Part shown: piece by piece, positions 1-42,561 of the stretch
Position numbering within the stretch: the stretch's first letter is position 1
Layout: every line of letters starts with the position of its first letter
From: Acidobacteriota bacterium
GTDB taxonomy: Bacteria; Acidobacteriota; Thermoanaerobaculia; Multivoradales; Multivoraceae
DNA length: 42,561 bases
NCBI GenBank assembly: GCA_021296535.1
Contig: JAGWAG010000027.1
Span: forward strand, 1 to 42,561
Direction: 5' to 3'
Notes under the pieces: generated by a model
Told to the model about the DNA's origin: nothing
The model's database searches: none
The model's input: the letters and a program-made list of their open reading frames with translations, nothing else
Position numbers and translations under genes: made by a program

Positions 1-1069
1 CGAGGTCGATCAGCCGGGAGAGCTTGCGGCAGGAGTCGGCGTCCCACCCGCCGCCGTAGACGTTCACGTCTTCGGCGAAGATCGCGATCGGCCAGCCGTC
101 GAGGCGCGCGAGTCCGGTGATGATCGACTTCCCCCAGTCGCGGCCGATCTCGAAGAAGGAGTCGTGGTCGACGATCCGTCCCATCACCTCGCGCATCCTG
201 TACGTCCGCTTCGGATCGCGGGGGACGATGTCGAGCAGCTCCGGGTCGCGTCGCTTGGGGTCGTCGGAGCGCTCTGACTCGGGAAGACGCGGCGGCAACT
301 CGTCCACGTTCGTCGGCAGGTAGGAGAGGAAACGCCGGGCGCGCTCGAACGCCTCCTCCTCCGAGTCCACGGCATCGTCGATCGCCCCGTTCGAGGTGTG
401 GATGCGGGCGTGGCCCAGTTCTTCCTTCGGCACCACGCCGCCGCCGGCCCACTCGACCAGGGCCGGCCCGGCGATCATCATCTGGGCGGTGTCGCGGACG
501 ATGACCGAGTAGTGGGCGGTGCACACGCGGGCCGCTCCGATGCCGGCCACCGAACCGAGGGCGAGCGACACCGACGGGGCGACCGCGAGGTGCTGGACGA
601 CGACCTCCCAGCCGCGCAGTTGGGGGATGTAGGTGCGGCCCGCCATCTCGATCGTCTTGACCGAGCCGCCGCCGCCCATGCCGTCGACGAGGCGCACGTG
701 GGGGAGCTTCATCTCCAGCGCCAGACCCTCGGCGTGGCTGCGCTTGGCCGGGATCGAGGCGTCGGCCGATCCGCCGCGCACGGTGAAATCGTCGCCGGAG
801 ACGATCGCGGGACGGCCGTCGATTTCGCCCATCCCGAAGACGAAGTTCGAGGGACGGAAGGCCACGAGCTCGCCGTCCTCGGTGTACTCGGAGCGCCCCG
901 CGATCTCGCCCACTTCGTGGAAGCTGTCCGCATCGATCATCGCGTCGATCCGCTCGCGCACGGTCAGCTTGCCGAAATGGTGCTGGCGCTCGACCTTCTC
1001 GGGGCCGCCCATCTCCCGGGCCAGCGCCCGCCGGCGTTCGAGTTCCTCGATCTCGGGCTTCCAGGTCAT
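1..1069 (-). CDS. Acyl-CoA carboxylase carboxyltransferase (beta) subunit, partial
   Basis: Carboxyltransferase subunit of a biotin-dependent acyl-CoA carboxylase of the propionyl/methylmalonyl-CoA type. It moves a carboxyl group from carboxybiotin to an acyl-CoA in the cytoplasm. The ATG is at 1069 and the frame stays open to the left edge, so about 356 codons are present out of the 510-540 usual for the family. Visible marks are the N-terminal KLTVRERIDAMID segment, a glycine-rich DGMGGGGS turn near residue 130, a GSVAGIGA stretch, RIHTSNGAIDDAV, and the start of the second crotonase half (DSFFEIGRDWGKSI). The start lies 11 bp after the lpxD stop, so the two are probably co-transcribed. The biotin carboxylase partner is not in the window. 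The exact acyl-CoA substrate cannot be told from this part. Confidence 0.9.
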   Translation of the reverse strand, partial: MTWKPEIEELERRRALAREMGGPEKVERQHHFGKLTVRERIDAMIDADSFHEVGEIAGRSEYTEDGELVAFRPSNFVFGMGEIDGRPAIVSGDDFTVRGGSADASIPAKRSHAEGLALEMKLPHVRLVDGMGGGGSVKTIEMAGRTYIPQLRGWEVVVQHLAVAPSVSLALGSVAGIGAARVCTAHYSVIVRDTAQMMIAGPALVEWAGGGVVPKEELGHARIHTSNGAIDDAVDSEEEAFERARRFLSYLPTNVDELPPRLPESERSDDPKRRDPELLDIVPRDPKRTYRMREVMGRIVDHDSFFEIGRDWGKSIITGLARLDGWPIAIFAEDVNVYGGGWDADSCRKLSRLIDL

Positions 1070-1079
1070 CGTCCCGCGC

Positions 1080-2091
1080 TCAGTCTTCGTCGTCCCGGCT
1101 CGCCGCCCGACGCAACAACTTGCGCAGGTCGCGCTCCATCCGGGGCAGGCGGTCGAGCACCGCCTGAATACGCAACTGCTGCGTCTTCGGCCGAGCCGGG
1201 TCGCCGAAGAGTATTGCGCCCTCCGGCACGTCCCGGTAGGCCACCGTCGTGCCGCCGAGTACCGCGCCGTCGCCGATTACGATGCCGTCCGCGACGCCTG
1301 CGCCGCCGGCGAGCACGACGCCGCTGCCGATTTTCGCTCGGCCGGCGATCCTCACCGTTGGCACGACCAGGGTGTGCTCGCCGATCGTCACGTTGTGGGC
1401 GATATGGACGAGGTCGCCGATTTTGCAGCCGCGCCCGATCACCGTCGCGTCGAGAGCGGCACGGTCGATCGTGACCTGGGAGCCGATCTCGACGTCATCG
1501 CCGATCTCGACCGTGCCGACCTGGGGGATCTTCACGTGGCGGCCGCCGCGCTGCAGATACCCGTAGCCGTCGCAGCCGATCACGGTGCCGCCGTGGACCG
1601 TAACGCGCGCACCGACCGTCACGTCCTGGAAACAGGATGCAGTCGGGGCCGATCCGGCTGCGCCGGCCGACGCAGGAGTTCGCGTGGAGCACGGAGCGGT
1701 CGCCGATCTCGGCCTCGTCGCGCACCGTGACGCCTGGACCGATGACCACGTCGGCGCCTATCGAGGCGTTTGCGGAGACAACGGCGGTCGGATGAACTCC
1801 CGGCGCTTCGGACCGGCGCTCGCGGTCGATGTGGCGGAGCACGACGACGAAAGCGGCGAACGGATCCTCGACGACGATCTGGTGAGCCGAAAGACTGCTT
1901 GTCGCCAAGGGTACGAACAGCGCGCCGGCCCGCGTGTCCGTGGCCCGCAGCGTCCGCTCATCCTTGGCGAAGGCCAACTGGTCGGGGCCGGCCTGCTCCA
2001 GGGAGGCGACCGAGCCGTGGAGTTCGGACGTGACCCCGTCTTCCGCGAGCAGGTCGCGGACCTCGTCGAGCGTCTTCTCGAGTCGCGACAC
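1080..2091 (-). pseudogene. lpxD: UDP-3-O-acylglucosamine N-acyltransferase LpxD, split by a +1 frameshift
   Basis: LpxD adds the second 3-hydroxyacyl chain to UDP-acyl-glucosamine in lipid A synthesis. The N-terminal part reads from a GTG at 2091 (VSRLEKTLDEV, then [19 protein letters not shown]), followed by left-handed beta-helix hexapeptides. At about 1627-1631 the frame breaks after [10 protein letters not shown] and resumes one base over as [17 protein letters not shown]. Removing one C restores a continuous protein of about 336 residues, the normal LpxD length. The catalytic-histidine segment VHIAHNV and the TIDRAALD repeat are intact downstream. The start is 22 bp after the amidohydrolase stop. 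Because lipid A genes are usually essential, a sequencing or assembly insertion is as likely as a true pseudogene. The identity of the gene is secure; the state of the frame is not. Confidence 0.85.
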
Positions 2092-2113
2092 GCGGGATAG
2101 CCGAACGCGGGGT

Positions 2114-3091
2114 TCAGTCTCCCAGACGGTAGACGTGCCGCGCCGTGTCGCGGAAGAGCGCCGTCTTTTCGTCCTCGGAGCAGTCCGCAACGATGCGCTG
2201 GAAGGAGTTCCAGAGCAGGGTGTACGAGCCGCCTGCCCGGTCGACCGGAAAGTTCGACTCGAACATGCAGCGGTCGACACCGAAGCGGTCGATGCAGTGG
2301 AGGTAGTAGGGCCGGTGGGCTTCGGCGGTGTCGGCCGAGGACGGCGGTTCGTCCTGTTTGTGCCAGCCGAACCCGCAGATCTTCATTGGCAGACCGCCGA
2401 GCTTGACCACCACGTTGTCGCAGCGAGCGAGGTCGGTAATCGACTTGCGCCAGTCCGCCTCGACTTCGCGGCGCCGGCCTTTGTAGGGCCCGATCCCGAG
2501 CGGACCGCCGACGTGATCGAGGATGATCCGGGTGTCCGGGAAGGCGTGCGCCAGATCGGTCAGTTCGTCGATCTGGGGATGGTAGAGCCAAGCGTCGAAG
2601 CTCAGGAACCCGCGGCGGAAGTCGGAGCGCAGCAGCATGCTCGGCGGCGGCTTCGAGTGGGAGACCCGGATATCGGGACTCGGGTCGTAGGCGGCGGAGT
2701 GGCGGATGCCGCGGAAGCGTCCGCCGCCCGCCTCGATGTGAGCTTCCAGGACGCCCCTGGCGCGATCGCCCAGGAGCATGTTCGCGTGGCTGACGATGCC
2801 GGCGATCGACGCGCCGGCGGCGTCGCTTCGCTCGGCAACCTCCAGGACGAACTCCGTTTCGCCGACGACCCGCATCTCCTCGGGACCGTCCTCCCGGTAG
2901 CCGGACGCGCACTCGACGAACACGGTCGAGGTCACGTTGTGGCCGGCACCCGTGTCGCCGTGGAGCTCCTCCAGCATGTACCGGGATTCGCGGTAGTCCC
3001 AGAGGTGGTGGTGCGGGTCGCAGATCTCCCGGTCCGGGTCGATCGGCTCTTCCTGCGTTCGGGCCAGCCAGGCCGCTTCCTGTTCGTTCAT
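2114..3091 (-). CDS. Amidohydrolase family protein (TIM-barrel, amidohydrolase_2 / lactonase-like)
   Basis: A 325-residue metal-dependent hydrolase of the amidohydrolase_2 group, which includes lactonases and ring-cleavage decarboxylases. The ATG at 3091 was chosen because the protein then begins MNEQEAAWLART and reaches the first metal motif DPHHHLWD about 30 residues later, as is usual; the longer open frame upstream is low-complexity. Other family marks are ILDHVGGP, VVVKLGGLPM and CMFESNFPVD near the C-terminus, where the last barrel strand supplies active-site residues. No signal peptide is visible, so it is probably cytoplasmic. It sits between gloB (64 bp upstream) and lpxD on the same strand. 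The substrate is not known; a carboxylated lactone or aromatic ring compound is typical of the family. Confidence 0.85.
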   Translation of the reverse strand: MNEQEAAWLARTQEEPIDPDREICDPHHHLWDYRESRYMLEELHGDTGAGHNVTSTVFVECASGYREDGPEEMRVVGETEFVLEVAERSDAAGASIAGIVSHANMLLGDRARGVLEAHIEAGGGRFRGIRHSAAYDPSPDIRVSHSKPPPSMLLRSDFRRGFLSFDAWLYHPQIDELTDLAHAFPDTRIILDHVGGPLGIGPYKGRRREVEADWRKSITDLARCDNVVVKLGGLPMKICGFGWHKQDEPPSSADTAEAHRPYYLHCIDRFGVDRCMFESNFPVDRAGGSYTLLWNSFQRIVADCSEDEKTALFRDTARHVYRLGD

Positions 3092-3155
3092 GCGCGTGAT
3101 TCCTGTCTTGACGAAGACGGGTCGTGTTCGTTGGCCCATACGACGCGCGGCGGCG

Positions 3156-3896
3156 TCAGGAGTTGTCCTTGCGAGTTCGGATCTCGCCGAAGACCTCGGC
3201 GTCGGAGGCGCCCGCCATGCCCAGCAGCGCGCGGATGCCCGCGTCGTCGGGCCGCAGGAAGGGGTTGGTTCGCTTCTCGACCCCAAGGTTCGAGGGCACT
3301 GTCGGCTTGCCGTCCCGCCGCAGCTCCTCGATCTCCGCAACCCGCTCCATCAGTTCCTCGTTGTCCGGGTCGACCGTGACGGCGAAGTGGGCGTTCGAGA
3401 GCGTGTACTCGTGGCCGCGGGCGCGGAGCTTGGCCAGGGAATCCCACATCTGCTCCATCGTGCCCTCGAAGACCCGGCCGCAGCCCAGGGCGAACAGCGT
3501 GTCGGCGCAGAAGAGGGCGCGGTCCTTCTCGAACCAGTAGGTGATGTGCCCCGTGGTGTGCCCGGGCGTGTCGATCACCTCCGCCTCGGCCTCGCCGAAC
3601 TGGAAGCGGTCGCCCTCACGGACGGTCAGGTCGAGCCCAGGAATACGGTGCTCGTCGGCGGCGGGCCCCACAACCTGGCAGCCGTACTTCGCCTTCAGGT
3701 CGGGCACGGCGGCGATGTGGTCCATGTGGTGGTGGGTGATGACGATCCAGTCGATCCCGAAGCCGCGCGCGGCGAGCGCCGCCTCGATCGGGCCGGTCTC
3801 CGGCGGATCGACGACCGCCGTCTTGCCGCTTCCGGTCTCGTGGAGCAGATAGGAGTAGTTGTCGCTCAGGACGGGGATCGTCTGGATCTCGAGCAC
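3156..3896 (-). CDS. gloB: Hydroxyacylglutathione hydrolase (glyoxalase II)
   Basis: Glyoxalase II hydrolyses S-lactoylglutathione to lactate and glutathione, the second step of methylglyoxal detoxification in the cytoplasm. The 246-residue protein has the metallo-beta-lactamase fold. The metal motif THHHMDH is near residue 55, GHTTGHITYWF supplies a further His, FCADTLFALGCGRVFEGT the bridging Asp, and GHEYTLSN the last His. The C-terminal part contains LGVEKRTNPFLR, typical of the substrate-binding domain. The start is GTG at 3896, giving MLEIQTIPVLSDNY, where the family normally begins. A TATAGT sequence lies on this strand at 3962-3967, but I see no good -35 partner. The next genes on the strand are the amidohydrolase and lpxD. 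Confidence 0.93.
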   Translation of the reverse strand: MLEIQTIPVLSDNYSYLLHETGSGKTAVVDPPETGPIEAALAARGFGIDWIVITHHHMDHIAAVPDLKAKYGCQVVGPAADEHRIPGLDLTVREGDRFQFGEAEAEVIDTPGHTTGHITYWFEKDRALFCADTLFALGCGRVFEGTMEQMWDSLAKLRARGHEYTLSNAHFAVTVDPDNEELMERVAEIEELRRDGKPTVPSNLGVEKRTNPFLRPDDAGIRALLGMAGASDAEVFGEIRTRKDNS

Positions 3897-4058
3897 GGGA
3901 TTCTCCGGCAGACGGTAGGACGCGCCAAGCGCGTTTGGAGGCTTGGGGGAAGGCGGACGGGACTATATCCGCCGCCCCTCGATCGAGTCTCTCGCCGCGT
4001 TGTGCAAGACGGGGAGGGTGGTTGCTCGCTGCGGAACATCGGCTGGTGTCTCGTGGAG

Positions 4059-4128
4059 CAGTTTGTACGGTTCATTTTGTGGCGTCACAAGCGCACACTT
4101 TTCTCTGCGGTCAGTTTTGTGCGGTACA
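4059..4128 (+). promoter_or_regulatory. Operator-like TGT-N5/6-ACA repeats upstream of the Fic gene
   Basis: Three related copies lie just before the Fic start. They are at 4059-4074 (CAGTTTGTACGGTTCA), 4073-4089 (CATTTTGTGGCGTCACA) and 4112-4128 (CAGTTTTGTGCGGTACA). Each has a TGT...ACA or TGT...TCA dyad; the middle one has perfect TGTG/CACA arms. The region is AT-richer than its surroundings. A possible -10 (TACAGT, 4125-4130) overlaps the last copy. The arrangement suggests binding by a dimeric regulator that controls the fic gene, perhaps the Fic protein itself through its C-terminal helix-turn-helix-like segment. The repeats are seen; their function is inferred. Confidence 0.4.
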
Positions 4129-4140
4129 GTTAGATCCGCC

Positions 4141-5166
4141 GTGAGCGAACACTTTGAGCAGCCGAAGCGCCGGGGGAGACCATCTCGGCCGGAGCTGTAC
4201 CGCCGTTTGCACGCCGATGTCGCCGACCTGCGAGGCCGATTGGGCGGTTTACCGACGCCCTTGGAGGCGAACGATATCTGGCGCGGAATCTGGTACGAGG
4301 AGGCCCATCACTCGACCGCGATCGAGGGCAACACCCTGGTGCTCAAGCAGGTGGAGCAGTTGCTCGCAGAGGGTCGGGCGGTCGGCAACAAGGAGCTCCG
4401 CGAGTACCTTGAAGTGCGGGGCTACGGCACGGCGGCCGAGTGGGTCTACCGACAGGCAGTTGGCTCTGGTGGAAGCGGCCGGCCGGATGCGCTCCTGACT
4501 CTGGCTGAGGTGCGCCACGTTCACCACGCGGCGATGGCACCGGTGTGGGACGTCGCTCCACATCCCGATGCCACCGGGCGGGAAGCCCCGGGCTCCTTTC
4601 GCGAGCATGAGATTCGACCGTTTCCCGGGGGCATGATCCCCGTCACATGGCCTCTGGTAGCCAGCGAGATCGAAACCTGGGTGGCGGCGGCCAATGCCCT
4701 GGATGCGGATGCTCCGGCGTTCCCCGAGGCGCTTGCTCAGATTCACTGCCGGTTCGAGCAGATCCATCCGTTCCTTGACGGCAACGGCCGCACAGGGCGG
4801 CTGTTGCTGAACCTGATCCTCGTTCGTCTCGGCTTCCCGCCGGCGATTGTCTACAAGCGCGACAGAGGCAAGTACCTGGAGGCCCTGCGACGAGCCGACG
4901 CCGGTGAGCACGGGCCGCTGGCGGAGCTCCTGGCCCGGGCGATCCTCGACAACCTCTACCGGAACGTCATTCCGGCGGTCGCGGGTCCAGCTCGGCTTGT
5001 GCCTCTTGCCGCCCTGGCCACCGCCGATCTCAAGGCAGGGGCGCTCCGCGTCGCAGCCATCCGTGGACGTCTCAGAGCGATTCGTGATCCTGATGGCCGG
5101 TGGCGCAGCTCACGTCGCTGGGTCAACGAGTACGGCAAAGGACGCTACAGGCGGTCGCCGGACTAG
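4141..5166 (+). CDS. Fic/DOC family protein (adenylyltransferase-type) with N-terminal inhibitory motif
   Basis: Fic proteins transfer AMP, or a related nucleotide part, to hydroxyl side chains of target proteins. The core motif HPFLDGNGRTGR is at about residues 210-221 and is complete, so the protein should be active. An inhibitory (S/T)xxxE(G/N) motif is present as STAIEGN near residue 57, which marks a class II, self-inhibited Fic. The last 50 residues (LRVAAIRGRLRAIRD then WVNEYGKGRYRR) resemble a small helix-turn-helix region of the kind found at the end of many bacterial Fic proteins. GTG at 4141 (SEHFEQPKRRGR) was chosen; the open frame continues upstream through the operator-like repeats, which is unlikely to be coding. 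No toxin or antitoxin partner gene is adjacent. The target is unknown. Confidence 0.88.
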   Translation: MSEHFEQPKRRGRPSRPELYRRLHADVADLRGRLGGLPTPLEANDIWRGIWYEEAHHSTAIEGNTLVLKQVEQLLAEGRAVGNKELREYLEVRGYGTAAEWVYRQAVGSGGSGRPDALLTLAEVRHVHHAAMAPVWDVAPHPDATGREAPGSFREHEIRPFPGGMIPVTWPLVASEIETWVAAANALDADAPAFPEALAQIHCRFEQIHPFLDGNGRTGRLLLNLILVRLGFPPAIVYKRDRGKYLEALRRADAGEHGPLAELLARAILDNLYRNVIPAVAGPARLVPLAALATADLKAGALRVAAIRGRLRAIRDPDGRWRSSRRWVNEYGKGRYRRSPD

Positions 5167-5197
5167 CGCCGCCCGGACCGGCGTCTGGGTTCCCGGC

Positions 5198-6394
5198 TCA
5201 GGCGTGCTCCCGGACCACCGAGTTGTTCAGCTCGACGCCGAGGCCGGGACCTTCCGGTACCGCTATCGAACCGTTCTCGAAGCGCTCCGGCGGCTCGACG
5301 AGGTCGCCGCGCCACATGGCTTCGCCCCACTGCATTTCCAGGATCTCGAAGTTGGCTAAGCCCGCGCAGAGTTGGGCGGAGGCCGCCGTGGCGACGGGGC
5401 CGCTCGGGTTGTGGGGAGACACGGCGACGCCGTCGAGTTCGGCGACTGCTGCGATCTTGCGCGCCTCGTGGAGCCCGCCGCAGTGCTTCACGTCGGGCAT
5501 GATCACGTCGACCGCCTGTTCCCGGCAGAGGGGACCGAAGCCCTCGATCCCGAACAGGAACTCGCCGCCGGCCATCGATCGCCTTCGTTGCGGCGACATC
5601 GGTCGGAGCGACCGGCTCCTCGTACCAGGCCAGGTTCTGGGGTTCGAGCCGCTTGGCGACGTCGATCGCCAGCTCGACGTCGAAGAAGCTGTGGCAGTCG
5701 ATCAGGATGTCGACATCCGGCCCGATTGCGGCCCGGATCGCCTCGACGCAGGCAACGCCGAGGTCGGCGGCCGCGGCGACTTCGGACGCGGGAGCGTCGA
5801 GCGCCGGAAAGCCGTCGAACGGGGCGGCCTTGATCGCCGTGAAGCCCTCTGCGACCGCGGCGCGGGCATTGGCCGCGAAGGCGGCGGGAGTGCGTTCCCG
5901 GGTGACGCGGTTGATGTTCGCGTAGGCCGGCGACCGCCGGCCAACTGGTGGACGGGTGCGTCCACGGCCTTGCCGACCAGGTCCCAGAGCGCCTGCTCGA
6001 TGGCGGAGAAGGCGGTCGTCTCGAAGATGCTGCCGGCCGCCGCCCGCGCGCGCCCGGCGGCCCGGTAGGCCTCGATGTCGAAGGGCGAGCGGCCGCGGGC
6101 GACCTCGAAGGCCTCATTCAGAGCCGGCAGCTCGCGGCGGTTGCCGACCGAGCACTCGCCGAGTCCGGCAAGGCCGCGGTTCGTGCGCAGATGAACGAAC
6201 ATCCAGGCCGTGCGTTCGCTCACCCGCACGGAGGTGAGCGCCAACTCCTCGACGCGCAGTGACCGTTCGGCCGCTCCAGACGGCTGGGTAGCGAGCACGG
6301 GGGAGGCGGCGACGGGCAGTGATGCCGCCGCGCCGGCCGCCGCAACCATCTGCCGCCGCGTGAGCTGCGTCGCCGTTGTCCGGCCTTTCTTCAT
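5198..6394 (-). pseudogene. Mandelate racemase / muconate lactonizing-type enolase-superfamily protein, broken by two frame faults
   Basis: Acid-sugar dehydratase or racemase type of the enolase superfamily, read in three frames. Frame 1 (from ATG 6394) has a twin-arginine signal (TRRQMVAAAGAAASLP), which suggests export, and runs to LAGGRR. Near 5930 the frame shifts, consistent with one lost base, to AYANINRVTRERTPAAF, FTAIKAAPFDGF (general-base Lys), DILIDCHSFFD and WYEEPVAP (metal ligands). Near 5575-5580 a second fault, about 20 nt short, leads to AGGEFLFGIEGFGPL and SPHNPSGPVATAAS, ending at 5198. HNPxGP and KAAPFD resemble galactonate-type dehydratases. With all parts joined the length, about 395 residues, fits the family. 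Two faults plus missing residues favour a true pseudogene more than in the other split genes here, but an assembly error is not excluded. Confidence 0.75.
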
Positions 6395-6434
6395 CGGCGC
6401 GGACTACGGTAGCAGCGAGCCTCCGACTGGGCGC

Positions 6435-6458
6435 CGCCGGGCTGCCAGCAGCCCGGCG
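6435..6458. other. Perfect 10-bp hairpin between the fusion receptor and the enolase-superfamily gene
   Basis: The arms CGCCGGGCTG (6435-6444) and CAGCCCGGCG (6449-6458) are perfect complements around a CCAG loop. It lies just after the 3' end of the receptor gene on the minus strand and 41 bp before the next start. No T-run follows on either strand, so it is not a standard intrinsic terminator. It may aid 3'-end stability or factor-dependent termination. Confidence 0.45.
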
Positions 6459-6484
6459 CTCGCGATCCGGACGAGCGGCCGCCT

Positions 6485-9400
6485 TTACCAGTTGTAGGTC
6501 AGCGAAGCGACCACGTTCCGGCCCGGACTCGAATAGAGCAGGAGGCTCGGATCGTTCGCCTGGCGACCGCGCACATGCCAGGACTCGAAGTACGCCTCGT
6601 CCGTCGCATTGAGCACACCGACCCGCAGCTTCATGTCGGCCGGCAGAGCGAAGAACGCGACGACATCGACGACCTGGTAGCCATCCGGGATGTGCTCGCC
6701 CTCGGCGACCTTCCCGGGGTCGCGGTCGTCCACGATGCGGATCGATCCGTCGAGGCCCCACTTCGCCGAGTCGGCCAGGTAGCGCAGTCCCACCACGCCC
6801 TCGTTGGGAGCGATCGAGGCCAGCGGAACGTCGATCTCTCCGGTCGTGTCGTGGCCGTCGATATGGGCGTAGGCCGCGCGGAGCAGGACGTTGTCGCCGA
6901 GGCGCGACTCGAGCCGGAACTCGACGCCGTCGATCTCGACTTCCGTCAAGTTCACGTTCTGGAACTCGACCACGTTGAGTTGCCGGTTGAAGCCGGCGGT
7001 CTGGAACTCGATGAAGTCGTCGTAGTGGTTGCGGAAGCCGCCGATGCTCCAGCTCGTGCCGCCGGCGCTCCAGCGCAGGCCGAGTTCGAAGTTGTCGCTG
7101 ATCTCGGGGTCGAGCCCGGGGTTGGCGAGCGTCTGGTAGCCGCCGGCCAGGTTGGTGAATCCGGTGTTGATCGAGCTGTACGGCGGCGCCCGGAAGCCGG
7201 CCGCGTACTGGGCGGTCAGCGTGGTCGTTCTGTGGAGTTCGAACGCCGCACCGAGCTTGGGCGAGACGGCGTCCGCGTCCAGACTGGCCACCGGCAGACC
7301 GCCGGCGGCGATGTAGACCGCGTCGCCCGGGTCGGCGTCGACGATGAAGCGGTCGTAGCGGACCCCGGGGATCAGGGTGATCCGGTTCCAGCGCAGTTCG
7401 GCCTGGGCGTAGGCGCCGGTCTCTTCCGTGTCGGTCTGCGGGAAGTACTTGCTCGGGAAGACGAGCTGGGTGGGCACGACCCTGCCGGAAAGATCGTGCT
7501 CGATCCGGTCGCGCAGCATGTCGAACTCGTCGGCGAGGAAACTGCCGCCGAAATGAAACGCACTGCTGAACGAGTCCCCGGTTCCTGTCTCGACCAGGCC
7601 GTTGACATCGGCGCTGAAGGTCGTCTGTTCGAAGGTCAGGTTGCCGTTCCGGTTCGTCTCGAGCGGCGGCCCGAAGGCGGCGAAGAGGCGGTGTTCCCTG
7701 ACATTCTGCGCCGTGTCCACGCTCTGGGTGTTGATCCGCCAGCTCCACTGGTCGACGGTGCCGCGGCTCGTGATGACCTGTTCCAGGGAAGCCCGGTTGC
7801 GATCCTGGGTGTCCTCCGCCAGGACCTCGAAGTTCGTGATCGTGAACGGGCCGAGGCGGCTGGTGCCGAGGGCGGAGATGACCTCCGTTTCCGCATCGGT
7901 GGTGTTCAGCTCGAAGGTGGCGCGCAGGGTGTTGCCGGTCGAGATGTCGTAAGCCGCCTTGCCCAGGGCCTGCAGCCGCTCCCGTTCCTGCGGGTTCGGT
8001 TGGTCCCTGTCCATGCCGGTGCCGCCGGTCTGCCCGGCGTTGTCGAGCTCATCGCTCCGTCCGGTGCTGACGAAGAGGGACGCGCGCGCCGCCTCGCCGC
8101 CGCCAGCGGCCGTGAGGTTCAGGTTGCGGTCGCGGCTGCGGCCGTCGAACCCGGTCTTCAAACCGAAGTGGTGGTTGCCGTTGCCGAGGTAGTCCGAGGG
8201 GTTCTTCGTGATCAGTGAGATCACGCCGCCGACCGCGTCGCTGCCGTAGAGCGCCGAGCCGGCGCTGCGGACGATCTCGGCGGACTTGAGCGTGTCGATG
8301 TCGATCGCCTGCTGGTGGACGTTGAAGGGCCCGAAGTCGAACTGCTCGGCAGTCGGCACGCCGTCGACCTGGGTCAGCACCCGATTGCCGCCGATGCCGC
8401 GGATGTTGAAGCCGTTGAGACCCAGACGGGTTGCGTCTCCCTCCACGTAGACGCCCGGCTCGTACTTGACCAGGTCCGCGACGTCCTCGTACAGGTGGTC
8501 CGCGATGTCCTCGTCGGTGACGATCGAGACGTGGCCGGGTGTCTCGCGCAGCGAGGCCGGGACGTGAGCAGCGGTAACGGTGACTTCGTCGAGGAACGTG
8601 GCCTCGTCGGTACTCACTTCTTCACTGTCCGCCTGAGAATCGCCGGCCGCCGCCTCACCGCGTACCGCGTGCAGCAGCTTGCCGGTGCGGAGCAGGAACG
8701 CGTCGCCGGCGGGGACAACGCCGGTGAGGTACTCGTCTACCTCGACGCGGCTCTTTGCCAGGACCTCGCCGCCCCCGGGGCCGGCGCTCAGGACATCGGT
8801 CGCGCCCTTCTCGCCGAAGAAGAAGATCCGGTCGCCGGCGGCGATGGGAGTCACCCAGGCCGGCTGCGAGAGCCTCTGCTGCCAGTGGGACTTGCCGTTC
8901 TCAGGGTCGATGCACTGCGCGACGCCGGCCGCGTTGGCCCAGTAGATGCAGTCGCCGGCCAGAACGGGCGAGGCGAAGTGGCTTGTCGACTCGGAGTGCC
9001 AGACGATGTCGTCCTCGCCGAGTTCCCCTCTGGCGCCGCGCCGAACGGCGAAGTTGGCCGGCCGCTCCGATCCGGAGATGACGACCACCTCGTCCGTGAT
9101 CAGGGGCGACTGGGTCGTGTTCGACTTCACGCCCGGTATCCACCAGAGCTTCTCGCCGGTGGCCGCGTCGTAGCCCTCGACCGAACCGTTCGAGCTGACG
9201 ACGATCTCCCGACGATCGGGCGACAGGGTTGGCGTGGTCCAGGAGACGCCCGGTTCCCGCTCCACCTTCCACCGGTCTTCGCCGGTGGCTCGGTCCACGG
9301 CGAGAAGATAGGAGTACGTCTTGCGGGCCAACAGGACCACGGCGTGGTCGTCCGTCAGCAGCACCGAGCCGCCGACGCCGTGATTGCCGGCGAAGCTGCC

Positions 9401-10939
9401 GTGGTCGTCGGAGAGGTTCCGGTGCCAGAGGCGGTTCCCGTCGTGGTTCGTGGCGAACAGGTCGCCGGTGCCGAAGAAGAGCGTGATCCGGTCGGCGTCG
9501 ATCGCAGGGGTCGGGGCGGCACGGGCCGTGTACTGGTTGTAGGGCAGGCGCTCGGAGGCCGGCCAGCTTTGGCGCCAGAGTTCCTCGCCGTCCGCGACCC
9601 GAATCGCGGTGAGCCAGAGCGTGTCCTTGGCGTCCTCGCCATCGGCGGCCACCGAGGTCACGTAGGCAACACCGTTCCGGACGACAGGGCTCGAGTGACC
9701 GAACGCCGGCAGCTCGGCGGTCCAGCCGGGTTGGTCCCAGGCGAGCGGCAGGGCGGAGCCTTCGGCGATGCTGGCGCCACCGTCGCGGAAGGTGGCCCAC
9801 TCGGTTCCGTGATTGGCTGACGGCGCCCCGGCGGGGGTCCACGATTCGTCCGCGATCTGGCCGTCTTCGATCTGCAGGTCGGAGAGTGCATGTCGCTCGA
9901 CTGAGCTCAGGTGCCCGGTGCGGTTCGCACCGGCAATCGCCAGCAGCGATTCGCCGTCGCTCACCAGGCGGTGGAAGAAGCGTCGCTCGTGGAGGTCCCC
10001 GGCGTGGTTCCAGGACTCGTCGCCGCTGCGGATGCTGTAGATGCGGCCGTCGGCCTGGCTCACGAGGAGAACCCCGTTCACCGTGACCGCGTCGGCGCCG
10101 AAGCCGTTCAGGCTGCCGGACGCCGGCAGGTCGGGCCCCGATGCCCAGGTGTCGGTGGCGGGATCGTAGATGTCGACTCGGCGGGTCGTGTCGCCGTTGT
10201 CGTCGATCCCGCCCAGCACCCAGAGCTTGCCGTCGAGTCCCACCGCGGTGTTGGCACGGACGCCGACCGGGGTCTCCGTCAGTACGCTCCACTCGCCGAT
10301 GGAATCGTCATCGAGCGTCGTCAGGTCGAGCGCGAAGACCGTTCGTTCCCAAAGGGGATCGGAGGCGGAGCCGCGCAGCTGCCAGCCGCCCGCGACGACG
10401 AGGAGATCGTTGACCACGGCGAGATCGTGCGAGGAGCGGCCGGACGGCAGGGCCATCAGCCGCTGCCAGCGGTTCTCTTCCGGCAGGAAGCGGGCCGCGC
10501 TCTTCACGGAATGGAGTTCGCCGGGCTCGCGCCTCGGGTTGTTCGCGCGCATTCCTCCGACCCGGTAGATGGCGCCGTCGTGCTCGACCAGGGCAGTGCC
10601 CTGGAGCGGCGGACCCGGCGGCAAAGCGAGCCATCCGGGCGAAGAGCTTCCAGCGGCGGACTCGAGTGGGTAACGCAGGAAGAGCTGACTCAGGTTCTCG
10701 AACGAATGAACGTGCTGCGTGCCGATGTGACCGCCGTACACGTAGAGCGAATCGCCCTCCAGAGCCGCGCCGAAGCTCGAGATGGCAAGCGGCAGATCGG
10801 GGACTGCCTGGTGGTGGGCGCGGTTGGAGGAGTCCACGTTCTGAGCAACGGCTAGTGGCGTCATGGCGATTCCCATGAGGGTGGCCGCCAAGGTTCCGGC
10901 GGTGCGGCCGCGGCCGCGGTTGGGCTTGATGGTGAGCAT
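6485..10939 (-). CDS. Kelch propeller - PQQ-like propeller - TonB-dependent receptor fusion protein
   Basis: One unbroken 1484-codon frame. Residues 1-33 are a signal peptide ending in ...PLAVAQ. About 45-360 is a Kelch-type beta-propeller with GG blade ends (LYVYGGHIG, IYRVGGM, LVVAGGW, LWVLGGIDDNG). About 405-770 is a PQQ-like (BamB/quinoprotein-repeat) propeller with the blade pattern xxATGExLWxx (DRATGEDRWKV, DAATGEKLWWI). A TonB-box-like DEVTVTAA starts near residue 782, followed by a plug (GGVISLITKNPSDY) and a CirA/heme-receptor-like 22-strand barrel of normal size, ending in YNW as outer-membrane barrels do. The propeller lacks the vicinal Cys pair and the Glu/Asn/Asp set of quinoprotein enzymes, so it is probably a binding or scaffold domain, not a dehydrogenase. 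By topology both propellers should be periplasmic. The gene follows the PQQ alcohol dehydrogenase operon by 150 bp, with its own promoter. The ligand is unknown. Confidence 0.9.
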   Translation of the reverse strand: MLTIKPNRGRGRTAGTLAATLMGIAMTPLAVAQNVDSSNRAHHQAVPDLPLAISSFGAALEGDSLYVYGGHIGTQHVHSFENLSQLFLRYPLESAAGSSSPGWLALPPGPPLQGTALVEHDGAIYRVGGMRANNPRREPGELHSVKSAARFLPEENRWQRLMALPSGRSSHDLAVVNDLLVVAGGWQLRGSASDPLWERTVFALDLTTLDDDSIGEWSVLTETPVGVRANTAVGLDGKLWVLGGIDDNGDTTRRVDIYDPATDTWASGPDLPASGSLNGFGADAVTVNGVLLVSQADGRIYSIRSGDESWNHAGDLHERRFFHRLVSDGESLLAIAGANRTGHLSSVERHALSDLQIEDGQIADESWTPAGAPSANHGTEWATFRDGGASIAEGSALPLAWDQPGWTAELPAFGHSSPVVRNGVAYVTSVAADGEDAKDTLWLTAIRVADGEELWRQSWPASERLPYNQYTARAAPTPAIDADRITLFFGTGDLFATNHDGNRLWHRNLSDDHGSFAGNHGVGGSVLLTDDHAVVLLARKTYSYLLAVDRATGEDRWKVEREPGVSWTTPTLSPDRREIVVSSNGSVEGYDAATGEKLWWIPGVKSNTTQSPLITDEVVVISGSERPANFAVRRGARGELGEDDIVWHSESTSHFASPVLAGDCIYWANAAGVAQCIDPENGKSHWQQRLSQPAWVTPIAAGDRIFFFGEKGATDVLSAGPGGGEVLAKSRVEVDEYLTGVVPAGDAFLLRTGKLLHAVRGEAAAGDSQADSEEVSTDEATFLDEVTVTAAHVPASLRETPGHVSIVTDEDIADHLYEDVADLVKYEPGVYVEGDATRLGLNGFNIRGIGGNRVLTQVDGVPTAEQFDFGPFNVHQQAIDIDTLKSAEIVRSAGSALYGSDAVGGVISLITKNPSDYLGNGNHHFGLKTGFDGRSRDRNLNLTAAGGGEAARASLFVSTGRSDELDNAGQTGGTGMDRDQPNPQERERLQALGKAAYDISTGNTLRATFELNTTDAETEVISALGTSRLGPFTITNFEVLAEDTQDRNRASLEQVITSRGTVDQWSWRINTQSVDTAQNVREHRLFAAFGPPLETNRNGNLTFEQTTFSADVNGLVETGTGDSFSSAFHFGGSFLADEFDMLRDRIEHDLSGRVVPTQLVFPSKYFPQTDTEETGAYAQAELRWNRITLIPGVRYDRFIVDADPGDAVYIAAGGLPVASLDADAVSPKLGAAFELHRTTTLTAQYAAGFRAPPYSSINTGFTNLAGGYQTLANPGLDPEISDNFELGLRWSAGGTSWSIGGFRNHYDDFIEFQTAGFNRQLNVVEFQNVNLTEVEIDGVEFRLESRLGDNVLLRAAYAHIDGHDTTGEIDVPLASIAPNEGVVGLRYLADSAKWGLDGSIRIVDDRDPGKVAEGEHIPDGYQVVDVVAFFALPADMKLRVGVLNATDEAYFESWHVRGRQANDPSLLLYSSPGRNVVASLTYNW

Positions 10940-10949
10940 GGCCCGGGAA

Positions 10950-10977
10950 TCTGTACTAGGTCGGTGCTCTTTGTCAA
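10950..10977 (-). promoter_or_regulatory. Sigma-70-type promoter of the propeller-receptor gene
   Basis: On the minus strand TTGACA (10977-10972) is separated by 16 bp from TACAGA (10955-10950). The expected start of transcription is about 10943, only some 4 nt before the ATG at 10939, so the mRNA would be almost leaderless. No Shine-Dalgarno precedes the ATG. The -35 box is a perfect match to consensus and the -10 is fair. Confidence 0.55.
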
Positions 10978-11057
10978 GGACTAATCTGGTCCTGTTTACT
11001 TCACGGTGTGCTCAGGTTGGTGGATGTGGGCTCACGGTCGGCTGGTGCCTGGCTGAT

Positions 11058-11084
11058 CGTCGCGTGGGGATGGGCCCCGCGACG
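11058..11084 (-). terminator. Terminator-like hairpin after the PQQ dehydrogenase operon
   Basis: CGTCGCG and CGCGACG arms plus three inner G-C pairs form a stable stem-loop five bases after the stop codon of the cytochrome gene. No T-run follows on the minus strand, so termination, if any, would be weak or factor-dependent. The position at the end of a three-gene operon supports a role. Confidence 0.4.
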
Positions 11085-11089
11085 GGCTT

Positions 11090-11587
11090 CTAACTGCAGT
11101 CCATGCTGTTCGAACGCACGTACGCGATCACCTGCCAGATCGTGTCTTCCGGGATCTTGCCGTCGAACGGCAGCATCTCCGTGTCGGGCACGCCCTGGGT
11201 AATCACGCGGTAGAGATCGGCGTCCGTGTTGCCGTGGTCCCAGTTGCAGTCGAAGAGATTCGGTGCGTCCTTGGTGACGCCCGGCGTGGTCGAGTGGCAG
11301 TAGCCGGTGCAGACGGCGCGGAACATGCGCCGGCCGGCGGTGATCGCCGCGGGATCGTCGAGATAGGCGGCGACGGGAGAAGGACTCGCGGCAGGCTCGG
11401 CGGGCGGCGCTTCGTTGACGGTTGCCGGCTGCGCCGCGGCTGGGGCCGGTGCCTCCGACGCGGCCGGAGTCTCGGGCAGCTCGGGCGCCGGTCCTCCGCC
11501 GGTTGCACAGGCGGCCAGCAGAAGGGGCAGCGCGATCGTCGCGTGCCTGGCAAAGCGGGTCGACTCAAGGCGTCTTCGGGTGGTCAT
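11090..11587 (-). CDS. c-type cytochrome lipoprotein, electron acceptor of the PQQ dehydrogenase (XoxG/MxaG-like role)
   Basis: A 165-residue protein. The start at ATG 11587 gives MTTRRRLE and a lipoprotein signal with lipobox LLLAAC, then an Ala/Pro/Glu-rich linker (about residues 30-75), then a single cytochrome c domain. The heme site reads VCTGYCHS, which is CX3CH and not the usual CXXCH. The likely axial Met is in GVPDTEMLPFDG, and IWQVIAYVRS is the typical C-terminal helix. As the third gene of the dehydrogenase operon (37 bp after the binding protein) it probably takes electrons from PQQH2 in the periplasm, anchored to a membrane by lipid. The five-residue heme spacing is directly visible in the DNA and is not a frame artefact. 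Role inferred from context. Confidence 0.82.
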   Translation of the reverse strand: MTTRRRLESTRFARHATIALPLLLAACATGGGPAPELPETPAASEAPAPAAAQPATVNEAPPAEPAASPSPVAAYLDDPAAITAGRRMFRAVCTGYCHSTTPGVTKDAPNLFDCNWDHGNTDADLYRVITQGVPDTEMLPFDGKIPEDTIWQVIAYVRSNSMDCS

Positions 11588-11624
11588 GGACAAGGTGTCG
11601 GCTCCCTCGGCTCTACTGGAGCTC

Positions 11625-12443
11625 TTACTGGGCGCCCTCGCCGAGCGCGCGAATCGCGGCCGGCGAGGACACGGTGGGGAAGGGTTCGGTTCGGAAGATG
11701 CCGTAGCGGTCGGCCAGACGTTGCAGCGTGCCGTCGCGACGCAGCTCCTCGAGCATCTGCTCGATCTCGGGAGCAAGGCTGTCGCCGGACCGCATCGCGG
11801 CGTGCTCGTTGAAACGGAGCCCGGGAGGCGGCTCGAAGACGCGCACGGGCTCTTTCTGCAGTCGCCCCAGCGCCGGTCCCCAGATGAGTGCGGCGGTTGC
11901 CCGGCCGTCGTCCACGGCCGCGGCCACGTCCGCTGCGGTGGGTAGCGAGGTCCAGTCGAGCCCTGCCCATTCGGCCGCGAAATGCCCGAGCGACTGCAGG
12001 CGAACCGCTACCCGGTGGCCGGCTGCGACCTCCGGCAAGGCGGTCCATTCGAGACGGTCCATCGGCGGCATGTAGATTTCGAAAGCGGCCGCGTAGTACG
12101 GCGGGCTGAGGTCGATTGCCGCGGCCAGCCGCCCCAGCGCGAGCTGTCCCGGCACGGAGGGCACGAGGTCGCAAACGCCGTCCAGGAGTTCGTCGAAGGG
12201 CAGGTCCGTATCGTCGATCTCGGAGTAGGGCGGTGCGTTCGGACGCCATACCGGCACGAAGTTGCGCCCAAGGCGGTTTGCCGCCTCACGGAACAGGTCG
12301 TGGTCGAAGCCGGAGGCGTTGGCGCGATGCGCGCGCGGCAGATCGTCCTCGAGCAGGCACACGCGCAGGTCCTCCGCCTGGACGGGGACGGCTGCCCAGA
12401 GGAGGATCGAGAGTACGCCGGCCGGCGGCGCCATTCGTGTCAC
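11625..12443 (-). CDS. Periplasmic substrate-binding-like protein associated with quinoprotein dehydrogenase (MxaJ/XoxJ-like)
   Basis: A 272-residue family-3 solute-binding fold with a signal peptide (LSILLWAAVPVQA) and a mature start EDLRVCLLEDDLPRAHR. The motif GFDHDLFREAANRLG is typical of MxaJ/XoxJ proteins, which are thought to help maturation or activation of PQQ dehydrogenases rather than transport. The GTG at 12443 overlaps the dehydrogenase stop by 4 nt (GTGA), which argues for translational coupling and adds an Arg to the signal peptide; ATG 12434 is an alternative start. No ABC permease or ATPase is nearby, which again favours an accessory role. It ends 37 bp before the cytochrome gene. 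Confidence 0.8.
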   Translation of the reverse strand: MTRMAPPAGVLSILLWAAVPVQAEDLRVCLLEDDLPRAHRANASGFDHDLFREAANRLGRNFVPVWRPNAPPYSEIDDTDLPFDELLDGVCDLVPSVPGQLALGRLAAAIDLSPPYYAAAFEIYMPPMDRLEWTALPEVAAGHRVAVRLQSLGHFAAEWAGLDWTSLPTAADVAAAVDDGRATAALIWGPALGRLQKEPVRVFEPPPGLRFNEHAAMRSGDSLAPEIEQMLEELRRDGTLQRLADRYGIFRTEPFPTVSSPAAIRALGEGAQ

Positions 12444-14242
12444 TGCGCGAGTTCGAACACGAGCAGGACGCTGCCTTCCGGCAGGGACGGCGCCGTGCCA
12501 ACCGTGGTCTGGACGATGCCGCCGCCGCCGGAGCCGACGGCGAGGTAGGTCCGGCCTTCGTACTCGTAGGCGATCGGATGGCTGCGGATGCCGGAGCCGG
12601 TCTGGTAGCGCCACACCTCCTCGCCGGTCTCGGCGTCGAAACCGAGGAGGTGGCCGCTGGCGTTGCCCGTGACGACCAGGCCGCCGGCGGTGCTGAGCAC
12701 ACCGGCGAGCATCGGCACCGGATCCCGGTACGTCCACTTCGTCTCGCCGGTGCTCACGTCGATGGCCGACAGGTGGCCGTAGGACTTGCCTTCCGCGGTA
12801 TCGGTCGGGATCGGCTCGCCGCCGAAGAAGGGAATCCCCTCGACGAAGACGACGACGCCCTTGCGGAACATCATGCAGCTCTCGATCGTCGGCACGTAGG
12901 CGAGACCGGTTTCCGGGCTGTAGGCGCCGGCGTAGGCGGCGTTGTTGCCGCCGGCGAGGCCGGGGCAGACGCGCTGAGTCGGCTCCTCGGTCGGTTTCAT
13001 CGCGGGGTTGACGACCGGGCGGCCGTTCTCGTCCAGCGTCGCCCAGTTCAACTGGTGGACGTACTGGCTGGCATGCAGGAAGCTGCCGTCGCGGCGGTCG
13101 AGCACGTAGAAGTAGCCGTTCCGATTCGCCTGAACGAGGGCGGGAATGGTCTGTTCGTTGACCTGGACGTCGACCAGCCAGACCTCGGAGTTGCCGTCGT
13201 AGTCCCAAACGTCGTGGGGCGTGAACTGGAAGTACCACTTGCGCTCCCCGGTCTCGATGTCGACCGCCAACACGCTGTCGCTGTAGAGGTTGTCGCCGGC
13301 CCGTGTGTCGCCGCTCCAGTCGGGAGACGGGTTGCCGGTGGTCCAGAACAGGGTCTTCGTCGCCGGGTCGTAGCTGCCGGTCGCCCAGGTGGCGGCGCCG
13401 CCCGTCTTGTACGATTCGCCGGCCCAGGTCTCGACTCCGGCCTCGCCCGTGTCCGGCACCGTGTGGTGGCGCCAGAGGAGCTCGCCGGTCTCCAGGTCGT
13501 AGCCGTCGAAGAAGCCCCGGACTCCGTACTCGCCGCCGCCGATGCCGATGACCACCACGCCCTCCGCGATGAGCGGGGCCGACGTGATGGAGAAGCCCTT
13601 GGCGTAGGGAATGACCTCAATATCCCAGGCGAGTTCGCCTGTCTTGCGGTTGAAGGCCAGCAGACGGGCGTCCAGGGTGCCCATCACGACGAGATCGCCG
13701 GAGATGCCGACGCCGCGGTTCACCGGCCCGCAGCAGATCCGCAGGTCGGAGGGGTTCTCGTGGTCGTAGCGCCAGAGCAGGCTCCCGTCTCCCGCGTCGT
13801 AGGCGAGCAGGCGGTTCATCGACGAGGTCAGGTAGAGGACCCCGTCGTAGACTACGGGGGAGGATTCGAGCTGGCCGGCGACGCCGGTCTGGGCGATCCA
13901 GGCGAGACGGAGGTTGGAGACGCTCTCCGGCGTCAGCTCGGTGATCGGAGAGTGGCGCCAGCTTGCGTAGTTGCCGCCGTAGTGGAGCCAGGACTCCCGC
14001 GTCGGGGCCGCTTCGAGCAGCGCCTGCTCGACGGGTCCCGCGCCGTCGCCCACCTCGGTCGCCGCCGGCCAGTGGTTCTGGGGTGGCGCGGCCACGCCTT
14101 CCTCCTGGGCAGCGAGCGGGATCGCCACGGCGGCGAGGATGGCCATCGCGCAGGTCGCGGCGCGCCATCGCCGGGTTCCTGTCCGAATCTTCGAGGTCCC
14201 GGCATGTGCTGTTCCTTGAAGCGGCGTGGCTCGCATCGACAA
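12440..14242 (-). CDS. PQQ-dependent alcohol dehydrogenase with lanthanide-type active site (XoxF/PedH-like)
   Basis: A 600-residue periplasmic quinoprotein that oxidises alcohols with PQQ. A signal peptide precedes IPLAAQEEG. Eight-bladed propeller repeats follow (ETGELLWRHH, ETGERKWYFQ, ETGEEVWRYQ). Active-site marks are the vicinal disulfide ICCGPVNRG (Cys170-171), Glu238 in GGGEYGVRG, Asn304 in TGNPSPD, and catalytic Asp347 in PHDVWDYD. Asp349, two residues after the catalytic Asp, matches the extra acidic ligand of lanthanide-dependent XoxF/PedH enzymes; calcium MxaF enzymes have Ala there. Spacing between these residues fits methanol dehydrogenases. An AGGAGG Shine-Dalgarno stands 10 nt before the ATG at 14242. 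It heads the operon with the binding protein and the cytochrome. The alcohol is not known. Confidence 0.9.
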   Translation of the reverse strand: MSMRATPLQGTAHAGTSKIRTGTRRWRAATCAMAILAAVAIPLAAQEEGVAAPPQNHWPAATEVGDGAGPVEQALLEAAPTRESWLHYGGNYASWRHSPITELTPESVSNLRLAWIAQTGVAGQLESSPVVYDGVLYLTSSMNRLLAYDAGDGSLLWRYDHENPSDLRICCGPVNRGVGISGDLVVMGTLDARLLAFNRKTGELAWDIEVIPYAKGFSITSAPLIAEGVVVIGIGGGEYGVRGFFDGYDLETGELLWRHHTVPDTGEAGVETWAGESYKTGGAATWATGSYDPATKTLFWTTGNPSPDWSGDTRAGDNLYSDSVLAVDIETGERKWYFQFTPHDVWDYDGNSEVWLVDVQVNEQTIPALVQANRNGYFYVLDRRDGSFLHASQYVHQLNWATLDENGRPVVNPAMKPTEEPTQRVCPGLAGGNNAAYAGAYSPETGLAYVPTIESCMMFRKGVVVFVEGIPFFGGEPIPTDTAEGKSYGHLSAIDVSTGETKWTYRDPVPMLAGVLSTAGGLVVTGNASGHLLGFDAETGEEVWRYQTGSGIRSHPIAYEYEGRTYLAVGSGGGGIVQTTVGTAPSLPEGSVLLVFELAQ

Positions 14243-14384
14243 ACTCCCTCCTGATGTCGTCCAAGATGTCGCGGAACGGTGCTGTCGGGCCGCCGTTGGC
14301 GCGAATCGCGGATGATACCGTGCAGCGCATTTCCGGCCATCGGTTCGGCGCCCGATCCGCCCGCCACGCTAAGGAGAAACGAGA

Positions 14385-15692
14385 ATGACGGACGACGACA
14401 GCGGCACGCAGAGCCTCTACGGCCTCGGCGCCTTCGGCCTGAAGGTGTGGCAGTACAAGCAGGGCGAACTGGTTTCCCTGATGATCCACCTCGGCGACCG
14501 CCTGGGGATCTACCGGACCCTGCAGGGCCGCGGACCGGTAACCGTTGCCGGGCTGGCCGAAGCGAGCGGGCTCAAGGAACGCTGGTTGCTTGAGTGGTTA
14601 CGCGGCCAGACCGCGGCCGGCCTGATCGAGTACCACGGCGAGGAGAACGGCGGTGAGCCGCGCTTCGAGCTCAGCGATGTGGGGGCCGCGGTCCTGGCCG
14701 ACGAGGAGGGCTCGATTGCTTTCGCGGGCGGCGCCTTCGGCTATCCGCCCAGCCACGACGTGATCGACGGTTTGGCGGAAGCGTTCCAAACCGGTGTCGG
14801 CCTCTCCTATCAGCGGCTCGGACCCTGTGCCGCCCATCGCACCGAGCGGATGCTCGGGCCGTGGACCCGCCAGGCGCTGGTGCCGCGGATCATTCCGGCG
14901 CTTGACGGTGTCGAGGAGCGCCTGCGTGCAGGCATCGACGTCGTCGACGTCGGCTGCGGCGGTGGAGTGGCGCTTCTCTCGCTGGCCCGCGCCTTTCCGG
15001 CTTCGCGCTTTGTAGGGATCGACCCTTCCGAGTATGCGATCGAGATCGCCCGCGAGCGGACCGCGGAAGCCGGCGTCGAGAACGCCGAGTGGCGGGTGGC
15101 CCGCGGCGAGGATCTGCCGGCGGAGCCGACCTTCGACCTGGTCGTGACCTTCGATTGCGTCCACGACATGACGCGGCCGGATCTCGTGATTTCGGCCATC
15201 CGCGGCGCCATCCGGGACGAGGGCACCTGGCTGATCAAGGACATCCGGAGCAGCCCCCGGTTCGAGGACAACCTGCGCAACCCGGTGCTCGCCCTGCTCT
15301 ACGGGTTCTCCGTTTCGGCCTGCATGTCGTCCGCTCTGTCCGAGCCCGACGGCCTCGGGCTCGGAACCCTGGGCTTCAACCCGGTGGTCGCCGAGCGGAT
15401 GGTGCGGGAAGGCGGCTTCACCCGCTTCCAGATGCACGACTTCGAGGATCCTGCGAACCTCTACTACGAAGTCCGTCCGGTCAGTCCCAGCGCAGGTCGA
15501 CCCGGTCGATCGCGACGCCGTTCGGCGGCAGGGCTTCGCCGTCGCCGTAGGGGACTTCGAGGACGAGCGGAGCGCCTGAAGTCCACGTCGCGGTCGGGAG
15601 CCTGCGCGTCTGCCAGGCTGCCGCTTCGCCGTTGCCGCCGGGAAACGACAGACGACCGATCTCGCGGCTTCCGGAGCGGGCGATCAGCGTGA
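14385..15692 (+). CDS. Class I SAM-dependent methyltransferase with N-terminal winged helix; abnormal C-terminal extension
   Basis: A strong AAGGAG (14371-14376) stands 8 nt before ATG 14385. Residues about 25-105 form a winged-helix dimerisation domain (GLAEASGLKERWLLEWLRG), as in Rv2258c-like and small-molecule O/N-methyltransferases. The Rossmann part follows: DVVDVGCGGGVAL (motif I, about 185), FVGIDPSEYAIEIAR (motif II), LVVTFDCVHDMTRP, then the C-terminal strand MHDFEDPANLYYEVRP, where the family normally stops, at about 15480. Here the frame has no stop and runs 70 more codons, rich in Arg and Ser, through DNA that codes on the other strand for the next gene. A lost stop or an indel is likely, and the functional end is probably near 15480. 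The substrate is unknown. It is transcribed divergently from the PQQ dehydrogenase operon. Confidence 0.82.
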   Translation: MTDDDSGTQSLYGLGAFGLKVWQYKQGELVSLMIHLGDRLGIYRTLQGRGPVTVAGLAEASGLKERWLLEWLRGQTAAGLIEYHGEENGGEPRFELSDVGAAVLADEEGSIAFAGGAFGYPPSHDVIDGLAEAFQTGVGLSYQRLGPCAAHRTERMLGPWTRQALVPRIIPALDGVEERLRAGIDVVDVGCGGGVALLSLARAFPASRFVGIDPSEYAIEIARERTAEAGVENAEWRVARGEDLPAEPTFDLVVTFDCVHDMTRPDLVISAIRGAIRDEGTWLIKDIRSSPRFEDNLRNPVLALLYGFSVSACMSSALSEPDGLGLGTLGFNPVVAERMVREGGFTRFQMHDFEDPANLYYEVRPVSPSAGRPGRSRRRSAAGLRRRRRGLRGRAERLKSTSRSGACASARLPLRRCRRETTDDRSRGFRSGRSA

Positions 15693-17571
15693 GAGGCGCC
15701 GGACGGTTTCGCACCGGTCGCACCGTCACGGCCAGTTCGACCTCGTTGCCGCCGGGAATGACGGGCGCTTCGGCTCGGGCGCCCTCAGGTAGCACCCAGG
15801 CTTCCGGGTAGCGGGTGCGGTCCATCGTCCATCGTTCAGGTTCCAGATTGCCGCCGGTCCGGTCGACCGCGGCGCTCTCGATCTCCACGTGCCGCGTCGG
15901 CAGGGAGCCGGCGAGGATTGGGAGGCCGGCGATGGCGAGCACGGGCACGGCGGCCAGCGTCGCCGCGAGCGTCTTGTGCCGGACGCGTCCGGCAGCCAGC
16001 GCCAGGCAGATGGCCGCGAGCGGGACGAGCCAGGTCGCACTCCGGGGCCGGGTGGCCGAGGGCAGAAATCGGGCGAAATCGACGCCGCTTCGCGCCTCCA
16101 GGTAGTGGACCAGGTGGTGACGGCCGTCCGCCAGGTTGTAGGTCCAACCCGGTTCCACGACGTAGAGCACGGCCAGCGCGCCGCTCAGGAGGGCCAGGAC
16201 CAGGGCCAGGTTCGCGACGCCCGCCGGGAGAACGCCCGCCGCGGCGCCCGACGCCGGGGCGGCGCCGCCGGCTTCGACTCGCCGTTCGAACAGCGGCACC
16301 AGCAGCAGGGCGAGGAAGGGCAGCAGGACGAGGCCGTAGCGGAAGGGCGGCGACCAGCCGCCATACCACTCGGAACGCGAGGCAACCAGCAGCAGCGTCG
16401 GCACGGCGATCAGCGCGACTTCGCCCAGGAGGCGGCGGTGGTTCCTCCAGGCCACGACGGCGGCGGGAAACAGGAGCAGCCAGATCGGTGCGCAGGCGAC
16501 CAGGCCGTAGGCGAGATCGAAGAACAGTCCGTTCAGGCCGAGCGCCATCGACATGGCGGATTCCCGGTAGAGCTCCAGCTCGCTCCAGGAGTGCATGCCG
16601 AGCACGGTGCCGAAGGTGGTGCGGTTCAACCACAGGACCAGGGCACCGGTCGGAGCAAGGACCGCCGCCAGGACCAGCGCGCCGCGCCGGCGGAGACCGG
16701 GCGGGAGACGCAGGACACAGATCAGGGCGAGGGCAGCGCTGACCAGTACGAGACGTAGCTTGAGCGCGGGCATCACGGCCAGCGCCAGGGCGAGCAGCAG
16801 CCAGACGATCCGGTCGTCGCGGCCGGGTTTCGCCGCCGGGTCGTTCCGGTCGCGAGCAAGCCGGTTGATCCAGCGCAGCGCTGCGACCGCGAGGAGAACG
16901 GCGGCGACTTCGGCCCAGATCTGCTGGCTGTAGATCAGGAAGGGCGCGGCGAAGCCGAACACGAGGTAGGCGATCAGCCGCGCGCGGGCGTCCTGGCTGA
17001 AGGCGGTCAGATCGAGGAATAGCCAGGCGGCAAGGGCGGCCAGGGCCGCGATCACGACCATCGCTCCGGCTCGGCCGCCGAGCCGGTAGGCCGGGGCCAT
17101 GACGGTCTGCAGGACGGCGCCGTGCCGCGAGTAGACGGCGCCGTCGGGCCCTTCGGGGTCTCCGGGCTGCGGCTCGATCGCTCGCGGCATGAAGGCGAGC
17201 GCGTCCTCGTTGCGGTAGTTGTTCGCAAGGTCGCGGTCGAAGTCGTAGGCGATGCTGTGGGTGACGAGGAGAAACCAGGGCTCGTCGCCGTCCGGCACCC
17301 GCTCCCCGATCGACCAGGGAATCAGCGCGAGGTAGAAGGCGAAGGGCAGGAGCAGGAAGACGAGCGCGGGTCGCTTCGAGGCGGCGGAGCGCTCGAGGAG
17401 CGATTCCAGCGCCAGAACGCGACGGACCACATAGAGGAGACCGAGCGCCACGGCCGCGCCCACGACCAGCGGCTGCCATCCGTCGACGCCAAGGAGCGGC
17501 GCGCCGAGCGCCGCCGCGGCGAGCAGCCCGGCAGCCGCCAGCGCCCAGGTTTCGATTCGGCCGCGGACCAT
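15481..17571 (-). CDS. Polytopic membrane protein, GT-C glycosyltransferase-like
   Basis: A 696-residue inner-membrane protein with about 11-13 hydrophobic segments between residues 10 and 560 and a soluble C-terminal domain of about 130 residues that looks like a beta-sandwich (VELAVTVRPVRNRPAPLTL). After the third segment an acidic loop reads VPDGDEPWFLLVTHS and then DRDLANNYRNED. Such an acidic first large periplasmic loop is typical of GT-C lipid-linked sugar transferases, whose catalytic Asp lies there. Function is inferred from topology only; the donor and acceptor are unknown. The start is ATG 17571. The 3' end overlaps the extended frame of the convergent methyltransferase by 212 bp, and no other polysaccharide genes are adjacent. 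Confidence 0.7.
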   Translation of the reverse strand: MVRGRIETWALAAAGLLAAAALGAPLLGVDGWQPLVVGAAVALGLLYVVRRVLALESLLERSAASKRPALVFLLLPFAFYLALIPWSIGERVPDGDEPWFLLVTHSIAYDFDRDLANNYRNEDALAFMPRAIEPQPGDPEGPDGAVYSRHGAVLQTVMAPAYRLGGRAGAMVVIAALAALAAWLFLDLTAFSQDARARLIAYLVFGFAAPFLIYSQQIWAEVAAVLLAVAALRWINRLARDRNDPAAKPGRDDRIVWLLLALALAVMPALKLRLVLVSAALALICVLRLPPGLRRRGALVLAAVLAPTGALVLWLNRTTFGTVLGMHSWSELELYRESAMSMALGLNGLFFDLAYGLVACAPIWLLLFPAAVVAWRNHRRLLGEVALIAVPTLLLVASRSEWYGGWSPPFRYGLVLLPFLALLLVPLFERRVEAGGAAPASGAAAGVLPAGVANLALVLALLSGALAVLYVVEPGWTYNLADGRHHLVHYLEARSGVDFARFLPSATRPRSATWLVPLAAICLALAAGRVRHKTLAATLAAVPVLAIAGLPILAGSLPTRHVEIESAAVDRTGGNLEPERWTMDRTRYPEAWVLPEGARAEAPVIPGGNEVELAVTVRPVRNRPAPLTLIARSGSREIGRLSFPGGNGEAAAWQTRRLPTATWTSGAPLVLEVPYGDGEALPPNGVAIDRVDLRWD

Positions 17572-17602
17572 CTTCGTCCGCAGTGTAGCCGCGCCGGAAG
17601 GC

Positions 17603-17854
17603 TGTGGGTCAGGCTCCGTTCAGCGCGGCGAGGACCCTGGGCGGCGTCATCGGCAGTTCCGCCGGTCGCGCGCCGCAGGCGTCGGCGATTTCCGAGGGTG
17701 GCTGGGCGATCGCGGCCGCCGCGGCCAGTGTGGGTCAGGCTCCGTTCAGTGCAGCGAGGACCCTGGGCGGCGTCATCGGCAGTTCCGCCGGTCGCGCGCC
17801 GCAGGCGTCGGCGATCGCATTGGCGATCGCGGCCGCGGTGGGGACGACCGGCGG
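17603..17854. repeat. Tandem direct repeat, period 126 bp, covering the 3' end of the molybdopterin-subunit gene
   Basis: Copy one is 17603-17728 and copy two 17729-17854. The first 88 or so bases are almost identical (two differences), and then the copies diverge with small indels. The period is 42 codons, so both copies are in the same minus-strand frame, and each ends with its own stop (17609-17611 and 17735-17737). Confidence 0.85.
17609..17734 (-). pseudogene. Duplicated C-terminal tail of a molybdopterin hydroxylase large subunit
   Basis: Directly after the stop of the complete gene, and in the same frame, 41 codons repeat its C-terminus: IADACGARPAELPMTPPRVL then AALNGA and stop, preceded by a diverged AAAAAIAQPPSE instead of PTAAAIANA. 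There is no start codon of its own. It could be the remnant of a second paralogous gene lost by deletion, or a local duplication that has drifted. Read-through of the first stop would append a second copy of the tail. Confidence 0.65.
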
Positions 17855-19996
17855 TTCACCGACGCCGCGGGCGCCGAACGGGCCATGGTCCGACGGCACC
17901 TCGACCAGGACCGTCTCGAGTTCGGCTGGACCCTGGGCGAAATCGGGCAGGGCGTAGTCGTTCAATGTCGCGGTCAACAACTGGCCGTCTTCGCTGTACG
18001 ACATCTCCTCGTAGAGCGCCCAGCCGACGCCCTGCAGGGCGCCGCCCATCATCTGGCCCTCGACCGCGGCCGGATTGATCGCCCGGCCGCAGTCCTGTAT
18101 GACGACGACCCGGTCGACATCGACTCGTCCGGTCTCCCGGTCGACCCGCACCTCGGCAAGCTGGGCGCAGAAGCCTGGCGCCTGACTCGTCTGGGCGTGC
18201 CGTCCGTGACCGAAGACCGGCGCCTGCCGCCCGCCGAAGCGCATCGTCCGCTGGGCGATCTTGCGCAGTGGAATCGCCTTGTCGGGCGAGCCCTTGACCT
18301 GAACCGTGCCGTCCTTGATCTCGAGATCCTCGGGGTCCGCTTCGAACGTCTCGGCCGCGAGTTCCAGCGTCTGCCGGCGTGCCTCCCGGGCCGCCTGAAT
18401 GACGGGCGGGCCGACCGTGTAGATCGTCTTGCTGCCACCCGAAGCGCCGGCGTACGGACCCGACGACGTGTCTCCCGTCGCGACGGTGACCTTGTCCGGA
18501 TCGAGTCCGAACGCCTCGGCCGCCATCAGGGCCATGCTCGTGTTCGTTCCGTTGATGTCGGCCGTGCTGATGTGGACCTTCAGCGTGCCGTCCGTCTGCA
18601 GCGCGCAAGCGGCGGAAGCGGGCTCCGTGCCGCCGGGCCAGGCGCCGAGCGCGATGCCGACGCCTCGTCCCTCGGCGCGTGCCTGCTCGCGGTTCCGCCA
18701 GGCCGGGTGATCGCGAAGAGCTTCCAGGACCTGTTGCTGGCCCATCCCGGCCCAGGGCATGCCGGACGCCATCGGGTTGCCCTTCTCCGAGGCGTTCTGC
18801 AGTCGGAACTCGACCGGGTCGAGGTCGAGTTCGCGAGCGAGCTGGTCGAGAACCGTTTCGACGACGAACGCCGCCTGGGGAGCGAGCGGCGCCCGGTAGG
18901 CGCCGACCGACGGCTTGTTCGTCGTGACCTCGAAGCCGCCCACCGCCTGGTTCGGGGTCTGGTAGGAGCTTCCCAGCAGGGTTCCGGCCAGGGCGGTCAT
19001 CGACGAAGGGAAGCAGCCGCAATCGATCGCCAGGTCGGCATCGAGAGCGGTGAGCTCTCCACTGCGCTTCGCTCCGGCGCGAATCGTGATCCGGGTCGAA
19101 GGAGCGGGTGTCGCCGCGAGCATCTCTTCGGTCCGGGTCATCACGAGGCGGACGGGTCGCTGGTGCTGTACGGAAGCGAGCGCGAGGAGGGGCTCGTACA
19201 GCACGAACTTGGCGCCGAAGCCGCCGCCGACGGGAGTGCCGATCACCTTGACCTGATCCTGGGACAAACCGACCATTCCGGCAACCGCGTCGCGAACGAA
19301 GAAAGGCGCCTGGGTCGAACTGTAGACGGTCATCCCGTTGCCCATCGGGTCCGGGTCGATCAGGGCGGCGTGGGGCTCGATGTAGGACTGATGGACGGAC
19401 GCCGTGTGGAAGACCCTTTCGACGACCGCGTCCGCCTCGGCGAAGCCGCGGTCGAGATCGCCGCGCTCGAAGCGCATCCTGTTCGTCACGTTGGGCGACG
19501 AGGACTCCGGCTCGTCCTCCTCCGACACGTCGCCGGCCCCGTGCGCGGCTGCCTCCTCGGACTGGCCGGGAAGACCGTCGGGCCAGACGGCGGGGGCATC
19601 GATCGCCTCCGCCTGCTCGATCGTCACGACGGCCTCGAGCGGCTCGTAGTCGACGAGGACGGCTTCGGCGCCGTCTGCCGCGGCCGCTTCGTTCTCGGCG
19701 AGAACGAGGGCGACCGGGTGACCGACGAAGATGACCCGCTCGCGCGCCAGAAGGAGCGTCGGCCGGTTCCGGGCCGGCAGTTCCGGCAGGTCGGCGGCGG
19801 TGATCACGGCGGCGACCCCCGGGAGCGCCTCCGCGGCGGCGGTGTCGACGCTCAGCACTTCGGCGTGGGCATGCGGGCTGGTGACCAGGCGGGCGTGAAG
19901 TAGCCCCGGCCGTTCGAGGTCGCCGCAGAAGCGGAGCGATCCCTTGACCTTGGGTTCGCCCTCAAGCAGTTTGGTGGGTGTGCCGATCGCGGCCAT
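17735..19996 (-). CDS. Xanthine dehydrogenase / aldehyde oxidase-family molybdopterin-binding subunit
   Basis: A 753-residue catalytic large subunit of a molybdenum hydroxylase, which hydroxylates purines, aldehydes or aromatic N-heterocycles. The N-terminal domain begins MAAIGTPTKLLEGEPKVKG with the typical RPGLLHARLVTSPHAHAE. The molybdopterin part has IGTPVGGGFGAKF, AYRAPLAPQAAF, and the catalytic Glu in GARGVGEPPVVPTAAA near the end. A Gly/Glu-rich insertion (about residues 145-165) is unusual but in frame. The ATG at 19996 has GGAGA 6 nt upstream. The iron-sulfur and FAD subunits that normally accompany it are not within 15 kb on either side, so it is an orphan here. The substrate is unknown. 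Its 3' end is duplicated. Confidence 0.88.
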   Translation of the reverse strand: MAAIGTPTKLLEGEPKVKGSLRFCGDLERPGLLHARLVTSPHAHAEVLSVDTAAAEALPGVAAVITAADLPELPARNRPTLLLARERVIFVGHPVALVLAENEAAAADGAEAVLVDYEPLEAVVTIEQAEAIDAPAVWPDGLPGQSEEAAAHGAGDVSEEDEPESSSPNVTNRMRFERGDLDRGFAEADAVVERVFHTASVHQSYIEPHAALIDPDPMGNGMTVYSSTQAPFFVRDAVAGMVGLSQDQVKVIGTPVGGGFGAKFVLYEPLLALASVQHQRPVRLVMTRTEEMLAATPAPSTRITIRAGAKRSGELTALDADLAIDCGCFPSSMTALAGTLLGSSYQTPNQAVGGFEVTTNKPSVGAYRAPLAPQAAFVVETVLDQLARELDLDPVEFRLQNASEKGNPMASGMPWAGMGQQQVLEALRDHPAWRNREQARAEGRGVGIALGAWPGGTEPASAACALQTDGTLKVHISTADINGTNTSMALMAAEAFGLDPDKVTVATGDTSSGPYAGASGGSKTIYTVGPPVIQAAREARRQTLELAAETFEADPEDLEIKDGTVQVKGSPDKAIPLRKIAQRTMRFGGRQAPVFGHGRHAQTSQAPGFCAQLAEVRVDRETGRVDVDRVVVIQDCGRAINPAAVEGQMMGGALQGVGWALYEEMSYSEDGQLLTATLNDYALPDFAQGPAELETVLVEVPSDHGPFGARGVGEPPVVPTAAAIANAIADACGARPAELPMTPPRVLAALNGA

Positions 19997-20103
19997 GCGT
20001 TGTCTCCGTGCTGTCTCCGCCGGTGGACGGTGAGTCCGTTAGTCAGGATTGTGGGGGCGATTGTACGGAACCGGGGTCGTAAGGGAAGAGCGGCTTCGCA
20101 GCG

Positions 20104-20142
20104 GAGAGAAAAAGAGCCCCGAGGCGTATCCGCCTCGGGGCT
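20104..20142 (-). terminator. Intrinsic terminator of the small transcription unit
   Basis: A perfect 12-bp stem (AGCCCCGAGGCG, loop GATA, CGCCTCGGGGCT on the minus strand, 20142-20115) is followed by CTTTTTCTCTC. This is the clearest rho-independent terminator in the window. Confidence 0.85.
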
Positions 20143-20252
20143 CCGTCGACGCTCTTGGACCGCGGTTTGCGCGGCTCGGCTGAGCGTGTTGGCCGATGGG
20201 ATGGCGTGGGATCGTTTCCCGAAGGAGATGTCCTACGCCTGGTAGGGGTTTC

Positions 20253-20297
20253 CTAGGGAGCCGCCACCTCCATCAAGCCGCTACTGCAGTACTCCAC
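20253..20297 (-). CDS. Possible 14-residue peptide
   Basis: GTG at 20297, 14 codons, TAG at 20255-20253, giving MEYCSSGLMEVAAP. The GTG stands 8 nt after the GGAGG core of an exceptionally long Shine-Dalgarno sequence. The peptide has one Cys and no charged tail, signal or membrane segment. I do not recognise it. It is supported by the ribosome binding site and the dedicated promoter and terminator, not by similarity. The ORF might instead be a leader or a ribosome-stalling device. Confidence 0.35.
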   Translation of the reverse strand: MEYCSSGLMEVAAP

Positions 20298-20299
20298 TA

Positions 20300-20312
20300 G
20301 ACCACCTCCTTT
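20300..20312 (-). promoter_or_regulatory. Extended Shine-Dalgarno sequence
   Basis: AAAGGAGGTGGTC on the minus strand pairs, counting one G-U pair, with essentially the whole 3' end of 16S rRNA (family consensus GATCACCTCCTTT). Nothing else in the window comes close to this length of match. Confidence 0.6.
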
Positions 20313-20335
20313 CCGGGCACATCCACAAAGTGGTG

Positions 20336-20383
20336 GGTCCCACCCCACCCGGTCACGGAATCGCCCCGAATGACCCCGGGACC
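20336..20383 (-). other. Nested hairpin in the leader of the small transcript
   Basis: An outer stem GGTCCC (20383-20378) with GGGACC (20341-20336) encloses an inner stem GGTCA (20375-20371) with TGACC (20355-20351). It lies between the predicted transcription start and the Shine-Dalgarno sequence and could control access to it. Confidence 0.5.
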
Positions 20384-20426
20384 GCCGCCGACGCCTCGCG
20401 ACGCGAGCGGAACGACTAGGAAGGGA

Positions 20427-20455
20427 TAGTTATGGATTCGCCCCGTCCTTGTCAA
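20427..20455 (-). promoter_or_regulatory. Strong sigma-70-type promoter of the small transcription unit
   Basis: TTGACA (20455-20450), a 17-bp spacer, then TAACTA(T) (20432-20426), in an AT-rich patch of otherwise GC-rich DNA. It lies downstream of the rne stop (20507) and points away from rne, so the unit does not depend on rne transcription. Confidence 0.7.
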
Positions 20456-20506
20456 ACCTCCATGTTCGCAAGGGGTTAGGAGCTTGGGCCAGGCGAGACC
20501 GACGGG

Positions 20507-22540
20507 TCAGGGGCTCGTCTCGGCCGGTGACGAGTCGCCGCTTGCCGCGGAGCTCGGCGACCGGCGGGGCCGCCTCCGCCTTCGCCTCCGGCGCTTGGTT
20601 GGGCGCGGCGCTCCGTTGCCGCTTGCCGCGGCCGACTCGCTGCCCTTGCCGCTTCCGTCTGCCGCGGCGTCGGCCGCGGGAGTGTCGATGCCTGGCACCT
20701 TGATCGCTTCCGTTCCGGCCGTCTTCTTCGTCCTGGCGGCGGGTTTCCTCGTGCTCTTCTTCGCCTCTCGGGCGCCGTCCTGTTTGGCGGCGCGGTCTTC
20801 CTTGGGGGCTTTCTCCCCGGGCGCCTCCTCCTTCGCCTTCGCCTTGCGAGCACCTGCGGACCGCCGTCTCCGTCCGCCGCGCCGGCGCCGTCGCTTCGGC
20901 GCACTTTCCGTCGCGCTCTCGCCGGCTTCGGCGGCGCGGTCCTCGGCTTCGGCCTCGGGTTCGACCGATTCGTCGTCGGTGTCGCCAATCGAGGGTGTGG
21001 CCAGCATTTCCTGCTCGAGCCTCTTCTCCTTGGCCTCTTCCTTCTCCCTCTTCTTCACGTCGGCCAGATCGCGCGCGATCCAGCTGATGTCCGGCTCGCG
21101 GCCGTCCAGATGCGGCTTCCCCGAGATCTCGATCTCGAGATCGAACTCCCTGGCCAGGTTGACGAGAGCCTCCCGGTGACGGTTCTGGACGAAATCGGCC
21201 AGCTCAGGTTGCGCGGCAATCTGCACGCCGCGCATGTAGCCGCCGGCGCCATGGGACTCGATGTTCCGCAGCAGACGCAGGGCGACGAGGTCCGGACTGG
21301 CGACGCGGCCGGTGCCGGCGCAGTTGGGGCAATCGCCGTGGGTCCGCAACTGGAGCGCCTGGTGGATGCGCTGGCGGTTGATTTCGAGCAGTCCGTTGGC
21401 GCTGATCCGGCCGACGCTGAAGCGCGCCTTGTCCGCCTTCATCGCGTCCTTCATCGCCTTCTCGACCTTGCGCCGGTTGCGGGGGCTGCGCATGTCGATG
21501 AAATCGACGACGAGCAGGCCGCCGATATCGCGCAGCCGGAGTTGCCGGCCGACCTCCGCCGCGGCCTCGACGTTCGTGTTCACCGCGGTTTCTTCCTGGC
21601 TCGACCCCTTCTTGGAGCGGCCCGAGTTCACGTCGATCGCGGTCAGCGCCTCGGTCGGGTCGATCACGATCGAACCGCCCGAGGGCAGCTCGGCCCGCCG
21701 TTCGAAGATGTTCTCGATCTGGGGTTCCAGGTCGTAGACCGAGAAGAGCGGCCGGCGGCCGGTGTAGCGGTTGAGAGACGTCTTGCTGCGCGGCATGAAG
21801 GCCCGCATGTATTGCTCAGCGCGCCCGTAGGCGGTGTCCTCATCGACCCAGACCTCCTGGATCGAGCTGTCCAGGTAGTCCCGGAGCCCCTGGAGCACGA
21901 TGTCCTGGTCGCTGTAGAGGAGCTTCGTGCCCTTCGAGTCGCGGGCATCGCGGGAAATGCGCTTCCACAGGCGCAGCAGTGCGTTCATGTCCCGGCTGAG
22001 CGCCGTCTTCGTTTGGCCCAGGGCGTTGGTCCGCACGATCACGCCAGCGCCGTCCGGTACCGGCAAGGACTCCGCCAACGCCTTCAGCTTGAGCCGGACG
22101 TCCTCCGTGTCGACCTTGCGGGAGACGCCGCAGGTCTTGTCGAAGGGAGAGAGAACGAGGTAGCGGCCCGCCAGACTCAGGTTGGTCGTCAGGGCGGCGC
22201 CCTTGTTGCCCTCGGGCTCGCGGGTGATCTGAACGACAATCGGACGGCCGCGGACGAGCACGTCCTCGATCTTCGGCCGCTTCGACTTGGAGACCGCCTG
22301 GTAGTAGGCGTCGGGCACCACGTCCTGAATGGCCAGGAAGCCGTGCTTCGGAGCGCCGTAGTCGATGAACGCGGCGTTCAGGCTCGGCTCGATGTTCGCG
22401 ATTTTACCGTAGTAGATGTTGCCGCGGGTCAGACCACGCTCGGCGATGTCGACCTTCAGGTCTTCGAGTACCGAGTCGTTGGCGATGGCGATGCGGAGCT
22501 CGGTCGAGCTCTGCGCGTTGATGAGCATTCTTCGGGTCAC
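20507..22540 (-). CDS. rne: Ribonuclease E/G family endoribonuclease
   Basis: A 677-residue single-strand endoribonuclease for mRNA decay and rRNA/tRNA processing. It begins MTRRMLINAQSS, which matches the RNase E start, so ATG 22540 was kept. The S1 domain covers about residues 36-125 (GNIYYGKIANIEPSLNAAFI). The catalytic DNase I-like part has TAIDVNSGRS near residue 300 and LLVVDFIDMRSPRNR near 345, with the two metal-binding Asp. The Zn-link is CPNCAGTG. Residues about 520-677 are a disordered tail with alternating acidic and strongly basic (KRRRRRGGRRRR, TKRRRRRRRR) blocks, as used for RNA and partner binding; it is much shorter than the E. coli tail. It is divergent from hflX across a 400-bp spacer with a hairpin in its 5' region. 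Confidence 0.93.
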   Translation of the reverse strand: MTRRMLINAQSSTELRIAIANDSVLEDLKVDIAERGLTRGNIYYGKIANIEPSLNAAFIDYGAPKHGFLAIQDVVPDAYYQAVSKSKRPKIEDVLVRGRPIVVQITREPEGNKGAALTTNLSLAGRYLVLSPFDKTCGVSRKVDTEDVRLKLKALAESLPVPDGAGVIVRTNALGQTKTALSRDMNALLRLWKRISRDARDSKGTKLLYSDQDIVLQGLRDYLDSSIQEVWVDEDTAYGRAEQYMRAFMPRSKTSLNRYTGRRPLFSVYDLEPQIENIFERRAELPSGGSIVIDPTEALTAIDVNSGRSKKGSSQEETAVNTNVEAAAEVGRQLRLRDIGGLLVVDFIDMRSPRNRRKVEKAMKDAMKADKARFSVGRISANGLLEINRQRIHQALQLRTHGDCPNCAGTGRVASPDLVALRLLRNIESHGAGGYMRGVQIAAQPELADFVQNRHREALVNLAREFDLEIEISGKPHLDGREPDISWIARDLADVKKREKEEAKEKRLEQEMLATPSIGDTDDESVEPEAEAEDRAAEAGESATESAPKRRRRRGGRRRRSAGARKAKAKEEAPGEKAPKEDRAAKQDGAREAKKSTRKPAARTKKTAGTEAIKVPGIDTPAADAAADGSGKGSESAAASGNGAPRPTKRRRRRRRRPRRSPSSAASGDSSPAETSP

Positions 22541-22621
22541 AAAATCTCCGGGTGACGGCGAGTGCGCCGTCGGTTGAATCGGGTGGGACGCTTCCGGTTG
22601 CGCGGGCGCCGGGCCACGGCG

Positions 22622-22641
22622 GGATTCCGTGAACGGAATCC
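22622..22641 (-). promoter_or_regulatory. Hairpin in the rne 5' region
   Basis: GGATTCCG and CGGAATCC are perfect complements around a TGAA tetraloop, about 80 bp upstream of the rne start. In enterobacteria, stem-loops in the rne leader mediate autoregulation by RNase E. A similar role here is inference. Confidence 0.4.
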
Positions 22642-22745
22642 GCTGGGCGGCTGCCCCGCGTTCGCTGCAGTTCCACCTGCGCGAGAAGCTTGAAGAACCG
22701 GATCGTCATTCCAGTCGGCGGCGGGTGTAGCCTTGAGTGCACCAC

Positions 22746-22763
22746 GGGCTGTCTAGACGGCCC
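22746..22763. promoter_or_regulatory. Operator-like palindrome between rne and hflX
   Basis: GGGCTGTCTAGACGGCCC is an 18-bp palindrome with a single mismatched pair, centred on TCTAGA. Its inner TGTCTA recurs about 46 bp towards hflX. It is shaped like a dimeric repressor site; the regulator is unknown. Confidence 0.35.
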
Positions 22764-22940
22764 TTGGGCGACCTGAGTCGTCTCTGAATGGACGGACTGT
22801 CTAAAGGACAAAGGCTGAAGCCAAGCGCTGACTCGTACTGTCGAGTGCGCGGCGCGTGCCAAGTGGGGCCAGCGTCGCCGCCGAGGCGGCAAGCATAGCA
22901 GTTTCTTGACTTTGCGACTCAAAATCGGCGGTTGGCCCGA

Positions 22941-24611
22941 ATGAGACCCCTTCACGGCGACGTTCGCGGACTCAAGGCCGCGCAGCGAAGCGCTCTCGAG
23001 CGCACCTACCGGCGGAAGGTCCGCCCCGACCAGGTCGTGTCGACCGAGCTGGCCCGTCATCTGTGCTCGCTGTCCCGAGAGATCGGACGTCAGGTCGGCG
23101 TGCTGTTGACCCGCGACGGTGCGGTCAGCAAGGTGATCGTCGGCGATGCCAGGCAGCTCGAGATTCCGGACATCGGGCGCCTCAGGGGAGGCCCGGGACG
23201 CTTCCGGCGGCTGCGTCTCGTCCATACCCACCTGCGGGGCGAGAGTCTGACCGCCGACGACCTGAACGATCTGGCGCTGCTGCGACTGGACATGGTCGCG
23301 GTGGTCCAGGCCCTCGAGGACGGTTCCGCGGGCGGTATCGAAGTGGCTTACCTGGCGCCCGAACCCGCGGCGGACGTCACTGCCGGGTCGGCGCAGTTCC
23401 TTCGCGTCGACGCGCCGCAGGTCTACGAACTGGAACTCGACTTCGCGGCGACGATCCGGGCCGTCGAACGGGAAATGGGCCGGCGGCGCGGCGGCCGCGA
23501 AGCGCAGCGCGAGCGCGCCCTCGTGATCGGCGTCAGACCGGACGACGGCCACTTCAGGGAGACGGTCGAGCTCGTGCGCTCGGCCGGTGTCGAAGTCGCG
23601 GGCGTGATGCGTCAGCGCCGTTCGCGTATTCATCCGCGGACCGTCGTGGGGCGGGGCAAGCTGACGGAAATCGTGCTGCAGAGCATGCGCGCGGGCGCCG
23701 AGGTCGCGATCTTCGACATCGACCTGAAGCCCGCGCAGGCTCGGGCGTTCGAGGACGCGACCGGCCTGAAGGCGATCGACCGCACCCAACTGATTCTGGA
23801 CGTGTTCGCGCAGCGTGCCCGCTCGCGGGACGGCAAGCTGCAGGTCGAACTGGCCCAGTTGCGGTACTCCCTGCCGCGGCTGACCGAGAAGGACAAGGGA
23901 CTGTCCCGGCTCGCGGGAGGCATCGGCGGCCGAGGACCGGGCGAAACGGTTCTCGAGGTGGGTCGCCGTCGTATTCGCGACCGGATCCGCAAGCTCGAGA
24001 AGCAGGTCGAACGGCTGTCGCGGCAGCGGGACGTTGCCCGCAGCCGGCGGCGCGACCGGCGGGTGCCGGTGCTCTCCCTGATCGGCTATACGAACGCGGG
24101 CAAGAGCACGCTCCTCAACGCGCTGACCCGCAGTTCGGTTGAAACCGCGTCGCAGCTCTTCGTGACCCTGGACCCGACCAGCCGGCGGATTCGCTTTCCG
24201 AGGGAGGGTGAGGTCGTGATCACCGACACGGTCGGATTCATCGCCGAACTCCCGCCGGACCTCGTGCGGGCGTTCCGGGCCACCCTGGAGGAGCTCGGTG
24301 ACGCGGATCTGCTGCTCCACGTCGTCGATGGTTCCGATCCGGCGTGGCGGACCAAGGCGGAAGCGGTGGACGGGCTGATCGAGGAGTTGTCGCTCGGCTC
24401 GAAGCCTCTGCTGGTCGTGCTGAACAAGTGCGATCTGGTGACGGACGAGCGCGCCGGCCTGCTGGCGGATCGGCTCGATGCGATCGCCGTCAGCGCGCAC
24501 ACGCGGGCGGGTCTGGACCGGCTCGTGGATGCCGCCGAAGAGGCGATGGGCAGGACCGTGCCGCTGCTGCCGGGTGCGGCTCCGAACCACGGCGCGGCGG
24601 CGGCCGGGTGA
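22941..24611 (+). CDS. hflX: Ribosome-associated GTPase HflX (long form)
   Basis: HflX splits stalled or stressed 70S ribosomes with GTP. The 556-residue protein has an extra N-terminal domain (about residues 1-150) absent from the 426-residue E. coli form but known in long HflX proteins. The HflX domain follows (RIHPRTVVGRGKLTEI, QLILDVFAQRARSRDGKLQVELAQLRY, GGIGGRGPGET). The G domain has G1 GYTNAGKST at about 381, G3 DTVGFI at about 429 and G4 NKCD at about 494. The start at ATG 22941 was preferred; TTG at 22932 is in frame and possible. It is the first gene of a four-gene plus-strand operon with gaps of 16, 7 and 13 bp. It is transcribed divergently from rne, so two RNA and ribosome quality-control genes share a control region. 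Confidence 0.93.
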   Translation: MRPLHGDVRGLKAAQRSALERTYRRKVRPDQVVSTELARHLCSLSREIGRQVGVLLTRDGAVSKVIVGDARQLEIPDIGRLRGGPGRFRRLRLVHTHLRGESLTADDLNDLALLRLDMVAVVQALEDGSAGGIEVAYLAPEPAADVTAGSAQFLRVDAPQVYELELDFAATIRAVEREMGRRRGGREAQRERALVIGVRPDDGHFRETVELVRSAGVEVAGVMRQRRSRIHPRTVVGRGKLTEIVLQSMRAGAEVAIFDIDLKPAQARAFEDATGLKAIDRTQLILDVFAQRARSRDGKLQVELAQLRYSLPRLTEKDKGLSRLAGGIGGRGPGETVLEVGRRRIRDRIRKLEKQVERLSRQRDVARSRRRDRRVPVLSLIGYTNAGKSTLLNALTRSSVETASQLFVTLDPTSRRIRFPREGEVVITDTVGFIAELPPDLVRAFRATLEELGDADLLLHVVDGSDPAWRTKAEAVDGLIEELSLGSKPLLVVLNKCDLVTDERAGLLADRLDAIAVSAHTRAGLDRLVDAAEEAMGRTVPLLPGAAPNHGAAAAG

Positions 24612-24627
24612 TAGTCTCACACCCGGC

Positions 24628-25149
24628 ATGAGGTGCTGTCCCGGCATGCGGCGGTGGGGTTTGGGAGCAGGTCTGGCGGGAATCGCGGTTCTCGTCCTGG
24701 CCGGTTTCGTTGCGCTCGTCACGTATTCGCTCCCCGCGGCGGCGGCCGACTCGCCCAGGCTTCCGGACTTCGAGGGTTGGTACGAGGGAGCGGCCGGTCT
24801 GGCGGAGGCGCTGGAGGTCCAGCAGCGCGACAACCTGCCCCTGTTCCTCTACATCTACACCGACTGGTGCCCGTACTGCCGTCAGTTCGAGCGGGAGCTG
24901 CTTTCGGACGCGGAGGTCGACGGCTATCTCGATGCGGTACTCGCCGTGCGCCTCAACCCCGAATCGGGCGGCCGCGAGAGCCAGTTGGCCCAGAGATTCG
25001 GAGTGCGCGGCTATCCGACGCTGGTGATGTACAGCGCCGACGGCCGGACGGCGTCCTACGTCGAGCGCATGGAAATGGTCGGCGGTGCTCCGCAACTCAT
25101 GAGCGGCAGGACGTTTCTGCGGGTCCTCGACGAGGCGGCTAACCGGTAG
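24628..25149 (+). CDS. Membrane-anchored or secreted thioredoxin-fold protein
   Basis: A 173-residue protein. Residues about 8-30 are a hydrophobic signal or anchor (LGAGLAGIAVLVLAGFVALV). The thioredoxin-like domain follows, with DWCPYCRQF (Cys81 and Cys84), DAEVDGYLDAVLAVRLNPES and the cis-Pro loop GVRGYPTLVMYSADG. CPYC in this setting is typical of periplasmic thiol-disulfide oxidoreductases of the thioredoxin_7/DUF255-like type. It is probably exported and acts on disulfides in the periplasm. ATG 24628 was chosen; ATG 24646 is also possible. It lies 16 bp after hflX and 7 bp before the DCC-family gene, which also has a redox Cys pair. Confidence 0.82.
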   Translation: MRCCPGMRRWGLGAGLAGIAVLVLAGFVALVTYSLPAAAADSPRLPDFEGWYEGAAGLAEALEVQQRDNLPLFLYIYTDWCPYCRQFERELLSDAEVDGYLDAVLAVRLNPESGGRESQLAQRFGVRGYPTLVMYSADGRTASYVERMEMVGGAPQLMSGRTFLRVLDEAANR

Positions 25150-25156
25150 CGCCGCC

Positions 25157-25624
25157 ATGGACAAGCGCTTCGAGCCTTGGCCGGCGGGCGTCATCGTCTA
25201 CTACGACGGGGACTGCGCGCTCTGCAACTGGTCGGTGGCGCGATGCCTGGCGCGGGGTGTGCCGCGGGGGGTCCGCTTCGCGCCCCAGGACGGCGAGTTG
25301 TTCGGTCGCCTGGTCGATCTGCGGCCCGACCTCGCCGGAGTCGACAGCATGGTGATCCAGAGCTTCCCCGGTGGCGACCCGGACCAGGGAGGGTCCCCGG
25401 GCGATCCGGCAGGTGAAATCCGTGTGCGCAGCGAGGCGGTGATCTGGCTCGCGTCCCGGCTGCGGGGTCCGGAGCGGTGGCTGGCGTTGCTGCCGTGGGT
25501 GGCGCCTCGGGCGGTCCTGGACTGGGGCTACGGGCAGGTGGCGAAGAATCGCCAGCGGGTCGGACGGCGGCTGGCCGAGTGCCCGGTGCCGACGCCGGAA
25601 CAGCGGCGCTACTTCCTGGCGTGA
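25157..25624 (+). CDS. DCC family (DUF393) thiol-disulfide oxidoreductase-like protein
   Basis: A 155-residue cytoplasmic protein with the hallmark YYDGDCALCNWSV at about residues 15-27, which contains the DxxCxxC pattern of the DCC family. Later family marks are VRFAPQDG, the substrate-like SEAVIWLASRLRGPERW segment and a C-terminal basic region. The biochemical role of the family is not established; a redox function is proposed from its Cys pair. It is packed in the hflX operon (7 bp after the thioredoxin gene, 13 bp before the phosphopantetheinyl transferase). Confidence 0.87.
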   Translation: MDKRFEPWPAGVIVYYDGDCALCNWSVARCLARGVPRGVRFAPQDGELFGRLVDLRPDLAGVDSMVIQSFPGGDPDQGGSPGDPAGEIRVRSEAVIWLASRLRGPERWLALLPWVAPRAVLDWGYGQVAKNRQRVGRRLAECPVPTPEQRRYFLA

Positions 25625-25637
25625 CGGGATTCCTGGC

Positions 25638-26390
25638 GTGAAGGGCGCCAACGGAGTTCCTCCCAGCCTGGCGCGCCACCTTCCTCGCCACATCAGCGCG
25701 GCGGCGCACCGGATCGGCCGGATCGAGGACCTCCGCGACGAGGCGGAGCGGCTGGAGATCACTCTTCCCGCCTCCCTCGAACGCGCCATCGACAAGCGTC
25801 GCCGGGAGTACCTGGCGGGTCGCATCAGCGCGCGGCGTGCTCTGTCGGACTTGTTGGGGACAGCCTTTGCGGAGGGCGATGTCGCCGCGGACGACGACGA
25901 TGTCCCGCTATGGCCCGGCGGGGTGGTCGGTTCGATTTCCCACGGCGCCGGCTTTGGCTTCGCTGCGGTCGCTTCCGCGAGCTTTTGCCGGGGTCTCGGC
26001 GTCGATGTGGAACGTGTCGTTTCCGCGGGTCAGGCTTCGCGTCTCGGACCGCGGGTCTTGACCGATCGAGAGCTCGATCTCCGAGGGGGCGAGAACGGCG
26101 GCCTGACCAGGGAGGAGATGTTCACGCTCGCGTTCTCGGCCAAGGAGAGCGCGTACAAGGCCCTGTTTCCAATCCACCGCCGTGTGCTCGGGTTTTCGGA
26201 TGTCGAACTCGAACGGCGGGACGGCGCGCAGGGAGCGGAGCGCAGCGGAGACCTGCGGCTCCGGGCGACGATCGACCGCGATGCGGGCGTCGTAGCAACC
26301 CTCGTCGGCTGGTACGCGATCACGTGCGATTCCGACGGCTCAGGGGGTGCTGCTACCTGGCGACTTTGGACACTGGTGATGAGCTCTTGA
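25638..26390 (+). CDS. 4'-phosphopantetheinyl transferase (EntD/Sfp-type)
   Basis: Transfers the phosphopantetheine arm of CoA to a Ser of acyl or peptidyl carrier proteins. The 250-residue protein has the family motifs in order: GSISHGAGF (about residue 96), GVDVERV with the metal Asp (about 120) and LAFSAKESAYKAL with the KExxYK-type motif (about 165). Arg-rich ARRALSDLL upstream fits the CoA-binding region. GTG at 25638 is the start and lies 13 bp after the DCC gene stop. It is the last gene of the hflX operon. No polyketide or peptide synthetase gene is in the window, so its carrier protein is elsewhere. The TTGACA of the next promoter overlaps its last codons. Confidence 0.88.
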   Translation: MKGANGVPPSLARHLPRHISAAAHRIGRIEDLRDEAERLEITLPASLERAIDKRRREYLAGRISARRALSDLLGTAFAEGDVAADDDDVPLWPGGVVGSISHGAGFGFAAVASASFCRGLGVDVERVVSAGQASRLGPRVLTDRELDLRGGENGGLTREEMFTLAFSAKESAYKALFPIHRRVLGFSDVELERRDGAQGAERSGDLRLRATIDRDAGVVATLVGWYAITCDSDGSGGAATWRLWTLVMSS

Positions 26391-26416
26391 CAGGCGTCAG
26401 GTGACCGGCCTAGATT
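26387..26416 (+). promoter_or_regulatory. Promoter of the Xre/RES toxin-antitoxin operon
   Basis: TTGACA (26387-26392), 18-bp spacer, TAGATT (26411-26416). Transcription should begin at about 26422-26423, where the antitoxin ATG stands, so the mRNA would be leaderless. The -35 overlaps the end of the preceding gene. Confidence 0.6.
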
Positions 26417-26422
26417 CGTCGA

Positions 26423-26908
26423 ATGACGAGTCAGGCCGAGAAAGCAGCCGTACTCGAGTCCTACGCCGCCCCGGCGGACCTCCCGCTAACGGAGACTGGC
26501 CGCGTGGCGGCGCTTCTCGGGATCGAGGGTGAAGCGCTGAGCGACGTTCAGCTTGCGGACCGCGTCGGCCGCGGATTGCCCCCGGAGGCTGCCTCGGTGC
26601 TGGTCGACGTTCTCGGTCGGAAGAACGTCGTGGGACCAGTCATTCCCGAGGCGACGCTGCGGCGCGCCCGCAACGCCGGCAAGCCGCTGTCGAGAGAGAT
26701 GAGCGAGAGGCTCTACGAACTGGTACGCGTCATCGACGTGTTGAGCCGGGCGTACCACGGGGAACGGGAAGGGATCGAGGCCTTTCTGACCAATCGGCAC
26801 CCTCTGTTGGAAAACCGGACGCCGCTCGAGGTGGCGTGCTCCGGCGCCGCGGGCGCGCGGGCCGTGCTGAAGCTGATTCGCAGGGCCCAGGCCGGCATTC
26901 CCGTCTGA
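26423..26908 (+). CDS. Xre/MbcA/ParS-type antitoxin of a RES toxin
   Basis: A 161-residue antitoxin of the DUF2384 (MbcA/ParS toxin-binding) group. It has an N-terminal helical DNA-binding part (about residues 30-95, LADRVGRGLPPEAASVLVDV, IPEATLRRAR) and a C-terminal toxin-binding part with AFLTNRHPLLENRTPLEVA (about 115-135), which is the family signature. It should neutralise the RES toxin and repress its own promoter. It overlaps the toxin start by one base (TGATG), so translation is coupled. No Shine-Dalgarno precedes the ATG, in line with a leaderless message. Confidence 0.9.
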   Translation: MTSQAEKAAVLESYAAPADLPLTETGRVAALLGIEGEALSDVQLADRVGRGLPPEAASVLVDVLGRKNVVGPVIPEATLRRARNAGKPLSREMSERLYELVRVIDVLSRAYHGEREGIEAFLTNRHPLLENRTPLEVACSGAAGARAVLKLIRRAQAGIPV

Positions 26909-27390
26909 TGACGCCTGTTCTGGCGGCGCCGATGCGAGTCTTTCGCGTCGGCGACGCGACCGGGGTGTTCCCTGTGTGGAGCGCGCAAGGGGCGCGCCGC
27001 TCCTCGGGCCGATGGCACGAGTACGGCACCGAGGTGATCTACGCCTCTGCGAGCTACTCGACCGCCCTGCTCGAGGTGCTTGCGCGCTGGAACCGAAGGA
27101 TGCCGCGCAACCAGCACTTCGTGGAGGCTGCCATACCCGCGGGAACCAGCTACGAGGTTGTCACGCCAGAGATCCTGCCGGAGTGGTCCCATCCCGACGA
27201 GGAGGCGGCGCGGCGCTTCGGCCGCGCGTGGTACCGGGACCGCCGCAGCGTGATCCTCGTCGTGCCGTCCGTCGTGGCGCGCATGGAGCGCAACGTGGTG
27301 ATCAACACCCGCCACCCGGAGTACGAGGGTCTGCGAATCGAGGTCGGGCTGGAGACGCCAGTGTGGTGGGATCGACGGCTGCTCTCGTGA
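26908..27390 (+). CDS. RES domain toxin
   Basis: A 160-residue RES protein. Members studied (MbcT and relatives) destroy NAD+ in the cell. Visible marks are SSGRWHEYGTEVIYASAS with the conserved Arg, STALLEVLARW with the Glu, and VPSVVARMERNVVINTRHPEY with the Ser, the three residues that name the domain. The C-terminus is the typical WWDRRLL. The start is ATG 26908; ATG 26932 (MRVFRVGDA) is closer to the usual family start. It is immediately downstream of its antitoxin. All key residues are present, so it should be active. Confidence 0.9.
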   Translation: MTPVLAAPMRVFRVGDATGVFPVWSAQGARRSSGRWHEYGTEVIYASASYSTALLEVLARWNRRMPRNQHFVEAAIPAGTSYEVVTPEILPEWSHPDEEAARRFGRAWYRDRRSVILVVPSVVARMERNVVINTRHPEYEGLRIEVGLETPVWWDRRLLS

Positions 27391-27473
27391 TGCCGAGCGG
27401 CCGGACAAGCGTTGCTGCCTCGGTCTCGCTGACGATTCGCCTCGCTCGGCCACCGCGGTGTCGCGCAACGCGC

Positions 27474-27560
27474 CGACCAGGGCTGCGCCGCGATCCACTC
27501 GATGGTGTGGAACGAGTCCGCGGTCTCCTCGATGTGCTCTTCGGTTCGCTGGCCGGGATG
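27474..27560 (-). pseudogene. Fragment of a CocE/NonD-type hydrolase
   Basis: A short stretch reads GQRTEEHIEETADSFHTIEW followed by IAAQPWS. This matches the region of X-Pro dipeptidyl-peptidase-like (CocE/NonD) hydrolases just before the nucleophile elbow (family pattern: ...DGYDTIEWLAAQPWSNGRVG). Both sides are degenerate and no start or serine motif is present. It lies in the 207-bp gap between the RES toxin and the next gene. Identification rests on about 27 residues. Confidence 0.4.
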
Positions 27561-27597
27561 CGGTGTGACGGCGCGGTCGCCACGGCGCCTGAACGGG

Positions 27598-29604
27598 TCA
27601 GGCCGGAAGCCGGTAGGCGATCAACTCGAACGGCGCGCCACGCCCGCCGAGCGCGAACACCACGTACTGCCGACCCCGATGCAGGAAGGTGATCGGACTG
27701 CCGTCGGTGTGTGCCGGCAGCTCGATCTCGCCGACAAGTTCGCCGGTCGCCTTGTCGAACGCCCGCAGCGCCGGGGTTTCGATGCGCCAGTCGTCGCGCC
27801 CCGACCCCTCGGCTGTGGCCTCCCGGTCGATTCCGCGGAGGGCGAGCGACCGGCCGGCGGTCACGAACAGCAGCGTCTTCGTCGCCACGACGTGGCCGCG
27901 GGCGCCCGAACCGAGCGCCGGCAGGTCGAGCGCGGCCAGGTCCGGGTGGCGCCGCGGGCCGTAGCCCAGGGGCACGGTCCAGGCGATCTCGCCGCGGTTC
28001 AAATCGTAGGCGGTGACCCGTGAGTAGGGCGGCTTGACCAGGGGCAGGTCGCGGGGGCCGCGGACATCGCTGTTGATGCTGCCGACGTAGTCGAAGGACG
28101 ACCGGCTCGCGTCCGGCTTGCGGAGCGTGTTGACCACGGGCCAGGTGAAGGACGGCACGTAGAGCATTCCGGTCTCCGGGTCGAAGGCGCCACCGGGCCA
28201 GCTCGCGCCGCCGCCGTAGCCGGGCATCAGAAACGTGCCGCGTTTCGTGGGCGGCGTGAAGATCGGCCCGTACTGGTACTGGGAGAGGATCGCCATCGCT
28301 TCGGCGCGAAGTTCCGGCGTGAAGTCGATCAGATCGTTCGGGCCGATGCCCTGGCGTTCAAAGGCCGGCGGCCTGGTGGGGAAGGGCTGGGTCGGCGACG
28401 TCCGCTCGCCGACGATGCCGGTCTGCGGCACTTCGCGTTCCAGGATCGGCCACACGTCTTCACCTGTTCGGGCGTCGAAGACGTAGAGGAAGCCCTGCTT
28501 GGAGAGCTGCATCGCCGCGCGGATCGTGCGGCCCTCGACCTCGATGTCGCCGATGATCGCCGGCGTCGGCAGGTCGTAGTCCCACAGGCCGTGGTGGACC
28601 GTCTGGAAGTGCCAGTGCCGCTCACCGGTCTCGCAGTCGACCGCGACGAGCGACTCGGCGTAGAGGTTGTCGCCGAGGCGGTGTCCGCCGTACCAGTCGT
28701 TGGTCGGCGTGCCGAACGGCAGGTAGGCGAGGCCGAGTTCCGGGTCCGCGCTCATCAGGGTCCATACGTTCGTGTTGCCGCTGACCTTCCACGAACCGTT
28801 CTCCCAGGTATCGCGCCCGGGCTCCCCTTCCTGCGGGACGGAGTGAAAGGTCCAGAGCTGCTCCCCGGTGCGAACGTCGAATCCGCGGACGTCCCCCGGC
28901 GGCGCCTCCGGCGCGCGCGGACCGTCCGATATGGAAGAACCGACGATCACCACGTCCCGGCACAGCGTGACCGGCGAACTCACGCTGTAGACCCGGCGCG
29001 ACACCTCCCGGTGCAGACCGAGGGTCAGGTCGACTCTGCCGCCGTCTCCGAACGACGCGATCGGTTCGCCGCTCAGCGTGTCCACCGCGCGCAGGAAGGA
29101 GTCTCCGCCGGCCCAGACCAGCCGGCCTCCCTCGCCGGGCAGGTCTGGGTCCTTCCAGTACGCGGCGCCCCGGTGCGTGAAGCCGAGATTCGTCGGCCGA
29201 CCGTGAACATAGGCCTTCGGATCGTAGGTCCAGGAGCTCTTTCCCTGCTCGATATCGATCGCCGCGATCTGCCCGTAGCCGGTCGTCACATAGAGCCGGT
29301 CACCCACCTTGATCGGAATCGCCTCATGGTTCCGCGGCACCATGCGCCGCCCGCTCGTTCCGCCATCCCCGGTCATCAACTCGTTGTCCGGCGACGACCA
29401 TCGCCAGGCGACCTCGAGCTCTCCGAAGTTGTCCCGATCGATCTGCCCAAGCGGCGCATACCGCTGACTCGCGTTGTTGCCCGTGGTGACCAGCCAGTCC
29501 GTGTCCAAAGGCTCCTGGGCCAACGCGGCCACCGTCGCCCCGATCGCCATCGCAAGCCCGACTGGCAGCCACCTCAGACCCCGACAACACCTCCGGCCAA
29601 GCAT
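27598..29604 (-). CDS. PQQ-dependent dehydrogenase, glucose-dehydrogenase-like
   Basis: A 668-residue quinoprotein of the membrane glucose dehydrogenase branch, but with a signal peptide (VGLAMAIGATVAALAQ) instead of five membrane helices, so it is periplasmic and soluble. The start ATG 29604 was chosen because the signal follows at once. Propeller marks are NNASQRYAPLGQID, GDVRGFDVRTGEQLWTFH, PGRDTWENGSWKVSGNTNVW, and the catalytic-Asp segment TVHHGLWDYD; the family usually has HHDLWD, and here the first Asp is Gly while the WD Asp remains. LSKQGFLYVFD supplies the PQQ-contacting Lys. It lacks the CxxCH of quinohemoproteins and the vicinal Cys pair of methanol dehydrogenases. The substrate is probably a sugar or polyol. 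No partner gene is adjacent. Confidence 0.88.
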   Translation of the reverse strand: MLGRRCCRGLRWLPVGLAMAIGATVAALAQEPLDTDWLVTTGNNASQRYAPLGQIDRDNFGELEVAWRWSSPDNELMTGDGGTSGRRMVPRNHEAIPIKVGDRLYVTTGYGQIAAIDIEQGKSSWTYDPKAYVHGRPTNLGFTHRGAAYWKDPDLPGEGGRLVWAGGDSFLRAVDTLSGEPIASFGDGGRVDLTLGLHREVSRRVYSVSSPVTLCRDVVIVGSSISDGPRAPEAPPGDVRGFDVRTGEQLWTFHSVPQEGEPGRDTWENGSWKVSGNTNVWTLMSADPELGLAYLPFGTPTNDWYGGHRLGDNLYAESLVAVDCETGERHWHFQTVHHGLWDYDLPTPAIIGDIEVEGRTIRAAMQLSKQGFLYVFDARTGEDVWPILEREVPQTGIVGERTSPTQPFPTRPPAFERQGIGPNDLIDFTPELRAEAMAILSQYQYGPIFTPPTKRGTFLMPGYGGGASWPGGAFDPETGMLYVPSFTWPVVNTLRKPDASRSSFDYVGSINSDVRGPRDLPLVKPPYSRVTAYDLNRGEIAWTVPLGYGPRRHPDLAALDLPALGSGARGHVVATKTLLFVTAGRSLALRGIDREATAEGSGRDDWRIETPALRAFDKATGELVGEIELPAHTDGSPITFLHRGRQYVVFALGGRGAPFELIAYRLPA

Positions 29605-29754
29605 CGGCGAACAGTAGCAGCGGCGAGACCGACAAAAGTGCGGCCGGCGCCCGCGGCGGAAGTGGTCGACGCCACTCGGCAACCACGTCTGGAAGCTCAC
29701 CGCACCGCCAATCCGGCGCAGTAAACGCCACGCCGACGTCGTCCAGCCTGCGCA

Positions 29755-29916
29755 GGGCCACAAGGGGGAGGGGTCCCAGCGGGCTCGGAGTGAGCGACGC
29801 CCGACCACCCAACGCCATGCGACGGCCTACCGGAGCGAACGTAGTGAAGTGCGCGCCAACCTCCCTTCATCCGAGAAAGCGCGCACGGCCGCCGGGACCC
29901 CTCCCCTTTGTGGCCC
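29755..29916. repeat. 162-bp element bounded by 23-bp inverted repeats
   Basis: Arms at 29755-29777 and 29894-29916 are inverted copies with one mismatch (they begin GGGCCACAA and end GAGGGGTCCC). Inside, GTGCGCGC (29849-29856) and GCGCGCAC (29879-29886) form a second perfect inverted pair. There is no coding sequence. It could be a small non-autonomous mobile element or an extragenic palindromic repeat. The rest of the 343-bp gap 29605-29947 shows nothing I can name. Confidence 0.6.
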
Positions 29917-29947
29917 GGAGCGGGCGGGTGAGCCCGACGCCGAGCCG

Positions 29948-32061
29948 CTAGCCGCTGAGCCGGCCGCCGGCGGCGGCCGTTGCGCGGAGCAGCGGCGCAG
30001 CCTGCCACTGGTCGGGGTCGAAGCGGGCGGCGTAGTCGTCGAGGATGTCGACTATCTTGTCGAGGCCGAACTCGTCGGCCCAGAACATGGGGCCTCCCCG
30101 GTAGACGGGCCAGCCGTAGCCGTTGATCCAGATGACGTCGATGTCGCTGGCCCGGACGGCGATGCCCTCTTCGAGAATCTTCGCTCCTTCGTTGACGGAG
30201 GAGAGCAGGCAGCGGTTCAGGATCTCCTCGTCGTCGATCTCGCGCTGTTCGATGCCGAGCCGCTCGGCCAGTTCCCGGGCGAGATCCAACACCTCGGGGT
30301 CGGGCGCGGCGGCGCGCGTCGCCGAGTCGTAGACGTAGTAGCCGCGGCCTGTCTTCTGACCCCGCCGGTCGAGCTCGCAGAGCATCTCGCGGAGGGTGCT
30401 GGATGACGATGTCGCCGCGTTCCAGCCCACGTCGAGTCCTGCCAGATCGCTCATCCGGAAGGGACCCATCGGCATGCCGAAGTCGTAGAGCACACGGTCG
30501 ATGTCCCAGGGCAGCGCTCCCTCGAGCACCAGGCGGTCCGCCTGCAGTCGGCGCTGGAACAGCATCCGGTTGCCGACGAAGCCGTGGCAAACGCCGACCA
30601 GGACCGGCACCTTGGCGATCGTCCGGGAGATCGACATCGCGGTCGCGATCGCGTCCGGCGCGGACTTCTCACCGCGAACGACCTCGACAAGCTTCATCAC
30701 GTTCGCCGGGCTGAAGAAGTGCATGCCCACGACGTCCTCGGGCCGCCCCGTCTCGCCGGCGATTTCGTTCACGTCGAGGTACGACGTATTCGTTGCCAGC
30801 AACGCACCCGGCTTGACGATCCGGTCGAGTCCCGCGAACACCTTCTTCTTCAACTCCATGTCCTCGAACACGGCCTCGATCACCAGGTCGCATTCGGCGA
30901 GCGCGTCCCGGTCCGTACCGGCCCGAAGGAGGCCGATCCGTTCCTCGACCTCGTCGTGGGTAAACCGTCCGCGAGAGGCGCTGCGTTCGTAGTTGCGCCG
31001 TACCGTGGCCAGGCCGCGGGCGAGCGCCTCGCGGCTCTGCTCGACGATCTGAACCTGCAGGCCGGCGTTGGCGAAGGCCATCGAGATGCCGCCGCCCATC
31101 GTGCCGGCGCCGAGGACGCCGACCTTGGCAATCTCTCGAACCGGCGTGTCCGCAGGAACGTCGGGGATCTTGCGCGCCGCTCGTTCGGCGAAGAAGTAGT
31201 AGCGCTGCGCCCGTGACTGGGGATCGCCGTGAAGCGTCCGCGACAACTCCGCCTCTCGCTTCAGACCCTCGTCGAACGGCAGTCCCGCCGCCGCCTCGAT
31301 GCACTGGATGCAAACCTCGGGAGCGTTGAACCCGCGGGTCTTGCGGGCGATCCGGCGGCGGAAGTCTCCCGCACGGCGGCGCGGTGGCTCTCGATGTCGC
31401 GGACCCGGGGCAGGCCGCGGCCCTCGGCCACGGCGCGGAGCGCGAAACGGAACGCGCCGACAGCCAGGCTCGTGTTTACCAGGCCATCGACGACGCCGTC
31501 GATCAGGCCAAGGTCCAGCGCTTCGGCGGCGGTGATGTGCTCACCGCTGGTGACCATTTCAAGCGCTCGCGGTACGCCGACCAGGCGGGGCAGGCGCTGG
31601 GTGCCGCCGCCGCCCGGCAGGATGCCGAGCTTGACCTCGGGCAGGCCGAGCCGCGCTTCCTTGTCGGCGACCCGGAAGTGGCAGGCCATCGCCATCTCCA
31701 ATCCGCCGCCCAGCGCGGTACCGTGAATCGCCGCGACGAACGGCTTGGGTGACTTCTCGATCATCCGACGGACCTCGTTCGTGTCCGGGGGCAGGCGCGG
31801 CTTGCCGAACTCGCGGATGTCGGCGCCGGCGATGAAGGTCCGGCCGCGGCAGACGATCACGGCGGCCTGCATCTCGGGATCGTCGGCTACTGCCGGCACC
31901 GCCGCCGCGAGGCCTTCACGCACGTGCTGGCTCAGCGCGTTGACCGGCGGATTGTCGATCCAGATCGCGCCGACGACGCCAAGTCCCGGCTCCTCGTGAC
32001 GTTCGACGGCTACGGACTGGCTGAGCTGCATCGCGGTGTTCTTCCCATCACTCTGGGCCAT
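29948..32061 (-). pseudogene. fadJ: Bifunctional enoyl-CoA hydratase / 3-hydroxyacyl-CoA dehydrogenase, split by a 1-nt deletion
   Basis: A FadB/FadJ-like multifunctional beta-oxidation enzyme of about 704 residues when joined. The crotonase part starts at ATG 32061: [31 protein letters not shown] and [20 protein letters not shown], with both catalytic Glu. At 31361-31364 one A:T pair is missing (AVRET then SAAG instead of [14 protein letters not shown]). The restored frame continues through [20 protein letters not shown] to the dehydrogenase part: IAKVGVLGAGTMGGGISMAF (NAD site), HFFSPANVMKLVEVV (catalytic His) and the C-terminal helical repeats (WINGYGWPVYRGGPMFW). As given, two ORFs result (31261-32061 and 29948-31246). 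The single-base fault in otherwise perfect sequence suggests an assembly error. Confidence 0.85.
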
Positions 32062-32263
32062 TCGATCTGTCTCCTATTGCTGGCGTTTGTCTGTCGATGG
32101 TGCTTCCGCCACGCCGCATCTTCTTCGGTTTCTTGATTCGGCTCGGCCAGGACCACCGTGTCTTCCGGTCCTTTGGCGGCCGGAGGTCGCGCACCTGGTC
32201 GACCATGATCAGGACCAGGAACGCGATCGAGATGAGCAACCAGAAGATGAAGAACGCGAGCAT
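32048..32263 (-). CDS. Small membrane protein, hypothetical
   Basis: A 71-residue protein with one strong N-terminal membrane helix (LAFFIFWLLISIAFLVLIMV, residues 2-21) followed by a basic, Arg/Lys-rich tail that would be cytoplasmic. AGAGGT stands 6 nt before ATG 32263. Its 3' end overlaps the start of the beta-oxidation gene by 14 bp, which suggests coupled translation. I do not recognise the family. The membrane helix, ribosome binding site and overlap make it a credible gene. Confidence 0.5.
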   Translation of the reverse strand: MLAFFIFWLLISIAFLVLIMVDQVRDLRPPKDRKTRWSWPSRIKKPKKMRRGGSTIDRQTPAIGDRSNGPE

Positions 32264-32359
32264 CTAGTACCTCTACGACAGGATCACCAGCGCCTCAACG
32301 GAGTGTGCACGAGCGAGTCGCTCCCCAGAATAGCCGCCAGTCGTAGTACTGCGTGTCCC

Positions 32360-32509
32360 GTGAACGAAGCAACCTGGGGCCGGCCCTGGACGATGATGAT
32401 CCGGCTCGCCCGCACGGAGGACCCGATCTTCGAGTACGCCTGCCACGAGGGCAACTACGGCCTGACGAACATCCTCTCCGGCGCCCGCGCCCAGGACGGC
32501 GGCCAGTAG
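32360..32509 (+). pseudogene. C-terminal remnant of a larger hypothetical protein
   Basis: Fifty codons read VNEATWGRPWTMMIRLARTE, DPIFEYACHEGNYGLTNILS and GARAQDGGQ, then stop. From memory, the EYACHEGNYxxxNIL-GAR ending closes a family of exported hypothetical proteins common in environmental bacteria, where the W-rich part is preceded by some 250 residues. The upstream frame here is not coding and there is no ribosome binding site, so only the tail survives. It lies convergent with the vWA array, 21 bp beyond its last stop. Confidence 0.5.
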
Positions 32510-32530
32510 GCGCGGCCCCCCTGGCCGGCG

Positions 32531-34132
32531 TTACTCGATGGCCTCCAGCGGCACGGCACTGCGCAGCACGAGGCCGCGCCGGGCTACTCGGACTTCGGGT
32601 GCGACAGCGGTGCCCGACCGTCCGCCGGTGTAGTAGGTCAGCACGTGTTGATGCCGCAGGTCTTCTTCGATCTGTTTGAAGACACTTTGGATCCGTTGCG
32701 CCCAGGGCGGGTTGTCGGTGGACAGGTTCACGTAGAACAGCCGTCCGCCCGTTTGGCGGCTGATCGTTTCGAGCCGTTTCCGGTGATGTCGCCGTTTCAA
32801 CTCCCTCTGGATGTGGATCTGTCCGCCACGCCGACTCCTGGTCCTCGCGGTCGGTCGGTCCAGTTCGATGAAGTAGATCGGAAGACCAAGGCGCTCTGCG
32901 AAGTCGGCGGATTGCGTTGGGGTGGTTCGACTGTGCTGGTCGACGCCGTCCGTAATCACGACCAGCGCGCGGCGACCGGGTTCTCGACCGTACTGGAGCA
33001 GGGAGAACAGGATCCCGTCGTTCAGCGCCGTTCCCAGTCGCGGTATGAGCGATCGCACGCGGGTGCCGAGCAGTGGCTTGTTGCCAGTCAGCGGTTGGGT
33101 CAGACGCACCTCGCCGGAGAAATCGACGACGAAAGCCCGATCGCCCGGCGACAGGGCTGCGTCGATGAAGCTGGCGGACACGTCTCTAACCTCGTGCCAG
33201 ATGGGCAACATGCTGTCTGACATGTCGATGGCCAGACCAAGAACCAGGGGGACGTCGTGGGCAGTGTGGAGGTTCTGCACCGGGCGCTTTCTACTGTCCT
33301 CGCGGATCTCGAAATCCCCCGGCTTCAGGCCGCGAACGGGGTTCCCGTCCTTGTCGCTAACCAGCAACTGGAGCTGGATCAACTCGATGTCGATCTCGTC
33401 CTGGTACTCGGCGCCCTGGAGGAGCTGGGCGTCCTCCAACTGGCGACCGCCCTTGAGCGTCGCCGTGACGCGGACGAAGTCTTCCACGGAGGTGTGCTCA
33501 ATCAGGGCGTCGACCAGGATCGTGCGGGGGGCGCCCGGTGCCGCGTCGTCGCCAAAGTTGCGCAGAGCCTCGACCAGACGCTCGCCGCGATAGAACGCGA
33601 CGCGCTCGAGTGTGGCGGACCGGGGCAGCGAAACATCCACCTCGATTCGGAGTGCGTCGTACCCGTTCACCTCCACGCGGCGCATTGTGGCGATGTTGAC
33701 GCCAAAGGGAACGTCCGGCTGGTTGAGGGTCATCCTGTCCGTGCCGAGGACGTTGCCCAGGGCGTCGTATCCCCGGACTTCGAGGATCTGTTCGCGAGGC
33801 GGATGAGCCAGTTCGATGTGGGTCTGGTAGGGCGGCTTCCTTGTGCGCTCCACCGGGTTGGCATCGAGGACGAAGTCGACTGCTCTGATCAGCGGGTGAA
33901 TAGGCAGGGTCTGGATCTCGACTTTGCCGCTGTACGGTTCGCGGTATCCGCGGTCCGGCGGCACGATGTGGATCATCTTCCGCGTCGCGGCCGCCGGGGT
34001 TGCGGCTCCCTCCCCGGCGGAGCTGTCCTGCGCCTGTGCGGGTGCGTGGAACGAGACGCCGAGTATCAGCGCGCACGTGGTGGAAACCGTCGCCTTCGCG
34101 GCGTGGGTTCGAAGCGGCGCGGCCATCCTCAC
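32531..34132 (-). CDS. Secreted vWA-domain protein, VWFA-related Acidobacterial type (paralog A)
   Basis: A 533-residue exported protein, the last and shortest of five tandem paralogs. A signal peptide ends ...HAPAQAQ. An Ig-like beta domain (about residues 50-140: MIHIVPPDRGYREPYSG, KPPYQTHIELAHPPREQ) is followed by a second beta region, then the vWA domain (about 250-500) starting EIDIELIQLQLLVSDKDG and GLKPGDFEIRED. The metal-ion adhesion site is complete: IDMSDSM, GTALNDG and VITDGVD. It ends RSAVPLEAIE like its relatives. It lacks the N-terminal domain of about 150 residues present in paralogs B-E. The start is GTG 34132, with AGAGGAG about 8 nt upstream; ATG 34126 is possible. Probably periplasmic or extracellular protein binding; the partner is unknown. 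Confidence 0.87.
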   Translation of the reverse strand: MRMAAPLRTHAAKATVSTTCALILGVSFHAPAQAQDSSAGEGAATPAAATRKMIHIVPPDRGYREPYSGKVEIQTLPIHPLIRAVDFVLDANPVERTRKPPYQTHIELAHPPREQILEVRGYDALGNVLGTDRMTLNQPDVPFGVNIATMRRVEVNGYDALRIEVDVSLPRSATLERVAFYRGERLVEALRNFGDDAAPGAPRTILVDALIEHTSVEDFVRVTATLKGGRQLEDAQLLQGAEYQDEIDIELIQLQLLVSDKDGNPVRGLKPGDFEIREDSRKRPVQNLHTAHDVPLVLGLAIDMSDSMLPIWHEVRDVSASFIDAALSPGDRAFVVDFSGEVRLTQPLTGNKPLLGTRVRSLIPRLGTALNDGILFSLLQYGREPGRRALVVITDGVDQHSRTTPTQSADFAERLGLPIYFIELDRPTARTRSRRGGQIHIQRELKRRHHRKRLETISRQTGGRLFYVNLSTDNPPWAQRIQSVFKQIEEDLRHQHVLTYYTGGRSGTAVAPEVRVARRGLVLRSAVPLEAIE

Positions 34133-34153
34133 TTGCCCATCTCCTCTGCCGCC

Positions 34154-36187
34154 CTACTCGATCGCCTCGAGAGGCACCGCGCTCCGCAGTTTCAGATCTC
34201 GCCTGGTCACCCGGATCTCCGGCTCGACCGGTACTCCGCGAGGTTGGTTGGTGTAGTAGGTGAGCACATGCTGGTGGCGCAGGTCCTCTTCGATCCGGTC
34301 GAAGATCTGCTCGATGGGGTTGCCCCACCAGGGCGCGTCGCCGCGGAGCGGGAGGCGGAGGAGGCGGCCGCCCGTCTGCTCGGCGATGCGCTGGAGTCGT
34401 CTTCGGTCACGCGGTTGGAACACACCGTCGGCGTCTCCCGGATGGGATGAATCCAGCTCGATGAAGTAGATCGGCAGGCCCAGACGCTCCGCGAACTCGC
34501 TGGACTGTTCGGGTCGGGAACGGCTGTGTTGGTCGGCACCGTCGGTGATAACGACCAGCGCCCGTCGACCGGGTTCGCTGCGGTACTGGAGGAGAGAGAA
34601 GAGGAGCCCGTCGTTCAGCGCCGTGCCGCCCATCGGGACGAGGTAGTCGAGTCGGTCGGCCAGCAACTGGCGGTCCCCCGTCAGCGGCTGGGCCAGACGG
34701 ATCGAGTCGTCGAAGTCGACCAGGAAGGCCCGGTCGCCCGGCGTGACCGCGGTCTCGAGGAAGCTCCGCGCGATGAACTTCAGGCGGCTCCAGACGGGCA
34801 GCATGCTGTCCGACGAGTCGATCGCGAGACCGAGGATCAGGGGCACGTCGTAGGCGGTGTGAAGCGCCACCGCGGGCCGCTTCCGGCCGTTGTCGCGGAT
34901 CTCGAAGTCCTCTGGCGAGAGCCCGCTCACCGGGTTCCCTTCGCGGTCCGTAACGAGAACCTGGAACTGGACCAACTGGACGTCGATCTCGCCCTGATAC
35001 TCGGCCCCCTGGATGAGTTTGGCGTCTTCTCGTTCGCGGCCGTCGGCCAGCTTCGCCACGACGCGGATGAAGTCGTCCGCCCGGGCGTCCTCGATCGACG
35101 CCTCGACGAGAGTCGTGCGGGCGGCGCCGTCCGGGGACTCTTCGTCAAAGTCGCGTACCGCTTCCACGAGAGACTCGCTGCGGTAGAACTCGACCCGTTC
35201 GAGGTTCGCCGAGTGCGGCAGCGACACGGATGCCGCCACGCGGATCGGGGCGCCCATGTCCGCCTGCAACCCGCCGATCTCCCCGATGCGGACCGCGAAC
35301 GGCCTGTCGATCCGGTTGAGCACGAACTCGTCCCGGCCCAGGTACTCGTCGTCTTCGGCGTAGGCCAGGACCTCGAGCGTCTGACGGCGCGGTGGGTTGG
35401 CCAGGCGGATGCGAGTCTGGAACGGGCGCTTCCGGGCCCGCCCGGTGCGCCTGCCGTCCAGGCTGAACTCGACCTTGACGGTCCGCGGGTCGATGATCAA
35501 GGTCTGGATCTCGACCCGTCCGGTGAGCAGCTCGCCGTACCCGCGCTCGGGCGGCACGATCCGGATGGCCGCGGGGGAGGCCGGCAGGTCGTCAGCGTTC
35601 GGTGTCGGTCCGGGTCGCTCGTAGACCGTGTCGATCTGAAGCGAAGGCAGGCCGAGGGGTTCCACGTCGGTCCACCGCACGAGCCACTCGCCGTCCCGAA
35701 GGAAGGTCTCCACCTGCCGACCGTCCGCGGCGACCATCTCGATCGTGAGCCTTTCGCCGGCCTCGAGGATGCTCGCCGTGAGACCGCGGCCGAGGCGGTG
35801 CTCCTTGCCGTCGATTGGGAGCATCAGCGTGCCGCCGCGGCTGTCGAGGATGACGAGTCGGTTCTCGACAGTCCTGATCATGACGGTGGCGTACTTGTCG
35901 GCGACGCTCTCTGCGACCACGCGCATCGACGAGGCCTGTTCCGGCGCCAGACCGAGGCTCCGGGCCTTTTGGACCGGATGTTCGCTGAACCCGTCGTTCC
36001 TGATCCATGGACCGAGGAGTTCGGAGAAGGCTTGATCCTGGCCGATGGCGGGACCGCCGGTTCCGGGTTCACTGGGAACCTGGCCCGGGCCGGGCGCCGG
36101 GAGGGCCAGCGCCAGAAGCGTCAGCGCCGCCGAGCGGACGCAGTGCGGGCGCCACCATGGGCTCCGGTTGTCTGTGTTCGGGGTCAT
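34154..36187 (-). CDS. Secreted vWA-domain protein, VWFA-related Acidobacterial type (paralog B)
   Basis: A 677-residue exported protein. After a signal peptide (LTLLALALPAPGPGQ), the paralog-specific N-terminal domain (about 55-190) opens with LLGPWIRNDGFSEHPVQK and has a lipocalin-like run of strands (LVILDSRGGTLMLPIDG, VETFLRDGEWLVRW). An Ig-like domain (about 205-295, IRIVPPERGYGELLTGRVE) and a linking beta domain lead to the vWA domain (about 390-640) with EIDVQLVQFQVLVTDREG, the MIDAS IDSSDSM, GGTALNDG and VITDGAD. The end is RSAVPLEAIE. It stops 21 bp before the start of paralog A. Function unknown. Confidence 0.87.
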   Translation of the reverse strand: MTPNTDNRSPWWRPHCVRSAALTLLALALPAPGPGQVPSEPGTGGPAIGQDQAFSELLGPWIRNDGFSEHPVQKARSLGLAPEQASSMRVVAESVADKYATVMIRTVENRLVILDSRGGTLMLPIDGKEHRLGRGLTASILEAGERLTIEMVAADGRQVETFLRDGEWLVRWTDVEPLGLPSLQIDTVYERPGPTPNADDLPASPAAIRIVPPERGYGELLTGRVEIQTLIIDPRTVKVEFSLDGRRTGRARKRPFQTRIRLANPPRRQTLEVLAYAEDDEYLGRDEFVLNRIDRPFAVRIGEIGGLQADMGAPIRVAASVSLPHSANLERVEFYRSESLVEAVRDFDEESPDGAARTTLVEASIEDARADDFIRVVAKLADGREREDAKLIQGAEYQGEIDVQLVQFQVLVTDREGNPVSGLSPEDFEIRDNGRKRPAVALHTAYDVPLILGLAIDSSDSMLPVWSRLKFIARSFLETAVTPGDRAFLVDFDDSIRLAQPLTGDRQLLADRLDYLVPMGGTALNDGLLFSLLQYRSEPGRRALVVITDGADQHSRSRPEQSSEFAERLGLPIYFIELDSSHPGDADGVFQPRDRRRLQRIAEQTGGRLLRLPLRGDAPWWGNPIEQIFDRIEEDLRHQHVLTYYTNQPRGVPVEPEIRVTRRDLKLRSAVPLEAIE

Positions 36188-36234
36188 GTTGACGTGAGAA
36201 AGTCCAATCGGGCGGACGCTCCGGCCCCCTCTAC

Positions 36235-38310
36235 CTAGTCGACGAGCGGCACCGCGCTTTGCAGCCGGAGCCCGGGCCGGGTCAGATGGACTTCGGGATT
36301 GATGGCGGCGCCCGGGGGCCGGTCACTGTAGTACGTCAGGACGTGCTGGTGCCGAAGGTCCGTTTCGATCTGATGGAAGACCTGCTCGATCTGTTCGGTC
36401 CAGGACGGATCCTCGGAGGCAAGGGTGATGTGGAAGAGACGGCCGCCGGTCTGCCGGCTGATCCGCTCGAGTCGCTTCCGTGCTTTCCTCCGCCGCAACG
36501 GCGCTGAATAGTCGGCAACGACCCTGCCGTCTCGCGTCTCTGTCCGCGTGACGGTCGGATCGAGTTCGATGAAGTAGATCGGAAGGCCGAGACGCGCCGC
36601 GTAGTCCGCGGACTGTTCGGGCCGTGAGCGGCTGTGCTCGTCGTCACCGTCCGTCACCACGACGAGGGTGCGGCGGCCCGGCTCACGCCCGTACTGCAGG
36701 AGCGAGAACAGGATCCCGTCGTTGATCGCGGTGCCGCCGAAGGGAATGAGTCGATCGATGCTCCGCAGGAGCAGCGCCTTGTCCGGAGTGAGTGGCTGCC
36801 CCAGGCTCACCGTGTCGTCGAAATCGACCAGAAAGGCCCTGTCGGCCGACGCCAGCGTCACGTCGAGGAAGTTCGCCGCGACATCGGTCACCTCGCTCCA
36901 GATCCGGAGCATGCTGTCGGACGAATCGATTGCCAGCCCCAGCACCAGGGGGACATCGCGGGCGCTTAGGAGGGCTTCGGGTGGGTACCGCGTGCCGTTC
37001 TCCCGGATCTCGAAGTCCCCTGGCTCCAGACCGCCTACGGGGTTGCCCTCGCGGTCCGTCACCAGCACTTGGAGCTGGACCAGTTGGACATCGATCTCGC
37101 TCCGGTAGTCGGCGCCCTGGACCAGTTCGGCGTCCTCCATCGAGCGGCCGTCGGCGAGGGTCGCGCGAACTCGGACGAAGCCGTCGGCGGGTCGATACTC
37201 CATCCGAGCGTCGACGGTGACCGTGCCCGTCGCGCCGCGTGTCGCCTGGTCGCCGAAGTCGTGCACGGACGCTGCGTGCTGGTCTCCGCGATAGAAGTCG
37301 ACCCGCTCCAGCGTGGCGCTGCGCGGCGCGGTGACGATAGCTTCGACTTCTACTTCGGCGGCCTCGTCTACCTGTTCCCGGCGAATCGCCGCGATGCGGA
37401 CGGCGAAGGGCATGGCGATCCGGTTCAGGACGATCCGGTCGCTGCCGGCGAAGTTGCCGAGCGCGTCCCAGGCGCGGACTTCGAGCGTCTGCTCACGGGG
37501 CGGATCAGCCAGTTTGAGACGGGTGACAAACGGTGGCTTCCTGACTCGCCTGACGGTCTTCCCGTCGAGGAAGAAGTCGACCGCCACGATCAGTGGATCG
37601 ATGATCAGGGTCTGGACTTCAACTCTGCCGCTCAGCAGTTCGCGGTGCCGGCGTTGCGGCGGCACAATGCGGATCGCTTCGCGCTCCGGGACGTCGGCCG
37701 CCCTTTGCGGGTTCGTGGCGGATAGCCTGCCCGGCCGGTCGTAGACGGTGCGGACCTTCACGCTGCGGCGCCGCCGGTCCCGGAGTTCGTTGATCAGCAC
37801 CAGCCGGTCGCCGTCACGGTAGAACGTCTCGATCCGCTGCCAGTCGGCGCCGGCGGTCTCGATCGTGAGCGAATCGTCCGTTCGAACGACGCGTCCGCTG
37901 ACGTGCCTGCCCTGGAACCGTCCTTGAAGGGGGTAGCGCGCGACATCACCCCGATCGTCGAGTAGAACGAGGGTGCCTTCCATGACCCGGACCATGAGGG
38001 TGTCGAGTTGAGCGACTGCCTGCGCGGCGAGCTTCCGCATGAGCACCGGGGTGGCGTCCTTTCCCGGCCACGTCCTCTCGGTCTTCCGCACGGGATCTTC
38101 ACTGAGCGACTCGTTCCGTATCCAGGGCCCCAGCAGAGGGGCCAGCCGAACGTCCTCCCCGGTACGGTCTGCTGACGTTGACGCCCTGGTGGTCGCCGGA
38201 TCGTCCTGGGCGTAGCTGGGAACGAGGGCCTGCAGCGACAGCGCCAGGGCGAACGAAGCACGAGCCATCGCGCGAATGGCTTCGGCCCGGACTGGTACGA
38301 CGGGTGCCAC
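36235..38310 (-). CDS. Secreted vWA-domain protein, VWFA-related Acidobacterial type (paralog C)
   Basis: A 691-residue paralog with the same order of parts: signal peptide (ASFALALSLQALVPSYAQ), N-terminal domain with LLGPWIRNESLSEDPVRK, Ig-like domain (IRIVPPQRRHRELLSGRVE), linker domain and vWA domain with IDSSDSM, GGTAINDG and VVTDGDDEHS. The GTG at 38310 keeps the usual 21-bp spacing after paralog D; an ATG 14 codons later (MARASFALAL) would give a more standard signal peptide. It ends RLQSAVPLVD, a shorter tail than the others. It lies 47 bp from paralog B. Confidence 0.86.
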   Translation of the reverse strand: MAPVVPVRAEAIRAMARASFALALSLQALVPSYAQDDPATTRASTSADRTGEDVRLAPLLGPWIRNESLSEDPVRKTERTWPGKDATPVLMRKLAAQAVAQLDTLMVRVMEGTLVLLDDRGDVARYPLQGRFQGRHVSGRVVRTDDSLTIETAGADWQRIETFYRDGDRLVLINELRDRRRRSVKVRTVYDRPGRLSATNPQRAADVPEREAIRIVPPQRRHRELLSGRVEVQTLIIDPLIVAVDFFLDGKTVRRVRKPPFVTRLKLADPPREQTLEVRAWDALGNFAGSDRIVLNRIAMPFAVRIAAIRREQVDEAAEVEVEAIVTAPRSATLERVDFYRGDQHAASVHDFGDQATRGATGTVTVDARMEYRPADGFVRVRATLADGRSMEDAELVQGADYRSEIDVQLVQLQVLVTDREGNPVGGLEPGDFEIRENGTRYPPEALLSARDVPLVLGLAIDSSDSMLRIWSEVTDVAANFLDVTLASADRAFLVDFDDTVSLGQPLTPDKALLLRSIDRLIPFGGTAINDGILFSLLQYGREPGRRTLVVVTDGDDEHSRSRPEQSADYAARLGLPIYFIELDPTVTRTETRDGRVVADYSAPLRRRKARKRLERISRQTGGRLFHITLASEDPSWTEQIEQVFHQIETDLRHQHVLTYYSDRPPGAAINPEVHLTRPGLRLQSAVPLVD

Positions 38311-38331
38311 TTGTGATCTCGGGCCGCGGGA

Positions 38332-40395
38332 CTACTCGATCGCCCCGAGGGCCACCGCACTCCGGAGCGTGAGTCCGCGCGCGGTTACCCGGATGTCGGG
38401 CTTGGCGTGAGCGCCGGGTGGCTTGTCCGCGTAGTAGGTGAGGACGTGCTGATGGCGTAAATCCTCTTCGATCTGGGCGAATGCCCGGTCGATCCGCCTG
38501 GGCCATGACACGTCGTGGGCGACGAGGTCGATGTGGAAGTGGCGCCCGCCGGTGTGCCGGCTGATTCGTCTGAGCCGCCTGCGCGTCTGCTCGCGCAGCA
38601 GCGTCGCGTCAGGCGTTCTGTCGGCGAGACTGCCGTTTGCGATGACGGGCTTGGCCGACCGGTCGAGTTCGATGAAGTAGATCGGAATCCCCAGGCGTTC
38701 GGCGAAGTCGGGGGCCTGCTGCCATCGCGAGCGGCTGTCCAGGTCGACGCCGTCGGTGACCACGACGAGCGCCCGACGACCGGGCTCTCGGCGGAACTGC
38801 AGCAGCGAGAACAGAAGCCCGTCGTTCAGGGCCGTCCCACCGCCCGGGACCAGTTGACCAAGGTGCGCCCTCAACCGCCGCTTGTCGGCGGTCGGCGGCT
38901 GCAGGAGACGGACGGTGTCGTCGAAGTCGACCAGGAAGCCGGAGTCATCGGGCGCCAGGGAGGCGTCGAGGAAGGTCGTGGCTACATGCCGCAGATGACT
39001 CCAAGCGGGCCGCATGCTGTTTGACGAGTCGATCGCGAGACCCAGGAGCAGGCGGACGTCGTGTGCGGTGTGAAGCTGTTCCGGCTTGATTCGCCTGCTG
39101 CCTTCCCGGATCTCGAAGTCCTCCGGCGTGAGTCCGCTCACCGGGTTGCCTTCGCGGTCCGTGACGAGCACCTGGATCTGAACCAGGTGAACATCGATCT
39201 CGGCCCGGTAGTCGCCTCCCTGGAGGAGTTCGGCGTCCTCCAGTTCGCGGCCGTCGGCGAGCTTTGCCTTGACGGGATCTTCGATCAGCGCCTCGACGTG
39301 GATCGTCGGCGGGGGCCGCGCTCGCGTGGCTTCGCCGAAGTCCTCCAGGGCAGCGACGAGGCTCTCGTTGCGGTAGAACTCGACCCGCTCGAGTTGCGCG
39401 GACCATGGCGGTGAAACCATGGCGCCGGCGAGGACGGCCGGGGTGCCGTCACCCGGTTGGCTGCGGATGCTTGCAATGCGAATCGCCGCGGGCCCGTCGA
39501 TCCGGTTGAGGATGAGCCTGTCGGTGCCCAGGAGTTCGCGTTCGGCGTCGTACGCGAAGACCTCGAGCGTCTGCTCGCGTGGCGGATCGTGGAGTTCGAT
39601 GTAGGTCCGATGGCGTGGCTGCCTGATCCGCTTTGGGGGACCGCCGTCGAGACGGTACTCGACGGCGGCAACCGCCGGATCGATGACCAGCATCTGGAAT
39701 CCGACCCTGCCGCTGAGCAAGTAACCGTAGCCCCGTTCGGGCGGCACGATGGCGATCGTCGCTGGCCTGGCGAAGCCGCCCACCGTGTCGACGAAGGCGC
39801 GATCCGATGCCGCGTCGACCGGCGGGCGATCATAGACCGTGAGGAACTTCACCCCGGCGTTGGCCAGTCTGCGGCTTCGCAAGTGCGTGGAGCGTACGAG
39901 TTGGTCCTGCTCGCGGACGAACGTGTCAACGCCTAGCCAGTCCGTCGCGACGGTCTCGATCGAGAGGGAGTCGCCGGATCCGCGGGCTCGGCCCCGGCCT
40001 TGAAGGTCTAGGGACCGCCACGCGCCGTCGAGTGGAAAGGCGTGGATCTCGCCCTGGGCATCGAGGACCAGAAGCGAGTCGTCCTCGATCCCCATCAGGA
40101 TGGACGGGCGTCGATCAGCGACGTTCCTTGCCAGCTCCAGCAGGGTCGACGAGGTCCATCGTCCTTCCCGTGCCGCCTGCACGGTCCTGAGCCCAGGATC
40201 TTCGCTGAGTTCTTCGTTCAGGATCCAGGGCCCCAACACGCCGGAGGCCAGGACGGCGCTGGCTGACGAAGGGTCTTCGGCGCCATGATCCTGAGCGTGG
40301 ATCCGTTCGAGGGCCGCCAGCCCCAGGACCAGCACCGGGGCGAGGATGGCAGCAGTCCAGGTCGCGTCAGCTTGATGGCGAGGGCCGGTGTTCAC
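38332..40395 (-). CDS. Secreted vWA-domain protein, VWFA-related Acidobacterial type (paralog D)
   Basis: A 687-residue paralog with signal peptide (LAPVLVLGLAALERIHAQ), N-terminal domain (VLGPWILNEELSEDP), Ig-like domain (IAIVPPERGYGYLLSGRVG), linker domain and vWA domain (IDSSNSM, GGTALNDG, VVTDGVDLDS). In the linker, where paralogs have about nine residues ending in DFxRV before AKLADGRE, D goes directly from ALIEDP to VKAKLADGRE, an in-frame loss. The start is GTG 40395, 20 bp after the corrected stop of paralog E. It ends RSAVALGAIE. Confidence 0.86.
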   Translation of the reverse strand: MNTGPRHQADATWTAAILAPVLVLGLAALERIHAQDHGAEDPSSASAVLASGVLGPWILNEELSEDPGLRTVQAAREGRWTSSTLLELARNVADRRPSILMGIEDDSLLVLDAQGEIHAFPLDGAWRSLDLQGRGRARGSGDSLSIETVATDWLGVDTFVREQDQLVRSTHLRSRRLANAGVKFLTVYDRPPVDAASDRAFVDTVGGFARPATIAIVPPERGYGYLLSGRVGFQMLVIDPAVAAVEYRLDGGPPKRIRQPRHRTYIELHDPPREQTLEVFAYDAERELLGTDRLILNRIDGPAAIRIASIRSQPGDGTPAVLAGAMVSPPWSAQLERVEFYRNESLVAALEDFGEATRARPPPTIHVEALIEDPVKAKLADGRELEDAELLQGGDYRAEIDVHLVQIQVLVTDREGNPVSGLTPEDFEIREGSRRIKPEQLHTAHDVRLLLGLAIDSSNSMRPAWSHLRHVATTFLDASLAPDDSGFLVDFDDTVRLLQPPTADKRRLRAHLGQLVPGGGTALNDGLLFSLLQFRREPGRRALVVVTDGVDLDSRSRWQQAPDFAERLGIPIYFIELDRSAKPVIANGSLADRTPDATLLREQTRRRLRRISRHTGGRHFHIDLVAHDVSWPRRIDRAFAQIEEDLRHQHVLTYYADKPPGAHAKPDIRVTARGLTLRSAVALGAIE

Positions 40396-40415
40396 TGGCG
40401 TTCGCCCAGCTCCAA

Positions 40416-42561
40416 CTACTCGATCGCCTCAAGCGGCAGGGCGCTCCGCACCTTGAGCCCCTTCCTGGTCACGCGCACGTCGGGTTCCACAGCGGCGCCG
40501 AACGGGCGCTCGCTGTAGTAGGTCAGCACGTACTGCCGCCGGAGTTCTTCCTCGATGTGGTCGAAGACGCTCGATCTGGAACAGCCGCCCGCCGGTCGGT
40601 CCGGTGATCAGCCGCATGCTGTTGCGGAGGTTCGCGTCTTCCATCGTCGTCGGCCCGAAGCCGATCGATCGCATGGCGACGACGTAGACGGGGACGCCGA
40701 GGCGTTTGCCGAAGTCGATCGCCCGGGTGGGGTCGGAGCGGCTGTTCGAGTCGTAGCCGTCCGTGACGACGACCAGGGCCCGCCGGCCGGGCGCGTCGCC
40801 GTACTGGAGCAGCGAGAACAGGATCGCGTCGTACAGGGCGGTGTTGCCCTGCGGGAAGAGCCGTTCCAGGCCGCGGGCCAGCAGCGGCTTGCTGCCGGTG
40901 AGCGGTTGCACGAGGCGCAGGGTGGAATCGAAGTCGACCAGGAACGCCTGGTCGCGCCAGGTCAGCGCGCCGTCGAAGAACGCCGCCGCGATCGAGTTGG
41001 TCTGCTGCCAGATGGGCTCCATGCTGCCGGAGGAGTCGATCGCAAGACCCAGAGAGAGGGGCACGTCGTTCGAGACGTAGAGGTTCTCCACCTGGCGCCG
41101 GTCGCCGTCTTCGTGGACTTCGAAGTCCTCGGGCCGGAGGCCGGCGACCGGGTCTCCGCCGCGGTCGACGACCAGAACCTGGAGCTGGACGAGCTGGACG
41201 TCGATCTCGCTGCTGAACTCGGCGCCCTGGAGCAGTTCGACGTCCTCGAGTTCGCGGCCGTCGCCGAGCCGCGCCACGACCCGGATGAAGTCCTGGGGCG
41301 AGACGCCGGTCGTTGGCACGTCGGCGATCACGTTGCGCACGCCGCTCGGTCCCGCTTGCCCTTCGAAGTGCTCGAAGACCGCGACGAGTTGTTCCGTGCG
41401 GTAGAACTCGACCCGTTCGAGGGTCTCGGAGCGAGGGAGGGAGATTCCGGCTTCGACCCGCACTGCCTGCTCGCCTCCGCTGCGGATCGGGCTGATTCCC
41501 GCCAGCCGTACCGCGAACGGAGGATCGAGGCGGTTCAGGACGATCCTGTCGCTGCCCGCGTAGGCGCCTCGGGCTCCGTACGCCTTGACTTCGATCGTGT
41601 GTTCGCGCGGCGGGTCGGCGAGTTCGATCCGGGCCTCGAAGGGTGGCCGGGTCGAGCGGTTCGCCTCCTCGCCGTCGAGCAGAAACTCGACGACGGCGAT
41701 CTGCGGGTCGATCGTCAACGTCTGGATCAGCACGCGGCCGCTCAGGAGTTCCCGGTGGCCCTTCTCGGGCGGCAGGATGCGGATGGTCGCGGGCCGGGCG
41801 CTGCGAGCGGTGTCGGCTCGTTCGGACCGTCGGTCCGCGGTGGCTCTGACCGGCGGCAGGTAGTCCGCCCTGTTGAAGCCGTCGTCTGGTTGTGGGCTGG
41901 CGTCGGTCGCGCGCGCCGTGTTCACAGGCGTCGGAGACGGGGGGGCGTCGCCCGAGCGCTCGTAGACCGTGCGGAAGGAGAGGTCGGCGAAGCGGCCGCC
42001 CTGCAGGTCGGTCACGAGCACGAGTTGATCGCCTTCCAGGTAGAAGGTCTCGATCCGCTGACGGCCCAGGGAAGAGGTCTCCACCTCGAGCGAGTCGCCG
42101 ACGAGGCGGGCTCGGCTGCGGCCGCCGAAGCCGTCCGCGATGTCTCGTCCGTCGAGGAAGAGGACGCGGTCTTCGCGCTTCGCGTTGCGGATGAGGAGCT
42201 GCGGGTCGTCGATGCGGATCAGGAGGACGTCCAGCCGTTCCGCGAGTTCGCGCGCCATCTCCCGCATCGTCGACGGGCCGTCCTGATTGCCGCCCTGGCC
42301 GCCGCCGCGTCTGCGGCCAGAGCCTCCCTGGCCGCCGCCGAACCCTCCCTGGCCGCCGCGGCCGCCGGTTCCCCCTTGGCCGAAGCCGCCGGTGCGGCCG
42401 CTGCCGGGCGTAGCGCCCTGGGAGCGTCCGGGGCCCCCGCCGAAGGTCTGGCCGTAGGTCTCCTCGAGCTTCTGGATCGGGTCCTCGCTCAGCCGTTCGT
42501 CGCGAATCCAGATGCCGGGGATCGCGACGATCGGATCGACCGTGACCGGGGTCGAGGGCTG
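40416..42561 (-). pseudogene. Secreted vWA-domain protein (paralog E), frameshifted near its 3' end and cut by the window edge
   Basis: The frame is open from the right edge. It begins within the N-terminal domain at IPGIWIRDERLSEDPIQK, continues through a Gly/Gln-rich insertion of about 55 residues found in no other paralog, then MREMARELAERLDVLLIRI, the Ig-like domain (IRILPPEKGHRELLSGRVL) and the vWA domain (IDSSGSM, GNTALYDA, VVTDGYDSNS). At 40572-40577 the frame is off by one (QIERLRPHRG instead of VFDHIEEELRRQYVLTYYSE). The correct frame ends RSALPLEAIE with TAG at 40416-40418, exactly the paralog ending. As given, the protein would end at 40429 with a meaningless tail. The first gene of the array within the window; its signal peptide lies outside. 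Confidence 0.84.
42285..42447 (-). repeat. Gly/Gln-rich low-complexity coding repeat
   Basis: Imperfect GGQGG, FGGG and GSGR units encode a flexible insertion in paralog E, between the conserved SEDPIQKLEETYG helix and the MREMARELAERL helix. In paralogs B-D the two helices are joined by only a few residues. Confidence 0.7.

Follow-up and report, generated by a model that had tools for sequence, protein, structure and literature searches.

PhuR of Pseudomonas aeruginosa and the related heme/hemoglobin receptors (TIGR01785/TIGR01786) have in common with the receptor described here a plug, a 22-strand barrel, FRAP and NPxL boxes, a tyrosine and a plug histidine. FRAP and NPNL boxes mark heme receptors (PMC6449446), and a histidine and a tyrosine of PhuR have been described as coordinating heme (PMC12670364). 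Loci that combine a propeller protein with a TonB-dependent transporter, as is the case here, are established in Bacteroides, namely BtuG-BtuB and XusB-XusA (PMC10404256, PMC13142918), and the XusABC iron system also includes a PepSY protein (PMC13142918). BtuG and XusB each consist of one seven-bladed propeller; they are surface lipoproteins and are not fused to the transporter. Extra periplasmic domains N-terminal to the TonB box are likewise known, i.e., the signalling domain of FecA, FpvA and HasR, and the carboxypeptidase-like domain of SusC and XusA.

The window analysed here (the whole stretch of 42,561 nucleotides from an Acidobacteriota genome) contains a single open frame on the minus strand (6485-10939), which encodes 1484 amino acids from an ATG start with zero internal stops. 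A signal peptide, a six-bladed Kelch propeller, an eight-bladed PQQ propeller, a TonB box, a plug and a 22-strand barrel follow one another in this frame (Table 1). Pfam matches were far above chance for all four domains (E-values: Kelch_1, 6.5e-19; PQQ_2, 2.2e-25; Plug, 7.2e-23; TonB_dep_Rec barrel, 1.7e-48), and plug (PF07715, 81.6 bits against a cut-off of 23.9) and barrel (PF00593, 167 against 27 bits) occurred in that order. No N-terminal signalling domain of the FecA transducer type was found in the Pfam scan of the frame. Furthermore, the window sequence has zero N, and codon composition was of the coding type along the whole frame, junction bin included (GC3 0.79-0.95). The domain matches and the codon composition ruled out a spurious frame arising from antisense coding in GC-rich DNA.

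Table 1 Features of the fused frame and its two neighbours (positions in the window; residues of the fused protein).
Feature	Position	Strand	Basis
Sec-type signal peptide, residues 1-33, MLTIKPNRGRGRTAGTLAATLMGIAMTPLAVAQ, derived from the propeller gene; no lipobox cysteine	10841..10939	-	Sequence; comparable ones in relatives' propeller genes
Six-bladed Kelch propeller, residues about 47-352	9884..10801	-	Pfam, AlphaFold2, structural matches
Eight-bladed PQQ-like (BamB-type) propeller, residues about 378-758	8666..9808	-	Pfam, AlphaFold2, structural matches
Putative fusion junction, residues 763-783, AAAGDSQADSEEVSTDEATFL, acidic linker retained	8591..8653	-	Comparison with relatives
TonB-box-like DEVTVTAA, residues 784-791	8567..8590	-	Same or similar in relatives' separate receptors
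Plug domain, residues 797-906; H875, candidate heme ligand	8222..8551	-	Pfam, alignment
TonB-dependent receptor barrel, 22 strands, residues 907-1484; FRAP 1249-1252, Y1268, NPGL 1273-1276; C-terminal YNW	6488..8221	-	Pfam, alignment, model
c-type cytochrome gene, upstream, syntenic in the genus	11090..11776	-	Pfam Cytochrome_CBB3
Enolase-superfamily-like gene, downstream, frame broken by 16 and 20 bp deletions	5201..6394	-	Family named by reading

AlphaFold2 modelled residues 34-785 as two propellers with a mean pLDDT of 85.8. The Kelch model matched Kelch domains with Z of 32-34, and the PQQ-like model matched BamB, the eight-bladed periplasmic propeller whose fold it resembles, with Z of about 33. 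Unlike BamB, the PQQ-like propeller is not a lipoprotein, lies far below the cut-off of the BamB family (TIGR03300, 53.6 against 285.2 bits) and is tied to a receptor rather than BamA. The receptor part was modelled as a plug and 22 long strands, with PhuR (8the) as the nearest structure (TM 0.86). The sequence-only reading had proposed that one frame joins a signal peptide, the two propellers, a TonB box and a full-size receptor. Open frame, Pfam and AlphaFold2 bore this out, with plug and barrel both complete, and its ranges for the propellers (45-360 and 405-770) and its place for the TonB box (about 782) were refined to those in Table 1. That reading had named no strand. In a combined model of the PQQ propeller and the receptor, with three relatives only, pLDDT was < 50 across most of the propeller part, and the packing of the propeller on the plug therefore cannot be read from it. 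The propeller structure also matched the mycobacterial Rv3035-FecB (Z 34-35). This match was dropped as an iron lead, because its Z was tied with those of other propellers and the complex has a reported role in envelope assembly (PMC12802301).

The propeller and the receptor were separate genes in all 21 relative loci that have both parts, and in 19 of them the two genes were adjacent on the same strand. The propeller comes first in the genus of the window and in several others, and the receptor comes first elsewhere. A second propeller-receptor fusion was found neither among 149 genomes of the class nor among 396 and 297 sampled genomes of the phylum; the same searches returned many homologues of each half, all unfused. 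With the Kelch part as query, all open frames were <=784 aa except that of the window (1508). On these searches, a stable new architecture spanning a clade was rejected, and a receptor architecture in its own right found no support, since the two parts were always two genes in the relatives examined. The fused frame derives from a conserved gene pair and is so far confined to one genome; an established receptor architecture it is not. A search of a limited set of papers returned no published propeller-TonB-receptor fusion, which proves little.

The propellers themselves are modular. Kelch and PQQ occur in one protein in most relatives, PQQ only in L038 and L056, and Kelch only in L047 and L052, while a different TonB-dependent receptor, PQQ and Kelch are three adjacent genes in genome G414 (L090). 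Given these three- and two-gene forms, the window stands at the far end of a three-, two- and one-gene series, ordered by gene count and not by the order of events. The pairing is not obligate, since congeners carry one part alone: the propeller without a receptor in G006, G015 and G019, and the receptor without a propeller in G004 and G013. Separate adjacent genes for the PQQ-like and Kelch propellers were seen at L090:2672-7744, L086:182-3442 and L087:1084-4313, and the Kelch proteins of these three loci have an extra N-terminal region.

The congeners also allowed the junction to be read. Their propeller C-terminus runs ...HAVRGEP-stop (HAVRGEPAPGE-stop in sister locus L037), and their receptor has its own signal peptide, then an acidic linker, then DATFLDEVTVTA. 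Across the junction the window reads HAVRGEAAAGDSQADSEEVSTDEATFLDEVTVTAA. Compared with relatives, the propeller stop codon, the spacer or intergenic DNA, the receptor start and the receptor signal peptide are gone and the frame is preserved. The junction falls inside the receptor's own acidic N-terminal linker, and about 21 residues separate the last propeller strand from the TonB box. As judged from this comparison, a small deletion has evidently joined the two neighbouring genes into one intact frame in one genome. No exact repeats of at least 15 bases were found at the junction within the window, and no repeats of > 8 bases between the matching junction sites in relatives. There is thus no obvious misjoin, and fusion by a repeat-driven misjoin was rejected.

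Our main reading, to which we assign a probability of about 0.52, is that the frame is an in-frame 'Rosetta' fusion, seen in one genome, that unites the two genes of a conserved heme-uptake module, a double propeller serving as periplasmic partner and a PhuR-type receptor. An assembly artefact, in which two real genes lost approximately 100-300 bp in assembly, is distinctly improbable. The source is a single fragmented assembly (one MAG-like genome in 166 contigs, 86% complete, 3.76 Mb), and the several deletions of 16-20 bp that only the window has, in genes conserved elsewhere, could be errors. However, the window has neither repeats at the junction nor N, the missing DNA is an exact in-frame unit, and sister genomes, too, have lost the lpxD-like and enolase-like genes or parts of them, which fits real erosion.

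Members of the genus share the gene order around the pair, yet the surroundings of the fusion bear marks of decay. Both deletions in the enolase-like gene are absent from all compared relatives, and an LpxD-like gene (1083-2100, minus strand) has a window-specific, frame-breaking deletion of 17 bp at about 1628. Sister loci L037 and L044, which have also lost the receptor, lack the region that matches this gene. The propeller of L044 has an internal deletion, and L030 and L031 are without a propeller. Where congeners have the receptor, L037 holds approximately 530 bp (10305-10835) that read like a remnant of an insertion-element transposase. The genome, at 3.76 Mb, is smaller than those of most congeners (4.2-5.3 Mb), a figure to be taken with its 86% completeness. 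The losses in sister loci and the broken neighbours make erosion a serious rival, even if a somewhat unlikely one: the locus would be decaying, one deletion would by chance have stayed in frame, and the protein would be transitional or a receptor with a passive N-terminal load. Against this, the 1484-codon frame is intact beside a broken neighbour, and the deletion took the receptor signal peptide and spared the TonB box. The polarised changes on the window branch are also mostly synonymous (39 synonymous and 13 non-synonymous in the receptor, 13 and 5 in the propeller), counts that span the time before and after the fusion and show no difference from those of the sister (Fisher p about 0.35-0.38). 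Pairwise dN/dS was 0.16-0.22 for the receptor, and for the propeller 0.18-0.21 against the genus and 0.35 against the closest sister. By these ratios, both halves are apparently under purifying constraint.

The best solved relative of the receptor is PhuR (full-length, E 1.8e-71), and the two align end to end, including the FRAP and NPxL boxes, the tyrosine between them and the plug histidine (F1249-P1252, Y1268, N1273-L1276 and H875 are all present in the window). The FRAP-type box and Tyr1268 were found in 40/40 sequences covering the region, and the plug histidine in 27/39, with other residues in its place in roughly one family member out of three. Relatives' separate receptors have the same TonB box or a similar one, by sequence only. 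Unlike PhuR-type receptors, the fused frame has propellers of about 760 residues in total before its TonB box, and its receptor falls 4 bits short of the NCBIfam cut-off for TIGR01786 (319.4 against 323.75 bits); it may thus be said to work like PhuR, rather than be filed as TIGR01786. The homologue in L039 passes TIGR01786 with 342.4. L039 (499-13030) is a cluster of the heme-uptake type with the propeller, HmuQ, a periplasmic binding protein, an FecCD permease, a heme ABC ATPase, a CbiX-domain protein and two tandem PhuR-like receptors, and both HmuQ (heme-degrading) and the heme ABC ATPase are above curated cut-offs. No heme-uptake genes lie next to the fusion in the window; the genome has one FecCD permease, which is also present in receptor-less congeners. 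By alignment and model alike, the receptor is PhuR-like over its full length, and heme is our best guess for the ligand. We consider other ligands unlikely, be it a ferric siderophore, a corrinoid or a cofactor that would serve the PQQ dehydrogenase encoded a few genes upstream. The genes for PQQ-alcohol dehydrogenase and cytochrome c in the neighbourhood, the non-universal plug histidine and the narrowly missed TIGR01786 cut-off would fit such a ligand, but the resemblance to PhuR extends over the full length, the tyrosine and FRAP-type motif are in every sequence that covers them, L039 carries heme genes, and the PQQ-dehydrogenase neighbourhood was noted only in the genus of the window, except for a PQQ-like gene in L040.

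The topology of the fusion bears on the role of the propellers. As the N-terminus of TonB-dependent receptors is periplasmic, propellers fused to it ahead of the TonB box should be periplasmic too, as had been proposed from the sequence at the outset. This speaks for an acceptor or docking partner in the periplasm, close to the TonB box, and against a surface lid like BtuG or XusB. We consider it quite unlikely that the propeller is normally an extracellular lid that captures substrate for the receptor, the role of BtuG with BtuB and of XusB with XusA, and was misplaced by the fusion. The established Bacteroides pairs are a precedent for such a lid, and PepSY_TM genes adjoin the propeller gene in L048 and L089, recalling the PepSY protein of Xus. 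However, anything fused N-terminally, before the TonB box, must lie in the periplasm, and the two propellers have six and eight blades in place of one with seven. The lipobox of a surface lipoprotein is absent from the window protein and from the Kelch-PQQ relatives whose signal peptides were compared, which have ordinary signal peptides comparable to that of the window; a propeller that is a surface lipoprotein was rejected on this ground. Compared with the N-terminal additions of FecA-like and SusC-like receptors, the propellers are about ten-fold larger than a signalling domain, have an unrelated fold and are fused in one genome.

Nine Kelch residues are near-invariant in linked relatives (H71, H76, R126, R168, H171, R228, R320, H323, and R324), and R168/H171, R228 and R320/H323 occupy equivalent places on three blades, presumably at the rim of the central channel. 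The histidine motif is absent from the Kelch homologue L092, which lies away from such a receptor. In KEAP1, the rim of the central Kelch channel binds acidic peptides. By analogy, an anionic ligand of the Kelch rim, heme propionates included, is conceivable.

In the mechanism we propose, the deletion would have taken out the propeller stop, the spacer, and the start and signal peptide of the receptor, whose TonB box, plug and barrel it spared. The fused chain would then be exported by the propeller's signal peptide and its barrel inserted in the outer membrane, and both propellers would hang in the periplasm on an acidic tether of approximately 20 residues just ahead of the TonB box. On the outer side, the tyrosine of the FRAP/NPxL region and the plug histidine would bind heme, which would enter once TonB pulls the plug. 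The propellers might serve as an acceptor or docking partner built into the chain on the periplasmic side, with heme or its iron passed onward. The analysis establishes the fused frame, its origin from two genes, the family resemblance of the receptor and the lack of a lipobox; the ligand, the periplasmic handover and a functional fused protein are what we infer. The earlier idea that the propellers could capture or hand on the ligand is plausible, and can be sharpened to heme.

The wider value of the finding lies in the conserved gene pair behind the fusion. The propeller partners of TonB-dependent transporters known so far are outside the cell, whereas one tied before the TonB box is inside. 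This suggests that the propeller partner, of which little is known, acts within the cell envelope beside the receptor. It is possible, though we would sooner doubt it, that Acidobacteriota have an undescribed class of periplasmic receiving partner, in which a Kelch and PQQ-like double propeller accepts heme or iron on the plug side of the receptor, and that channel and acceptor are one chain in the species of the window. If the fused protein works, its topology hints at what a conserved and apparently undescribed Acidobacteriota gene pair does, and it offers a ready test system for the fate of heme on the receptor's periplasmic side. If it is non-functional, it is a clear example of a multi-domain frame born from gene erosion.

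Other genes of the window include a PQQ-dependent alcohol dehydrogenase (12440-14242, minus strand) above the TIGR03075 cut-off, with the motif TPHDVWDYDGN, whose second Asp we take to be a mark of lanthanide-dependent enzymes. It is followed by genes for a solute-binding protein and a cytochrome c, and a second PQQ dehydrogenase is found at 27598-29808. Furthermore, five consecutive open frames of 533-691 aa (32531-42267, minus strand), each with VWA_2 in its C-terminal half, form a tandem array of related genes.
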